Source: Clostridia bacterium (GTDB lineage: Bacteria > Bacillota > Clostridia > Oscillospirales > Acutalibacteraceae). From it: 47,238 bases of DNA. Location of the stretch: assembly GCA_029226955.1 (NCBI GenBank), contig JAQXZA010000023.1, positions 1 through 47,238 of the forward strand. Direction: 5' to 3'. How positions within the stretch are numbered: position 1 is the first letter of the stretch; the number at the start of each line of letters is the position of its first letter. Below, in pieces: positions 1-47,238 of the stretch. A program made the translations under genes and the position numbers. Below the pieces are notes generated by a model. The model was not told the origin of the DNA. It saw nothing but the letters and a program-made list of their open reading frames with translations, and searched no databases.

Positions 1-491
<491 letters not shown>

Positions 492-556
492 AAGCATTAT
501 TTGGTTCTTCTGCTTCAATCTTTATTCAGTTTTCAGGGTGCGAACCCTTTTATATA

Positions 557-584
557 AAGTCTGTCCAACAGGGCAGACTTTTTT
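557..584 (+). terminator. Rho-independent terminator of the rRNA operon
   Basis: Ten-base stem AAGTCTGTCC / GGGCAGACTT (one G-T pair) with loop AACA, followed by a run of T. It lies about 65 bases after the 23S end and closes the rRNA transcription unit before the pilus genes. Confidence 0.85.
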
Positions 585-640
585 ATTTATTTAAAAATCC
601 TGAAAAATATTTGTTTTATAGATAAATCACAAAATAAATA

Positions 641-675
641 TTGACAAAACTTTTTTTTATAAGTTAGTATATAAT
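641..675 (+). promoter_or_regulatory. Candidate SigA promoter of the first pilin gene
   Basis: TTGACA at 641-646 is a perfect -35 box. The -10 is less clear: TAGTAT at 665-670 gives an 18-base spacer, while the better TATAAT at 670-675 is 23 bases away. Since a terminator lies upstream, the pilin at 706 needs a start point here. Confidence 0.55.
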
Positions 676-705
676 AAAATTTGATTATATAAGGGAAAAG
701 GGAAA

Positions 706-1224
706 ATGAATATGAAACTTCAAAAACAAAGCAAAAAAGGTTTTACGCTCGTTGAACTGGTTGTTGTAATCGCAATTATCGCAATTATTTCGGCTATTGC
801 GATTCCGTCGGTCATTTTTATGGTCAGTGCAGCGACAGACTCATCAGGTAAAACAAATGCGTCATCAGTCAGTGAGGCGTGCTATAATTTCTATACGCTT
901 GTAAAAAGCGGTACAATAGATAGTCAATCAAAATATCCTGATGGCTCTCTTGTTTCCGTTGCAGCCGCACCGGGTTCATCGGCAACAACAAGAAATATTG
1001 CGGCAAAAAACATAACTGTTGCAGACGCACTCAAATATTCAGGAATAAATCTGCCAACAAAAGACAGCGGAGGCACTCCGGTTTATGATAGCTTTCATTA
1101 TTATACCGGTACTGTAAGCGGTCATAATGAGGGTGAAATTGAATATAATACCGGCAATTCCTTACCTGTCGGCACATCTGAACTTGCACCGACAACAAAA
1201 CTTCATAATTTATACAATGATTGA
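706..1224 (+). CDS. Type IV prepilin-like protein
   Basis: A 172-residue prepilin. The leader ends in KQSKKG and the mature chain begins FTLVELVVVIAIIAI, the class III signal recognised by prepilin peptidase, with the conserved Glu at +5. The hydrophobic helix covers roughly residues 13-37; the rest is a Ser/Thr/Gly-rich globular head with no domain I recognise. The start at 706 has a purine-rich AAGGGAAAAGGG ahead; ATG at 712 is an equally possible start. It has its own promoter and terminator, so it is transcribed separately from the next pilin, whose N-terminus is almost the same. It may be a minor or alternative pilin subunit; pilus type (adhesion, motility or DNA uptake) cannot be told from this gene. 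Confidence 0.85.
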   Translation: MNMKLQKQSKKGFTLVELVVVIAIIAIISAIAIPSVIFMVSAATDSSGKTNASSVSEACYNFYTLVKSGTIDSQSKYPDGSLVSVAAAPGSSATTRNIAAKNITVADALKYSGINLPTKDSGGTPVYDSFHYYTGTVSGHNEGEIEYNTGNSLPVGTSELAPTTKLHNLYND

Positions 1225-1245
1225 CCATAATTTATATATATTTTC

Positions 1246-1290
1246 AAGAAGTAAAGCAATTTATTTTTTTGCTTTACTTCTTATTTTTTA
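1246..1290 (+). terminator. Rho-independent terminator after the first pilin
   Basis: A perfect 14-base inverted repeat, AAGAAGTAAAGCAA at 1246-1259 and its complement at 1269-1282, followed by TATTTTTTA. It starts 21 bases after the stop of the first pilin gene. Confidence 0.85.
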
Positions 1291-1301
1291 TGTAAAAAAG
1301 C

Positions 1302-1323
1302 CTTTACAGTAGCTTTACAGTAG
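1302..1323 (+). repeat. Two tandem copies of an 11-base unit
   Basis: CTTTACAGTAG occurs twice in direct tandem between the first pilin terminator and the second pilin promoter. The CTTTAC core also echoes the terminator stem just upstream. No function is evident. Confidence 0.5.
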
Positions 1324-1441
1324 CTCTATTTGCCCATTTTGAAAAAAACAAGCAGTTTTCAGACGATTCAATGGATAAATGCACAAAAAAATTGCACAAA
1401 AAATATATTTATTATTTTACGAAAAAATATTTAAAAATCTA

Positions 1442-1470
1442 TTGACATTATGTTCATAATGAGTTAATAT
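1442..1470 (+). promoter_or_regulatory. Strong SigA-type promoter of the major pilin gene
   Basis: TTGACA at 1442-1447 and TAATAT at 1465-1470 are separated by exactly 17 bases. Transcription would begin near 1477, leaving a leader of about 77 bases before the ATG at 1554. A near-consensus promoter suits an abundant pilus subunit. Confidence 0.8.
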
Positions 1471-1490
1471 ATAGACACAACAAACGAACA

Positions 1491-1514
1491 CGACACTCCC
1501 CCTTCAGAGAGTCG
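1491..1514 (+). promoter_or_regulatory. Leader hairpin of the major pilin mRNA
   Basis: CGACACTC at 1491-1498 can pair with GAGAGTCG at 1507-1514 (one A-A mismatch) around an eight-base loop. It lies near the expected 5' end of the pilin transcript and has no T-run after it, so it is more likely an mRNA-stabilising stem than a terminator. This role is inferred. Confidence 0.45.
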
Positions 1515-1553
1515 AGTTCCAAAAAAATATTTTTAAGAAAGAGGTAGTTTCAA

Positions 1554-2030
1554 ATGACACTCCAACAGAAAATGCTCGCTAAGCAGAGCAAAAAAGGCTT
1601 CACACTCGTAGAACTCGTAGTTGTAATTGCAATCCTTGCAATCCTCGCAGCTATCGCAATCCCGGCAGTTGTTGGTCTTATCCAGAACGCTAACAACTCA
1701 CAGTCTGACTCAAACGCAGCTACAATCGACAATGCTTGTAAGACATACTATTCAGGCATAGTTTCAGGTCAGATTACTTCTGCAAACGATAAGACAGGCG
1801 GTGCTGCTCCTGCAGCTGGTACAGGCACTTCTGGTAAGCAGTCTGCTGCTGATGGTGCTACTGTTCAGCAGGCTTGCGTATATTCAGGCTGCTACACTTC
1901 TCTCCAGACTCAGATCGACGGCGGTACAGATTTCGGATATGATGCTGACGGTAACGTTTATGCAACAGCTACACATACAGGTCTGACTGGACTTACCAAT
2001 TCTACAACTCTTGGTAATATGTACAACTAA
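1554..2030 (+). CDS. Type IV prepilin, probable major pilin
   Basis: A 158-residue prepilin with leader ending KQSKKG (Gly15) and mature start FTLVELVVVIAILAI, Glu at +5. After the N-terminal helix comes a small head rich in Ala, Ser, Thr and Gly, with Cys residues in DNACKTYY and QACVYSGCYTS that might form a disulfide. GAGG at 1541-1544 sits nine bases before the ATG. Three things point to the major subunit: a near-consensus promoter, a monocistronic unit bounded by a strong terminator, and uniform codon use (for example CTC GTA GAA CTC GTA GTT GTA) unlike the looser use in the first pilin. It is assembled by the machinery encoded directly downstream. Confidence 0.88.
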   Translation: MTLQQKMLAKQSKKGFTLVELVVVIAILAILAAIAIPAVVGLIQNANNSQSDSNAATIDNACKTYYSGIVSGQITSANDKTGGAAPAAGTGTSGKQSAADGATVQQACVYSGCYTSLQTQIDGGTDFGYDADGNVYATATHTGLTGLTNSTTLGNMYN

Positions 2031-2066
2031 TTTTAGTCTGAATGTTGACTACATAACTTAACAACG

Positions 2067-2100
2067 AAAGCCCGAAACGTTATGTTTCGGGCTTTTAATT
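2067..2100 (+). terminator. Rho-independent terminator of the major pilin
   Basis: AAAGCCCGAAAC at 2067-2078 pairs with GTTTCGGGCTTT from 2084 around the loop GTTAT, followed by T-rich sequence. Very stable, 37 bases after the stop codon. Confidence 0.92.
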
Positions 2101-2406
2101 TTTAAAAACCGTTTTTTACTTGCAAACAGTACAAATATACAATAACATCTATGCCATAGTTTACCATAATAGTATATAATAGCATAATTTTAAGGGCGAT
2201 TTTATAACTATATGCACAAAACATAATAACTTTATGAAAAAAACATTGTGTTTTGTTCGCATTGGTGATAAAATAGTAGAAAAGATATTATAATTGTAAC
2301 TATGTACCTGTATGAAAATTCAGGTACGGTTCAATCGTAATATTTCGGTATAATTCGGTAATTGCTTAATAAAGCAAAACCTAAAAATTAAAAGTGTGGT
2401 GTATTT
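2101..2406 (+). promoter_or_regulatory. 306-base gap with candidate promoter and leader hairpin for the pilus operon
   Basis: AT-rich gap without a gene. TATAAT occurs at 2175-2180 and 2289-2294, either of which could be the -10 box of the pilus assembly operon, but neither has a good -35 at normal spacing. A perfect 7-base inverted repeat, GTACCTG at 2304-2310 and CAGGTAC at 2321-2327, lies in the likely leader. Known c-di-GMP riboswitch signatures were looked for and not seen. Confidence 0.4.
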
Positions 2407-4224
2407 ATGAAAACAGTAGCAACAATAATGCAGATTACAAGAGGTCTTCTTATTCTTACTCCGGCATTCTATGATAAGTCTGAAAGTGGTCTGCAAATCA
2501 AAACCAAGAAAAATGTTTCCCAGATACCGACAAGCTTTAATGTTCCTCAGATTTTTGAACTTAACGATTCTCTCAAAGATCACCCGTTTGAAAAAACCGA
2601 AGAACTTGCCGCTTTTGTAAAACGCTGTGCGGAAAGCGTTAGTATGGAAGTCGGCGACTTGTTCGTGTGTATTGAGGACGAAGACGTGCTTATTACTAAG
2701 GAATATAAGCACCCTGTGTCAAAAGAAAAACTTCTCCCGACTTTTGCACGTGTCGAGGCAGAAAACGTTCTCCATTCTGATGTTGACAAATATACAATCC
2801 TTAACTTTGAATACGGTCAGCAGTACGGCAAGGCAAGTAAAGCACAGGACGTATCAGCGTCCCTGTTTGCAATGAATACCGGTGTTCTTGCGGATTTGCG
2901 TGTAAACTTTGAAAAAGAAGGACTTCACGTTATAAAGGTAACTCCTCCTATCGCCGGTATGCTTTATACTGCAAAGAACGACATCAACTCAGCTACAAAG
3001 TCTATTGCACTTATCAGTGTTGACTTTGCCGCAACACGACTTGTTGTTCTTCATAATGGTGCCCCTGTTTTCCAGCAGTCTTTTTCAAGCGTACTTGAAG
3101 ATATAGCAGAACTTCTCTCACTTGAATTTGGTATGAGTAAGATGGGTGTCATTGACCTTATTCGTCAGGAGGGTCTTGGAGTATGTAACAAGTGCCGCTC
3201 TCCTCAGACCAGAAAACAGACAATGTCAATGCTCGACAATGCTGCCGGTGAAATCATAAGAAACCTCAGAGTTGTAATTTCAACCCAAAGACTTGATATA
3301 GACGAAATAGTTTTCTGTGACGCTATTGCAAAAATTCCTAACCTTATCAATTACAGCCGTTCAGTAGGTCTTACTGCACCGCTTAAAAATGTTACGGATT
3401 TGTTCACAGGCTCAACAAGACCTCCTGTTGTTGAAGGAACAGCGTCGTCAAGCGGTTATGACCCATCAGCATTTATCACATTTAACGGCGTACTTACAAT
3501 GCCTATTCAGGAGGCTAACCTTATCGCCGGTGAATCAAATATTATGTCTGCCATTGCTTCTGAGGGCAGTTCAAAAATCGGTAAAGCCATTACGTCGGGT
3601 GTAGCAATTATTGCTGCTTTGTGGATGGTAGGTATCGGCGGCTGGTGGCTTGCACTTGAAATGCAGCAGTCAAACGACAACAAAACACTCAGCGACCCGA
3701 ACTACACAAGAGCAAAACAGCTTATATCCGATGAAAAAGAGTATAATGATAAACTTAAAAATCTTACCAAAGACCTTGAAATTCTTCCGACTACGGTGGT
3801 AAAATCAGCAGATATTGTTGACGAAATGTTCTCTCAGATATTCAATAAGGTAGATGACTATTCCGCTGTATCAGTGGACAATGAAAAAAATTCGCTTTCC
3901 GTTACGGTAAATGTTAAAAACTATGACGCTTATGTTGACCTCAGAAACGAAATTATTGACAACGGTTACTTTAAGGTTTCTGATGAATTTTCAGTCAATA
4001 ATGTAAGCAAAGAAACAGGTGCGTCCGCAAAAGTATATCTTGAAGGCAATATTGCTATGGGTGTCAGTGATGATACAATAGAAAAGGCAAAAGATGAGTT
4101 AGCGGATAAAAAAGACGACAACAGTAAGACAACGTCCGAATCATCTTCAAAGGAATCATCTTCAAAGGAATCATCTTCGACGGAATCATCAGCGTCAGAT
4201 GAAAGCTCAGCAAAATCAAACTAA
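2407..4224 (+). CDS. pilM: Type IV pilus assembly protein, PilM-like part fused to PilN-like part
   Basis: A 605-residue protein, far longer than ordinary PilM (about 350). Residues 1 to about 390 resemble a divergent actin-like PilM, with the phosphate-binding motifs poorly conserved. A single membrane helix follows at about 394-418 (AIIAALWMVGIGGWWLAL), then a charged coiled stretch and a small alpha/beta region (about 460-560) as in the periplasmic part of PilN, and a Ser/Glu-rich tail. Together with the next gene this gives the whole PilM-PilN-PilO inner platform that links the ATPases to the pilus in other systems. The fold assignment rests on layout and position; PilM alone is less sure than the overall role. 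It opens the operon; the ribosome binding site is weak (GTGGTG). Confidence 0.75.
   Translation: MKTVATIMQITRGLLILTPAFYDKSESGLQIKTKKNVSQIPTSFNVPQIFELNDSLKDHPFEKTEELAAFVKRCAESVSMEVGDLFVCIEDEDVLITKEYKHPVSKEKLLPTFARVEAENVLHSDVDKYTILNFEYGQQYGKASKAQDVSASLFAMNTGVLADLRVNFEKEGLHVIKVTPPIAGMLYTAKNDINSATKSIALISVDFAATRLVVLHNGAPVFQQSFSSVLEDIAELLSLEFGMSKMGVIDLIRQEGLGVCNKCRSPQTRKQTMSMLDNAAGEIIRNLRVVISTQRLDIDEIVFCDAIAKIPNLINYSRSVGLTAPLKNVTDLFTGSTRPPVVEGTASSSGYDPSAFITFNGVLTMPIQEANLIAGESNIMSAIASEGSSKIGKAITSGVAIIAALWMVGIGGWWLALEMQQSNDNKTLSDPNYTRAKQLISDEKEYNDKLKNLTKDLEILPTTVVKSADIVDEMFSQIFNKVDDYSAVSVDNEKNSLSVTVNVKNYDAYVDLRNEIIDNGYFKVSDEFSVNNVSKETGASAKVYLEGNIAMGVSDDTIEKAKDELADKKDDNSKTTSESSSKESSSKESSSTESSASDESSAKSN
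4139..4183 (+). repeat. 15-base tandem repeat coding the Ser/Glu tail
   Basis: Three copies of AATCATCTTCAAAGG (the third with two changes) inside the end of the PilM/N-like gene, encoding ESSSK-type units. Such repeats can vary in number between strains without shifting the frame. Confidence 0.75.
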
Positions 4225-4271
4225 GTTGAAAAAATAATTATAAAATTATCATCTGATGGGGGTAATAACAA

Positions 4272-4967
4272 ATGGATAACAAACAGCAAATAAATATTCC
4301 TAAATATATATGGATTATCGCAGCTATTCTTGTAGTTTGCATAATATTTCTGATTTTTGTACAGGTTCCTTTCTCGAATAAACTGCCTGCATATCAGTCA
4401 ACTCACGCATCTGCTGTTTCACAGATAAGCCAGTACAATGACTATCTTGCAAGAGCAGACGAGGTTCAGAAAAGCATTGACAATATGAAAAAAGAATATG
4501 AAAAAGAAAGCGACAAACTTTTTGTAAATGCGAAAAAGACTTCGGACGATATAAGAACAATGCTCAAAAAACTTGACTATGACCTCTCAACACTTTCAGT
4601 ACAAAAGGGTGTTGCCGACAAGGAAAAAAGAGTTTCTTCAACAGGTGACCCGCTTTATTCAACAGTTATCACTTTTGATTTTACTGCAACAAAGCAAAAA
4701 ATGATTGAAACACTGAAATATTTTGAGTCAGAGTCAAATGGTTCATATTATATCAGCCAGCTTTCTCTCAACAAAACAGAAGATAAAACAACCACTGATA
4801 AAACATCTGAAACATCAGTAAAATCATCTGCTCAGACTTATGATGTAAGCCTTAAAATGAACCTTTACTACTTCAATCCTGACGCAAAGGTTGTAACACC
4901 GTCTGTATCAGGTGCGTCGGGTGCGTCAGGTGCATCAGGTACATCATCAGCCGCATCAGCAGCATAA
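4272..4967 (+). CDS. pilO: Type IV pilus assembly protein PilO-like
   Basis: A 231-residue protein with a short cytoplasmic N-terminus, one membrane helix (about residues 10-32, YIWIIAAILVVCIIFLIFV), a coiled-coil stretch (about 40-100) and an alpha/beta region to about 200, the layout of PilO, partner of PilN. The tail is low-complexity (GASGASGASG). It lies 47 bases after the PilM/N gene with GGGGGT ahead of its ATG. Sequence identity to known PilO could not be measured; the call rests on topology and operon position. Confidence 0.7.
   Translation: MDNKQQINIPKYIWIIAAILVVCIIFLIFVQVPFSNKLPAYQSTHASAVSQISQYNDYLARADEVQKSIDNMKKEYEKESDKLFVNAKKTSDDIRTMLKKLDYDLSTLSVQKGVADKEKRVSSTGDPLYSTVITFDFTATKQKMIETLKYFESESNGSYYISQLSLNKTEDKTTTDKTSETSVKSSAQTYDVSLKMNLYYFNPDAKVVTPSVSGASGASGASGTSSAASAA
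4911..4946 (+). repeat. 9-base tandem repeat coding Gly-Ala-Ser units
   Basis: Four tandem copies of a GGTGCGTCA-type unit at the end of the PilO-like gene, encoding GAS, GAS, GAS and GTS. Low-complexity coding sequence. Confidence 0.7.
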
Positions 4968-4993
4968 TAAATTTTATTTGAAGGAAAATACAA

Positions 4994-5905
4994 ATGCAAT
5001 TTTTAAACTATCTGCAAAGTACCGAAGGCATTATCTGGGTTATTGCTTGTATCCCTGTCGGATTTCTGCTTACGGCTCTTGCATATTTTGTAATAAACAA
5101 GGTTCCGGCAAAGTGGCTTTGTGATTATAACGAAACGCCGTCAGAAGAACTTCTTAACGGCAAAAGAGTTTTTTACAAAAAATCCGGAATAATTGTTTCC
5201 GTCGTTATGTCGCTTGCACTTGCAATGTGCCGTATGCAGTTTGGCAACGGACAGGACATATATTTTATACTTATGGCTGTTATAATGTTTTTTGCCGTTA
5301 TGATAGCCGCATCTGACTTCAAATATACAATTATTCCCGACCAGTTTACCATAGCTATCGGAATTGCGGGACTTGCACTGAGTACATACGATATTCTTTC
5401 GGGCAACAAAATTCTTCACGGTAATTGGTGGTCGCCAATCGTTGGTGCGTTAATCGGTTCTGTTGTTATGATAATCATTGACCTTCTCGGAATGTTGATT
5501 TACAAACAGGACGGAATGGGTTTTGGTGATGTCAAGCTGTTTTTTGCCGTAGGTTTGTTTACGGGTTTCCCCGGAACAATTTATGCACTGATAATTTCAA
5601 TAATCACGGCAGCAATTTGCTTTGTTGTGGTTATACTCATTTCGTCAGGAAAAAGCGGCAGCGGCTCTGACACCGACAGCAACGAAATGGCTGAGTCACC
5701 GTCAGACATTAAAGATGAAAATACGGAAAATTCTGAATCTGATACTCAGGAGGATTCGACGGAGGAAACAGATGATTCCGACGGCGAAGTTTCAGGTGGT
5801 TCTCAGCTTGCTTTTGGCCCGTATATTGCGATTGCAGTTATTGCGTATTCAGCTTTGTATAACATTATAAATTATCTTGTGGGATTGTACATTAATCTTT
5901 TTTAA
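4994..5905 (+). CDS. pilD: Prepilin peptidase (PilD/GspO family)
   Basis: A 303-residue polytopic membrane aspartyl protease that removes the leader from the prepilins of this locus. The two catalytic aspartates are visible: Asp108 in AASDFKYTIIPD and Asp179 in GMGFGDVKLF (the GxGD motif). The N-terminal zinc-binding Cys-x2-Cys pairs of the usual N-methylation domain are absent, so methylation of mature pilins is doubtful. Unusually, about 50 Ser/Asp/Glu-rich residues (about 218-270) are inserted between the last membrane helices. AAGGAAA precedes the ATG; the gene lies 26 bases after pilO. Confidence 0.9.
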   Translation: MQFLNYLQSTEGIIWVIACIPVGFLLTALAYFVINKVPAKWLCDYNETPSEELLNGKRVFYKKSGIIVSVVMSLALAMCRMQFGNGQDIYFILMAVIMFFAVMIAASDFKYTIIPDQFTIAIGIAGLALSTYDILSGNKILHGNWWSPIVGALIGSVVMIIIDLLGMLIYKQDGMGFGDVKLFFAVGLFTGFPGTIYALIISIITAAICFVVVILISSGKSGSGSDTDSNEMAESPSDIKDENTENSESDTQEDSTEETDDSDGEVSGGSQLAFGPYIAIAVIAYSALYNIINYLVGLYINLF

Positions 5906-5926
5906 TCTTATTCGGGGGATAAAAAT

Positions 5927-7624
5927 ATGAGAGTAAGTACTTTGAAAATCGGACAAATTCTTATAAATTCGGGTGACATTACCGAGGAACAGCTCGAAGA
6001 GGCACTCCAAAAGCAAAAAACAAGCAAAAAACGTGTAGCTGATATTCTCATAGAAGATGAAATTGTTACCGAACAGCAGGTTTGCAAAGCACTCGAAAAA
6101 CAGCTTTACATCCCCTATATTGACCTTGATTCCGTTAAGCTTGACGAGGAGTTGTCGGGGATTCTTCCTGAGGAGATGGCACAGTCAAAGATGGTTCTGC
6201 CTATCGAAAAGGAAGGACGATTTCTGACAGTTGCCGTTTCTGACCCGCTGGACTATCAGGGTTTGAAAGATATTTCTATCGCAACCAAAATGAAAGTCAA
6301 GCCGGTTATCGCCGAGCCGTCAAAAATTACCGCAAAATTGCGTGAAATGTATGCGGCTCAGAAAGCTATCGATGACGCAAAGGAATTTCTTTCATCACAG
6401 CAGACTAAATCAAAGGCACAGATTGAGGCGGAAGAGGCAGCCGCCAACGACGCTTCCGCCAACGACCAGCCTATTATCAGATTTGTTAATAATATGATAG
6501 AGGAGGCAATTTTCTCAAAGGTCAGTGATATTCATATTGAGCCTATGGAAAAATGCCTGAGAATCCGTTTCCGTATCGACGGTAAACTTCAGAATTATAT
6601 GGAAACCAGTCCTGAGCTTATTCCTTCGGTTACCAGCCGTATTAAATTTATCGGTAATATGAACATTGCCGAAAAACGTATTCCACAGGACGGTCGTATC
6701 AATTATAAGGTTGCCGGTAAGGAAGTTGACTTCCGTATTTCAGTTCTTCCGAGTATTTTCGGTGAGAAGATAGTTATGCGTATTACAACCTCTCTCGGTA
6801 TGGAACTCAAAAAAGAAAATATAGGCTTTTTGCCTGAAAATCTTGAAAAATTCAATCATCTTATAAAAAGCAACCGTGGTATTATCCTTGTAACCGGTGC
6901 TACCGGTTCAGGTAAATCAACAACTCTTTATACCGCACTTCGTGAAGTTATGAGTGAAGACATAAACATCATTACCGTTGAAGACCCTGTCGAAATGATT
7001 GTGCCGGGTATCACTCAGGTTCAGACCAACGAAAAAGCCGGACTTACTTTTGCGGCAGCCCTCAGAAGTATTCTTCGTCAGGACCCTGATATTATTATGA
7101 TCGGTGAAATCCGTGACGGCGAAACCGCAGGTATTGCGAGTGCCGCCGCTATCACAGGTCACTTGGTTTTGTCAACACTTCATACCTACGATGCACCAAG
7201 CTCGGTTGCACGTCTTATTGATATGGGTATCGAACCTTATATGGTATCATCGGCTTTGCTCGGAATTATTGCTCAGCGACTTGTACAACGTTTGTGCAGT
7301 AACTGCAAAGAGGCGTATGAACCCGATGAAAACGAACGTAAGGCTCTTGGTATTCCTATGGACGAAAAAATTACACTTTACCGCAAATGCGGCTGTGAAA
7401 AGTGCAACAAAAAGGGTTACAAAGGTCGTATTGCCGTTCACGAAGTTATGCTTCTCACTACTACAATAAAACGTGCCATTACAAGCGGAATGGGTACAGA
7501 AGAACTTCGTGACCTTGCAATAAAAGAAGGTATGATTCCTATGAAGGAAAATATCAGACGGGACGTGCTTGCGGGTACAACATCTTATGAAATATTTGTT
7601 GAAACAACAATTTCAAACGACTGA
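5927..7624 (+). CDS. pilB: Type IV pilus extension ATPase PilB
   Basis: A 565-residue GspE/PilB secretion ATPase that powers pilus assembly. Residues 1-150 form an MshEN-type N-terminal domain, with LKIGQILINSGDITEEQL followed by a second similar unit; in MshE this fold binds cyclic di-GMP, so nucleotide control is possible but inferred. Walker A is GATGSGKST (about 323-331), Walker B with the Asp/Glu box is DPDIIMIGEIRDGE, and the zinc-binding tetracysteine is CSNC...CGCEKC near 460-490. RBS GGGGG lies ahead of ATG 5927. The sequence looks fully active. Confidence 0.96.
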   Translation: MRVSTLKIGQILINSGDITEEQLEEALQKQKTSKKRVADILIEDEIVTEQQVCKALEKQLYIPYIDLDSVKLDEELSGILPEEMAQSKMVLPIEKEGRFLTVAVSDPLDYQGLKDISIATKMKVKPVIAEPSKITAKLREMYAAQKAIDDAKEFLSSQQTKSKAQIEAEEAAANDASANDQPIIRFVNNMIEEAIFSKVSDIHIEPMEKCLRIRFRIDGKLQNYMETSPELIPSVTSRIKFIGNMNIAEKRIPQDGRINYKVAGKEVDFRISVLPSIFGEKIVMRITTSLGMELKKENIGFLPENLEKFNHLIKSNRGIILVTGATGSGKSTTLYTALREVMSEDINIITVEDPVEMIVPGITQVQTNEKAGLTFAAALRSILRQDPDIIMIGEIRDGETAGIASAAAITGHLVLSTLHTYDAPSSVARLIDMGIEPYMVSSALLGIIAQRLVQRLCSNCKEAYEPDENERKALGIPMDEKITLYRKCGCEKCNKKGYKGRIAVHEVMLLTTTIKRAITSGMGTEELRDLAIKEGMIPMKENIRRDVLAGTTSYEIFVETTISND

Positions 7625-7697
7625 TTAACATTCAGTCTGAAAATCAGCGACGATAAGCCGCCGCAAAAAATCTAAAACAGAACGAGGTAGATTAAAG

Positions 7698-8744
7698 ATG
7701 GATTTTTATAGTCTTGTAAAAGAAGCGGTTACCAAGGGTGCATCAGACGTTCACATTGCCTCAGGTAACCATCCGGCATACCGTCTGCACGGTAATGTAT
7801 TTTTTACCAACGATCCGGCACTTACAGAGGCGGAAGTAACGGCTATCATCAAAGCTGTGCTTAACCAGTCGAGATTTGAAACATTTCTTCAAACAGGTGA
7901 GGCGGATGCCGCAGTAGAAATAGGTGAATGTGGACGTTTCAGAGCCAATGCTTTCAGACAACGTAACGGTACATCACTTGTACTCCGTGTTATCAACAGC
8001 GTTGTTCCTGAACTTGCGTCACTTAACCTTCCTAACTCAATCAGAAAAACTCTTGACCTTAACTCAGGTCTTGTGCTTATGTGCGGCCCTACCGGTTCAG
8101 GTAAGTCAACAACACTTGCCGCACTTATAAATGAAATTAACAAATATAAGAGTAAACATATTATTACCATTGAAGACCCTGTTGAGTTCCTTCATACACC
8201 TAAACGCTGTATCATAAACCAGAGAGAAATCGGACTCGACAGCCGTTCATATCCTATGGCACTGAGAGCTGCAATGCGTGAAGACCCTGACATTATTCTC
8301 GTCGGAGAAATGCGTGACCGTGAATCCATTCAGATTGCCCTTACCGCAACTGAAACAGGTCACCTTGTTTTCTCAACAGTACATACAGAGGGTGCCGCAA
8401 AAACTATCGACCGTCTTGTTGATATTTTCCCGGCAGACCAGCAGCAGCAGATAAGAGTACAGCTCTCAACATCACTTAAAGCGGTTATATCTCAAAGACT
8501 TCTTCCCCGTGCAACCGGCGGACGAATTGCCGCATTTGAAATAATGTTTGTTACAAGTGCTATCAGTAACCTTATCCGTGAAAATAAAGTTGCAAACATT
8601 CAGCAGTCAATTCAGCTCGGTCAGCAGTATGGTATGATTACTATGCACAAGAGTATTGATAATCTTCTTGCACAGGGTCTTATTACCGAACAGGTTGCAA
8701 AGGCTTGGAACTTTGATATTGGCGATACTGACGCAAGAAGATAA
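7698..8744 (+). CDS. pilT: Type IV pilus retraction ATPase PilT
   Basis: A 348-residue hexameric ATPase that drives pilus retraction. Walker A is GPTGSGKST (about 130-138), the Walker B region DPDIILVGEMRD, the His box TGHLVFSTVHTEG, and the C-terminal motif AISNLIRENK matches the PilT hallmark AIRNLIRE, which separates it from PilB. Its presence predicts dynamic pili able to pull (twitching or drawing cells to a substrate). AACGAGG precedes the ATG; the gene is 73 bases after pilB. Confidence 0.96.
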   Translation: MDFYSLVKEAVTKGASDVHIASGNHPAYRLHGNVFFTNDPALTEAEVTAIIKAVLNQSRFETFLQTGEADAAVEIGECGRFRANAFRQRNGTSLVLRVINSVVPELASLNLPNSIRKTLDLNSGLVLMCGPTGSGKSTTLAALINEINKYKSKHIITIEDPVEFLHTPKRCIINQREIGLDSRSYPMALRAAMREDPDIILVGEMRDRESIQIALTATETGHLVFSTVHTEGAAKTIDRLVDIFPADQQQQIRVQLSTSLKAVISQRLLPRATGGRIAAFEIMFVTSAISNLIRENKVANIQQSIQLGQQYGMITMHKSIDNLLAQGLITEQVAKAWNFDIGDTDARR

Positions 8745-8759
8745 GGGGAGTGAACGGTA

Positions 8760-10019
8760 TTGAAGTATAAATATTCGGCATTGAATGCCAGAAACCAGAA
8801 AAAAGAAGGTGCCATTGAGGCAGAAACCAAAAATCAGGCAATCAGCATACTGCGTGATAAAGGTCTTATAGTTCAGGACATCAAAGAGGCCGCTGGTTCA
8901 GATGAACCCACAAGCATCTGGCAGATGGAAGTGGGCGGAGATATTCATACAAAAAAAATCAAGAAAAAAAGACTTATGCAGCTTATGAACCAGCTTGCTA
9001 TGATGATGAAAGCCGGTATCAACCTTTCAATGTCAATGCAGATTATGATTGATTCCGAAAAAGATGCAAGTCTGAAAAAAATCCTCAAAGAAATTAACGA
9101 GGGACTTTACAACGGTCTTACGCTTTCACAGGCAATGGGCAATTTTGCGGCTTTCCCGAGAATTTACCTCAATATTATTCAGGCGGGTGAAGCAAACGGA
9201 CGTCTGGATTCGGCTTTTGAACAGTGTGCCTTGATATGTAAAAAAGACCTCGCACTTTCAGGAAAAATCAAAAGTGCAATGATGTACCCTGTATTCCTTA
9301 TCGTACTTGTTATTGCACTTATTATCGTTCTTACTGTATTCGTTCTTCCTACATTTAAGGGTGTATATGACAGTTTCGACGGTGAACTTCCGGGACTTAC
9401 ACAGGCACTTATGGCATTCTCGGATTTTCTTATTGCTTATTGGTGGCTTGTTTGTATTATTGTTGGAGGCATTGCCGTTGCATTCTATATGCTCAAAAAG
9501 AACAGTGCGGAATTTCAGATGTTTTTGGCGAGAGTCGCATTAAAAGTTCCGCTTCTTGGCCCGATTATGCGTCAGAACTCACTTGCACGTTTCTGCCGTC
9601 TTATGTCAACTCTTACGGACGCAGGTATTCCTATTCATAAGGCTATGGCTCTCGCAAGAGATGCTGTACCGAATAAATTCGTACAGACACAGATACAGGC
9701 AGTAATAAATGATGTACAAATCGGTATTACCATTCACGAGGCAATGGCTAAGCATCCGGTATTTGACCCTATTCTTGTATCAATGATACAGGTAGGTGAA
9801 GAATCAGGTATGCTGGGTGACTCTCTCGTAAAAATGGCTGAAATGTTTGAGGCACAGACAGATGAGTCCACAGAACGTCTTACCGAATCTATGACACCTA
9901 TTATGACAGTTGTTATCGGTCTTGTTGTAGGTGTAGTTGTTGTAGGTATGATTCAGCCTATGTTCGGTATGTATGGTCTTATCGGCAACAGCGGTTCAAG
10001 CACTACACCTACTGCATAA
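8760..10019 (+). CDS. pilC: Type IV pilus platform protein PilC
   Basis: A 419-residue polytopic membrane protein of the GspF/PilC family. It has two related halves, each with a cytoplasmic helical bundle and membrane helices (about 175-205, 220-245 and 380-405); LARFCRLMSTLTDAGIPI and VGEESGMLGDSL are typical family motifs. It is the inner-membrane base on which PilB and PilT act. TTG is the start, preceded by AAGGGGAG at nine bases' distance. Last gene before a strong terminator. Confidence 0.94.
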   Translation: MKYKYSALNARNQKKEGAIEAETKNQAISILRDKGLIVQDIKEAAGSDEPTSIWQMEVGGDIHTKKIKKKRLMQLMNQLAMMMKAGINLSMSMQIMIDSEKDASLKKILKEINEGLYNGLTLSQAMGNFAAFPRIYLNIIQAGEANGRLDSAFEQCALICKKDLALSGKIKSAMMYPVFLIVLVIALIIVLTVFVLPTFKGVYDSFDGELPGLTQALMAFSDFLIAYWWLVCIIVGGIAVAFYMLKKNSAEFQMFLARVALKVPLLGPIMRQNSLARFCRLMSTLTDAGIPIHKAMALARDAVPNKFVQTQIQAVINDVQIGITIHEAMAKHPVFDPILVSMIQVGEESGMLGDSLVKMAEMFEAQTDESTERLTESMTPIMTVVIGLVVGVVVVGMIQPMFGMYGLIGNSGSSTTPTA

Positions 10020-10049
10020 TAATATTAAAAATATACAGTGGTATAAAGC

Positions 10050-10090
10050 AAAAGGACAGAAACGGATTTTCTTGTTTCTGTCCTTTTATA
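10050..10090 (+). terminator. Rho-independent terminator of the pilus assembly operon
   Basis: A perfect 14-base stem, AAAAGGACAGAAAC at 10050-10063 with GTTTCTGTCCTTTT at 10074-10087, loop GGATTTTCTT. The rest of the gap up to 10236 is AT-rich with nothing recognised. Confidence 0.92.
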
Positions 10091-10236
10091 TATTCTTAAT
10101 GTGCTATTTATATTATTAGTAGTATATGGTATAAATAGACAAATAATAATGAAAAAATTATGTAAAAAATCTATATGATAAAAAATATAACAAACAGTAT
10201 TTTAATAATTTGTTAAAATTGTAGAACAAAAATATC

Positions 10237-10264
10237 TTGAATAGATTTATTTTTATAGTATAAT
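10237..10264 (+). promoter_or_regulatory. SigA-type promoter of the minor pilin operon
   Basis: TTGAAT at 10237-10242 and TATAAT at 10259-10264 with a 16-base spacer. Start of transcription near 10271, giving a leader of about 63 bases before ATG 10334. Confidence 0.75.
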
Positions 10265-10333
10265 GTAATTAAGAATAACCGTTTATATACTTGATTGTAT
10301 TGTTGTGATATATGTAAGGAGGTTTTGACAGCT

Positions 10334-10858
10334 ATGAACATTAAAAAGAAAAAGTTCAGGTCGAAAAGAGGTATGACTCTTGTTGAACTTGTAATAGGTA
10401 TTGCAATAGTTGTAATCGTATTTGCATCAACACTCGGTGCTATGGTCGGAGGATATTCAACAACCGTTAATAATGCTGATGAAAACAAAGTTGCAGCACA
10501 AAATGCCGCCACTAATGAAGTTATTATGAGGACGTTAAAGTCGCTTCAATGGGAGAGTGCAGATGACGCAAATGATTGTCTTGATGCCCTCAGAGCAGGA
10601 AATCCGGCGTCAGACGATGCGGCGGCAGCAATCAATGCAGCAGCAACAATCTATGCGGCAGACACACATACATATATTGGAATGCAATTTGTTGATTCAG
10701 GTTCTTTTCCGAGTGACAGCGTTGACTATCAATATACACTGCTTGAAGCAACAAGTCAGGTTGATGGTAAGGATATTACGGGAACAGTAGTAAAAACAGC
10801 AATGAAAACATCAACAAGTGGATTTGTTATAAATGAATCCTTTGCTCCATATCAATAA
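10334..10858 (+). CDS. Minor pilin-like protein (GspI/PilV-like position)
   Basis: A 174-residue prepilin-type protein. The leader ends FRSKRG and is followed by MTLVELVIGIAIVVIV, with Glu at +5. I start it at ATG 10334 because AAGGAGG lies at 10316-10322; a longer reading from TTG 10295 would run through that ribosome site. The head is Ala- and Asp-rich without recognised motifs. It forms a three-gene set with the next two prepilin-type genes; by order and features these resemble the GspI-GspJ-GspK tip set of type II secretion systems and the minor pilins of type IV pili. That correspondence is inferred. Confidence 0.82.
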   Translation: MNIKKKKFRSKRGMTLVELVIGIAIVVIVFASTLGAMVGGYSTTVNNADENKVAAQNAATNEVIMRTLKSLQWESADDANDCLDALRAGNPASDDAAAAINAAATIYAADTHTYIGMQFVDSGSFPSDSVDYQYTLLEATSQVDGKDITGTVVKTAMKTSTSGFVINESFAPYQ

Positions 10859-10882
10859 CATTATTAAGAAAGGAGAAGATTT

Positions 10883-11491
10883 ATGAAAAAAGTTAAATCA
10901 CGCAAAGGTTTTACGCTTATTGAGTTAGTAGTTACGGTTGCGATTCTTTCTATTGTGTGCGGTATGGGTGCGGGAATTTTTTCTATGGTGTTACGTAATT
11001 ACGGAACAGCTTCATCTGCTGAACAGCAACAGGAAAAAGCTACACAGATTGAAAATTATATTATTACGGCAGCACGTAAAGCAAATGATATAAAATTCCT
11101 TGACGCTGGTGCCGGTGATGTAATTCCTTCGGAGAACGGTGATTATCTTTTCTGTGCGGGCGGCTCGACAGATGTACAATACTATAATTATGATGACACT
11201 GCAACCTCTCCAAAAAGTTCAACGGTTACTATACCTGGAGTACAAAAACTTACTATAAAACTCAGAAGGCAGAAATTGGATCCGTCAGATACAACATCTG
11301 AAAAAAGATTTATGTATCTTGAATATAGGATAGAAATGTCTGACAACTATACCGTTAACGGTTCCGTGGTTTTAAATAATCTGAAATCCGGAACAACATC
11401 AGTTATAGGTACAGTATCGTTTGTTGATGAAGTTAAGACCTTTGTTGTTTGTGGAGAAACAAGCGACAAAGCAGTTGTGTTTATGAAGTAA
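10883..11491 (+). CDS. Minor pilin-like protein (GspJ/PilW-like)
   Basis: A 202-residue prepilin-type protein. The leader ends KSRKG, then FTLIELVVTVAILSIV with Glu at +5. A typical minor-pilin helical stretch (AEQQQEKATQIENYIITAARKAN without gaps in the heptad pattern) follows, then a beta-rich head. AAAGGAG lies ahead of the ATG; the gene is 24 bases from its neighbour upstream and 30 bases from the giant gene. Likely part of the complex that starts the pilus and caps its tip. Confidence 0.83.
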   Translation: MKKVKSRKGFTLIELVVTVAILSIVCGMGAGIFSMVLRNYGTASSAEQQQEKATQIENYIITAARKANDIKFLDAGAGDVIPSENGDYLFCAGGSTDVQYYNYDDTATSPKSSTVTIPGVQKLTIKLRRQKLDPSDTTSEKRFMYLEYRIEMSDNYTVNGSVVLNNLKSGTTSVIGTVSFVDEVKTFVVCGETSDKAVVFMK

Positions 11492-11521
11492 CTTAATTTT
11501 ATTGAAAGGAGTTTTTTGTAT

Positions 11522-14500
11522 ATGCAGAAAAAAGTAACTAAAAACAGCAAAAAAGGTTTTTCACTTCCTGCTGCAATGGGTATTACTGCTGTATTGATTA
11601 TACTTTCAGCGTCACTTATAATTATTGCTGCGAACAGTATATCAACTACATCTACAAGTATAAACAGCAGACAGGCATATCTTAATGTTAAGAGTGCACT
11701 TGAATATGCCCAACAATATTATAAGACTAATATATCAAGCATAAATTCCTCAGGAACGGCTACCACTCAATATATGATAATGAGGGATAATGCGGGCGGT
11801 ACAGTAAATGACGGTGCAGATATTTCAAATGTTGATACCACAGCAGATAAAACTACATACGTTATTGCTGAATATACTCCCGCCTCGGCTCCTGATGTTC
11901 CTAAGTTAAAGCTGACGGCATATTCACATTATTCTGATTCTTTCGGTAAAAAAGGACTGACATCTCACCTTTCCGTTACATTGAATGTAGGCAGCGGAAA
12001 AGGAACTATAATGATTACCCCTCCTTATAATAAAACCATTGGCGGTGGCGGTAGTACATCACCGCTTTCAAAAAATATTACTTTGAATGTTAGACAGGCT
12101 CCCGGACAAAACTGGGCTATGGCATACTATACGTGGACATTTAAAGATGAAGCAGGTGCATATACAGGTACAAGTAGCAGTTATGATATTAAACCGACAA
12201 TAGATCAGGCAAACACCAATGAAAAAGATAGAGATGGACACAGAAATGTTGTACACCCTGCTGGAAAATGGGTTTCTACGGGCAGTGCAGACAAAATAGG
12301 TCCTCCGGCACTTGCAACTGAAAGTGGTAACGGCTGGCTTTCAAGTACATTCTATCCGACAGACGGAAACGTAAATTATTTTAATATCATCTTTGCGAAA
12401 AAAGGTGCTGTTCTTAACAATGCTGACGGTACTACAAACGATGATGCACAGACTTGCGAAATGTTCCACCTTTGGTATCTCGACCCGTCAGACAGAAACG
12501 TATATTTTGAATTTTTGAATAAAGATATATTCTATTACAAGGGTTCAGGCTGGAACGGCAAGACAAATCTTGAAGAAGATTCTTCCGGAAATCCTAAGGA
12601 TACAATCCTTGTATATACAAAAAATACAAAAACAACAGTACACTTTAAAGTTAAAGGCGTTGATAACTCGGCAGTTGTTCCTTCTATTTCAGCACCTGTA
12701 ATCAACAGCGTAACAGTTGGCGGAACTCCTCTTTCCGGCGACAGTTATCTCGGCAGAGGTTCAAGGGCTGTAAGCAATCTCAGAATGACCTACGAGGGCT
12801 GTGGTTGGTGGACTGCAAACGTTGAAACCAATGACAACTTTAAAATGGAAGTTACCTATTCCGCATTGGGTGTAAATAATACTGGTATAGTTACAGTTAC
12901 TCCTAACTCTGACAGTGAGGCGTGGGTATATGCAGACGCTGCATCAGGTACAATACAGTCACGTCTTTCGGAAAGCAATGCAAATATTGCACTTGGTGTT
13001 TCTTCCGATTCATATGTAACAATTCACGCAAAATCATACGATACAAAAAATAAGGTAGTTCCTAAGCTGAACTATAAGGACGTTCAACTTAATTCTTCAT
13101 CAGGAAGAATTAACCTCTATAACAAAATCCTTGAAGCACAGCAGTATAAAGAAACAAATTATACAGAAGAAAGCTATGCTATTTTGAAACGTGTTCTTAA
13201 CGGTGAGGTTGACAGTGCCGGAAATGTTATTGTTCAGGGTGCTATTGACCTTTATAATGATACAACATTTATCAGCAGTCAGACAGGTCCTACCAGTGCT
13301 GAAAAGGTTGCACAGGCAGACGTTAAATATAATGATAAAGTAGAAGAAATTGATAATGCTATCAATGCCCTTATCGCTAAGGTATGCGATGACGATACTT
13401 TGGATCTTCTTAAAGACCTTATAAAACAGGGCGATGATATAGTAACCGAACAGACAAATAACGGAAAATATGACAGCTCTTATTATGGTGTATTTATTGC
13501 AAGCGGTGGAGCTTATCAGACAGCAAAGGCTATGGATTTGTCAACCGTTACAATAAGTGAAGCAGAAACCCAGATAGTAGATCTTCAAAAAGCAATTGAT
13601 GATATCAATGCACACGTTCTTGACAGATCACGTCTTGAAGCTCTTATCACCGAAGCGACAACTCTTTCAACAGATACAAAATATGAACAGCCATACAGAG
13701 AAGCACTCAAGACAAATATTGCCGGTGCAACTTCTGTATTGAATACCAAGAGTACAACACAATCTGTTATTGATACAGCAGCAAATGGCTTACAGAGAGA
13801 TATTAATATTGTTAAATCTCACCCGGTTACAGTTTTGGATACATCAAATCTGGCAACTGCTATATCCGCAGCAGATGCTCTCCTTAACAGAACCGAAAAG
13901 CTTAACTGCACTGATGAAACCTATAACGCATTACAGGCAGAATGTAATAATGCAAATACGGTTATGACATCAGCAACAACTCAGGCAGATGTTGACAATG
14001 AAACAGCTAAACTTGAAAGTGCAATAAAACTCTTTACAGTAGCAAAGCCAAGTGATTCTAACGATGAACTTCTTAAAGATCAAAAAATAAAAGTATGGTT
14101 TAAGGGTCTTGACACTTATACATTTACGGTTTATCAGTCAGGTGACGGCAGTCACAGCGGTATAAGCAGTGAAGAAATTAAAAATGATGTTGCCTCAGGT
14201 CTTAGCTATACTTATATTAACAGAGAGTTATTCCATAAGATTGATATTACAATCTCAAAAGATGGTAAGGATTATACATCAAATGAAATTTCACTTGATG
14301 TTGCCGATAACAATCTGGTTGTCGATTTTGAAGGTACATTTGATGAAACTAATAGTACCTGTACTATTACTGAAAAGAAACTGACAATAATTTATATTGA
14401 AGCTCCTGATGATACATCATATTCACCGCTTGTAAAAGTCAACGGTGCAGAAGTTCAGAATGCTGCTGACGTAACATATTTTGCGGCAAAATTTGTATCT

Positions 14501-17500
14501 GATGAAAATAATCAGGTTGTAATTAACAGCAAATCGGACGGTTCGGGTACAGATACAACCGCATTTAAAGTTTCAGCAGGTCAGTTTATTGTAAGATATA
14601 AGACGGATACAGAAGTTGAACTTATCAATGCAAAAAGTATATATCCGATTTATGAAACAACAACTGGATCTTCAACAGGATACAGAATTTCAGGTGCAAC
14701 AATAGATACTGAAAATCTTATATCACCTGTTATCCTTTCAAATGCTACAAGTAACTATTCAATAGCACTGACCTCATCAACTAAAATAGTTAAGGAAGCA
14801 ATTGATGTTACACCACCAAGCGGAAAGATGGTTATGGTAGTCGATACAAAGGGTGTAAGTAAGTTAAATGGCAAAACACCGATAGCACATATCTGGGGCG
14901 ATAAAGGTGATTATGATAAATTCCCCGGCAACGCACTTTTAAGATATGAAGATACAGATTATTATTACACAATAGTTGATGATGATGTTAAAGGTCTTAT
15001 TATCAGCAGTTCTTATGATGCAAGCGGTAAAAGTAAAGTCGGCGGAAATATAATGCTTACAAGTAAAAAAGCAGGCGACAGATATGTTATGTTGTATCAC
15101 AATGACCCCGGTAATAACTTTAATAAGACAGCTTATTATCCTAATTCCACATACGCAGTACCGCAAATAGAAAGAAGCGTATATACCGTTGATGTCGGTG
15201 ATATGACCGCAAGCAATATAACTATGGCTTTTGTTGGCGGTAATAAGGTAAGAATTACTAATAAATCGTATTATGAAACTTATGGTAGCGGAGTTAAGAA
15301 CAATCAGAACGGTTCCACTAAAATATCCAGCAGCAACCTGTTCGGCGGTAAAGGCGGTAATGCCAACAGTATGAACCGTGTCGGAGATTCTAAGTTAAGT
15401 GCTTACTATGACTGGTATGAATTTAAGATTCCTGTTGATAAACTCTCAAATTATACATTTGAAGTCTGTGGACTCGGCAGCGGTTCTGACACGACATATA
15501 TTCAGCAAATATCACAAGCATACGGTGATGTATGGATTACACTTAACAGTAAGAATAAGTCCGGCAGCGTATATGATGATGTAAGTGTTTATACATTTGA
15601 CCCTGAAAAGAATCAGATGGAATATGTATATGACGCATCAACTGATAAGACAATAGAAAAAACAAGAATTTACTTTAATATGCCGAGCGGTTGGAAAAAT
15701 GCAGAAGTATCTGTTTCAGGTTCAGGAGTTCCAACAACATTGTCGTTCACAAACCGTATGTCAAGCTATTCTTCAAATCCGTCAGCAGTAAATTATTACT
15801 ATGTTGATGTTGATGTAAATACACCGTTTGTTACATTTACCGCAGTAAAAGATGACAATACCGCTTATCAGTGCAGAACATCACTGCAAGGCGGCGATAC
15901 TGTACTCTTTAATCCTATGCTGAACAGCGGTTACGGTGGTTGGGAAGATTATGTATCTCCTCAGACATGTCTTAAACGTGAAGTGCTTAAAGCACAGACA
16001 ATGTACTATGGTTCTGTAATCATAGGCAAATATGATGACAACGGTTATGTTGCGGATAATGGCAGTCATACATACAATTATGCTGAACATCTTTATGATG
16101 AGTATAAGGCATATACACGTTATAACTTGCCGGAATCTGAGAAACCTGACTCAACCATCTCTATGAAAAAGATTTATTCTTTAGGAGATTCCAGTGCTGA
16201 CAGTAACTATGTGGCACTTCATCAGTGGCTGACTGCATATGATAATTTGTATTCTGCAATGTCATCAGCAAAGAAGTATATAAAAGATCCTATCACATCA
16301 TCTATCCACCCGGGTGGCGGTGTATATCCTGAATATAAAAACAGAAACAGTACTCAGCAATATGAAGAAGCAGGTGTAAATACACTTAAATCAAAACTCA
16401 AAAATGCAGAAGATAAATATTTAGCTTCTTCTGTTTCGATTGACGATCTTAACACAGCAACTAAAAAACTTAAAGTTGCTATCTCTAACGTTACAGTATC
16501 AAGCGAAGGTTCAATAACAGCAATTTTCTATGACGCACAGAGAGATGCTAAGAGAGGTGCGAAAATCGAGATTAAATATACTACATCAGGCGGTATAACT
16601 AAAACTGAAACTGTCAGAGATGTAAACGTCGAGGATTTCCCGCTTATAAGAATATTCGATACAAGTATTACAGATGTAGAGTTTTTAGTAAACGGCACGT
16701 CCAGAGGTATTGTAAAGGATAAGATGGAAAAAGACTCAACGTGGGTATTTTTGGATTACAGCGGCAGTAAGTACTGGAAAGAGAACACCACTTATACCTA
16801 TATCACAACAACTACGGATACATTTGAACAGACAGATGCTACTGATGCTTATATAGTAAATATGAAGCATGAAATAGATCTTACTACCGGTGCAGAAAAA
16901 CCGGAATACAGATCACTGGTTCTTTATTTCAATTATGATACAAATGTAAAACTTGCATCAGGCGAAAGTTTCCAGGTTAAAGCCGGTGCGTATATATTCA
17001 CTAATGAGGACGCAGGAGATTCAAATTCGCCTTTCTATGGCGGTACATTTAATCTGTACAGTGATAAGTCAAAGGCATACTTTACGAATCCTGTCAACTA
17101 TGGTGAACTGATAGGTGCAAAAGACGCAGCAACGCTCGGCTGGGTAGATTCAAATGGTGTGCTTAGTGGTACAGCTAAATCAACGGTTAGTTCCATAAAT
17201 ATTACAGCCAGAAATTCTAAGATCGATACATTCCGCAGATACACAAGCTTACAGTCAATGTATTTCAGATATGAAGATAACGATAATCCTTTTGTTATCA
17301 AGAGAGAATTTACACTTGCTGCAAAAGATTTTGTTATAGCATCATCTGCAACATTTGACGGTTCAAGTTCACTTGGAGCACACTTCTATCTCAAAAATAC
17401 AGATACTTCATCAGATAGTCTTAGGGTTGAGTTTAAGTCTGATATTCATGTTAAATACAGAGATAGAACCGGTGAGGAACATTCATTCGCAATTCGTTCG

Positions 17501-17662
17501 GGTAATTATGAAATTAAAAAGAAAGATTCTACTCAAACATATATTGCGGATTTCTTCGATGAAGACTATTGGAGATCAGAGTTTGTAATGCCTCTTGATG
17601 ATGAAAGCCGTACTTATGGCAGTGGCGAGATTACATTGACTGATCCTGTTTATTCAGATTAA
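11522..17662 (+). CDS. Giant prepilin-type protein, candidate pilus-tip adhesin
   Basis: About 2046 residues. The N-terminus has a prepilin leader (NSKKG, Gly12) and hydrophobic helix FSLPAAMGITAVLIILSASL, but Ala instead of Glu at +5; GspK-type tip pseudopilins and PilK of Clostridioides difficile share that loss. After the helix come beta-rich segments, several helical units resembling FIVAR repeats (about 530-840, another near 1615-1660, each with Tyr-x-Ala-L and an L..AI pattern), and more beta segments, some such as IYFNMPSGWKNAEV (about 1382) faintly like CBM25/26 sugar-binding modules. No sortase signal is present. AAGGAG at 11506-11511 suits ATG 11522 rather than TTG 11516. Last gene of the minor pilin operon. 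Function as a tip adhesin is inferred; the ligand is unknown. Confidence 0.75.
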   Translation: MQKKVTKNSKKGFSLPAAMGITAVLIILSASLIIIAANSISTTSTSINSRQAYLNVKSALEYAQQYYKTNISSINSSGTATTQYMIMRDNAGGTVNDGADISNVDTTADKTTYVIAEYTPASAPDVPKLKLTAYSHYSDSFGKKGLTSHLSVTLNVGSGKGTIMITPPYNKTIGGGGSTSPLSKNITLNVRQAPGQNWAMAYYTWTFKDEAGAYTGTSSSYDIKPTIDQANTNEKDRDGHRNVVHPAGKWVSTGSADKIGPPALATESGNGWLSSTFYPTDGNVNYFNIIFAKKGAVLNNADGTTNDDAQTCEMFHLWYLDPSDRNVYFEFLNKDIFYYKGSGWNGKTNLEEDSSGNPKDTILVYTKNTKTTVHFKVKGVDNSAVVPSISAPVINSVTVGGTPLSGDSYLGRGSRAVSNLRMTYEGCGWWTANVETNDNFKMEVTYSALGVNNTGIVTVTPNSDSEAWVYADAASGTIQSRLSESNANIALGVSSDSYVTIHAKSYDTKNKVVPKLNYKDVQLNSSSGRINLYNKILEAQQYKETNYTEESYAILKRVLNGEVDSAGNVIVQGAIDLYNDTTFISSQTGPTSAEKVAQADVKYNDKVEEIDNAINALIAKVCDDDTLDLLKDLIKQGDDIVTEQTNNGKYDSSYYGVFIASGGAYQTAKAMDLSTVTISEAETQIVDLQKAIDDINAHVLDRSRLEALITEATTLSTDTKYEQPYREALKTNIAGATSVLNTKSTTQSVIDTAANGLQRDINIVKSHPVTVLDTSNLATAISAADALLNRTEKLNCTDETYNALQAECNNANTVMTSATTQADVDNETAKLESAIKLFTVAKPSDSNDELLKDQKIKVWFKGLDTYTFTVYQSGDGSHSGISSEEIKNDVASGLSYTYINRELFHKIDITISKDGKDYTSNEISLDVADNNLVVDFEGTFDETNSTCTITEKKLTIIYIEAPDDTSYSPLVKVNGAEVQNAADVTYFAAKFVSDENNQVVINSKSDGSGTDTTAFKVSAGQFIVRYKTDTEVELINAKSIYPIYETTTGSSTGYRISGATIDTENLISPVILSNATSNYSIALTSSTKIVKEAIDVTPPSGKMVMVVDTKGVSKLNGKTPIAHIWGDKGDYDKFPGNALLRYEDTDYYYTIVDDDVKGLIISSSYDASGKSKVGGNIMLTSKKAGDRYVMLYHNDPGNNFNKTAYYPNSTYAVPQIERSVYTVDVGDMTASNITMAFVGGNKVRITNKSYYETYGSGVKNNQNGSTKISSSNLFGGKGGNANSMNRVGDSKLSAYYDWYEFKIPVDKLSNYTFEVCGLGSGSDTTYIQQISQAYGDVWITLNSKNKSGSVYDDVSVYTFDPEKNQMEYVYDASTDKTIEKTRIYFNMPSGWKNAEVSVSGSGVPTTLSFTNRMSSYSSNPSAVNYYYVDVDVNTPFVTFTAVKDDNTAYQCRTSLQGGDTVLFNPMLNSGYGGWEDYVSPQTCLKREVLKAQTMYYGSVIIGKYDDNGYVADNGSHTYNYAEHLYDEYKAYTRYNLPESEKPDSTISMKKIYSLGDSSADSNYVALHQWLTAYDNLYSAMSSAKKYIKDPITSSIHPGGGVYPEYKNRNSTQQYEEAGVNTLKSKLKNAEDKYLASSVSIDDLNTATKKLKVAISNVTVSSEGSITAIFYDAQRDAKRGAKIEIKYTTSGGITKTETVRDVNVEDFPLIRIFDTSITDVEFLVNGTSRGIVKDKMEKDSTWVFLDYSGSKYWKENTTYTYITTTTDTFEQTDATDAYIVNMKHEIDLTTGAEKPEYRSLVLYFNYDTNVKLASGESFQVKAGAYIFTNEDAGDSNSPFYGGTFNLYSDKSKAYFTNPVNYGELIGAKDAATLGWVDSNGVLSGTAKSTVSSINITARNSKIDTFRRYTSLQSMYFRYEDNDNPFVIKREFTLAAKDFVIASSATFDGSSSLGAHFYLKNTDTSSDSLRVEFKSDIHVKYRDRTGEEHSFAIRSGNYEIKKKDSTQTYIADFFDEDYWRSEFVMPLDDESRTYGSGEITLTDPVYSD

Positions 17663-17700
17663 GCACACATTATCTTCAAGCACATTTTAATTAAAATCTA

Positions 17701-17741
17701 AAAAACCGGGGAACAGCAGAAATGTTGTTCTCCGGTTTTAT
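17701..17741 (+). terminator. Rho-independent terminator after the giant pilin gene
   Basis: AAAACCGGGGAACA pairs with TGTTCTCCGGTTTT (one G-T pair) around about nine bases, ending in a T-rich run. About 40 bases after the stop. Confidence 0.85.
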
Positions 17742-17765
17742 CATTATAAATTCAACACAAAAAAT

Positions 17766-17801
17766 GGTACGTCAGAATTTGTTTTTTCTGACGTACCGTT
17801 T
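17766..17801. terminator. Bidirectional terminator between the giant pilin gene and dnaJ
   Basis: GGTACGTCAGAA and TTCTGACGTACC form a perfect 12-base stem. T-runs on the plus side and A-runs on the left make it usable in both directions; it is the natural end of the dnaJ transcript. Related GTGCGTCAG stems occur elsewhere in the window. Confidence 0.85.
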
Positions 17802-17808
17802 TTATTCT

Positions 17809-18957
17809 TTATTTAAACAATTCTTTGACCTTATCAAAGAAACTTGTTCGTTTCTGGTAGTTGTTTTCGTTTGTTGTTGCCTCGTCAAACTGTTTGAGAA
17901 GTTTTTTCTGTTCAGAGTTAAGATTGCGTGGAACTTCAACGACAACTTTTACATACTGGTCGCCCCGTCCACGTGAGTTAAGATGGGGAATACCTCTGCC
18001 TTTCAGCTTGAATATATCACCGGGCTGTGTACCCTCGTGAACCGTGTAACTTACCCGTCCGTCAAGAGTAGGAACCGTAACCTCGTGACCGAGTGCCGCC
18101 TGTGCAAAAGTAATAGGAATTTCGCACCATACGTCGTCGCCTTTGCGTTCAAACAGTTCGTGCTTTTTGACGTTGATATAAACGTGGAGATCTCCGGCAG
18201 GGCCGCCGTTAAATCCGCTGTTGCCGTGTCCGCTGACATTAAGTACCTGATCCTGATTGATACCCGCCGGAATTGTTACCGTTACGGTACGGTTTGTACG
18301 GATACGACCTGTGCCTGAACATTTTGCACACGGTTTTTCGATAATCTTGCCCTTACCACGACATCTGTCGCAAGTCTGAGCAGTCTGTACAACACCAAAC
18401 GGAGTACGTTTTTGTGTTGTTACCTGTCCGCTGCCGCCGCAAGCCGGACAGCTTTTGAGCTGTGTTCCGGCTGACGCACCTGTGCCGTTACAGTCCTTAC
18501 AGGTTTCGACATTCTGGTATGAAACCTCTTTTTTACAGCCTTTTGCGGCCTCCTCAAATGTAATTGTAACGGAAACCTCTGTATCTGCACCACGACGTGG
18601 AGCATTCTGATTTCTCTGAGTTCTTCCGCCGCCGAAACCACCGAAAAAGCTGTTGAATATATCGCCTAAATCTATATCCTGACCGAAAGGATTTCCGCCG
18701 TAGCCACCGGCACCGGCACCGTAGTTCGGGTCAACTCCCGCAAAGCCGTACTGGTCGTATCTTGCACGTTTTTCTTTGTCGGAAAGAACCTCGTATGCCT
18801 CATTTACTTCCTTGAATTTAGCCTCAGCCTCTTTATTGCCTGGATTAAGGTCAGGATGGTATTTTTTTGCCTGTTTACGAAATGCTTTTTTTATCTCGTC
18901 GTCAGACGCACCCTTTTGTACTTCAAGCACTTCATAATAATCCCTTTTATCTGCCAA
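17809..18957 (-). CDS. dnaJ: Chaperone protein DnaJ
   Basis: A 382-residue type I Hsp40, co-chaperone that delivers unfolded protein to DnaK and stimulates its ATPase. The J domain carries HPD in [10 protein letters not shown] (about 32-40); a Gly/Phe-rich linker with a GGFGGG stretch follows, then four zinc-binding CxxCxGxG repeats ([32 protein letters not shown]), then the substrate-binding C-terminal domains. Start is TTG with GGGGTG seven bases ahead. Last of the hrcA-grpE-dnaK-dnaJ cluster, but a promoter candidate of its own lies just upstream. Confidence 0.98.
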
Positions 18958-18987
18958 GTAAAATCACCCCAAAAAATAATTAGCGTT

Positions 18988-19017
18988 ATTATATAACCGC
19001 AAAAACAGATTTATCAA
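18988..19017 (-). promoter_or_regulatory. Candidate internal promoter of dnaJ
   Basis: On the minus strand TTGATA (19012-19017) and TATAAT (18988-18993) are 18 bases apart. It would let dnaJ be made independently of the CIRCE-controlled transcript; no second CIRCE was seen here. Confidence 0.6.
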
Positions 19018-19084
19018 ATAAATAATAATACAATGTGTGCGTCTTTGCAAGAAAAAAGTTATAAAAAATCAAAACAGCGTAACA

Positions 19085-19111
19085 GGCAGAAACGGTAAAA
19101 ACCGCTCTGCC
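19085..19111 (-). terminator. Hairpin between dnaK and dnaJ, possible attenuator
   Basis: GGCAGA / TCTGCC with an inner CGGT/ACCG stem. On the minus strand it is followed only distantly by T-runs, so it may be a partial terminator or an mRNA-processing stem limiting dnaJ read-through. Confidence 0.45.
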
Positions 19112-19140
19112 TTACACGCCGTATTTAAATAATACGCTTA

Positions 19141-20967
19141 TTATTTGTTATTGTCGTCGTCAACGTCCTTGTAGTCGGCATTATATACGTCGTTTTCTGT
19201 TTGAGGAGCCTGTTGCTGTGCTGCACCCTGTGTGGCTGCGTCCTGATAGAGTTTTTCTGAAACGGCATACATAGCCTTTTGAAGTTCGTCCTTTGTTGAC
19301 TGAATCATATCCATATTGTTCTGTGCAAGAGCTGACTTAACTGCTGAAACCTTGCTGTTGAGGCTGTCTTTATCTTCCTGTGAGATATGCTCGCCGTTCT
19401 CGTTGATGAGTTTTTCAACAGCATATACAAGGTTTTCTGCGTCGTTTTTCTTGTCAACTTCTTCTCTGCGTTTCTTGTCGTCGGCAGCATACTGTTCTGC
19501 GTCCTTGATAGCCTTTTCTATATCGTCCTTGCTCATATTTGTATTTGAAGTAATTGTGATATGCTGTTCTCTTCCTGTGCCGAGGTCCTTTGCAGATACG
19601 TTTACGATACCGTTTGCGTCAATATCGAATGTTACTTCAATCTGCGGAACACCACGCATAGCCGGAGCGATACCGTCAAGTTTAAACAGACCGAGCTGTT
19701 TGTTGTCCTTTGCGAACTCACGCTCACCCTGAAGAACGTTTACTTCAACCTGTGTCTGATTGTCAACAGCAGTTGAGAAAATCTGGCTCTTCTTTGTAGG
19801 AATTGTTGTGTTTCTGTCGATAATCTTTGTCATAACACCGCCCTGTGTTTCAACACCGAGTGAAAGTGGAGTAACGTCAAGGAGGAGAAGTCCCTGTACG
19901 TCGCCGCCGAGAACACCAGCCTGAATTGCAGCACCGATTGCAACACATTCATCAGGGTTAATGCCTTTGAACGGGTCTTTGCCGATAAGGCTCTTTACAG
20001 CGTCCTGAACAGCCGGGATTCTTGAAGAACCACCAACCATAAGAACCTTGTCAATTTCATTGATTGAAAGACCTGAGTCTGAAAGTGCCTGACGAACAGG
20101 ACCCATTGTCTTTTCAACAAGGTCAGAAGTAAGTTCATTGAATTTTGCTCTTGTAAGTGTGTAGTCAAGGTGCTTAGGGCCTGTTGCGTCAGCTGTGATG
20201 AACGGAATGTTAATCTGAGCTGTTGTTATGCCTGAAAGTTCGATTTTAGCCTTTTCAGCCTCATCTTTAAGACGCTGCATAGCTGTCTTGTCGCCTGAAA
20301 GGTCAATGCCTGTATCGCTCTTAAAGCTCTGTACAAGCCAGTCAATAATCTTCTGGTCGAAGTCGTCGCCGCCGAGGTGGTTGTTGCCGGCTGTTGCAAG
20401 AACTTCCTGAACACCGTCGCCCATTTCAATGATAGATACGTCGAATGTACCGCCGCCGAGGTCATAAACCATTACTTTCTGGTCGTTTTCCTTATCAACA
20501 CCGTATGAAAGGGCAGCGGCAGTAGGCTCGTTGATGATACGCTTTACATCAAGACCTGCGATTTTACCTGCGTCCTTTGTTGCCTGACGCTGAGCGTCTG
20601 TGAAATATGCCGGAACAGTGATAACAGCCTGTGTTACTTTTTCGCCGAGATAAGCCTCTGCGTCAGCTTTCAGCTTTGAAAGAATCATTGCTGAAATTTC
20701 CTGTGGTGTGTATTCCTTAGTGTCGATTTTTACTTTGTAAGCTGAACCCATTTTTCTCTTGATTGATGAGATTGTGTGGTCAGGGTTAGAAACTGCCTGA
20801 CGTTTAGCAACCTGTCCTACAAGTCTTTCGCCGTTCTTTGCAAAAGCAACAACTGACGGAGTTGTTCTTGAACCTTCTGCATTAGCAATAACTACCGGCT
20901 CGCCGCCTTCAATAACTGCTACACATGAGTTTGTTGTACCAAGGTCAATACCTATTGTCTTTGACAT
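19141..20967 (-). CDS. dnaK: Chaperone protein DnaK (Hsp70)
   Basis: A 608-residue ATP-dependent chaperone. The nucleotide-binding domain opens with [14 protein letters not shown], includes [12 protein letters not shown] and [10 protein letters not shown]; the substrate-binding domain contains [13 protein letters not shown] and a helical lid follows. The tail is Gln/Asn/Asp-rich (VDDDNNK), a variant of the usual acidic end. I start at 20967 (MSKTIG) because GGAGG lies eight bases ahead; a longer frame from TTG 20982 would include that site. Middle gene of the heat-shock operon. Confidence 0.98.
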
Positions 20968-21017
20968 AATAAATTCCTCCAATAAAATTATTTTTATTTT
21001 TTCTTTAATTTATTTAT

Positions 21018-21031
21018 GCGGCATTTGCCGC
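21018..21031 (-). promoter_or_regulatory. Short hairpin between grpE and dnaK
   Basis: GCGGC-ATTT-GCCGC, a five-base GC stem in a 74-base gap of A/T-rich sequence. No T-run follows directly on the minus strand. It could be an mRNA-processing or stability element; role inferred. Confidence 0.35.
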
Positions 21032-21041
21032 TTTATGCTGT

Positions 21042-21605
21042 TTAGTTTGAAATCTGAACCATTGCGTGACGTATAATTTTATCGCCGATTTTGTAGCCTT
21101 TCTGATAAACCTGTACAATATGGTCTTCTTCAAGTTCGTCATCGTCAATTCTTGCTATTGCGTTGTGAAGTTCGGGATTGAACTCCTCGCCACGTTCGCC
21201 AAATTCCGTTACATTAAGCTGTTTGAGTGCGTTTTGCAGCTTTTGTTCAATCATTTCAAGACCTTTTTTGAAATCGTCCGAAACGTCGGCACTTGATGCC
21301 ATTGCAAGAGCGAAATTATCGACAACCGGCAGAAAAGCCTCAACCGTTGCGGCAACAGCATTATCATAAGTTGCAAGTTTTTCCTTTTCGGTACGCTTGC
21401 GGAAATTATCGTACTCAGCCGCCATTCTCAGAAACTGGTCTTTCTGGGTATCGTATTCCTTTTTCAGCTTTTCGTAATCGGAATCCGACTGCTTGTCATT
21501 TACTTCTTTGGTTTCTTCTTTTTCTGCTGTCTGTTCAGCAGATGTATTTTCTTCTTTTTCAGCAGCCTCATTTGCCTCAGGCTTTGTTGTTTTCTTTTTA
21601 GGCAA
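21042..21605 (-). CDS. grpE: Nucleotide exchange factor GrpE
   Basis: A 187-residue GrpE, which releases ADP from DnaK. A charged Lys/Glu-rich N-terminus (about 1-45) leads into the long dimer helix with DQFLRMAAEYDNFRKRTEKE, followed by the beta domain near the end (GYKIGDKIIRHAMVQIS). TTG start with AAAGGAG eight bases ahead. Lies between hrcA and dnaK as in most Firmicutes. Confidence 0.97.
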   Translation of the reverse strand: MPKKKTTKPEANEAAEKEENTSAEQTAEKEETKEVNDKQSDSDYEKLKKEYDTQKDQFLRMAAEYDNFRKRTEKEKLATYDNAVAATVEAFLPVVDNFALAMASSADVSDDFKKGLEMIEQKLQNALKQLNVTEFGERGEEFNPELHNAIARIDDDELEEDHIVQVYQKGYKIGDKIIRHAMVQISN

Positions 21606-21640
21606 AACTTATTCTCCTTTCTTTACACCAAAAGCGGTGC

Positions 21641-21659
21641 GTCAGAGCATTGTTCTGAC
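21641..21659 (-). other. Weak hairpin in the hrcA-grpE gap
   Basis: GTCAGA / TCTGAC, six-base stem, part of a TGCGTCAGA sequence shared with stronger terminators at 17766 and 22892. It looks like a shortened member of that family; any attenuating effect is unproven. Confidence 0.4.
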
Positions 21660-21691
21660 ATTATTATATACAAAACAGACGAGTGAATAAT

Positions 21692-22723
21692 TCATTCGCT
21701 GTCAAGAAGCTCGTTCAGCAGTGTTCCCACCGTATGAGTTGTATATTCCAGCGTGGAAATAATTTTCGGATAGTTCATTCGCACCGAGCCTATAAGTGCC
21801 AATGCACCCGAACATTCAGGTGACGCAGTGTAATGCGTTGTAATTATACTAAGGTTTTCAAGTGCCGGATTCTGCAATTCACTTCCGAGAATAACATTGA
21901 CCTTTGAATTGTTCATCATAAGTATCTTTGAAAGTTCGGCAGAATGTCCGAGAAACTCCATAACCTTTTTTGCGTCGGTCGGATTAAGTTCCGGCATTAC
22001 AAGAAGATTTGACTGACCTTTGATTGCAACATTGGTTGACGCAGCCTCCTTTGCCGCATCGTGTACGGCAAGAAGAACATTCGGCATAAACATTGACATT
22101 TCACCGAGTGAAACGGCGGTTGTCTGCATAAACGCAGGAGTTACACCTGTCACTCGCATATTTGCAAGACGTTCATTCAGAACCTTGTCGAAAATACCGA
22201 TTATTTCCGGTGTTATGACGAAATCACATCTGAAAAGTTTGGTTTTTACCGAACCCGTTGATGTAATAAGGACAACCATTGCGGTGTGCTTGCCGGTCTG
22301 TACAAATCTTACACGCTTTATAACCGCCTGTTCGCCCGACGGTGACGCTGCAAGTGCTGCACAGTGCGTTATGCGTGACAGTGTATATGCAGCTTTTTCA
22401 AGCAGATGTTCGGGAGCGTCAGCACTGAGATAAAGCGAATCATCTATTAAGCTTTGTTCCTGTTTTGTGAGCGGTGTAAGTTTCATCAGCCTGTCGAGAT
22501 AAACCCTGTAACCAAGATTAGTCGGTACTCGTCCCGATGAAGTATGTGTTTGTTCCAGAAGTCCGAGTGACGCAAGTTCCGCCATATCGTTTCGGATTGT
22601 CGCCGGTGATACGCTAAATTCAAGCACATCACACAGTGTTTTTGAACCGACCGGTTCGCCTGTTCTGATAAAAGCCTCAACAACCGCTTCAAGAATTTTC
22701 ATTTTTCTTTGAGCAGGTTCCAT
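21692..22723 (-). CDS. hrcA: Heat-inducible transcription repressor HrcA
   Basis: A 343-residue repressor that binds CIRCE and needs GroEL for activity in known systems. An N-terminal winged helix (about 1-75; RKMKILEAVVEAFIRTGEPV, SPATIRNDMAELASLGLL) is followed by the GAF-like dimer domain. AGGTGG precedes the ATG. First gene of the operon it controls, with a perfect CIRCE 17 bases before its start codon, so it represses itself together with grpE, dnaK and perhaps dnaJ. Confidence 0.97.
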   Translation of the reverse strand: MEPAQRKMKILEAVVEAFIRTGEPVGSKTLCDVLEFSVSPATIRNDMAELASLGLLEQTHTSSGRVPTNLGYRVYLDRLMKLTPLTKQEQSLIDDSLYLSADAPEHLLEKAAYTLSRITHCAALAASPSGEQAVIKRVRFVQTGKHTAMVVLITSTGSVKTKLFRCDFVITPEIIGIFDKVLNERLANMRVTGVTPAFMQTTAVSLGEMSMFMPNVLLAVHDAAKEAASTNVAIKGQSNLLVMPELNPTDAKKVMEFLGHSAELSKILMMNNSKVNVILGSELQNPALENLSIITTHYTASPECSGALALIGSVRMNYPKIISTLEYTTHTVGTLLNELLDSE

Positions 22724-22739
22724 TCAAGCCACCTCTCTG

Positions 22740-22766
22740 TTAGCACTCTCAGTGTCTGAGTGCTAA
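22740..22766. promoter_or_regulatory. CIRCE operator (HrcA binding site)
   Basis: TTAGCACTC, nine bases, GAGTGCTAA: an exact match to the CIRCE consensus. It lies at and just after the expected transcription start of the hrcA promoter, suiting repression by blocking. Confidence 0.97.
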
Positions 22767-22775
22767 TCTATTTAT

Positions 22776-22804
22776 AATTTACCATTACAGAGCCAAAATG
22801 TCAA
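22776..22804 (-). promoter_or_regulatory. SigA promoter of the heat-shock operon
   Basis: On the minus strand TTGACA (22799-22804) and TAAATT (22776-22781) with a 17-base spacer. The start point would fall beside the CIRCE. Confidence 0.75.
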
Positions 22805-22891
22805 TATCAAAATTGTAAAAATATTGTTACCTTATTCATAAAAATTAAACAAATTTCCATTTATTGAGTTTACAGACCCTAATAATAAACA

Positions 22892-22926
22892 GGTGCGTCA
22901 GAAAAATCAGTTTTCTGACGCACCAT
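22892..22926. terminator. Terminator after the ribF operon (inverted repeat)
   Basis: A perfect 14-base stem, GGTGCGTCAGAAAA with TTTTCTGACGCACC, loop ATCAG. It sits 14 bases past the end of the minus-strand small gene, whose transcript it should end; the T-run is better on the plus side (ATTTTT). Confidence 0.8.
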
Positions 22927-22937
22927 TTTTCGTTTAT

Positions 22938-23246
22938 TCAGAAAATAGCCATAACAAGCATAACAATACCTGTTACGACAGCACCGACAATAAGTACAGC
23001 CGGTATTGTACAGCCAAGACAGCAACCGCCGTTTTGTCTGTAACCGTTTCTTCGTGGCGGTGGCGGCGGTCTGTGTCCTCCACCGAATCCGCCTCCACCA
23101 AATCTGTCGTGTGGCGGCGGTGGCGGTCTGTGACCTCCGCCGAATCCGCCTCCACCAAATCTGTCGTGTGGCGGCGGCGGTGGTCTGTGACCTCCGCCAA
23201 ATCCGCCTCCAAAATTTCTGTCGGGCGGCGGATTTCCCATACGCAT
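22938..23246 (-). CDS. Small Gly/Pro/His-repeat protein with C-terminal membrane helix
   Basis: A 102-residue protein that I do not recognise as a named family. Residues 9-65 are three 19-residue repeats of the type DRFGGGGFGGGHRPPPPPH. A short basic link and a Cys pair (GGCCLGCTIP) lead to a C-terminal hydrophobic helix (about 78-100). GGGAGG lies eight bases before the ATG, and the gene follows ribF after only a few bases, so it is probably translated from the same mRNA. The layout suggests a tail-anchored protein exposing a flexible repeat; His could bind metal. No function is claimed. Confidence 0.7.
   Translation of the reverse strand: MRMGNPPPDRNFGGGFGGGHRPPPPPHDRFGGGGFGGGHRPPPPPHDRFGGGGFGGGHRPPPPPRRNGYRQNGGCCLGCTIPAVLIVGAVVTGIVMLVMAIF
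23052..23222 (-). repeat. Three 57-base coding repeats
   Basis: Three direct tandem 57-base units, nearly identical at the DNA level, encode the 19-residue Gly/Pro repeats of the small protein. Copy number could vary by slippage without frame change. Confidence 0.8.
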
Positions 23247-23251
23247 ATTGA

Positions 23252-24184
23252 TTACCTCCCTTGTTGTATATATTTTTTGAATATAGTTTCAGCCTGTTTG
23301 CTGTTCTCTATTATTTCGTTTTTAAGGCTGTCAATGCTGTCAAATTTCTTTTCGGCACGAATATGCTCAATAAATCTGACATCAATTTTTTCGCCGTAAA
23401 GGTCGCCGCCGTTATAGTCGGGCAGCCACGTTTCGATAAGTACACATTCAGAGCCAACCGTTGGCTTTATGCCGACATTCGTAACACCACAGTATAAAGT
23501 TCCGCCGACATTCACAGCCGACGCATATACTCCGAATGACAGATAAACCAATCCGTCAGGAAAACGCTGATTTAGCGTTGGTGTACCCATATTACGTCCT
23601 AACTGTCGTCCGTGAATTACAGGCAGACAAAAGCCGTATTCGTGTCCGAGCATTTCATTTACAGATGTAATATCACCGTCGGCAATACTTTGTCTTATTC
23701 GTGTTGAGCTTATCGGCATACCGTTGAAGTCGATTGAGTGTTGAGTTGTAACGGTAACTCCCTGTTTTTCGCACAGTTTATGGAGAATATTTCCATCACC
23801 TTTGCCGCCGTTGCCGAAATGATAATTAAATCCGCATACAGCGTGTTTTGCATTAAAGCAGTCAATCAGAATTTTATTTATAAAATCCTCAGCGGAAATA
23901 TCTTTTATACTGCAAAAATCTATGAGATATACCTGTTCAATTCTGAGCTTTTCAAAGACGGCAAGTTTTTCTTCAAGTGTAATAATTCTGCCGATTTTTT
24001 TGCCTGTAATCACTTCACGGGGACTTTGCAGCATTGTAAAAACTGTCGGAACAAGATTATTCTGCTTTGCATATTCTGTTGCATTGCCGATAACAGCAAT
24101 ATGTCCACGATGAACACCGTCAAAAAATCCGAGTGCGATTGATGTAGGTTTTTCGGAATGTTTCAGTTCTCTTATCACTTGCAT
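23252..24184 (-). CDS. ribF: Bifunctional riboflavin kinase / FAD synthetase RibF
   Basis: A 310-residue enzyme converting riboflavin to FMN and FMN to FAD. The N-terminal nucleotidyltransferase has LGFFDGVHRGH (about 18-28, the HxGH-type motif) and the ISSTRIRQSI motif; the C-terminal riboflavin kinase has GRQLGRNMGTPTLN and ETWLPDYNGGDLYGE. Length and motifs are normal. It follows truB after 17 bases in an operon with RNA-maturation genes. No FMN riboswitch precedes it. Confidence 0.96.
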   Translation of the reverse strand: MQVIRELKHSEKPTSIALGFFDGVHRGHIAVIGNATEYAKQNNLVPTVFTMLQSPREVITGKKIGRIITLEEKLAVFEKLRIEQVYLIDFCSIKDISAEDFINKILIDCFNAKHAVCGFNYHFGNGGKGDGNILHKLCEKQGVTVTTQHSIDFNGMPISSTRIRQSIADGDITSVNEMLGHEYGFCLPVIHGRQLGRNMGTPTLNQRFPDGLVYLSFGVYASAVNVGGTLYCGVTNVGIKPTVGSECVLIETWLPDYNGGDLYGEKIDVRFIEHIRAEKKFDSIDSLKNEIIENSKQAETIFKKYIQQGR

Positions 24185-24201
24185 AGTATGTCACCGTAAA
24201 A

Positions 24202-25098
24202 TTAAAATCTCTTTTTTATTGAAAGTTCCTGTTTTTCGGTATTTACAACACCAAGTCCGAGGAAAGTCCTGTCACTGCCGTAAACTCTGTATAATGTGCC
24301 GTCAGCAACGTCTGAAAGTCCGTGAAGTCTTGACAGCATAAGACCGCCGCCGTTACCGAAACGCACAGCTTGCTTTTCGGTAATATATACGCTCTCATAG
24401 CACGAAAAAACACTGTCAACAGGGCGGATATACTGCATTATATCATCACTGCCGCCAAGATTGCGTAATGTGTCAATAGTTATTGCGTCATCAAGCGTAA
24501 AACCACAGGCTCTTGTTCGTCTTAATGCAGTCATAACACAGCCACAGCCAAGTTTTTGCCCTATATCATCGCATATAACACGAATGTATGTTCCTTTTGA
24601 ACAGCTTATTGTCAGTGTACCGCACTGTTTTTCCTCGTCAAAGGAAGTCAGTTCAAGTTTTGAAATATTAACAGGACGTTCCTCACGTTCAACGACAATG
24701 CCTTTTCTTGCAAGCTCATAAAGCCTTACTCCGTCCTTTGAAACAGCGGAATACATAGGCGGTTTTTGCATAATATCCCCACGAAACAGCGGCAGAATGT
24801 TTTCTATCTGTTCAGCGGAAACACACAAACTGCTTTCGCCGAGAACTTTTCCTGTTATGTCAAGAGTATCGGTTGTAATTCCGAGTTTAAATTCCGCACA
24901 GTATTCCTTGTTGCTGTCGGGGAGAAGTACCTGTGCTTTTGTCGCACTGCCGAGCAAAATCGGGAGAACACCTGTTGCCATAGGGTCGAGTGTTCCCGTA
25001 TGACCTGTTTTCTTTTCGTGCAGAGTTTTTCGCACAACGGCAACAACATCAAATGATGTAAAATCCGTCGGTTTGTCTATTACTAAAATTCCGTTCAT
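24202..25098 (-). CDS. truB: tRNA pseudouridine-55 synthase TruB
   Basis: A 298-residue enzyme that makes pseudouridine 55 in the T loop of tRNAs. NGILVIDKP opens the protein, and GHTGTLDPMATGVLP (about 36-50) carries the catalytic Asp in GTLDP; a PUA-like region forms the C-terminus. The start overlaps the end of nrnA by four bases (translational coupling). Confidence 0.97.
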   Translation of the reverse strand: MNGILVIDKPTDFTSFDVVAVVRKTLHEKKTGHTGTLDPMATGVLPILLGSATKAQVLLPDSNKEYCAEFKLGITTDTLDITGKVLGESSLCVSAEQIENILPLFRGDIMQKPPMYSAVSKDGVRLYELARKGIVVEREERPVNISKLELTSFDEEKQCGTLTISCSKGTYIRVICDDIGQKLGCGCVMTALRRTRACGFTLDDAITIDTLRNLGGSDDIMQYIRPVDSVFSCYESVYITEKQAVRFGNGGGLMLSRLHGLSDVADGTLYRVYGSDRTFLGLGVVNTEKQELSIKKRF

Positions 25099-26051
25099 AG
25101 TCCTCTTTCTGTTTCAGCGGTTGCCGCCTGAATCATTTTATTTTTTGCGTTTTCGTATCCGCCGTCAATAACACAGCCAGCCGCCGCCCTGTGACCGCCG
25201 CCACCGAAGTTTGCACATATTGCCGAAGCGTCTATATCGTCAGATGTACGCACGGAAAATTTATAAATTCCGTTTTCCTTTTCACGCATAGTAATTCCGA
25301 CCTTAACTCCCTCAATCTGTCGTGGAATTGCCGCAATACCCTCGGTGTCGCCGTCAGTTGCACCAGTATCTTCAAGCATTTTTTGTGTAAGGCAGACTAA
25401 TGCACCCTGTCCGTCAGCGAAAAATTCCATAGTGTCAAGCACCATACGTTCAACTTCAATTCTTGCCCTTGACTTTGTGTCGAACATAATTCTGTTTATT
25501 GTGCCGCTGTCAGCACCACATTCTATCATATCTGCCGCAATTCTATGGGTTTCAGCCGTAACATTAGTATAGCGGAAACAGCCTGTGTCAGTGCAAACTC
25601 CTGTAAATACCGCATTTGCGATATTCTTATCAATCCTGACATTCATAAGTTCAAGAAGTTTTTTAATAATTTGTGCCGTTGCCGCCGCAGTAGGTTCAAC
25701 ATAGCTTTTTTCGGCAAAATCCGTATTTGAACCGTGGTGGTCAATACAGAGATTTATTTTGTCGGCATATACGGACAGTTTGTCGCCGAGTAACTGAGTG
25801 TCGGCAACATCTGTGCTGACAATGAATTTTACATCAAAATCCTGTGACGGTGCATTGTCAACTATATAATTGTATTTTTTGGAAAATTCATCACTGCATA
25901 CAACATTAGCTTTTTTGCCAAGCTGACGCAGTCCCATACAAAGAGCGTAACCCGAACCGATTGTGTCGCCGTCGGGGGATTTATGAGTGAGTATAAGAAT
26001 ATTATCCTGTGACAGCAGAATTTCTGCCGCTTCATTCAATGTTATCTTCAT
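25095..26051 (-). CDS. nrnA: DHH-family oligoribonuclease / pAp phosphatase NrnA
   Basis: A 318-residue DHH/DHHA1 phosphoesterase that degrades nanoRNAs and in Bacillus also removes 3'-phosphate from pAp. Motifs: HKSPDGDTIGS (first metal motif), CIDHHGSN (DHH motif) and the C-terminal GGGGHRAAAG of DHHA1. I start at ATG 26051 (MKITLNEAAE) with GAGGAAG ahead; upstream starts would add residues read inside rbfA. It overlaps rbfA by 20 bases. This sulfur pathway makes no PAPS, so its main job here is probably RNA turnover. Confidence 0.93.
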   Translation of the reverse strand: MKITLNEAAEILLSQDNILILTHKSPDGDTIGSGYALCMGLRQLGKKANVVCSDEFSKKYNYIVDNAPSQDFDVKFIVSTDVADTQLLGDKLSVYADKINLCIDHHGSNTDFAEKSYVEPTAAATAQIIKKLLELMNVRIDKNIANAVFTGVCTDTGCFRYTNVTAETHRIAADMIECGADSGTINRIMFDTKSRARIEVERMVLDTMEFFADGQGALVCLTQKMLEDTGATDGDTEGIAAIPRQIEGVKVGITMREKENGIYKFSVRTSDDIDASAICANFGGGGHRAAAGCVIDGGYENAKNKMIQAATAETERGL

Positions 26052-26436
26052 TTTGTTCTTCCTCTTGCTGTGCTTTCTGTCGTTCTTCATTTTTGTGTTC
26101 AATGTCGTTGAGTATTCTTGAAATATTTGCACTGTATTCTATCGAATCGGTAGCCTCAAATGCAAGTGCCGGTGCATAACGCAGTTTAAGCCGTACACCG
26201 AGTTCACGACGTATGAATCCTGAGGCGTTTTTGAGTGCCTTTACAGCCTCTTTTGCTGTGTCAAGACTGTTCATTGAACTGATATATACTTTGCAGTACG
26301 ACAGGTCGTGTGCCATATCGCACCTTACAACGCTGATAATTCCGTTATGCAGACGAGGGTCTTTCATTTCACGCAGAATTGCCGTCAATTCACGCTGGAT
26401 ATCCTCTGAAACACGGTCTGCTCTGTGATTTGCCAT
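26032..26436 (-). CDS. rbfA: Ribosome-binding factor A
   Basis: A 134-residue KH-type factor required for late 30S assembly and 16S rRNA 5' processing. Family features include RVSEDIQRELTAILREMKDPR near the start and YCKVYISSMN in the middle; the tail is Glu/Gln-rich. The start has AGGAAAAA ahead. Gene order rbfA-nrnA-truB-ribF is the conserved end of the nusA-infB operon of Firmicutes, here without the first part. Confidence 0.95.
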   Translation of the reverse strand: MANHRADRVSEDIQRELTAILREMKDPRLHNGIISVVRCDMAHDLSYCKVYISSMNSLDTAKEAVKALKNASGFIRRELGVRLKLRYAPALAFEATDSIEYSANISRILNDIEHKNEERQKAQQEEEQNEDNIE

Positions 26437-26475
26437 ATATTTTTCCTCCGTAGATAAATCTGAAAATGTTTTGTG

Positions 26476-26970
26476 TTATTTTACTGTTCTGATTGATTTG
26501 TAGTAATCTGATACATTTAGTTCAGTACCGCTTTTCAGACGGCTTAAAGCAAAATCGCATACATAAGCCTTTCTGCCGTTTACGTCTAATGCCTTGCCGT
26601 TTTCTGTATCAATCCATTTTCCGCCGATATTTGAGATTATAAGAAATCCCAGATATGCACCGGCTTTTTTTGCGATATTGCCGCTGTTTTCATCAAGAAA
26701 ATTTTCCTGTAAAAATCCCCTGTTGAGTGCGTCAAACACTTCTTCAAGCCTTGAAACCGAGCTTTCATCATTATCAAGCTTTATATCAAAGGTTTTTCTT
26801 ACAAACCTTATGAAATCAAGTGCATTTCCGAGCATAACAAGGTCAAGGGTTGCAAGGTCGGTATTTCCGCTTTTGATAAGTTCATACTGTTCCTCGTAAT
26901 ATTTTTCAAGCTGTGCAATATCGGCTGAGTAGTTTATTGTCCTGCTGCTTTCATTGTCAAGACGCTTCAT
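26476..26970 (-). CDS. Conserved-looking protein of unknown function
   Basis: A 164-residue, mainly helical acidic protein that I do not recognise. ATG 26970 is chosen since GGTGA lies six bases ahead; GTG 26979 is an alternative. N-terminal helices (IAQLEKYYEEQYELIKSG) lead to an alpha/beta part with YLGFLIISNIGGKWIDTENG and CDFALSRLKSG. There is no signal peptide or membrane helix. It is the first gene of the operon with rbfA-nrnA-truB-ribF, with its own promoter, and 39 bases separate it from rbfA. It stands where the infB part of the operon would be expected; a link to translation is only suggested by position. Confidence 0.75.
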   Translation of the reverse strand: MKRLDNESSRTINYSADIAQLEKYYEEQYELIKSGNTDLATLDLVMLGNALDFIRFVRKTFDIKLDNDESSVSRLEEVFDALNRGFLQENFLDENSGNIAKKAGAYLGFLIISNIGGKWIDTENGKALDVNGRKAYVCDFALSRLKSGTELNVSDYYKSIRTVK

Positions 26971-26997
26971 AAGAATCACCGCTTTCCCGTAAATTTT

Positions 26998-27026
26998 AGT
27001 ATAACCATATCATAACATATTTTCAA
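26998..27026 (-). promoter_or_regulatory. SigA promoter of the rbfA-ribF operon
   Basis: On the minus strand TTGAAA (27021-27026) and TATACT (26998-27003) are exactly 17 bases apart, placing the start about 20 bases before the first gene. Divergent from the greA promoter. Confidence 0.75.
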
Positions 27027-27090
27027 AGATTTTTGTATAGTTTTTTTAAAGGATTTACGAACATTCGGAGAAAATTAAAAAATTGTTTGC

Positions 27091-27119
27091 TTGACATAAA
27101 AACATAACTTTAATATAAT
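27091..27119 (+). promoter_or_regulatory. Consensus SigA promoter of greA-lysS
   Basis: TTGACA at 27091-27096 and TATAAT at 27114-27119, spacer 17: a perfect consensus promoter, the strongest in the window. Confidence 0.9.
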
Positions 27120-27158
27120 ATTAAGTATTAGTATTTATGAATAAAGGTGGTTTTGTTT

Positions 27159-27632
27159 ATGGCAAAGCAAATTGTGCTTACAGACGAAAGCTTGAAAAAA
27201 TATGAAGAAGAACTTGAATATTATAAAACGGTCAAAAGAAAAGAAAATGCCGAAAAACTGAAAGAGGCTCGTGCACAGGGCGACCTTTCCGAGAATGCCG
27301 AGTATGACGCTGCAAAAGATGAACAGGGTATGATCGAGGCAAGAATAATGGAACTCGAATCTATGCTCAAAAATGTAAAAGTCATTGATGAGAGCGAACT
27401 CACAAACGAAACTGTTCACGTCGGCTCAAAGGTAAAGGTTCACGACTGTGACCTTGACGAAGATGAAGAATATCAGATACTGGGTTCAAAAGAGGCTGAC
27501 CCATTCAACGGAAAAATTTCTGACGAATCACCTGTCGGTGCGGCACTTCTGGGACACGCTGTGGGAGATACAGTTGATGTTGAAACACCTGAGGGAACAA
27601 TTCAGTTCAAAATTCTTGAAATTTCAAAATAA
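27159..27632 (+). CDS. greA: Transcription elongation factor GreA
   Basis: A 157-residue factor that rescues backtracked RNA polymerase by stimulating transcript cleavage. The N-terminal coiled coil has the acidic tip in [17 protein letters not shown] (about 40-56); the C-terminal FKBP-like domain includes [17 protein letters not shown] 27159 (MAKQIVL) is preceded by AAAGGTGG; GTG 27147 lies inside that site. First gene of a two-gene operon with lysS, 31 bases apart. Confidence 0.96.
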
Positions 27633-27663
27633 TCACTATTTTAAAGCTGAAAGGAAGACATAA

Positions 27664-29151
27664 ATGGGAGAAAAGACAGAACAGCAACAGGACACCAAAG
27701 GCTTGCTCAAAGTAAGACGTGAAAAACTTGCGGAACTTCAATCAAGTGGCAACGACCCTTTCCTTATAACAAAGTATGATGTAACACATCACAGCCAACA
27801 GGTTAAAGATAATTTTGAAGAACTTGAAGGCAAAAGCGTTTCCATTGCTGGACGTTTGATGTCAAAAAGAGTAATGGGTAAAGCGTCTTTTTGTCACATT
27901 CAGGATTTACAGGGAACTATTCAGTCATATGTTGCAAGAGATTGCATAGGCGAGGAAGAATACAAACTGTTCAAAAAAATGGATATAGGCGATATTGTCG
28001 GACTTAAAGGCGAAGTTTTCAAGACTAAAACAGGCGAAACTTCAATTCACGCATCAGAAGTGACACTGCTTTCAAAAAGTCTGCAAATTCTGCCCGAAAA
28101 ATATCACGGTCTTACAAACACAGACACACGTTACCGTCAAAGATATGTTGACCTTATTATGAACGAAGAAGTAAAGGACACCTTTATAAAGCGTTCAAAG
28201 ATTATAAGTGCAATACGCAGATACCTTGACACACAGGGCTTTATGGAGGTTGAAACTCCTATGCTTGTTGCAAATGCGGGCGGTGCATCGGCAAGACCTT
28301 TTGAAACACATTTCAACGCACTCGATGAAGACCTTAAACTTCGTATTTCACTTGAACTTTATCTTAAAAGACTTATTGTCGGCGGACTTGAAAAGGTTTA
28401 CGAAATAGGTCGTGTTTTCCGTAATGAAGGTCTTGACACAAGACACAATCCTGAATTTACCCTTATGGAGCTTTATCAGGCATATACTGATTATCACGGA
28501 ATGATGGATCTTACCGAAAATCTTTACCGTTATGTTGCACAGGAGGTTCTCGGTACAACAAAGATTACCTATAACGGTATAGAAATGGATCTTGGCAAGC
28601 CGTTTGAAAGAATTACAATGGTTGACGCTGTAAAGAAATACACAGGTGTTGATTTCAATGAAATTCATACTCTTGACGAGGCGAGAGCCGTTGCAAAGGA
28701 AAAGGGTGTTGAATTTGAGGAAAGACATAAAAAGGGCGACATTCTCAATCTGTTCTTTGAACAGTTCGTTGAGGAACACCTTATTCAGCCTACATTTCTT
28801 ATGGATCACCCTGTTGAAATTTCGCCGCTCACAAAGAAAAAACCTGACAATCCTGAATATGTTGAGAGTTTTGAGTTCTTTATGAACGGCTGGGAAATGG
28901 CTAATGCTTATTCCGAGCTTAACGACCCTATTGACCAGCGTGAACGCTTTAAGGCACAGGAAGAACTTCTTGCACAAGGCGACGAAGAGGCAAACCACAC
29001 AGACGAGGACTTCCTCAATGCTCTTGAAATTGGTATGCCACCAACAGGCGGTATCGGATTCGGTATTGACCGTATGTGTATGTTGCTTACTGATTCACCG
29101 GCAATAAGAGATGTTTTGCTTTTCCCGACAATGAAATCCGTCGATAAGTAA
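27664..29151 (+). CDS. lysS: Lysyl-tRNA synthetase, class II
   Basis: A 495-residue enzyme charging tRNA(Lys). N-terminal OB-fold anticodon domain (about 55-150), then the class II core with motif 1 (YRQRYVDLI), motif 2 ([20 protein letters not shown]) and motif 3 ([15 protein letters not shown]). Full length. AAAGGAAG precedes the ATG. No T-box leader lies ahead, so it is controlled by the greA promoter. A terminator follows. Confidence 0.98.
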
Positions 29152-29182
29152 AAGCCGAAAAATAGAAAATTGATTTACAAAC

Positions 29183-29216
29183 AATGGGCAGTCCGGTAAC
29201 GGATTGCCCATTTTAA
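29183..29216 (+). terminator. Rho-independent terminator of greA-lysS
   Basis: AATGGGCAGTCC / GGATTGCCCATT with loop GGTAAC (one G-T pair), then TTTT. A related hairpin ends the sulfur operon at 43803. Confidence 0.85.
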
Positions 29217-29263
29217 AATAGCAAATAAATCTTGTGTGAGAATAATATATTTCTTATCATATA

Positions 29264-29278
29264 GCAACAAAGAGTTGC
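29264..29278. promoter_or_regulatory. Inverted repeat beside the regulator promoter
   Basis: GCAAC-AAAGA-GTTGC directly next to the -35 box of the XRE gene. A possible operator for self-control; only five bases per arm, so weakly supported. Confidence 0.35.
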
Positions 29279-29307
29279 TTGGTTTTGGGAAAAGATATTG
29301 ATATAAT
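29279..29307 (+). promoter_or_regulatory. Promoter of the XRE/zinc-ribbon gene
   Basis: TTGGTT at 29279-29284 and TATAAT at 29302-29307, spacer 17. The start would be near 29314, leaving almost no leader. Confidence 0.65.
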
Positions 29308-29318
29308 ATATCTAAGAG

Positions 29319-29774
29319 GTGATTATTACGGAAACAAAAAATATTATCTTTGAACTCAGAACCAAAAAAGGATTAACTCAGGACGAGCTTGCAGAGCAAA
29401 TTTTTGTTACACGACAGGCAGTATCCCGTTGGGAAAACGGTGAAACCGTACCAAATACAGAAACTTTGAAATTGTTATCAAAGTTGTTTGATGTTTCAAT
29501 CAATACACTTTTAGGTTCTCCACGAAAACTGATATGTCAGTGCTGTGGTATGCCACTTGATGACTCCACTATAAGCAAAGAAACAGATGGAACATTTAAT
29601 GAAGAATACTGTAAGTGGTGTTATGCTGACGGCAAATATACATACACAAGTCTTGAAACATTGATTGATTTTTGTGTTGAAAATATGTCAAACGAAAAAT
29701 TTCCGGCAGAACAGGTGCGGGCTTATCTTGAAGAACAGCTACCAAAGCTTAATTACTGGCGGCAGTCAAAGTAA
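29319..29774 (+). CDS. XRE-family regulator with C-terminal zinc ribbon
   Basis: About 148-151 residues. The N-terminal helix-turn-helix is clear (KKGLTQDELAEQIFVTRQAV, RWENGETVPNTETLK, about 10-65). The C-terminal part is a zinc-ribbon module with CQCCGMPL and EEYCKWCYADGKYTY, as in proteins with a Zn_ribbon_2-type domain. It should bind DNA; the target and signal are unknown. The start is odd: the frame opens with GTG 29319, which sits inside the purine-rich AAGAGGTGA, and the codon at the best distance from that site (29328) is ACG rather than ATG. Monocistronic, with a terminator after it. Confidence 0.82.
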   Translation: MIITETKNIIFELRTKKGLTQDELAEQIFVTRQAVSRWENGETVPNTETLKLLSKLFDVSINTLLGSPRKLICQCCGMPLDDSTISKETDGTFNEEYCKWCYADGKYTYTSLETLIDFCVENMSNEKFPAEQVRAYLEEQLPKLNYWRQSK

Positions 29775-29808
29775 TGTGATAAATTGCTGATTTATAGAAG
29801 TGAATTAA

Positions 29809-29853
29809 CCCTCTGAGAGAAGATATACAGTCTTTTCTCAGAGGGCATTTTTT
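29809..29853 (+). terminator. Terminator after the XRE gene (copy 1 of a pair)
   Basis: CCCTCTGAGA at 29809-29818 pairs perfectly with TCTCAGAGGG at 29836-29845, followed by CATTTTTTG. A near copy occurs at 30070. Confidence 0.85.
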
Positions 29854-29861
29854 GTTTTGAC

Positions 29862-30011
29862 TATATCTTAAACTGGATGGAACATTCTTTCGGCGGGTTC
29901 CTTTCTTATTTTGGAATTTTTATCGGGACTTTTATCTTCGTTTGGCTTGCCCAGTATCTGTGCTGGAAACGTAAAGTTAAGGAAATGAATGATTGCATAA
30001 AAAACAACTGA
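29862..30011 (+). pseudogene. Fragment of a membrane protein gene, possibly DUF3021-like
   Basis: An open stretch of 49 codons begins in frame right after the first terminator copy and ends in TGA. It reads as a membrane helix followed by a basic tail (FGIFIGTFIFVWLAQYLCWK then RKVKEMN), which recalls the C-terminus of DUF3021 membrane proteins. The first ATG (29877) has no ribosome binding site, and no N-terminal part is present, so I treat it as a remnant. A genuine small membrane peptide is less likely. Family identity is from memory of the pattern only. Confidence 0.5.
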
Positions 30012-30069
30012 GATAAAAACTATAAGTGGTGAACTGACTAGCGACTTCAAATTTATCTGATTGAATGAA

Positions 30070-30111
30070 CCCTCTGAGAAAAGACAATCTTTTCTCGGAG
30101 GGTATTTTTTT
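30070..30111 (+). terminator. Terminator, copy 2 of the pair
   Basis: CCCTCTGAGAAAAGA at 30070-30084, loop CAA, TCTTTTCTCGGAGGG at 30088-30102, then TATTTTTTT. It shares the AACCCTCTGAGA and TCTTTTCTC blocks with the copy at 29809. The bases from 30112 to 30243 hold nothing recognised. Confidence 0.85.
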
Positions 30112-30243
30112 GTCGTTATTACGGGGGATATATGTTTTATATGTGACCTTTGTAATAATCAATATAAATAAATAATATTATGGAAATAAAATGTGCGTGT
30201 GTACAAACATAGTAAACATATCAAAATAATAGGTAAAAACCTA

Positions 30244-30272
30244 TTGACAAAATTTATATCCGAGAATATAAT
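30244..30272 (+). promoter_or_regulatory. Consensus promoter of the sulfate transport operon
   Basis: TTGACA at 30244-30249 and TATAAT at 30267-30272, spacer 17. So strong a promoter fits a gene set held off by a repressor, and an operator-like repeat follows immediately. Confidence 0.85.
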
Positions 30273-30283
30273 AAAGCTACTTT

Positions 30284-30317
30284 AAAACATACAAAACATA
30301 CCAATTTAGTATGTTTT
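30284..30317. promoter_or_regulatory. Operator-like inverted repeat, probable Rrf2/CymR-type site
   Basis: AAAACATAC is repeated twice in tandem (30284-30292, 30293-30301) and then occurs inverted as GTATGTTTT (30309-30317) across CAATTTA. The core ACATACCAATTTAGTATGT (30296-30314) matches 15 of 19 positions of a sequence at 34971 ahead of the metY operon. It lies a few bases past the transcription start, where a bound protein would block elongation. Confidence 0.7.
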
Positions 30318-30321
30318 AGAA

Positions 30322-30357
30322 ATGCCGATACCGTAAGGGTAGAATATGGATTGGCAT
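30322..30357 (+). promoter_or_regulatory. Leader RNA hairpin upstream of the small peptide gene
   Basis: ATGCCGAT at 30322-30329 can pair with ATTGGCAT at 30350-30357 (one G-T), with an inner TACC/GGTA stem. No known riboswitch class was recognised. It directly precedes the ribosome binding site of the leader peptide. Confidence 0.4.
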
Positions 30358-30381
30358 AAATTCAGAAAGGCGGTGTTCAGA

Positions 30382-30492
30382 ATGTCTTACATATTATTGA
30401 AACATTTTGTATCTGTACTGCGGAATAATTGGAGAAACGGACGAATGTGCGGATTTGTATGCACATCAACGGGAGGAATTTCATACTGTTGA
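30382..30492 (+). CDS. Putative cysteine-containing leader peptide of the sulfate transport operon
   Basis: A 36-codon frame beginning ATG 30382 with AAAGGCGG seven bases ahead, a good ribosome site. The peptide has a hydrophobic/basic first half and a second half with three cysteines at 23, 27 and 36 (MCGFVC and a final SYC before the stop). It lies in the roughly 265-base leader between the consensus promoter and sbp, 51 bases before the sbp start. By analogy with cysteine-responsive upstream frames in mycobacteria, slow translation at Cys codons could adjust expression of the transporter. No terminator hairpin was found between it and sbp, so the mechanism is open. Confidence 0.5.
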   Translation: MSYILLKHFVSVLRNNWRNGRMCGFVCTSTGGISYC

Positions 30493-30543
30493 CGTATGAT
30501 TCAAACAGAAAAAATCCAATTATTATAAAGAGAGGTCATTAAA

Positions 30544-31608
30544 ATGAAAATATCAAAAAAATCAGTTTTATCTTTAATATTATCAGCAACACTCACACTT
30601 ACAACAGCAGCGGTTTTTACAGGCTGCGGAAATAAATCCGATAACGCTGCCACCGCCGCAGACCAGTCGTCACAGGAAAAAGTTACAATAACAAATGTTT
30701 CTTATGACCCGACCAGAGAACTTTATGCGGCATATAACGAAATTTTTGCAAAACACTGGAAAGAAGAAACAGGACAGGACGTTGAAATAACACAGTCACA
30801 CGGCGGTTCAGGTAAACAGGCTCTTGAAGTTGCCAACGGTCTTGAAGCCGATGTAGTAACTCTTGCACTTGAATATGATGTAAAAGCCGTTCAGGACGCA
30901 GGGCTTATTGAGGACGGTTGGGTTAGTGAATTTGATAAGGACAGCTCTCCTTACACTTCAACAATAGTTTTCCTTGTACGAAAAGGCAATCCGAAAAATA
31001 TAAAGGACTGGGACGACCTTGTTAAAGACGGTGTCGGAGTTATTACTCCTAATCCGAAAACATCAGGCGGTGCAAGATGGAACTACCTTGCGGCGTGGTC
31101 TTATGCCGACAAGCTCTACAAGGGTGACGAAACAAAGATAAAGGATTTTATCAAGAAACTTTATCAGAACGTACTTGTGCTTGATTCGGGTGCAAGAGGT
31201 GCAACAACAACATTTGTAGAAAACGGACAGGGAGATGTCCTTATTGCGTGGGAAAACGAGGCTTATCTCTCTATTCAGGATAAGCCTGACGACTACGAAA
31301 TAGTAACTCCGAGTATAAGTATTCTTGCTCAGCCGTCAGTAGCGGTAGTTGATTCCGTTGTTGACAAAAGAGGAACAAGAAAGGTTGCCACAGAATATCT
31401 GAAATATCTGTATTCCGACGAGGCACAGAGAATTGCCGGTGACAATTATTATCGTCCGTCAAATGAAAAAATCCTGAAAGAATATTCAGATACATTTGAC
31501 CTTAACATTAACCTTGCAACAATCAAGGATTTCGGCGGCTGGGATAAAGCACAGAAAACACATTTTGCCGACGGCGGAGTCTTTGACCAGATTTATGATA
31601 AGAAATAA
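30544..31608 (+). CDS. sbp: Sulfate-binding lipoprotein of the ABC transporter
   Basis: A 354-residue extracellular solute-binding protein. A lipoprotein signal (hydrophobic stretch then VFTGC, Cys28) is followed by a Ser/Ala-rich linker and the sulfate-binding fold, with family motifs [33 protein letters not shown] and [18 protein letters not shown]. It captures sulfate (possibly thiosulfate) and passes it to CysT/CysW. GAGAGG lies ahead of the ATG. First gene of the sbp-cysT-cysW-cysA operon. Confidence 0.95.
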
Positions 31609-31617
31609 GGTGCAGTA

Positions 31618-32451
31618 ATGAGAAAAAAGGCAAACAAAAGAGTAATTCCGCTGTTCGGATTATCTATGGGAGTTACGCTTACAATACTCAGTCTTATAGT
31701 TCTTATACCACTTGCCTCTCTGGTGATATTCACCGCTCAGATGAGCTGGGACGAAATAATAGCAGTAATCACCCGTGACAGAGTGATTGCGAGTTTTGAG
31801 GTAAGTTTCCTGACATCGTTCATTGCGTCGGTTATCAATGCTGTAATGGGTGTTGTAATTGCCTGGGTTCTTGTACGGTATGATTTTCCGTTCAAAAAAT
31901 TGCTTGACGGTATGATTGAACTTCCGTTTGCCTTGCCTACGGCGGTAGCGGGCATTGCACTTACATCATTAACTGCTGACACAGGACTGATTGGCAGTTT
32001 CTTTGCAAGATTCGGAATACATATAGCATATACACGCATAGGCATAACGGTTGCACTGGTATTTATAGGCATACCTTTTGTAGTGCGTTCCGTTAAGCCG
32101 GTTCTTGAAAAGCTGGATTCAACCTATGAAGAAGCGGCTGGTGTGCTTGGTGCAAGCAGAACAAAGATTTTCTGGAAGATAATTTTTCCTGAAATAAGAC
32201 CGGCAGTATTTACGGGATTCGGTCTTGCATTCGGCAGATGTCTTGGCGAATACGGCAGTGTTGTTTTTATAGCCGGCAATAAGCCGTTTGAAACCGAAAT
32301 TACTCCGCTTATCATTATGTCGGAGTTACAGGAGTACGACTATTCAAGTGCAACAGCTATTGCCCTTGTTATGCTTGTTGCGTCATTCCTTATACTTTTT
32401 CTTGTAAACATCATTCAGTCAAGAAACGCAAAAATTATGAAGGGAGGCTGA
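31618..32451 (+). CDS. cysT: Sulfate ABC transporter permease CysT
   Basis: A 277-residue inner-membrane permease with about six helices. The EAA-type coupling motif is visible as EEAAGVLGASRTKIFWKIIF followed by the FGRCLGEYGSVVFIAGN region typical of sulfate permeases. It pairs with CysW to form the channel. AAGGTG precedes the ATG, 9 bases after sbp. Confidence 0.95.
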   Translation: MRKKANKRVIPLFGLSMGVTLTILSLIVLIPLASLVIFTAQMSWDEIIAVITRDRVIASFEVSFLTSFIASVINAVMGVVIAWVLVRYDFPFKKLLDGMIELPFALPTAVAGIALTSLTADTGLIGSFFARFGIHIAYTRIGITVALVFIGIPFVVRSVKPVLEKLDSTYEEAAGVLGASRTKIFWKIIFPEIRPAVFTGFGLAFGRCLGEYGSVVFIAGNKPFETEITPLIIMSELQEYDYSSATAIALVMLVASFLILFLVNIIQSRNAKIMKGG

Positions 32452-32455
32452 TACT

Positions 32456-33277
32456 ATGCACGAAGATACAAAGGGTTCAAAGTTTCTGAAATGGTTTTTA
32501 ATCGGTATAAGCATACTGTTTATTTTCGTTATGCTGGTACTGCCTCTTATTACCGTTATAACTGAATCGTTAAAAAAAGGAATAGAAACCTACTGGGAGG
32601 CAGTCAGTGACGAATATACCGTCAAGGCGGTTTTGCTTACCGTTGAGGCAACATTGTTTGCGGTAGTTATAAACACAGTATTCGGAGTTTTTGCCGCATG
32701 GACAATTACAAAATTCCGTTTCAGAGGAAAAAAGGTTCTTACAACACTTATTGATGTTCCTGTAACGGTTTCTCCGATTATAGCCGGTCTGATTTTTGTT
32801 CTTACATACGGCAGACAAAGTATTATCTATCCGTTTTTACAGGATATGGGTATTCAGGTTGTGTTTGCCGTACCCGGAATTATACTTGCAACGGTATTTG
32901 TAACATTTCCATTTATTTCAAGAGAACTTATTCCGGTGCTTGAAGCACAGGGAACGGACGAGGAGGAAGCGGCGGCACTTATGGGTGCAAACGGATTCAC
33001 GATTTTCAGAAAAATCACTTTTCCGCATATAAAGTGGGCTTTGCTGTACGGTATTGTGCTTTGTGCGGCAAGAGCAATGGGTGAATTTGGTGCCGTGTCC
33101 GTTCTGTCGGGACATTTAAGAGGAAAAACCAACACACTGCCTTTGCACGTTGAAATTCTGTTCAATGAATTTAAATATGTTCCGGCTTTTGCGGTAGCGT
33201 CAATACTTGTTATGATGGCGATTGTCATACTGATTATAAGAAGCGTTGTGGAATATAAAGGAAAGAAGGATGCCTGA
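32456..33277 (+). CDS. cysW: Sulfate ABC transporter permease CysW
   Basis: A 273-residue permease, partner of CysT, with about six helices. The coupling motif is EEEAAALMGANGFTIFRKI, and ARAMGEFGAVSVLSGHLRGK matches CysW proteins. It begins four bases after cysT, and its stop overlaps the start of cysA (TGATG), so the subunits are translationally coupled. Confidence 0.95.
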   Translation: MHEDTKGSKFLKWFLIGISILFIFVMLVLPLITVITESLKKGIETYWEAVSDEYTVKAVLLTVEATLFAVVINTVFGVFAAWTITKFRFRGKKVLTTLIDVPVTVSPIIAGLIFVLTYGRQSIIYPFLQDMGIQVVFAVPGIILATVFVTFPFISRELIPVLEAQGTDEEEAAALMGANGFTIFRKITFPHIKWALLYGIVLCAARAMGEFGAVSVLSGHLRGKTNTLPLHVEILFNEFKYVPAFAVASILVMMAIVILIIRSVVEYKGKKDA

Positions 33278-34335
33278 TGTATGTTGAACTTAAAAATATC
33301 AACAAGCAATTCGGAAATTATAAAGCATCGGATAATGTAAGCTTTGGCATAGAAAAAGGCAGACTTATCGGTCTTCTGGGGCCCAGCGGCAGCGGAAAAA
33401 CAACAATTCTGCGTATGATTGCCGGTCTTGAAACTCCCGACAGCGGCGAAATCATAATTGACGGAAAAGTTGTCAATAATACTCCGGCAAGCAAGAGGGG
33501 CATAGGCTTTGTATTTCAGAATTATGCTTTATTTCGTTATATGACGGTCTATGACAATATAGCCTTTGGTCTGAAAATTCAGAAAGCAGACAAAAAATAT
33601 ATTGATGAAAGAGTAAAGGAACTTATTTCGCTGACAGGACTCAAAGGACTTGAAAAACGTTATCCGAGTCAGCTTTCGGGCGGACAAAAGCAAAGAGTGG
33701 CGTTTGCCCGTGCCCTTGCACCTAATCCGAATCTTCTTTTGCTTGATGAACCTTTTGCCGCCATTGACGCAAAAGTAAGACAGGAACTGAGAAGTTGGCT
33801 TAAAAATATGATTGAAAAGCTGGGAGTTACAAGTATTTTTGTTACTCACGATCAGGACGAGGCTATTGAAGTAGCAGACGAAATCATAATCACAAATAAG
33901 GGCAGAGTTGAGCAGATGGGTACTCCGCTTGAAGTTTATCAGAATCCGAAAACCGCCTTTACAGCGTCGTTTTTCGGTCAGCCGTCAGAAATATCCGACT
34001 ATGGAATATTCAATACATTTGAAAAGATTGATAACTATGACAAGGTGTATATCCGTCCCGAATTTCTGAAAGTGACAAAGAAAGATGAGGAACAAAAATA
34101 CTCCGAGTCCTCTGTTGAAGGTGTTGTTGAAAAAACTTTGTTCAGAGGCAACAACATTGAAATTCAGCTACGTGTGAACGATAATATTTTGTTTGCAAGG
34201 AGAGGTCTTGACGAGCCGCCTGTTTCCGTTGGTGAAAAGGTCAATGTGTTTGTTTACAGAATACTTGTTGCACAGGGCGAAAAGGCTTATTTATTACAAA
34301 ATAAGGCTATAAAGGAAGAATATGTTGTAATATGA
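33277..34335 (+). CDS. cysA: Sulfate ABC transporter ATPase CysA
   Basis: A 352-residue ATPase powering the transporter. Walker A GPSGSGKTT (about 36-44), Q-loop FVFQNYALF, signature LSGGQKQRVAFARAL, Walker B NLLLLDEPF and the switch His in FVTHDQDEA are intact. About 110 C-terminal residues form a TOBE-like regulatory domain. Closes the transport operon; a terminator follows. Confidence 0.96.
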   Translation: MYVELKNINKQFGNYKASDNVSFGIEKGRLIGLLGPSGSGKTTILRMIAGLETPDSGEIIIDGKVVNNTPASKRGIGFVFQNYALFRYMTVYDNIAFGLKIQKADKKYIDERVKELISLTGLKGLEKRYPSQLSGGQKQRVAFARALAPNPNLLLLDEPFAAIDAKVRQELRSWLKNMIEKLGVTSIFVTHDQDEAIEVADEIIITNKGRVEQMGTPLEVYQNPKTAFTASFFGQPSEISDYGIFNTFEKIDNYDKVYIRPEFLKVTKKDEEQKYSESSVEGVVEKTLFRGNNIEIQLRVNDNILFARRGLDEPPVSVGEKVNVFVYRILVAQGEKAYLLQNKAIKEEYVVI

Positions 34336-34344
34336 ATATATATA

Positions 34345-34375
34345 AAGGGACTGACAAAGTGCAGCCCCTTTTTTA
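34345..34375 (+). terminator. Terminator of the sulfate transport operon
   Basis: AAGGGACTG / CAGCCCCTT with one mismatch, followed by TTTTTTATT; starts ten bases past the cysA stop. Confidence 0.75.
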
Positions 34376-34390
34376 TTATATGTCGCTTAA

Positions 34391-34418
34391 TAAAAAAGCG
34401 TCGGATTGTCCGACGCAC
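34391..34418 (-). terminator. Terminator of the Rrf2-family gene
   Basis: GCGTCGGA-TTG-TCCGACGC, an eight-base perfect stem; on the minus strand it is followed by TTTTTTATT, and it lies just past the regulator's stop codon. Confidence 0.85.
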
Positions 34419-34421
34419 TTT

Positions 34422-34871
34422 TTATATATAATACATTAACTGTTCCTGACTTTCGTCAACTGCCTGTCGATAATGGTCAACAAGCTGTGCAAGTGTAAGC
34501 TGTTTTGCGTATTCCTGCATAAAATCCGTCATTTTGTCCCAAACATATACATCAACGGTTTTAAAAAGTAAAGAATCATACTGTGTAGAAAAATCAGCAC
34601 AGCTCAGTATGGTAAGGTCGAGAGCGTCAATTATTTCTTTCAGGGTAATTTTATCGGCGGGTCTGGTTATGACATATCCGCCCTTTGAGCCTTTAAGTCC
34701 TCTTATAAGTTTTGCCTGACGTAAAACAGTGAGTATCTGTTCGAGATATTTGCCCGAAATATTCTGACGTTTGGCGATACTGTCAACGGTGTCCGTTTCG
34801 TGATTTTCAGAATATATCGCAATATCAATCATAGCAATTATGCCAAATTCAACTTTTGTTGAGATTTTCAC
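34422..34871 (-). CDS. Rrf2-family transcription regulator, CymR-like
   Basis: A 149-residue winged-helix protein. The Rrf2 pattern is clear: KISTKVEFGIIAMIDIA, then IAKRQNISGKYLEQILTVLR (recognition helix region), KGSKGGYVITRPADKITLKE and the dimer helix. The three clustered cysteines that hold an Fe-S cluster in IscR are missing (only one Cys, in ILSCADF), so it more likely resembles CymR, which senses cysteine supply through a partner protein. GTG 34871 is chosen as the start because AAGGAGG lies ahead. It lies between the two sulfur operons and has an operator-like sequence at its own promoter; control of both is inferred. Confidence 0.87.
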   Translation of the reverse strand: MKISTKVEFGIIAMIDIAIYSENHETDTVDSIAKRQNISGKYLEQILTVLRQAKLIRGLKGSKGGYVITRPADKITLKEIIDALDLTILSCADFSTQYDSLLFKTVDVYVWDKMTDFMQEYAKQLTLAQLVDHYRQAVDESQEQLMYYI

Positions 34872-34897
34872 TTTTTCAGCCTCCTTATACATATAAA

Positions 34898-34916
34898 ACA
34901 TATCTGATTAGTAGTA
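34898..34916. promoter_or_regulatory. Operator-like site at the Rrf2-family gene promoter
   Basis: ACATATCTGATTAGTAGTA matches 12 of 19 positions of the site at 30296 and overlaps the -10 box and start of the regulator gene. It would allow self-repression. Confidence 0.5.
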
Positions 34917-34941
34917 TATCAACTGGCGGAAAATTTCTCAA
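34913..34941 (-). promoter_or_regulatory. Promoter of the Rrf2-family gene
   Basis: On the minus strand TTGAGA (34936-34941) and TATACT (34913-34918) with a 17-base spacer. Confidence 0.75.
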
Positions 34942-34970
34942 TGCTCAAATTTACAAAAAATATCCCAATA

Positions 34971-35029
34971 ACCTACCAAAATACTATGTAATACAACGAA
35001 AATATATAAAACCTATTGAAATACTATGT
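34971..35029. promoter_or_regulatory. Two operator-like sites ahead of the sulfur assimilation operon
   Basis: ACCTACCAAAATACTATGT (34971-34989) and ACCTATTGAAATACTATGT (35011-35029) share 16 of 19 bases and start exactly 40 bases apart. The first matches 15 of 19 bases of the sbp operator. The second covers the -35 box and part of the spacer of the promoter at 35016. Confidence 0.65.
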
Positions 35030-35044
35030 AAAGTGGGTTATAAT
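35016..35044 (+). promoter_or_regulatory. Promoter of the sulfur assimilation operon
   Basis: TTGAAA at 35016-35021 and TATAAT at 35039-35044, spacer 17. Start near 35051, leader of about 57 bases. Confidence 0.82.
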
Positions 35045-35107
35045 ATCGTTGCACATTGAAAATATGACAAATTATGCAATATATAACAAAGTCGGGCAGG
35101 TGACATT

Positions 35108-36346
35108 ATGAAATTCAACACAGCGTTGCTGCATAACAATTTTCAGTCGGAATCGTCAACGGGAGCAACCGTGATGCCGGTATATCAGGTAAGTGCATTT
35201 TCGCACGATTCCCCCGAAACTCTTGAAAAAATATTCAACAATAAAGCACCGGGTTTTGCCTACTCACGAATAAGCAACCCTACGGTTGATTCGTTTGAAA
35301 AGCGTATAGCCGCACTTGAAAAAGGCATAGGTGCCGTTGCCTGTTCTTCGGGTATGGCGGCGGTTACAATGTCACTTCTCGGTATTCTTAAATCAGGTGA
35401 TGAAGTCATAGCCGGTTCGTCACTTTTCGGCGGAACGATTGACCTGTTCGGCGACTTGAAGGCTTTCGGGATAACAACAAAATTTGTTGATGATTTTACT
35501 ACGGAAGAAATTGAACCGCTTATTACAGAAAAAACAAAGGCGATTTTTACGGAACTTATCGGAAACCCAAGACTTGATGTCGTTGATATTGAAAGTGTTT
35601 CATCACTTGCACACAGATATGGTATTCCGCTTATTATCGACAGCACAACGGCAACACCGTATCTTATTCACCCGATTGATTACGGTGCTGATATAGTGGT
35701 TCACTCAACGTCAAAGTACATAAACGGCAGTGGAGATGCAATAAGCGGTGTGATTATCGACAGCGGCAATTTTAAATGGGACGGAACAAAGTATGATTTT
35801 GCTGTAAAATACAAAAAGTACGGAAAATATGCCTATCTCACAAATCTGAGAAACGGTATATGGCGAAACGTCGGTTGTTGTCTTGCACCAATGAATGCTT
35901 TTCTTAACTCGATAGGTCTTGAAACGCTCGGATTAAGAATGGAAAGGCTGTGCGACAACGCATTGAGGCTTGCGGAATTTCTGAGTGGTTTTGATGATAT
36001 TGAAGTAAATTATCCGGCACTGCCTGACAACAAATATTATCCGCTTGTCAGAAAACAGTTCAAAGGCAAGGGCGGTGCAATTCTTACAATAAGAACAGGC
36101 AGTAAAAAACGTGCATTCAGTCTTATGAACAATCTGAATATTCCGCTTGTCGCAACAAATATAGGTGATGTCAGAACCCTTGTTATTCACCCGTCAAGCA
36201 CGATTTATGCACATTCTTCCGAACAGCAGAAAATCAGTGCCGGAGTTTATGACGATACTATCAGAATAAGTATAGGAATTGAAGATATTGATGACCTGAA
36301 AGAAGATTTCAGACAGGCTATTGAAAAATCAAAGGAGGAAAACTAA
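35108..36346 (+). CDS. metY: PLP-dependent homocysteine synthase, MetY-like
   Basis: A 412-residue Cys/Met-metabolism PLP enzyme. Hallmarks: FAYSRISNPTVDSFEKRIA, the CSSGMAAVTMSLL cofactor-binding stretch, IIDSTTATPYL and the Schiff-base lysine K203 in VVHSTSKYINGSGD. Family members use O-acetyl- or O-succinylhomoserine. The Wolinella succinogenes enzyme in an equivalent cluster takes sulfur from a protein thiocarboxylate instead of free sulfide; the carrier, activator and peptidase genes downstream suggest the same here. A cystathionine synthase or free-sulfide activity cannot be excluded by sequence. AGGTGA precedes the ATG. First gene of an eleven-gene operon. Confidence 0.85.
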   Translation: MKFNTALLHNNFQSESSTGATVMPVYQVSAFSHDSPETLEKIFNNKAPGFAYSRISNPTVDSFEKRIAALEKGIGAVACSSGMAAVTMSLLGILKSGDEVIAGSSLFGGTIDLFGDLKAFGITTKFVDDFTTEEIEPLITEKTKAIFTELIGNPRLDVVDIESVSSLAHRYGIPLIIDSTTATPYLIHPIDYGADIVVHSTSKYINGSGDAISGVIIDSGNFKWDGTKYDFAVKYKKYGKYAYLTNLRNGIWRNVGCCLAPMNAFLNSIGLETLGLRMERLCDNALRLAEFLSGFDDIEVNYPALPDNKYYPLVRKQFKGKGGAILTIRTGSKKRAFSLMNNLNIPLVATNIGDVRTLVIHPSSTIYAHSSEQQKISAGVYDDTIRISIGIEDIDDLKEDFRQAIEKSKEEN

Positions 36347-37207
36347 ATGGCTGTTGATTATTCAACTTTAAAAAAAGGCGGATTTATGCGTCAGAAACAA
36401 AAGAATAATTTTTCGTTAAGACTGCGTGTTGTCGGCGGTAATCTTACGGCAAAACAGCTTGCGAAAATTGCGGAGGTTGCGGAAAAATTCGGTGACGGTT
36501 ACGTTCACCTTACTTCCCGTCAGAGTGTGGAAATTCCGTTTATAAAACTTGACGATATTGACGAAGTAAAGAACGCACTTGCTGAGGGTGATGTTCAGCC
36601 CGGTGTCTGCGGCCCGAGAGTAAGAACCATTACGGCTTGTCAGGGACAGGCTATATGTCCGAGCGGCTGTATTGATACATACGCTCTTGCAAAAGAACTT
36701 GACGAAAGATATTTTGCACGGGAACTGCCGCATAAATTCAAATTCGGTATTACAGGCTGTCAGAACAACTGTCTTAAAGCTGAGGAAAACGACCTTGGCA
36801 TAAAGGGTGGAATACAAGTAAAATGGCGTGAAAAAGAATGTATAGGTTGCGGCGTGTGTGAAAAGGCTTGCCGTAAGGGTGCAATATCAATCAAGGACGG
36901 AAAAATCGAAATTGATGACGGTAAATGCAATTTCTGCGGAAGATGTTGTAAATCCTGTCCTGTTGATGCGTGGGATACGGTTCACGGATACATTGTTTCA
37001 TTCGGCGGTCTTTTCGGCAACAGTATCAACAAGGGTGAAACGATAATTCCGTTTATCGAGGATAAGGAAAAACTTTTTGCAATATGCGATGCGGCAATAC
37101 ATTTCTTTGAGGACAATGCAAAATCAGGTGAACGCTTTAAGTTTACTGTTGACAGAGTCGGCAAAGAAAAATTCAAAGAAGTAATTATGGAGGCATACAA
37201 TGGCTGA
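36347..37207 (+). CDS. Siroheme [4Fe-4S] sulfite reductase with ferredoxin domain
   Basis: A 286-residue single-chain enzyme reducing sulfite to sulfide with six electrons. An N-terminal ferredoxin-like half (VHLTSRQSVEIPF) leads to the cluster/siroheme ligands CQGQAIC (Cys-x5-Cys) and CQNNC (Cys-x3-Cys). Two ferredoxin motifs are inserted after these, CIGCGVCEKAC and CNFCGRCCKSC. It is much shorter than CysI (about 570) and resembles AsrC or the small archaeal Dsr-like proteins. AsrA/AsrB partners are absent, so electrons probably come directly from ferredoxin. Starts directly after the metY stop and overlaps the next gene. Confidence 0.88.
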   Translation: MAVDYSTLKKGGFMRQKQKNNFSLRLRVVGGNLTAKQLAKIAEVAEKFGDGYVHLTSRQSVEIPFIKLDDIDEVKNALAEGDVQPGVCGPRVRTITACQGQAICPSGCIDTYALAKELDERYFARELPHKFKFGITGCQNNCLKAEENDLGIKGGIQVKWREKECIGCGVCEKACRKGAISIKDGKIEIDDGKCNFCGRCCKSCPVDAWDTVHGYIVSFGGLFGNSINKGETIIPFIEDKEKLFAICDAAIHFFEDNAKSGERFKFTVDRVGKEKFKEVIMEAYNG

Positions 37208-37445
37208 GTTTATTATTGATGATACGGTTGATATTACAGATGTGGTTTGTCCGACGACATTTGTCAAAGCAAAGGTTGCACTTGAAGAACTTGACGACGG
37301 TCAGATTCTTTCTATAAGAATGAACGACGGAGAACCTGTACAGAATGTACCGAGAAGCATAAAGGAAGAAGGTCATCAGATATTAAAGCTGACTGACAAC
37401 GGCGACGGTACATACAATCTTATAGTAAAAAAGGTTGGTGATTAA
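37200..37445 (+). CDS. TusA-family sulfur carrier protein
   Basis: An 81-residue protein with the two-layer TusA/SirA pattern. The key cysteine, Cys17, lies in DVVCPTTFVKAKVALEEL; TusA proper has CPxP, here CPTT, a variant often linked to sulfate or tetrathionate genes. It could carry a persulfide between the sulfite reductase and the downstream carrier, or act on sulfite; this is inferred from position. ATGGAGG precedes its ATG; the start overlaps the end of the sulfite reductase gene by eight bases. Confidence 0.8.
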   Translation: MAEFIIDDTVDITDVVCPTTFVKAKVALEELDDGQILSIRMNDGEPVQNVPRSIKEEGHQILKLTDNGDGTYNLIVKKVGD

Positions 37446-37754
37446 ATGGCTTTAAGGGTTAATGAAGAAAATTTTGAAAAAGAAGTGCTGAACTCTGAAA
37501 TTCCCGTGCTTGCGGATTTTTATTCCGACAGTTGTGTGCCGTGCAAACGTTTGTCGCCGGTTCTTGCCGAAATTGAAGAAGAACTTTCGTCAGACATTAA
37601 GTTTGTTAAAATAAATATAAATTTTGACGGTACGATTGCTGAAAAATACGAGGTTTATTCCGTTCCTACGCTTGTATTTTTTAAAAGCGGCAGTGAACTT
37701 TCAAGGCTCAGCGGAGCGGTTGACAAAAAGGCAATACTTGAATTATTAAAATAA
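37446..37754 (+). CDS. Thioredoxin-like protein
   Basis: A 102-residue thioredoxin fold. The active site is Cys30-Val-Pro-Cys33 (SDSCVPCKRLSP), in place of WCGPC, and the cis-proline is in YSVPTLVFF. The loss of Trp and Gly suggests a specialised partner rather than the housekeeping thioredoxin: it may reduce the APS reductase, the TusA-like protein or a persulfide. It begins directly after the TusA stop codon (TAAATG). Confidence 0.88.
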   Translation: MALRVNEENFEKEVLNSEIPVLADFYSDSCVPCKRLSPVLAEIEEELSSDIKFVKININFDGTIAEKYEVYSVPTLVFFKSGSELSRLSGAVDKKAILELLK

Positions 37755-37770
37755 AAGGGAGATTGTGAAA

Positions 37771-37977
37771 ATGTTTATAACAGTTGCAGGCGAAAAAAAA
37801 GAAGTAAAAGACGGACTTACGGTAGCACAGCTTATTGTTGACGAAAATGTAGAAACACCACAGTATGTTACGGTTTCGGTAAACGATAATTTTGTTGACA
37901 GCAAGGACTTTGAAAGCACCGTAATAAAAGATAATGACAGTATAGAATTTCTGTACTTTATGGGAGGCGGTCAGTAA
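37771..37977 (+). CDS. hcyS: ThiS/MoaD-like sulfur carrier, HcyS-like
   Basis: A 68-residue ubiquitin-like protein (MFITVAGEKKEV, then VTVSVNDNFV). It ends in FMGGGQ: the Gly-Gly needed for adenylation and thiocarboxylate formation is present but masked by a final Gln. In Wolinella succinogenes HcyS a terminal Ala must be removed by HcyD first; here Gln would play that part. I start at ATG 37771, nine bases after GGGAG, rather than GTG 37765. Its stop overlaps the start of the activating enzyme (TAATG). A thiamin ThiS is less likely, as no thiG or thiF-thiazole genes are near. Confidence 0.82.
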   Translation: MFITVAGEKKEVKDGLTVAQLIVDENVETPQYVTVSVNDNFVDSKDFESTVIKDNDSIEFLYFMGGGQ

Positions 37978-38789
37978 TGGCATTTACAAATGAACAGCTT
38001 GAACGTTACTCACGTCATATAATCTTAAAAGAAGTCGGAGCAAAAGGACAGAAAAAACTGCTCAATGCAAAGGTGCTTATAATCGGAGCCGGCGGCTTGG
38101 GTGCACCGGCGGCTATGTATCTTGCGGCGGCCGGAGTTGGTACAATCGGAATAGCTGACGCAGATGAGGTTGACCTTTCAAATCTTCAAAGACAGATTAT
38201 TCACTCTACAAAAGATGTCGGAAAAGCAAAGGTTATTTCCGCAAAGGAAACAATGGAGGCTATGAACCCCGATGTTACAGTAAATACTTACCGTACTTTT
38301 GTAACGAGCGAAAACATAATGGATTTGATAAAGGATTATGACTTTATAATAGACGGTACGGATAATTTTCCGGCAAAATTCCTGATAAACGATGCTTGTG
38401 TTATGGCAAAAAAACCGTTTTCACACGCCGGAATAATCCGCTTTAAAGGTCAGCTTATGACATACGTGCCGGGAAAAGGTCCGTGTTACAGATGTGTTTT
38501 CAAAAATCCGCCGCCAAAGGACGCTGTGCCGACTTGTAAACAGGCTGGAGTTATCGGTGCAATGGGCGGTGTAATCGGAAGTTTACAGGCAATGGAGGCT
38601 GTAAAGTATATTCTGGGAGTCGGTGACCTTCTGACAGGTTATCTTCTTACATTTGACGCAATAAAGATGGAATTTCGCAAGGTGAAACTTCCGCAAAAAA
38701 CAGATGACTGTGAAGTATGCGGAACTCACCCTACCATAACCGAACTTATAGATTATGAACAGGCAGAATGTGACGGTGTGCATTTATGA
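37977..38789 (+). CDS. hcyF: MoeB/ThiF-like adenylyltransferase, HcyF-like
   Basis: A 270-residue E1-like enzyme that adenylates the C-terminus of a ubiquitin-like sulfur carrier. Rossmann motif GAGGLGAPAAMYLAAAGVG (about 36-54), ATP-site residues in DLSNLQRQIIHSTKDVGKAK, zinc pairs CYRC and CEVC, and a conserved cysteine in PTCKQAGVIGA. There is no C-terminal rhodanese domain, so sulfur comes from another source, here probably sulfide or the TusA-like protein. Overlaps both neighbours by a few bases, supporting a role with the carrier and the peptidase. Confidence 0.88.
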   Translation: MAFTNEQLERYSRHIILKEVGAKGQKKLLNAKVLIIGAGGLGAPAAMYLAAAGVGTIGIADADEVDLSNLQRQIIHSTKDVGKAKVISAKETMEAMNPDVTVNTYRTFVTSENIMDLIKDYDFIIDGTDNFPAKFLINDACVMAKKPFSHAGIIRFKGQLMTYVPGKGPCYRCVFKNPPPKDAVPTCKQAGVIGAMGGVIGSLQAMEAVKYILGVGDLLTGYLLTFDAIKMEFRKVKLPQKTDDCEVCGTHPTITELIDYEQAECDGVHL

Positions 38790-39196
38790 TTTATCTTAAA
38801 AAAACAGATTATGAAAAAATACTGAACCACGCAAAAAGCGAATTGCCGAATGAAGCCTGTGGTCTTATTGCCGGAGAGATAAAAGACGGCAATAAGCTGA
38901 TAAAAAAAGTTTATCTGCTGACAAATACAGACCGTTCAAACGAGCATTTTTCGATAGACCCGAAAGAACAGCTTTCCGCTATAAAGGATATGCGTGAAAA
39001 TAATCTTGTTCCTCTCGGCAACTGGCATTCTCACCCCGAGTCGCCGTCAAGACCGTCAGAGGAGGATAAAAGACTGGCTTATGACTCAAAGGCAAGTTAT
39101 ATGATTCTTTCGCTTATGGATTCGGAAAATCCTGTTCTTAATTCGTTTAAAATAAGCGGAAACACAGCGGAAAAGGAAAATCTGGTAATTGAGTAA
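38786..39196 (+). CDS. hcyD: JAMM/MPN metallopeptidase, HcyD-like
   Basis: A 136-residue zinc peptidase of the Mec/JAB family. The catalytic set is complete: Glu23 in NEACGLIAGE and the JAMM motif H81-S-H83-P with Ser91 and Asp94 (HSHPESPSRPSEED). Relatives remove the C-terminal residue of a sulfur carrier (HcyD) or release cysteine from a carrier adduct (Mec). Here it should trim the final Gln of the carrier and free homocysteine from it. Its start overlaps the end of the activating-enzyme gene by four bases. Confidence 0.88.
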   Translation: MIYLKKTDYEKILNHAKSELPNEACGLIAGEIKDGNKLIKKVYLLTNTDRSNEHFSIDPKEQLSAIKDMRENNLVPLGNWHSHPESPSRPSEEDKRLAYDSKASYMILSLMDSENPVLNSFKISGNTAEKENLVIE

Positions 39197-39211
39197 ATAC
39201 AGGGTGAAGTT

Positions 39212-40891
39212 ATGAAGACAGAAAGAATAAAAACCGATATTCTGATAATCGGCGGCGGTACGGCTGGCTGTTATGCGGCACTGACAATTTCCGAAAATTC
39301 CGACGCAAAGGTGCTTGTCTGTGAAAAGGCACATATAAAACGCAGTGGCTGTCTTGCCGCCGGTGTAAACGCACTCAATGCTTATATAGTGGACGGAAAG
39401 ACTCCCCGGGATTATGTGGATTATGCAAAAAAGGACGCTGACTCTATTGTCCGTGATGATTTGCTTATTACTATGGCTCAGAAACTGAATAAGGTTACAG
39501 AACGTCTTGAACAGCTCGGACTTGTTATCCTTAAAGATAAGGACGGAAAATATGTAACCCGTGGCAACCGTAACCTGAAAATAAACGGTGAAAATATAAA
39601 GCCTATTCTTGCAGAGGCAGTTGAAAATCTTCCGAATGTACAGGTACTCAACCGTGTTAATATAATTGATTTTTCCGTAAGCAATAACCGCATTAACGGT
39701 GCGTTTGGCATAGGAATAGAAAACGACACATTTTATGTTATACAGGCAAAAGCCGTAATAGTAGCAACAGGCGGTGCGGCAGGACTTTACAGACCGAATA
39801 ATCCGGGCTTTTCACGTCATAAAATGTGGTATCCGCCATTCAATACAGGTGCGGGCTATGCAATGGGAATAAAAGCCGGTGCGGAGATGACGACTTTTGA
39901 AATGCGTTTTATAGCTTTGCGTTGTAAGGATACAATAGCTCCTACGGGAACGCTTGCACAGGGTGTTGGTGCAAAACAGATAAATTCACTCGGAGAGGTT
40001 TACGAGAATAAATACGGCATTACAACTTCACAGAGAGTTTACGGTACAGTCAACGAAAATCAGGAGGGCAGAGGACCTTGTTTTCTGAAAACCGAGGGAA
40101 TATCTCCCGAACAGGACGAGGCATTAAAAAAGGCTTATCTCAATATGGCACCGTCACAGACTGTCAAATGGATAGAAAGCGGCAAAAATCCGTCAGAACA
40201 GAATGTTGAAATTGAGGGAACAGAGCCTTATATTGTCGGCGGTCATACCGCAAGCGGATATTGGGTTGACACAAAGAGGGAAACAACAATAAACGGTCTT
40301 TTTGCCGCCGGTGATGTTGCCGGAGGTTGTCCTCAGAAATACGTTACAGGTGCATTGGCTGAGGGTGAAATTGCGGCATTGTCGGCAGTGGAATTTTTAA
40401 AGAATAATGACGGAAACAACATAAGCGAAAGTGATATTCAGAGCCATAAAGATGAAGTATTGAATTTTCTGACGGGCGAAAACAGGATTTTTACAACAGA
40501 ACAGCTTGAAGAGGCAATGCAGACGGTTATGGACAGCTATGCCGGCGGAATAAAAACAAATTACCGCTATAACGAAAAACAGCTTGAACTTGCAGACGAA
40601 AAAATAAAGAATATTTTAAAGCTGTCAGACGATTTAAAAGCTGATGATTTTCAGGAGCTTATGTATATTTATGAACTGCGTGAAAGACTCATTGTTTGCA
40701 GAAGTGTTATAGCACATCTGAAAGCAAGACACGAAACACGCTGGCACAGCTTTGCCGAAAATCTTGATTATCCTGAAAAAGATGACAAGAATTATCTCAG
40801 ATATGTAAATTCACGTCTTGAAAACGGAGAAATAAAAATAATTCTTCGTAATCTTGTTGAGGAGGGTGCAGTCTATGAGCATAGCCATTGA
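39212..40891 (+). CDS. aprA: Adenylylsulfate (APS) reductase alpha subunit, AprA-like
   Basis: A 559-residue FAD flavoprotein. The dinucleotide fold is DILIIGGGTAGCYAAL (about 10-25); AprA-type motifs include CLAAGVNALNAYIVDGKTP, TGGAAGLYRPNNPG and GLFAAGDVAGGCPQKYVTG. With the beta subunit it reduces APS to sulfite and AMP. It belongs to the fumarate reductase superfamily, but neighbours cysD/cysN and the ferredoxin subunit settle the role. Somewhat shorter than AprA of sulfate-respiring bacteria (about 650). No QmoABC lies near, consistent with assimilatory use. It overlaps aprB by 17 bases. Confidence 0.9.
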   Translation: MKTERIKTDILIIGGGTAGCYAALTISENSDAKVLVCEKAHIKRSGCLAAGVNALNAYIVDGKTPRDYVDYAKKDADSIVRDDLLITMAQKLNKVTERLEQLGLVILKDKDGKYVTRGNRNLKINGENIKPILAEAVENLPNVQVLNRVNIIDFSVSNNRINGAFGIGIENDTFYVIQAKAVIVATGGAAGLYRPNNPGFSRHKMWYPPFNTGAGYAMGIKAGAEMTTFEMRFIALRCKDTIAPTGTLAQGVGAKQINSLGEVYENKYGITTSQRVYGTVNENQEGRGPCFLKTEGISPEQDEALKKAYLNMAPSQTVKWIESGKNPSEQNVEIEGTEPYIVGGHTASGYWVDTKRETTINGLFAAGDVAGGCPQKYVTGALAEGEIAALSAVEFLKNNDGNNISESDIQSHKDEVLNFLTGENRIFTTEQLEEAMQTVMDSYAGGIKTNYRYNEKQLELADEKIKNILKLSDDLKADDFQELMYIYELRERLIVCRSVIAHLKARHETRWHSFAENLDYPEKDDKNYLRYVNSRLENGEIKIILRNLVEEGAVYEHSH

Positions 40892-41189
40892 TAAAAACAA
40901 ATGTATAGGCTGCGGAAAATGTCATAACGTTTGCCCCGGCAGTCTTATAAAAATCGGGGAGGACGGAAAAGCATATATAAAATATCCCAAGGACTGCTGG
41001 GGTTGTACGTCTTGTATAAAGGAATGTCCCGTATATGCGATAAGGTTTTTTCTCGGGGCAGACATCGGCGGAATGGGCAGCCTCGTTCATACCGAAAAGG
41101 ACGGCGATATTCTGAAATGGATAATTGAGCGTCCCGACGGCACAATATCTGAAATTGACATCAACCGTAAAGAATCAAATAAATATTAA
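40875..41189 (+). CDS. aprB: APS reductase beta subunit, AprB-like ferredoxin
   Basis: A 104-residue protein with two [4Fe-4S] motifs, CIGCGKCHNVCPG and CWGCTSCIKECPVYAI, the layout of AprB; it feeds electrons to the FAD of AprA. It is clearly shorter than dissimilatory AprB (about 150), lacking the long C-terminal tail that wraps AprA. ATG 40875 is preceded by GGAGGG, which lies within the end of aprA; longer readings from 40854 are unlikely. Confidence 0.92.
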   Translation: MSIAIDKNKCIGCGKCHNVCPGSLIKIGEDGKAYIKYPKDCWGCTSCIKECPVYAIRFFLGADIGGMGSLVHTEKDGDILKWIIERPDGTISEIDINRKESNKY

Positions 41190-41201
41190 GGAGGCAACGC
41201 T

Positions 41202-42101
41202 ATGAGCGAGTTTTCACATCTTGATGAGCTTGAAGCAGAAGCTATTTACATAATAAGAGAAGTAGCGGCAGAGTGTGAAAAGCCTGTAATGCTTTATTCT
41301 ATCGGCAAGGACAGTTCCGTTATGCTGCACCTTGCAATGAAGGCTTTTTATCCCGAAAAGCCGCCGTTTCCCTTTTTACATATTGACACAACGTGGAAAT
41401 TCAAAGATATGATAAAATTCCGTGACGATACCGCAAAAAAACTCGGTATTGAAATGCTTGTATATACAAATGAAGAGGGCGTGAAAAAAGGCATAAATCC
41501 CTTTGACCACGGTTCAGCCTATACGGATATTATGAAAACTCAAGCTTTAAAACAGGCACTTACAAAATACGGTTTTACAGCGGCTTTCGGCGGCGGAAGA
41601 CGTGACGAGGAAAAGTCCAGGGCAAAGGAGAGAATTTTCTCTTTCAGAAATCAGGCACAGGCTTGGGATCCGAAAAATCAGCGTCCTGAAATGTGGAAAC
41701 TTTATAATACAAAAATAAACAAGGGCGAGAGCATACGTGTTTTCCCAATTTCAAACTGGACTGAAAAGGATATATGGCAATATATAAAGAGGGAAAAAAT
41801 TGATATTGTTCCGTTGTATTTTGCGGCAGAACGTCCTGTTGTATATCGTGACGGCAATATAATTATGGTTGATGACGACCGTTTCCGCCTTAATCCCGGT
41901 GAAAAGCCTGTCTATAAATCGGTTCGTTTCAGAACACTCGGCTGTTATCCGCTTACGGGAGGAATAGAGTCAACTGCAACAACGCTTGATGAAATAATTG
42001 ACGAAACTTTAAGTTCTGTATCTTCCGAACGTACGTCAAGAGTTATCGACAACGAGGCTCAGGGAAGTATGGAACGCAGAAAAAGGGAGGGTTATTTCTG
42101 A
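41202..42101 (+). CDS. cysD: Sulfate adenylyltransferase subunit 2, CysD
   Basis: A 299-residue ATP pyrophosphatase-type enzyme that forms APS from ATP and sulfate. The PP-loop is [14 protein letters not shown] (about 32-45); [20 protein letters not shown] and the [15 protein letters not shown] stretch are typical of CysD. Needs the GTPase CysN. AAGGAGG precedes the ATG; its stop overlaps the cysN start (TGATG). Confidence 0.97.
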
Positions 42102-43789
42102 TGAAAGGGTTACTTAAATTTATAACCTGCGGAAGTGTAGATGACGGAAAGTCAACACTCATAGGTCATATTCTGTATGATGCAAAGCTTTTGTATGCCG
42201 ATCAGCAAAAGGCACTGGAACTCGACAGCAAGGTCGGCAGCCGTAACGGTGCTATTGACTATTCATTGTTGCTTGACGGACTTATGGCTGAACGTGAACA
42301 GGGCATTACAATAGATGTTGCATACCGTTATTTTACTACCGACAACCGCAGCTTTATTGTTGCAGATACACCCGGACACGAGGAATACACCAGAAATATG
42401 GCTGTCGGTGCTTCATTCGCTGACCTTGCCGTAATTCTTGTTGATGCGTCACAGGGAGTTCTGGTTCAGACAAGGCGACACGCAAGAATATGTAAAATGA
42501 TGGGTATTCGTTACTTTGTTTTTGCGGTAAATAAAATGGATCTTGTCGGTTACAGCAAGGAACGTTTTGATGAAATTCAGAAACAGATTGCTGAACTTAA
42601 AGACGAGCTTGCACTGAATAACGTAAAAATCATTCCTCTTTCGGCAACGGAAGGCGACAACGTAACAACAAAATCCGAAAACATTAAATGGTATGACGGA
42701 GAACCACTGCTTGAATATCTCGAAAAAGTTGACATAGATTCCGGAAATGACGAACAGGGATTTTATATGCCTGTTCAGAGGGTTTGTCGTCCTGACCATA
42801 CATTCAGGGGCTTTCAGGGACAAATTGAGTCAGGCAAAATAAATGTAGGTGATGTTATTACCGCTTTGCCGAGTAACGAAAAGGCTAAAATAAAATCAAT
42901 TCTTGTTACTGACAAGGACTCACAAAGTGCCTGTGCAGGTCAGCCTGTAACCGTTACGCTTGACAAAGAGGTTGATGTTTCAAGGGGTTGTGTGCTTGTA
43001 AAGGACACAAATATTGCGGCATATAAAAAGCTTACGGTTACGCTTTTGTGGATGGACGATGAGCCGCTTTCCGAGGGAAAAGACTACCTTGTAAAACTCG
43101 GAACAAAGACAATTCCCGGTGTTGTCACAAAAATAACCTATGCTGTTGATGTGAATACAGGTGAGCATATAAATACAGAAACATTATCGAAAAACGGAAT
43201 TGCAGTATGTGAAATTCTGCTTTCTGAGGCTATTGTCGTAGATTTGTTTTCACTTCACAGAACACTCGGTGAACTGATACTTATTGACAGGGTGTCAAAT
43301 ATGACTTCGGCTTGCGGAATTGTCGAAAACATAAGCGGAAAAGGCGGTTCATTCTCCGATAAGGCATCATTTAAAAACGGCAGTATAGAGGCAAGAGGAG
43401 ATATTTTTGAAGAATTTTATTATGATGCCGGCAGTCTTAATGTTTTGAAATACAGAACAGTAAGTTCTACATATTCGGTCGGTGATGAAATACAGATAAA
43501 GGGAAAAAGTTACAGTTATCCCGAAAGTTTCGATATTATTGTTCTGCGTGACGAGGCGGCAGTAAAGATAAGAAACAGAAAAATAACGGATATTATAAGT
43601 CTTTCTGATTATAAATACGATGATTTTCCTGTTGTCAACGGTCGTGGCTTTGAAGTGCTTGTTTCAGATGAAAAGGAATTTGAAGATTTCATTAACGGCT
43701 ACTACTGTCTGAATGATGCAGAAAAAAATCATTTCTTTGCAAAGTGGATGAAATTCGACACATACCGTAAAGTTGTAATGGCGGAATAA
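42101..43789 (+). CDS. cysN: Sulfate adenylyltransferase subunit 1 (GTPase), CysN
   Basis: A 562-residue translational-type GTPase that drives APS formation. G1 GSVDDGKSTLIG (about 11-22), G3 DTPGHEEY, G4 VNKMD, then two beta-barrel domains. No APS kinase (CysC) domain is fused, and no cysC or cysH is in the operon, so APS rather than PAPS is the intermediate. About 100 residues longer at the C-terminus than simple CysN (about 475), with no domain I can name there. Last gene of the operon. Confidence 0.95.
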   Translation: MKGLLKFITCGSVDDGKSTLIGHILYDAKLLYADQQKALELDSKVGSRNGAIDYSLLLDGLMAEREQGITIDVAYRYFTTDNRSFIVADTPGHEEYTRNMAVGASFADLAVILVDASQGVLVQTRRHARICKMMGIRYFVFAVNKMDLVGYSKERFDEIQKQIAELKDELALNNVKIIPLSATEGDNVTTKSENIKWYDGEPLLEYLEKVDIDSGNDEQGFYMPVQRVCRPDHTFRGFQGQIESGKINVGDVITALPSNEKAKIKSILVTDKDSQSACAGQPVTVTLDKEVDVSRGCVLVKDTNIAAYKKLTVTLLWMDDEPLSEGKDYLVKLGTKTIPGVVTKITYAVDVNTGEHINTETLSKNGIAVCEILLSEAIVVDLFSLHRTLGELILIDRVSNMTSACGIVENISGKGGSFSDKASFKNGSIEARGDIFEEFYYDAGSLNVLKYRTVSSTYSVGDEIQIKGKSYSYPESFDIIVLRDEAAVKIRNRKITDIISLSDYKYDDFPVVNGRGFEVLVSDEKEFEDFINGYYCLNDAEKNHFFAKWMKFDTYRKVVMAE

Positions 43790-43802
43790 AAACATTAAAA
43801 CA

Positions 43803-43835
43803 ACGGACAGTCCTTTATTGGATTGTCCGTTTTTC
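43803..43835 (+). terminator. Terminator of the sulfur assimilation operon
   Basis: AACGGACAGTCC / GGATTGTCCGTT, loop TTTATT (one G-T pair), then TTTTC. The bases from 43836 to about 44000 hold nothing recognised. Confidence 0.85.
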
Positions 43836-44019
43836 AATTATATATTCCTGTTGGCTGGTATTGCCAGACTTGTATTTTACAGGTCTTATGCAAAAACGAT
43901 AAAATTAACAACACAAAAATACCGACTACAAAAATAAAATAACCAAATTTCCAATTTGCAATAATGAAAAGACATTTTTGATGTATTATAAAAAGAAATA
44001 TCTGTATGAGGTGATGAAT

Positions 44020-45108
44020 TTGGCAGCAGTACAGCAATATAAATGCCGTAATTGCGGCGGATCGGTTATTTTCGACAGCCAATCGCAGAAAATGAAATGC
44101 GAATATTGCGGTTCGGAATTTGATATTGAGGCACTCAAACAATACGACGAACAACTGAAAAGGGCATCTCAGCCGGACAATATGAACTGGGAAGATACAG
44201 CCGGCTCTGAGTGGACAAACGGCGAAACTGACGGACTCAGGATATATACTTGCACATCTTGTGGCGGTGAGATTGTCGGTGACGAAACTATGGCGGCAAT
44301 GGCTTGTCCTTACTGTAACAACCCTGTTGTCATTATGGGGCAGTTTTCGGGCGAATTAAAGCCGGATTATATCATACCGTTCAAACTGGACAAAAAAGCC
44401 GCAAAAGACGCACTTATGAATCATTACAAGGGCAAACTACTTATTCCAAAAATATTCAAGGACGAAAACCATATTGATGAAGTAAAGGGCATATATGTGC
44501 CGTTCTGGCTTTTTGACGCAGAGGTTGACGCTGATGTTCAGTACAAGGCAACCCGTGTACGAACTTGGAGTGACAGCAGATACAACTACCGTGAAGTAAA
44601 GTATTATTCAGTAAGTCGTGGTGGTTCAATCGGATTTCAGCGTGTTCCCGTTGACGGTTCGTCAAAAATGCCTGATGACCTTATGGAGTCTGTTGAACCT
44701 TTTGATTTTTCTCAGGCTGTGCCGTTTCAGACAGCGTATTTGTCGGGTTATCTTGCTGATAAATATGATGTTGACGCTAAACAAAGCGTAGATCGTGCAA
44801 ACCATCGTATAAAAAGGACTACCGAACAGGCTTTTGCGAATACTGTAAGCGGCTATACATCTGTTACTCCCGAATTTTCAAATATAAATCTCAGAAACAG
44901 CAAGGCAAAGTATGCACTTTATCCTGTGTGGATACTCAACACAACGTGGAAAGACAAGAAATACATATTTGCAATGAACGGACAGACAGGAAAAATAGTG
45001 GGTAATCTTCCGCTTGATGTGGGTGCATATATAAGATGGCTGTTAGGTATTACAGGTGTTGTCGGAGCTTTGTGCGTTTTAATACGCTTTCTGATATGGC
45101 TGATATGA
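44020..45108 (+). CDS. Zinc-ribbon membrane protein of unknown function
   Basis: About 362 residues. Two zinc ribbons stand at the N-terminus (CRNCGG...CEYCGSEF and CTSCGGE...CPYCNNP, about 8-95), followed by a large beta-rich region (GIYVPFWLFDAEVDADVQY, YALYPVWILNTTWKDKKYIF) and one or two C-terminal membrane helices (about 335-362). Similar proteins are often next to TPM-domain genes, as here, but their role is not known to me. TTG 44020 is preferred as the start since GAGGTG lies six bases ahead; ATG 44014 and ATG 43981 are alternatives. It probably forms an operon with the next gene, 13 bases away. Confidence 0.75.
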   Translation: MAAVQQYKCRNCGGSVIFDSQSQKMKCEYCGSEFDIEALKQYDEQLKRASQPDNMNWEDTAGSEWTNGETDGLRIYTCTSCGGEIVGDETMAAMACPYCNNPVVIMGQFSGELKPDYIIPFKLDKKAAKDALMNHYKGKLLIPKIFKDENHIDEVKGIYVPFWLFDAEVDADVQYKATRVRTWSDSRYNYREVKYYSVSRGGSIGFQRVPVDGSSKMPDDLMESVEPFDFSQAVPFQTAYLSGYLADKYDVDAKQSVDRANHRIKRTTEQAFANTVSGYTSVTPEFSNINLRNSKAKYALYPVWILNTTWKDKKYIFAMNGQTGKIVGNLPLDVGAYIRWLLGITGVVGALCVLIRFLIWLI

Positions 45109-45121
45109 GGGGGTGTGTATA

Positions 45122-46414
45122 ATGAAAAAAAGAATTTCTGCAATAATTATGATTCTTGTTATATGCTTTTCCTTTTCGGTGCCTGCATTTGCGACAGAAA
45201 CAATTTATGTTGTTGACCAATCGGGTACTCTGACCGACAAAGAACTTAAAGATTTAAACGAACTTGGCGAAACATTGGCAAATTCAACCGGCTGTGATAT
45301 TCTTTATGCATTCATTGACGATGAGGATATTGATTTATATGCCATAGAAACTGATCTTGGCAAGTGTGCAAACGGAATCCTTATGGTTGAAAACGATAAT
45401 GTCTGGAATATATATACATATGGAGAACCTAAGTATTATATTGATGACAATGATGTGGATGCTTTGAGAGATGCCTTTGAAAAAGGTGACGATGCAAACA
45501 ATGCAGAAAACCTTTTTAAATCTGTTTCGGCTTATATGCATAAAGCCAACGAGATAGTGAAAGAAAATTCTTCATCACTTCCTTCTGAAAGTTCAATAAG
45601 TGAAAACAGCAATGTTACTGTACAAAATATAGGCGGATATAACACAACCGTAGGAAAAAACAATACGCTTATACTTGAAAACCGCACAAGAGTTGTTGAT
45701 ATGGCGGAACTTATGGACGAATCGGAAAAATCCTCTCTCCTTTCAAAACTTGACGAGATAAGCGAAAGACAAAAACTTGATGTCGTGGTTTTAACGGTTG
45801 ATACTCTTGACGGAAAAACACCTGAGGAATATGCTGATGATTTTTTTGACTATAATAATTATGGCTTTGGTGATAATAAAGACGGTGTACTTCTCCTTGT
45901 AAGTATGGAAGACCGTGACTGGCATATTTCCACAAAAGGATACGGAATTACCGCTATTACGGATAAAGGCATAGAATATATTTCAGACCAGTTTTTACCA
46001 AAACTGAGTGACGGCGACTATTACGAATCATTTGTCGAATACGCAAATCAGTGCGATAAATTTATCACTCAGGCAAGAACAGGCGAGCCTTACGACGTCG
46101 GTAATATGCCGAAAGAACCGTTCCCCGTTGTTTCAGCGGTTGTTATGGGTTTGGTGATAGGTCTTGTTGTTGCGTTTATCGTTACTTTTATAATGAAAGG
46201 CAATCTGAAAACGGTTCAAATGCAAAATTCAGCGTCAGACTATGTAAGGAAAGGCAGTATGAAGGTTACAAAGCGACAGGACGCTTTTCTTTATTCTCAC
46301 GTCAGTAAAACAAGACGAGAAACCCAAAGCAGCGGTCATAGTGGTGGCGGCGGTTCAAGCACACACATATCTTCTTCCGGCAGCAGTCACGGCGGAGGCG
46401 GCGGCAAATTCTGA
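45122..46414 (+). CDS. Secreted/membrane TPM-domain protein
   Basis: A 430-residue protein. A signal peptide (MKKRISAIIMILVICFSF, cut near AFA) is followed by a shorter TPM-like segment (about 27-140, VVDQSGTLTDKELKDLNELG), a Ser-rich linker, and a full TPM domain (about 185-320; DNKDGVLLLVSMEDRDWHI, GYGITAITDKG). A membrane helix (about 335-358) leads to a basic cytoplasmic stretch and a Gly/Ser/His tail (SSHGGGGGKF). TPM domains occur in plant photosystem II repair and in many bacterial membrane proteins; the biochemical role is unsettled. ATG 45122 follows GAGGGGGTG. Two TPM-like units in one chain are unusual. Confidence 0.8.
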   Translation: MKKRISAIIMILVICFSFSVPAFATETIYVVDQSGTLTDKELKDLNELGETLANSTGCDILYAFIDDEDIDLYAIETDLGKCANGILMVENDNVWNIYTYGEPKYYIDDNDVDALRDAFEKGDDANNAENLFKSVSAYMHKANEIVKENSSSLPSESSISENSNVTVQNIGGYNTTVGKNNTLILENRTRVVDMAELMDESEKSSLLSKLDEISERQKLDVVVLTVDTLDGKTPEEYADDFFDYNNYGFGDNKDGVLLLVSMEDRDWHISTKGYGITAITDKGIEYISDQFLPKLSDGDYYESFVEYANQCDKFITQARTGEPYDVGNMPKEPFPVVSAVVMGLVIGLVVAFIVTFIMKGNLKTVQMQNSASDYVRKGSMKVTKRQDAFLYSHVSKTRRETQSSGHSGGGGSSTHISSSGSSHGGGGGKF

Positions 46415-46455
46415 GTAAACTATATTCCGTCAGAATAAAAATTTCAAACACAAAT

Positions 46456-46492
46456 AAAAAGATTGTCATCTGAAAAGACGGCAATCTTTTTT
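46456..46492. terminator. Terminator between convergent genes
   Basis: AAAAAGATTGTCATC / GACGGCAATCTTTTT with two G-T pairs and a short loop; A-run and T-run on either side let it act for both the TPM and SIMPL genes. Confidence 0.8.
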
Positions 46493-46513
46493 CTGTTTAT
46501 ATGAAATTTTGTA

Positions 46514-47137
46514 TTACTCGATAAGCCATACAACCTCAACGGATTCGGACTCTTTTGTTACGGGCGACTGAATCATATTTGAATAATTCAATGTCTTTGT
46601 TGAAAAAAGGCAAGTTGTAATGTCATAAAATACATCATCTGTGGGATTATTATATCTTTCACCGATTTTTATGGAATCAACGCCGATAAGTTTTTGTCCC
46701 ATTGACTCGGCAATAAATGTGGCTTTTTGTTTTGAATCCTCTATTGCCTCTTTAATAAGGTTGTTGTGAATTTCCGTGATGTTTGAAATGCTGTAATCGG
46801 TGTCAATATCCACATCATAGTGCTTGTCCTGAATAAGCATCATAATATGGTTTTTAAATTCCATACTGAACGGAACACGAATTTTTATTTCTCTTTTGGC
46901 ACGAACATTGAATTTTTTATCACTGTAATTCTGACCTACTGAGTCATTACAAATTCTTATGCTGTCCATAGATATGCCGTCTTTGTGCATTATGGCAAGA
47001 AAATCCTCACACTGATTCAGTACTTTTTCGAGTGCGGCGGAAGTGGACTGTTCGTGTACCTCAAAACTGACGGTAACTTCAACAGTGTCATAAGGGTATT
47101 CGTGTGTTGCCTTTCCTACAATAGATAATTTGCCCAT
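46514..47137 (-). CDS. SIMPL-domain (DUF541) protein
   Basis: A 207-residue protein with the SIMPL pattern: an N-terminal strand with LSIVGKATHEYPYDTVEVTV, a repeating alpha/beta core and KQKATFIAESMGQKLIGVDS. Most SIMPL proteins are secreted; this one has no signal peptide and so should be cytoplasmic. Function unknown. GGGGAG lies ahead, and the stop of the upstream gene directly abuts its ATG (TAAATG), so they share an mRNA. Confidence 0.8.
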   Translation of the reverse strand: MGKLSIVGKATHEYPYDTVEVTVSFEVHEQSTSAALEKVLNQCEDFLAIMHKDGISMDSIRICNDSVGQNYSDKKFNVRAKREIKIRVPFSMEFKNHIMMLIQDKHYDVDIDTDYSISNITEIHNNLIKEAIEDSKQKATFIAESMGQKLIGVDSIKIGERYNNPTDDVFYDITTCLFSTKTLNYSNMIQSPVTKESESVEVVWLIE

Positions 47138-47238
47138 TTATGTATTCTCCCCTTTTAAATAATCCATTGCCCAGTTATGATCAATAATAATATTATCATT
47201 TCTGAGTTCAGGAAGTGATTTTCCAAAGTCTTGCTGAA
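47138..47238 (-). CDS. 3' end of an unrecognised gene (partial)
   Basis: The last 32 codons of a minus-strand frame that enters from the right edge (fragments SLPELRNDNIIIDHNW and MDYLKGENT) and stops with TAA exactly before the SIMPL gene start. The coupling to a ribosome site and absence of stops suggest a true gene end. Too short to identify. Confidence 0.55.
   Translation of the reverse strand, partial: QQDFGKSLPELRNDNIIIDHNWAMDYLKGENT

Follow-up and report, generated by a model that had tools for sequence, protein, structure and literature searches.

The window analysed here, the whole stretch of 47,238 nucleotides, is from contig JAQXZA010000023.1 of a Clostridia bacterium and carries an operon on its plus strand at positions 35108-43789. 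Every gene named by an initial sequence-only reading of this DNA was found there, and the claim of one tight operon was borne out, as all genes lie on the plus strand and neighbours overlap by at most 17 bases or are separated by at most 16. A sulfate transporter lies just upstream of the operon, as does a regulator gene divergent from MetY. The features are:

30544-34335, plus strand: sulfate ABC transporter, four genes, just upstream of the operon
30544-31608, plus strand: sulfate SBP (NCBIfam, 476 bits, over cut-off)
31618-32451, plus strand: CysT (NCBIfam, 368 bits, over cut-off)
32456-33277, plus strand: CysW (NCBIfam, 350 bits, over cut-off)
33277-34335, plus strand: CysA, the ATPase (sulfate subfamily, 342.9 bits, cut-off 342.75)
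34422-34901, minus strand: Rrf2-family regulator, CymR-like (Pfam Rrf2, 91 bits; NCBIfam CymR, 87.5 bits, below cut-off 195)
35012-35044, plus strand: promoter-like TTGAAA-17-TATAAT (hexamers 35016-35044) with a conserved CCTATTGA box across the -35 region, preceding MetY
35108-36346, plus strand: MetY, homocysteine synthase of predicted carrier-dependent (short-loop) type (PF01053, 382 bits)
36347-37207, plus strand: small siroheme sulfite reductase with a 2[4Fe-4S] ferredoxin insert (PF01077, PF03460, Fer4)
37200-37445, plus strand: TusA-like sulfur-relay protein (PF01206, 69 bits)
37446-37754, plus strand: thioredoxin, CVPC (TIGR01068, 99 bits, over cut-off)
37771-37977, plus strand: HcyS, ThiS-like sulfur carrier ending in MGGGQ (TIGR01683, 64 bits)
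37977-38789, plus strand: HcyF, MoeB/ThiF-like carrier adenylyltransferase (PF00899, 296 bits)
38786-39196, plus strand: HcyD, JAMM metallopeptidase (PF14464; E...HxH-x7-SxxD)
39212-40891, plus strand: AprA, adenylyl-sulfate reductase alpha subunit (NF005331, 973 bits, cut-off 557)
40875-41189, plus strand: AprB-like ferredoxin subunit with 4Fe-4S motifs (TIGR02060, 55 bits, below cut-off 136)
41202-42101, plus strand: CysD, sulfate adenylyltransferase small subunit (TIGR02039, 488 bits, over cut-off)
42101-43789, plus strand: CysN, sulfate adenylyltransferase large subunit (TIGR02034, 527 bits, over cut-off)
43802-43831, plus strand: terminator-like hairpin after CysN, a 12-pair stem with a T-rich tail

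For CysA the sulfate subfamily model ranks second behind the PhnT2 model, which scores below its own cut-off, and the sulfite reductase is nearest to the NCBIfam model AsrC (167 bits, below the cut-off of 324). CysN has a C-terminal extension of about 150 residues, the last 149 of which gave no Pfam match; no fused kinase was matched in it and no APS kinase was seen among the operon genes. The reading had also noted the lack of cysH, and this holds genome-wide, a PF01507 search matching CysD only. The CCTATTGA 8-mer of the promoter recurs in 15 of 17 Rrf2-MetY intergenic regions. When the genome was searched for a regulon sharing this box, allowing up to two mismatches, the sole exact match was the MetY promoter itself and one further match had two mismatches; as the reversed control matched more often (six times), no regulon is claimed.

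The carrier HcyS extends one residue, a glutamine, beyond Gly-Gly, unlike a thiamin ThiS, in which Gly-Gly is the terminus and whose gene accompanies thiamin genes. At least one residue follows Gly-Gly (MGGG) in every one of the 104 carriers counted near HcyD, and GG is the end of 45 of the 48 carriers whose loci have no JAMM gene within about 1.5 kb. A ThiS without a JAMM gene, in locus L006, also has a two-residue tail. Weaker second carriers occur in three JAMM loci; among them, that of L189 ends in GGG and those of L191 and L192 in GGGA. The HcyD motif is intact in the operon protein and present in 123 of 123 HcyD rows, and its strongest PDB relative is 2KKS at 50% identity. In HcyF the family search matched a ThiF domain and no rhodanese domain. 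The Cys-Pro pattern used for TusA was found in 70 of 99 rows, so either the pattern is too narrow or the site is variable.

The nearest subfamily model of MetY is OAH sulfhydrylase (431 bits, short of the model's cut-off of 495), and long-loop OAH sulfhydrylases use free sulfide. The long-loop type has 23-25 residues with a PDPSYHG-like motif, which the 15-residue loop of the operon enzyme does not match; the deletion is shared with the Wolinella enzyme 3RI6. The loop has 24-25 residues in four PDB rows, one of them named methionine gamma-lyase, and 26-27, on a slightly wider window, in two OAH sulfhydrylase paralogs from the same genome, on contigs C94 and C120. In a tree made by a quick method with the loop columns removed, the operon MetY falls on the 3RI6 side of a branch facing the long-loop OAH sulfhydrylases (SH-aLRT 100; 93 versus 50 rows), the 3RI6 branch itself being very long. 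The rows nearest to it come from uncultured Clostridia and from Ruminococcus sp. HAN027, which supports a clostridial genome of gut or rumen, in line with the earlier assignment. An HcyS-type MetY is lacking in 31 of the genus genomes searched; the best MetY was retrieved for 24 of these, and all 24 have the long loop. In one genome where the operon is split (G023, whose MetY is identical to that of locus L064), MetY and HcyD are still adjacent. A short-loop MetY also occurs in loci L176, L197 and L212, where no carrier was detected.

A conserved gene set, which the reading proposed to look for across genomes, was recovered. Among 84 core loci, found by HcyD similarity, holding HcyS and HcyF and having sufficient flank, TusA is present in 82 and MetY in 70, and the grouping is therefore not due to chance; these are locus counts and not species counts, since many loci are close kin and in some cases two collections contributed one contig twice (L025 and L052; L026 and L059). 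In 14 genomes the HcyS locus has no MetY within 10 kb, and in nine of these no short-loop MetY was found elsewhere, so the HcyS-type carrier must have further partners; CysK is present in three of those nine loci. More broadly, an HcyD relative (E <= 1e-20) occurs in 54 of 398 genomes from the same phylum, some of them in CysO-type clusters.

Elsewhere in the genome we found two CysK, one CysM-like enzyme, two long-loop OAH sulfhydrylases and a MetA-type homoserine acyltransferase. A separate CysM/JAMM/CysO-E1-rhodanese cluster on contig C34 is accompanied by a type 2A encapsulin and cysteine desulfurase, identified by an SrpI-like shell (PF19307, 319 bits) beside a desulfurase with an N-terminal extension (PF00266, 462 bits). 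The absence of cysteine synthase, as originally claimed, thus holds inside the operon and fails genome-wide, where the proposed search for a missing cysK turned up two. Homocysteine can likewise be regarded as the sole entry of reduced sulfur for the operon only; for the organism this is unsupported because of the two CysK, the CysM/CysO/JAMM cluster and the two long-loop OAH sulfhydrylases. Separate from the operon are a GGG-ended ThiS (contig C137) and ThiG (contig C10), which makes a thiamin role for HcyS unlikely. A molybdopterin role is also unlikely, as no MoaE was found in this genome, rated 100% complete, by a search whose control was positive in 11 of 14.

Taken together, gene content, catalytic motifs, the carrier tail and MetY phylogeny support the reading of HcyS, HcyF, HcyD and MetY as a carrier pathway of the kind first suggested for this locus. 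By analogy with Wolinella, we consider it very probable that the operon builds homocysteine from sulfate on the protein carrier HcyS. Sulfate would be imported through the ABC transporter, converted to APS by CysDN, then to sulfite by AprAB and to sulfide by the small siroheme reductase. HcyD would remove the terminal glutamine of HcyS, exposing Gly-Gly, HcyF would adenylate this end, and sulfide would convert the adenylated carrier to a thiocarboxylate. From their co-occurrence, TusA probably helps to hand over the sulfide and thioredoxin to keep it reduced. The short-loop MetY is then predicted to join the thiocarboxylate to an activated homoserine, probably O-acetylhomoserine, with HcyD releasing homocysteine from the carrier.

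It should be considered that MetY could take free sulfide, leaving carrier, adenylyltransferase and JAMM protein to other sulfur work such as thiamin, molybdopterin or tRNA thiolation. The solved enzymes closest to MetY by sequence are indeed ordinary OAH sulfhydrylases, with 3RI6 only fifth, and HcyS loci exist in genomes where no short-loop MetY was found. However, MetY clusters with the carrier-dependent Wolinella enzyme and does not have the loop seen in the others, it is kept in most core loci, and the genome's own ThiS and ThiG and its want of MoaE speak against the thiamin and molybdopterin roles, so that we regard this as very unlikely. We would give hardly any credence to HcyS being a ubiquitin-like modifier, with HcyF as its E1, HcyD as a deconjugase and sulfur transfer secondary. 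Ubiquitin-like conjugation was predicted for operons with E1-like and JAB genes by Iyer et al. 2006 (PMC1779556), and HcyD does match the desampylase model, at 79 bits under a cut-off of 130. Against this, no E2-like gene is seen among the operon's family matches and the neighbours are sulfur-assimilation genes. The Wolinella sulfur pathway, too, reportedly requires the JAMM protein and the carrier tail.

Two further alternatives concern where the sulfur goes and where it comes from. The carrier might supply cysteine as well as homocysteine, via CysK or the separate CysM: CysK is found in 14 of the 84 core loci, L198, L199 and L205 have it without MetY, and in a family-model search MetY resembles enzymes termed bifunctional OAH/OAS. 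The present operon has no CysK, however, and the CysM of this genome has its own CysO-type carrier cluster, and we think such a dual supply improbable. Somewhat less so, though still doubtful, is that the sulfur on HcyS is a TusA persulfide, ultimately from cysteine, instead of sulfate-derived sulfide. The near-constant presence of TusA, retained in 17 of the 19 core loci without sulfite reductase, favours this, as do eight core loci without sulfite reductase in which an encapsulin-desulfurase cluster accompanies the HcyS module. At this locus, however, MetY is directly followed by the sulfite reductase, and the operon itself contains the complete sulfate-reducing set.

The encapsulin link extends beyond those eight loci. 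A cluster of the C34 kind adjoins the HcyS module in 16 of 125 loci scanned, and in three of them (L104, L090, L096) a family scan of the shell also bore out the SrpI-like type; sulfite reductase was not seen in 12 of the 16 (Fisher's test for encapsulin versus sulfite reductase, p 0.0005, relatedness of loci ignored). This supply form, encapsulin with a CysO-E1-rhodanese fusion, occurs for example in Ruminococcus sp. YE71 and in Ruminobacter amylophilus; strain DSM 1361 of the latter has encapsulin and HcyS in a locus that lacks sulfite reductase. Our literature search found no report of an encapsulin cluster paired with the HcyS module. These data suggest that the methionine module has been exchanged between two sulfur supplies, possibly giving a cystathionine-free transsulfuration. 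In the encapsulin form, cysteine sulfur would pass to a persulfide, on to a protein thiocarboxylate and into homocysteine. More speculatively, and as a possibility we would not rely on, evolution may move TusA-HcyS-HcyF-HcyD-MetY as a plug-in between sulfate reduction, as at this locus, and an encapsulated desulfurase, where the shell and the carriers would keep the path apart from free sulfide.

Three features readable from sequence, namely the carrier tail, the clade and loop of MetY, and the neighbouring genes, distinguish probable homocysteine synthesis on a carrier from ordinary OAH sulfhydrylases. With them, labels such as 'thiamine biosynthesis ThiS' and 'homocysteine synthase' would be put right in many bacteria of the rumen and gut. 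The encapsulin link offers type 2A encapsulins a testable job, the use of protein carriers to channel sulfur from cysteine into both cysteine and methionine. A genome with two carrier pathways as well as free-sulfide-type enzymes also raises the question of why one cell runs both kinds.

The closest known system is the protein-thiocarboxylate methionine biosynthesis of Wolinella succinogenes (HcyS, HcyF, HcyD, MetY), reportedly described by Krishnamoorthy and Begley in 2011. The operon has all four proteins, the MetY clade and the loop deletion in common with it, as well as a tail past Gly-Gly, which the Wolinella carrier is said to have. Wolinella MetY accepts sulfur from a protein thiocarboxylate (PMC6271081). 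Linkage to sulfate reduction is a further shared trait, supported for Wolinella by the table of Iyer et al. (PMC1779556). The operon differs from the Wolinella system in its Firmicute host and in having AprAB, thioredoxin and a CymR-like regulator within the unit or next to it.

The operon type itself is already known, being tabulated by Iyer et al. 2006, Firmicutes included (PMC1779556). Type 4e in their Table 1 has genes for a ThiS-like protein, JAB, a rhodanese-less E1, SirA/TusA and OAH sulfhydrylase, also lists sulfate ABC, ATP sulfurylase and sulfite reductase, and is assigned to W. succinogenes, G. metallireducens, six Firmicutes, C. thermocellum and D. hafniense among them, and further organisms. 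The present operon likewise combines SirA/TusA with genes for transporting and activating sulfate and for reducing sulfite; of the TusA-like and thioredoxin-like genes that the reading saw as joining the set, both are present, yet TusA, already in row 4e, is a standard feature and no addition. Here, in contrast to type 4e, AprAB is predicted to reduce APS, in a genome without CysH and an operon without a visible APS kinase. Row 4e also names PAPS reductase and adenylylsulfate kinase, and the former label may cover CysD. The CysO/CysM/Mec cysteine pathway (types 4c and 4d, PMC1779556) follows the same logic of carrier, E1, JAMM and PLP enzyme; here it forms the second carrier cluster of the genome, encoded apart from the operon on C34, where carrier and E1-rhodanese make up a fusion and an encapsulin is present. 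That cluster shares its SrpI-like shell and long-N-terminus desulfurase with the type 2A encapsulin cysteine-desulfurase systems (PMC8346489, PMC8049743), whose described partners include serine acetyltransferase and rhodanese (PMC8346489), and it differs from them in that the rhodanese lies within the CysO-E1-rhodanese fusion and that, in the 16 loci above, an HcyS methionine module adjoins the cluster.

All eleven genes of the operon are present on the + strand, as the sequence-only reading had proposed, on contig C23 of a 2.6-Mb genome (150 contigs, completeness rating 100%). They are separated by intergenic gaps of -17 to +16 bases and lie among the following features.

The operon and its surroundings in the window
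30544-34335, upstream of the operon: sulfate ABC transporter
Upstream of MetY, divergent: CymR-like Rrf2 gene
5' of MetY: promoter-like TTGAAA-17-TATAAT
35108-43789, + strand: operon of 11 genes, namely MetY, small siroheme sulfite reductase, TusA, thioredoxin, ThiS-like carrier (HcyS), MoeB/ThiF-like adenylyltransferase (HcyF), JAMM peptidase (HcyD), AprA, AprB, CysD and CysN
3' of CysN: 12-pair hairpin

The transporter and the CymR-like gene are probably part of the same unit. Within 34902-35107, a CCTATTGA box, conserved in 15 of 17 Rrf2-MetY intergenic regions, overlaps the -35 of the MetY promoter and is a possible site of the CymR-like regulator. The C-terminal 150 or so residues of CysN (43340-43786) form an extension that matches no Pfam family. 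Elsewhere in the window, translation alone indicates a type IV pilus-like cluster (706-17662) that includes a 2048-residue ORF with a prepilin-like N-terminus (11516-17662), and the contig edge (1-492) is the 3' end of a bacterial 23S rRNA.

Scanning named genome contigs with a JAMM alignment gave at least 560 relatives, of which the best 80 were taken as loci, and further HcyD loci came from whole-genome searches. HMMs made from the window proteins together with the L041-L120 matches were then used to scan 125 loci (the window, L025-L028, L041-L120, L168, L176 and L181-L218), yielding 123 HcyD-type JAMM places. The window carrier ends FLYFMGGGQ, one residue beyond Gly-Gly, and all 104 HcyD-linked carriers counted (at least 40 bits, same strand, within 6 kb of the JAMM) have 1 to 18 residues of variable letters after MGGG, a single residue in 65. 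As controls we took 49 ThiS-type carriers, being 19 of the 24 matches from one search (the other five are close HcyS relatives) and the 30 best of another. In one, L228, a JAMM is nearby and the tail has three residues. The remaining 48 have no JAMM in roughly 1.5 kb on each side, and 45 of them end at Gly-Gly; L006 continues for two residues and L021 for 12, and the carrier of L229 is part of a longer, fused frame. The role of HcyD would thus be removal of a tail whose letters vary.

Three HcyD loci hold two ThiS-like carriers each, one with an HcyS-type tail and a weaker one, below the 40-bit cut-off, ending GGG (L189) or GGGA (L191, L192). Among solved structures, 2K5P is a 'ThiS' whose aligned part stops with MGGGK at residue 70 of 78, while 2KKS is an 'uncharacterized' JAMM; both look like members of the HcyS/HcyD pathway not so named.

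Motifs are largely kept in the HcyD-linked set: the JAMM residues in 123/123 HcyD, the thioredoxin CxxC in 68/69, the paired CxxC of HcyF in 108/110, the sulfite-reductase cysteine pattern in 68/73, the MetY lysine pattern in 89/92 and the TusA Cys-Pro pattern in 70/99. For 98 of the 123 places the flanks reach at least 5 kb on the upstream side and 1.5 kb on the downstream side, and 84 of these (the core loci) have both HcyS and HcyF. Gene content varies across these 84, with TusA in 82, MetY in 70, sulfite reductase in 65, thioredoxin in 52, CysD in 40, AprA in 38 and CysK in 14.

In the mechanism we propose for the window, CysDN, AprAB and the siroheme enzyme would together produce sulfide from sulfate, while HcyS would be trimmed by HcyD, adenylated by HcyF and converted with sulfide to a thiocarboxylate, TusA and thioredoxin assisting; MetY would then transfer the carrier sulfur to activated homoserine, and HcyD would release the product from the carrier. 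In Wolinella, too, the carrier is trimmed by HcyD. TusA probably acts at the carrier step, since of the 19 core loci lacking sulfite reductase 17 retain it; Iyer et al. 2006 (PMC1779556) proposed this placement by analogy with rhodanese.

The MetY enzymes themselves separate by a loop. About ten residues, including the PDPSYHG stretch of other OAH sulfhydrylases, are missing from window MetY and from Wolinella MetY (PDB 3RI6). Across 108 rows the loop has 14-15 residues in 71 (the window, 3RI6, and sequences of the genus or of HcyD-linked loci), 23-25 in 32, and 2-6 in five distant enzymes. Of 37 genus genomes searched, six have an HcyS-type MetY (63% identity or more); a close HcyS was also detected in five, and the sixth is G027, whose MetY is at the end of a contig. 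The best MetY was fetched from 24 of the other 31, all with the long loop, as have the two further paralogs of the window's genome (contigs C94 and C120). At phylum level, short-loop MetY occurs in 14/14 loci with HcyS and MetY (L195 additionally has a long-loop copy) and in L204, which has a carrier and a JAMM within a longer frame; loci with no carrier detected have short (L176, L197, L212) or long (L207, L214) loops. To avoid circularity, the tree was rebuilt without the loop columns and eight columns on each side, and by a quick method a single split still separated 93 short from 50 long rows (SH-aLRT 100). It persists without two long-branched rows; 3RI6 sits on a long branch.

The pairing of HcyS with MetY is nevertheless not a strict rule. 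Genomes of the 14 core loci with no MetY within 10 kb were also searched. In four of them a short-loop MetY is encoded at another place (G454, G456, G282 and G423, the last at its other HcyS locus), and G455 has two fragments, apparently of a broken copy. In the remaining nine none was found; the unfetched matches there are fragmentary, with identities no higher than 39%, and some fetched matches in G457 and G458 stop short of the loop. Three of these nine loci (L198, L199, L205) contain CysK. Cysteine synthases are thus probable partners of the carrier in some bacteria.

The wider genome changes how the operon is to be read. Absence of cysteine synthase, claimed earlier, holds within the operon and not for the genome, which has two CysK (TIGR01139, above cut-off) and a CysM-like enzyme; absence of CysH extends to a search of the whole genome. 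A MetA-type acyltransferase, ThiG and a ThiS ending GGG are present, and MoaE was not found in the genome. Only three full Cys/Met PLP enzymes were found, which similarity and loop both assign to the OAH-sulfhydrylase type, and since the next match reaches only 36 bits, no MetB or MetC of this fold was seen in the genome. A second carrier cluster lies on another contig.

Second carrier cluster
Contig C34, L037:5161-11545: CysM-like enzyme, JAMM, MoaD-E1-rhodanese fusion (Gly-Gly precedes the linker), type 2A encapsulin shell, cysteine desulfurase (150-residue N-terminal extension), serine acetyltransferase (above the EpsC model cut-off, below that of CysE)

Two protein-carrier routes therefore coexist with ordinary enzymes in one genome, and the view of homocysteine as the sole entry of reduced sulfur, put forward for the operon, does not extend to the organism.

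An encapsulin of the C34 kind adjoins the HcyS module in 16 of the 125 loci (L080, L085, L089, L090, L091, L095, L096, L101, L103, L104, L105, L114, L118, L119, L120, L189), and in 15 of them every labelled gene has the same orientation; Pfam confirms the shell in the three scanned. Ruminococcus sp. YE71 (L104) has the order acetyltransferase-CysM-CysO/E1/rhodanese-encapsulin-desulfurase-MetY-TusA-Trx-HcyS-HcyF-HcyD, and the two blocks swap places in Ruminobacter amylophilus (L090) as well as in L089, L114 and L120, which are Fibrobacter loci. Sulfite reductase is present in L080, L095, L120 and L189 and was not found within the other 12 loci; among core loci it occurs in 4/12 with encapsulin versus 61/72 without (Fisher p 0.0005, relatedness ignored). 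We infer that sulfate may supply the methionine module in one arrangement and the desulfurase in the other. Against a clean swap stand eleven core loci with neither encapsulin nor sulfite reductase, L189, which has everything, and a CysN piece at the edge of L104, so that sulfate genes may adjoin there.

One encapsulin survey (PMC8346489) gives serine acetyltransferase and rhodanese as partner proteins and does not mention MoaD or ThiF; another (PMC8049743) mentions neither CysO nor rhodanese. In the open-licence literature we found no report of encapsulin together with thiocarboxylate, and papers pairing it with homocysteine concern other subjects, judged by title and abstract opening. Among the matches listed from that literature, no earlier report of the loop signature, the tail comparison or the encapsulin link was seen. 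The window operon itself is of an already known type, given that Iyer et al. 2006 tabulated it for Wolinella, Geobacter, six Firmicutes and others, and that the sulfur for Wolinella MetY comes from a protein thiocarboxylate (PMC6271081); Wolinella MetY shares with the window enzyme the same loop shortening.
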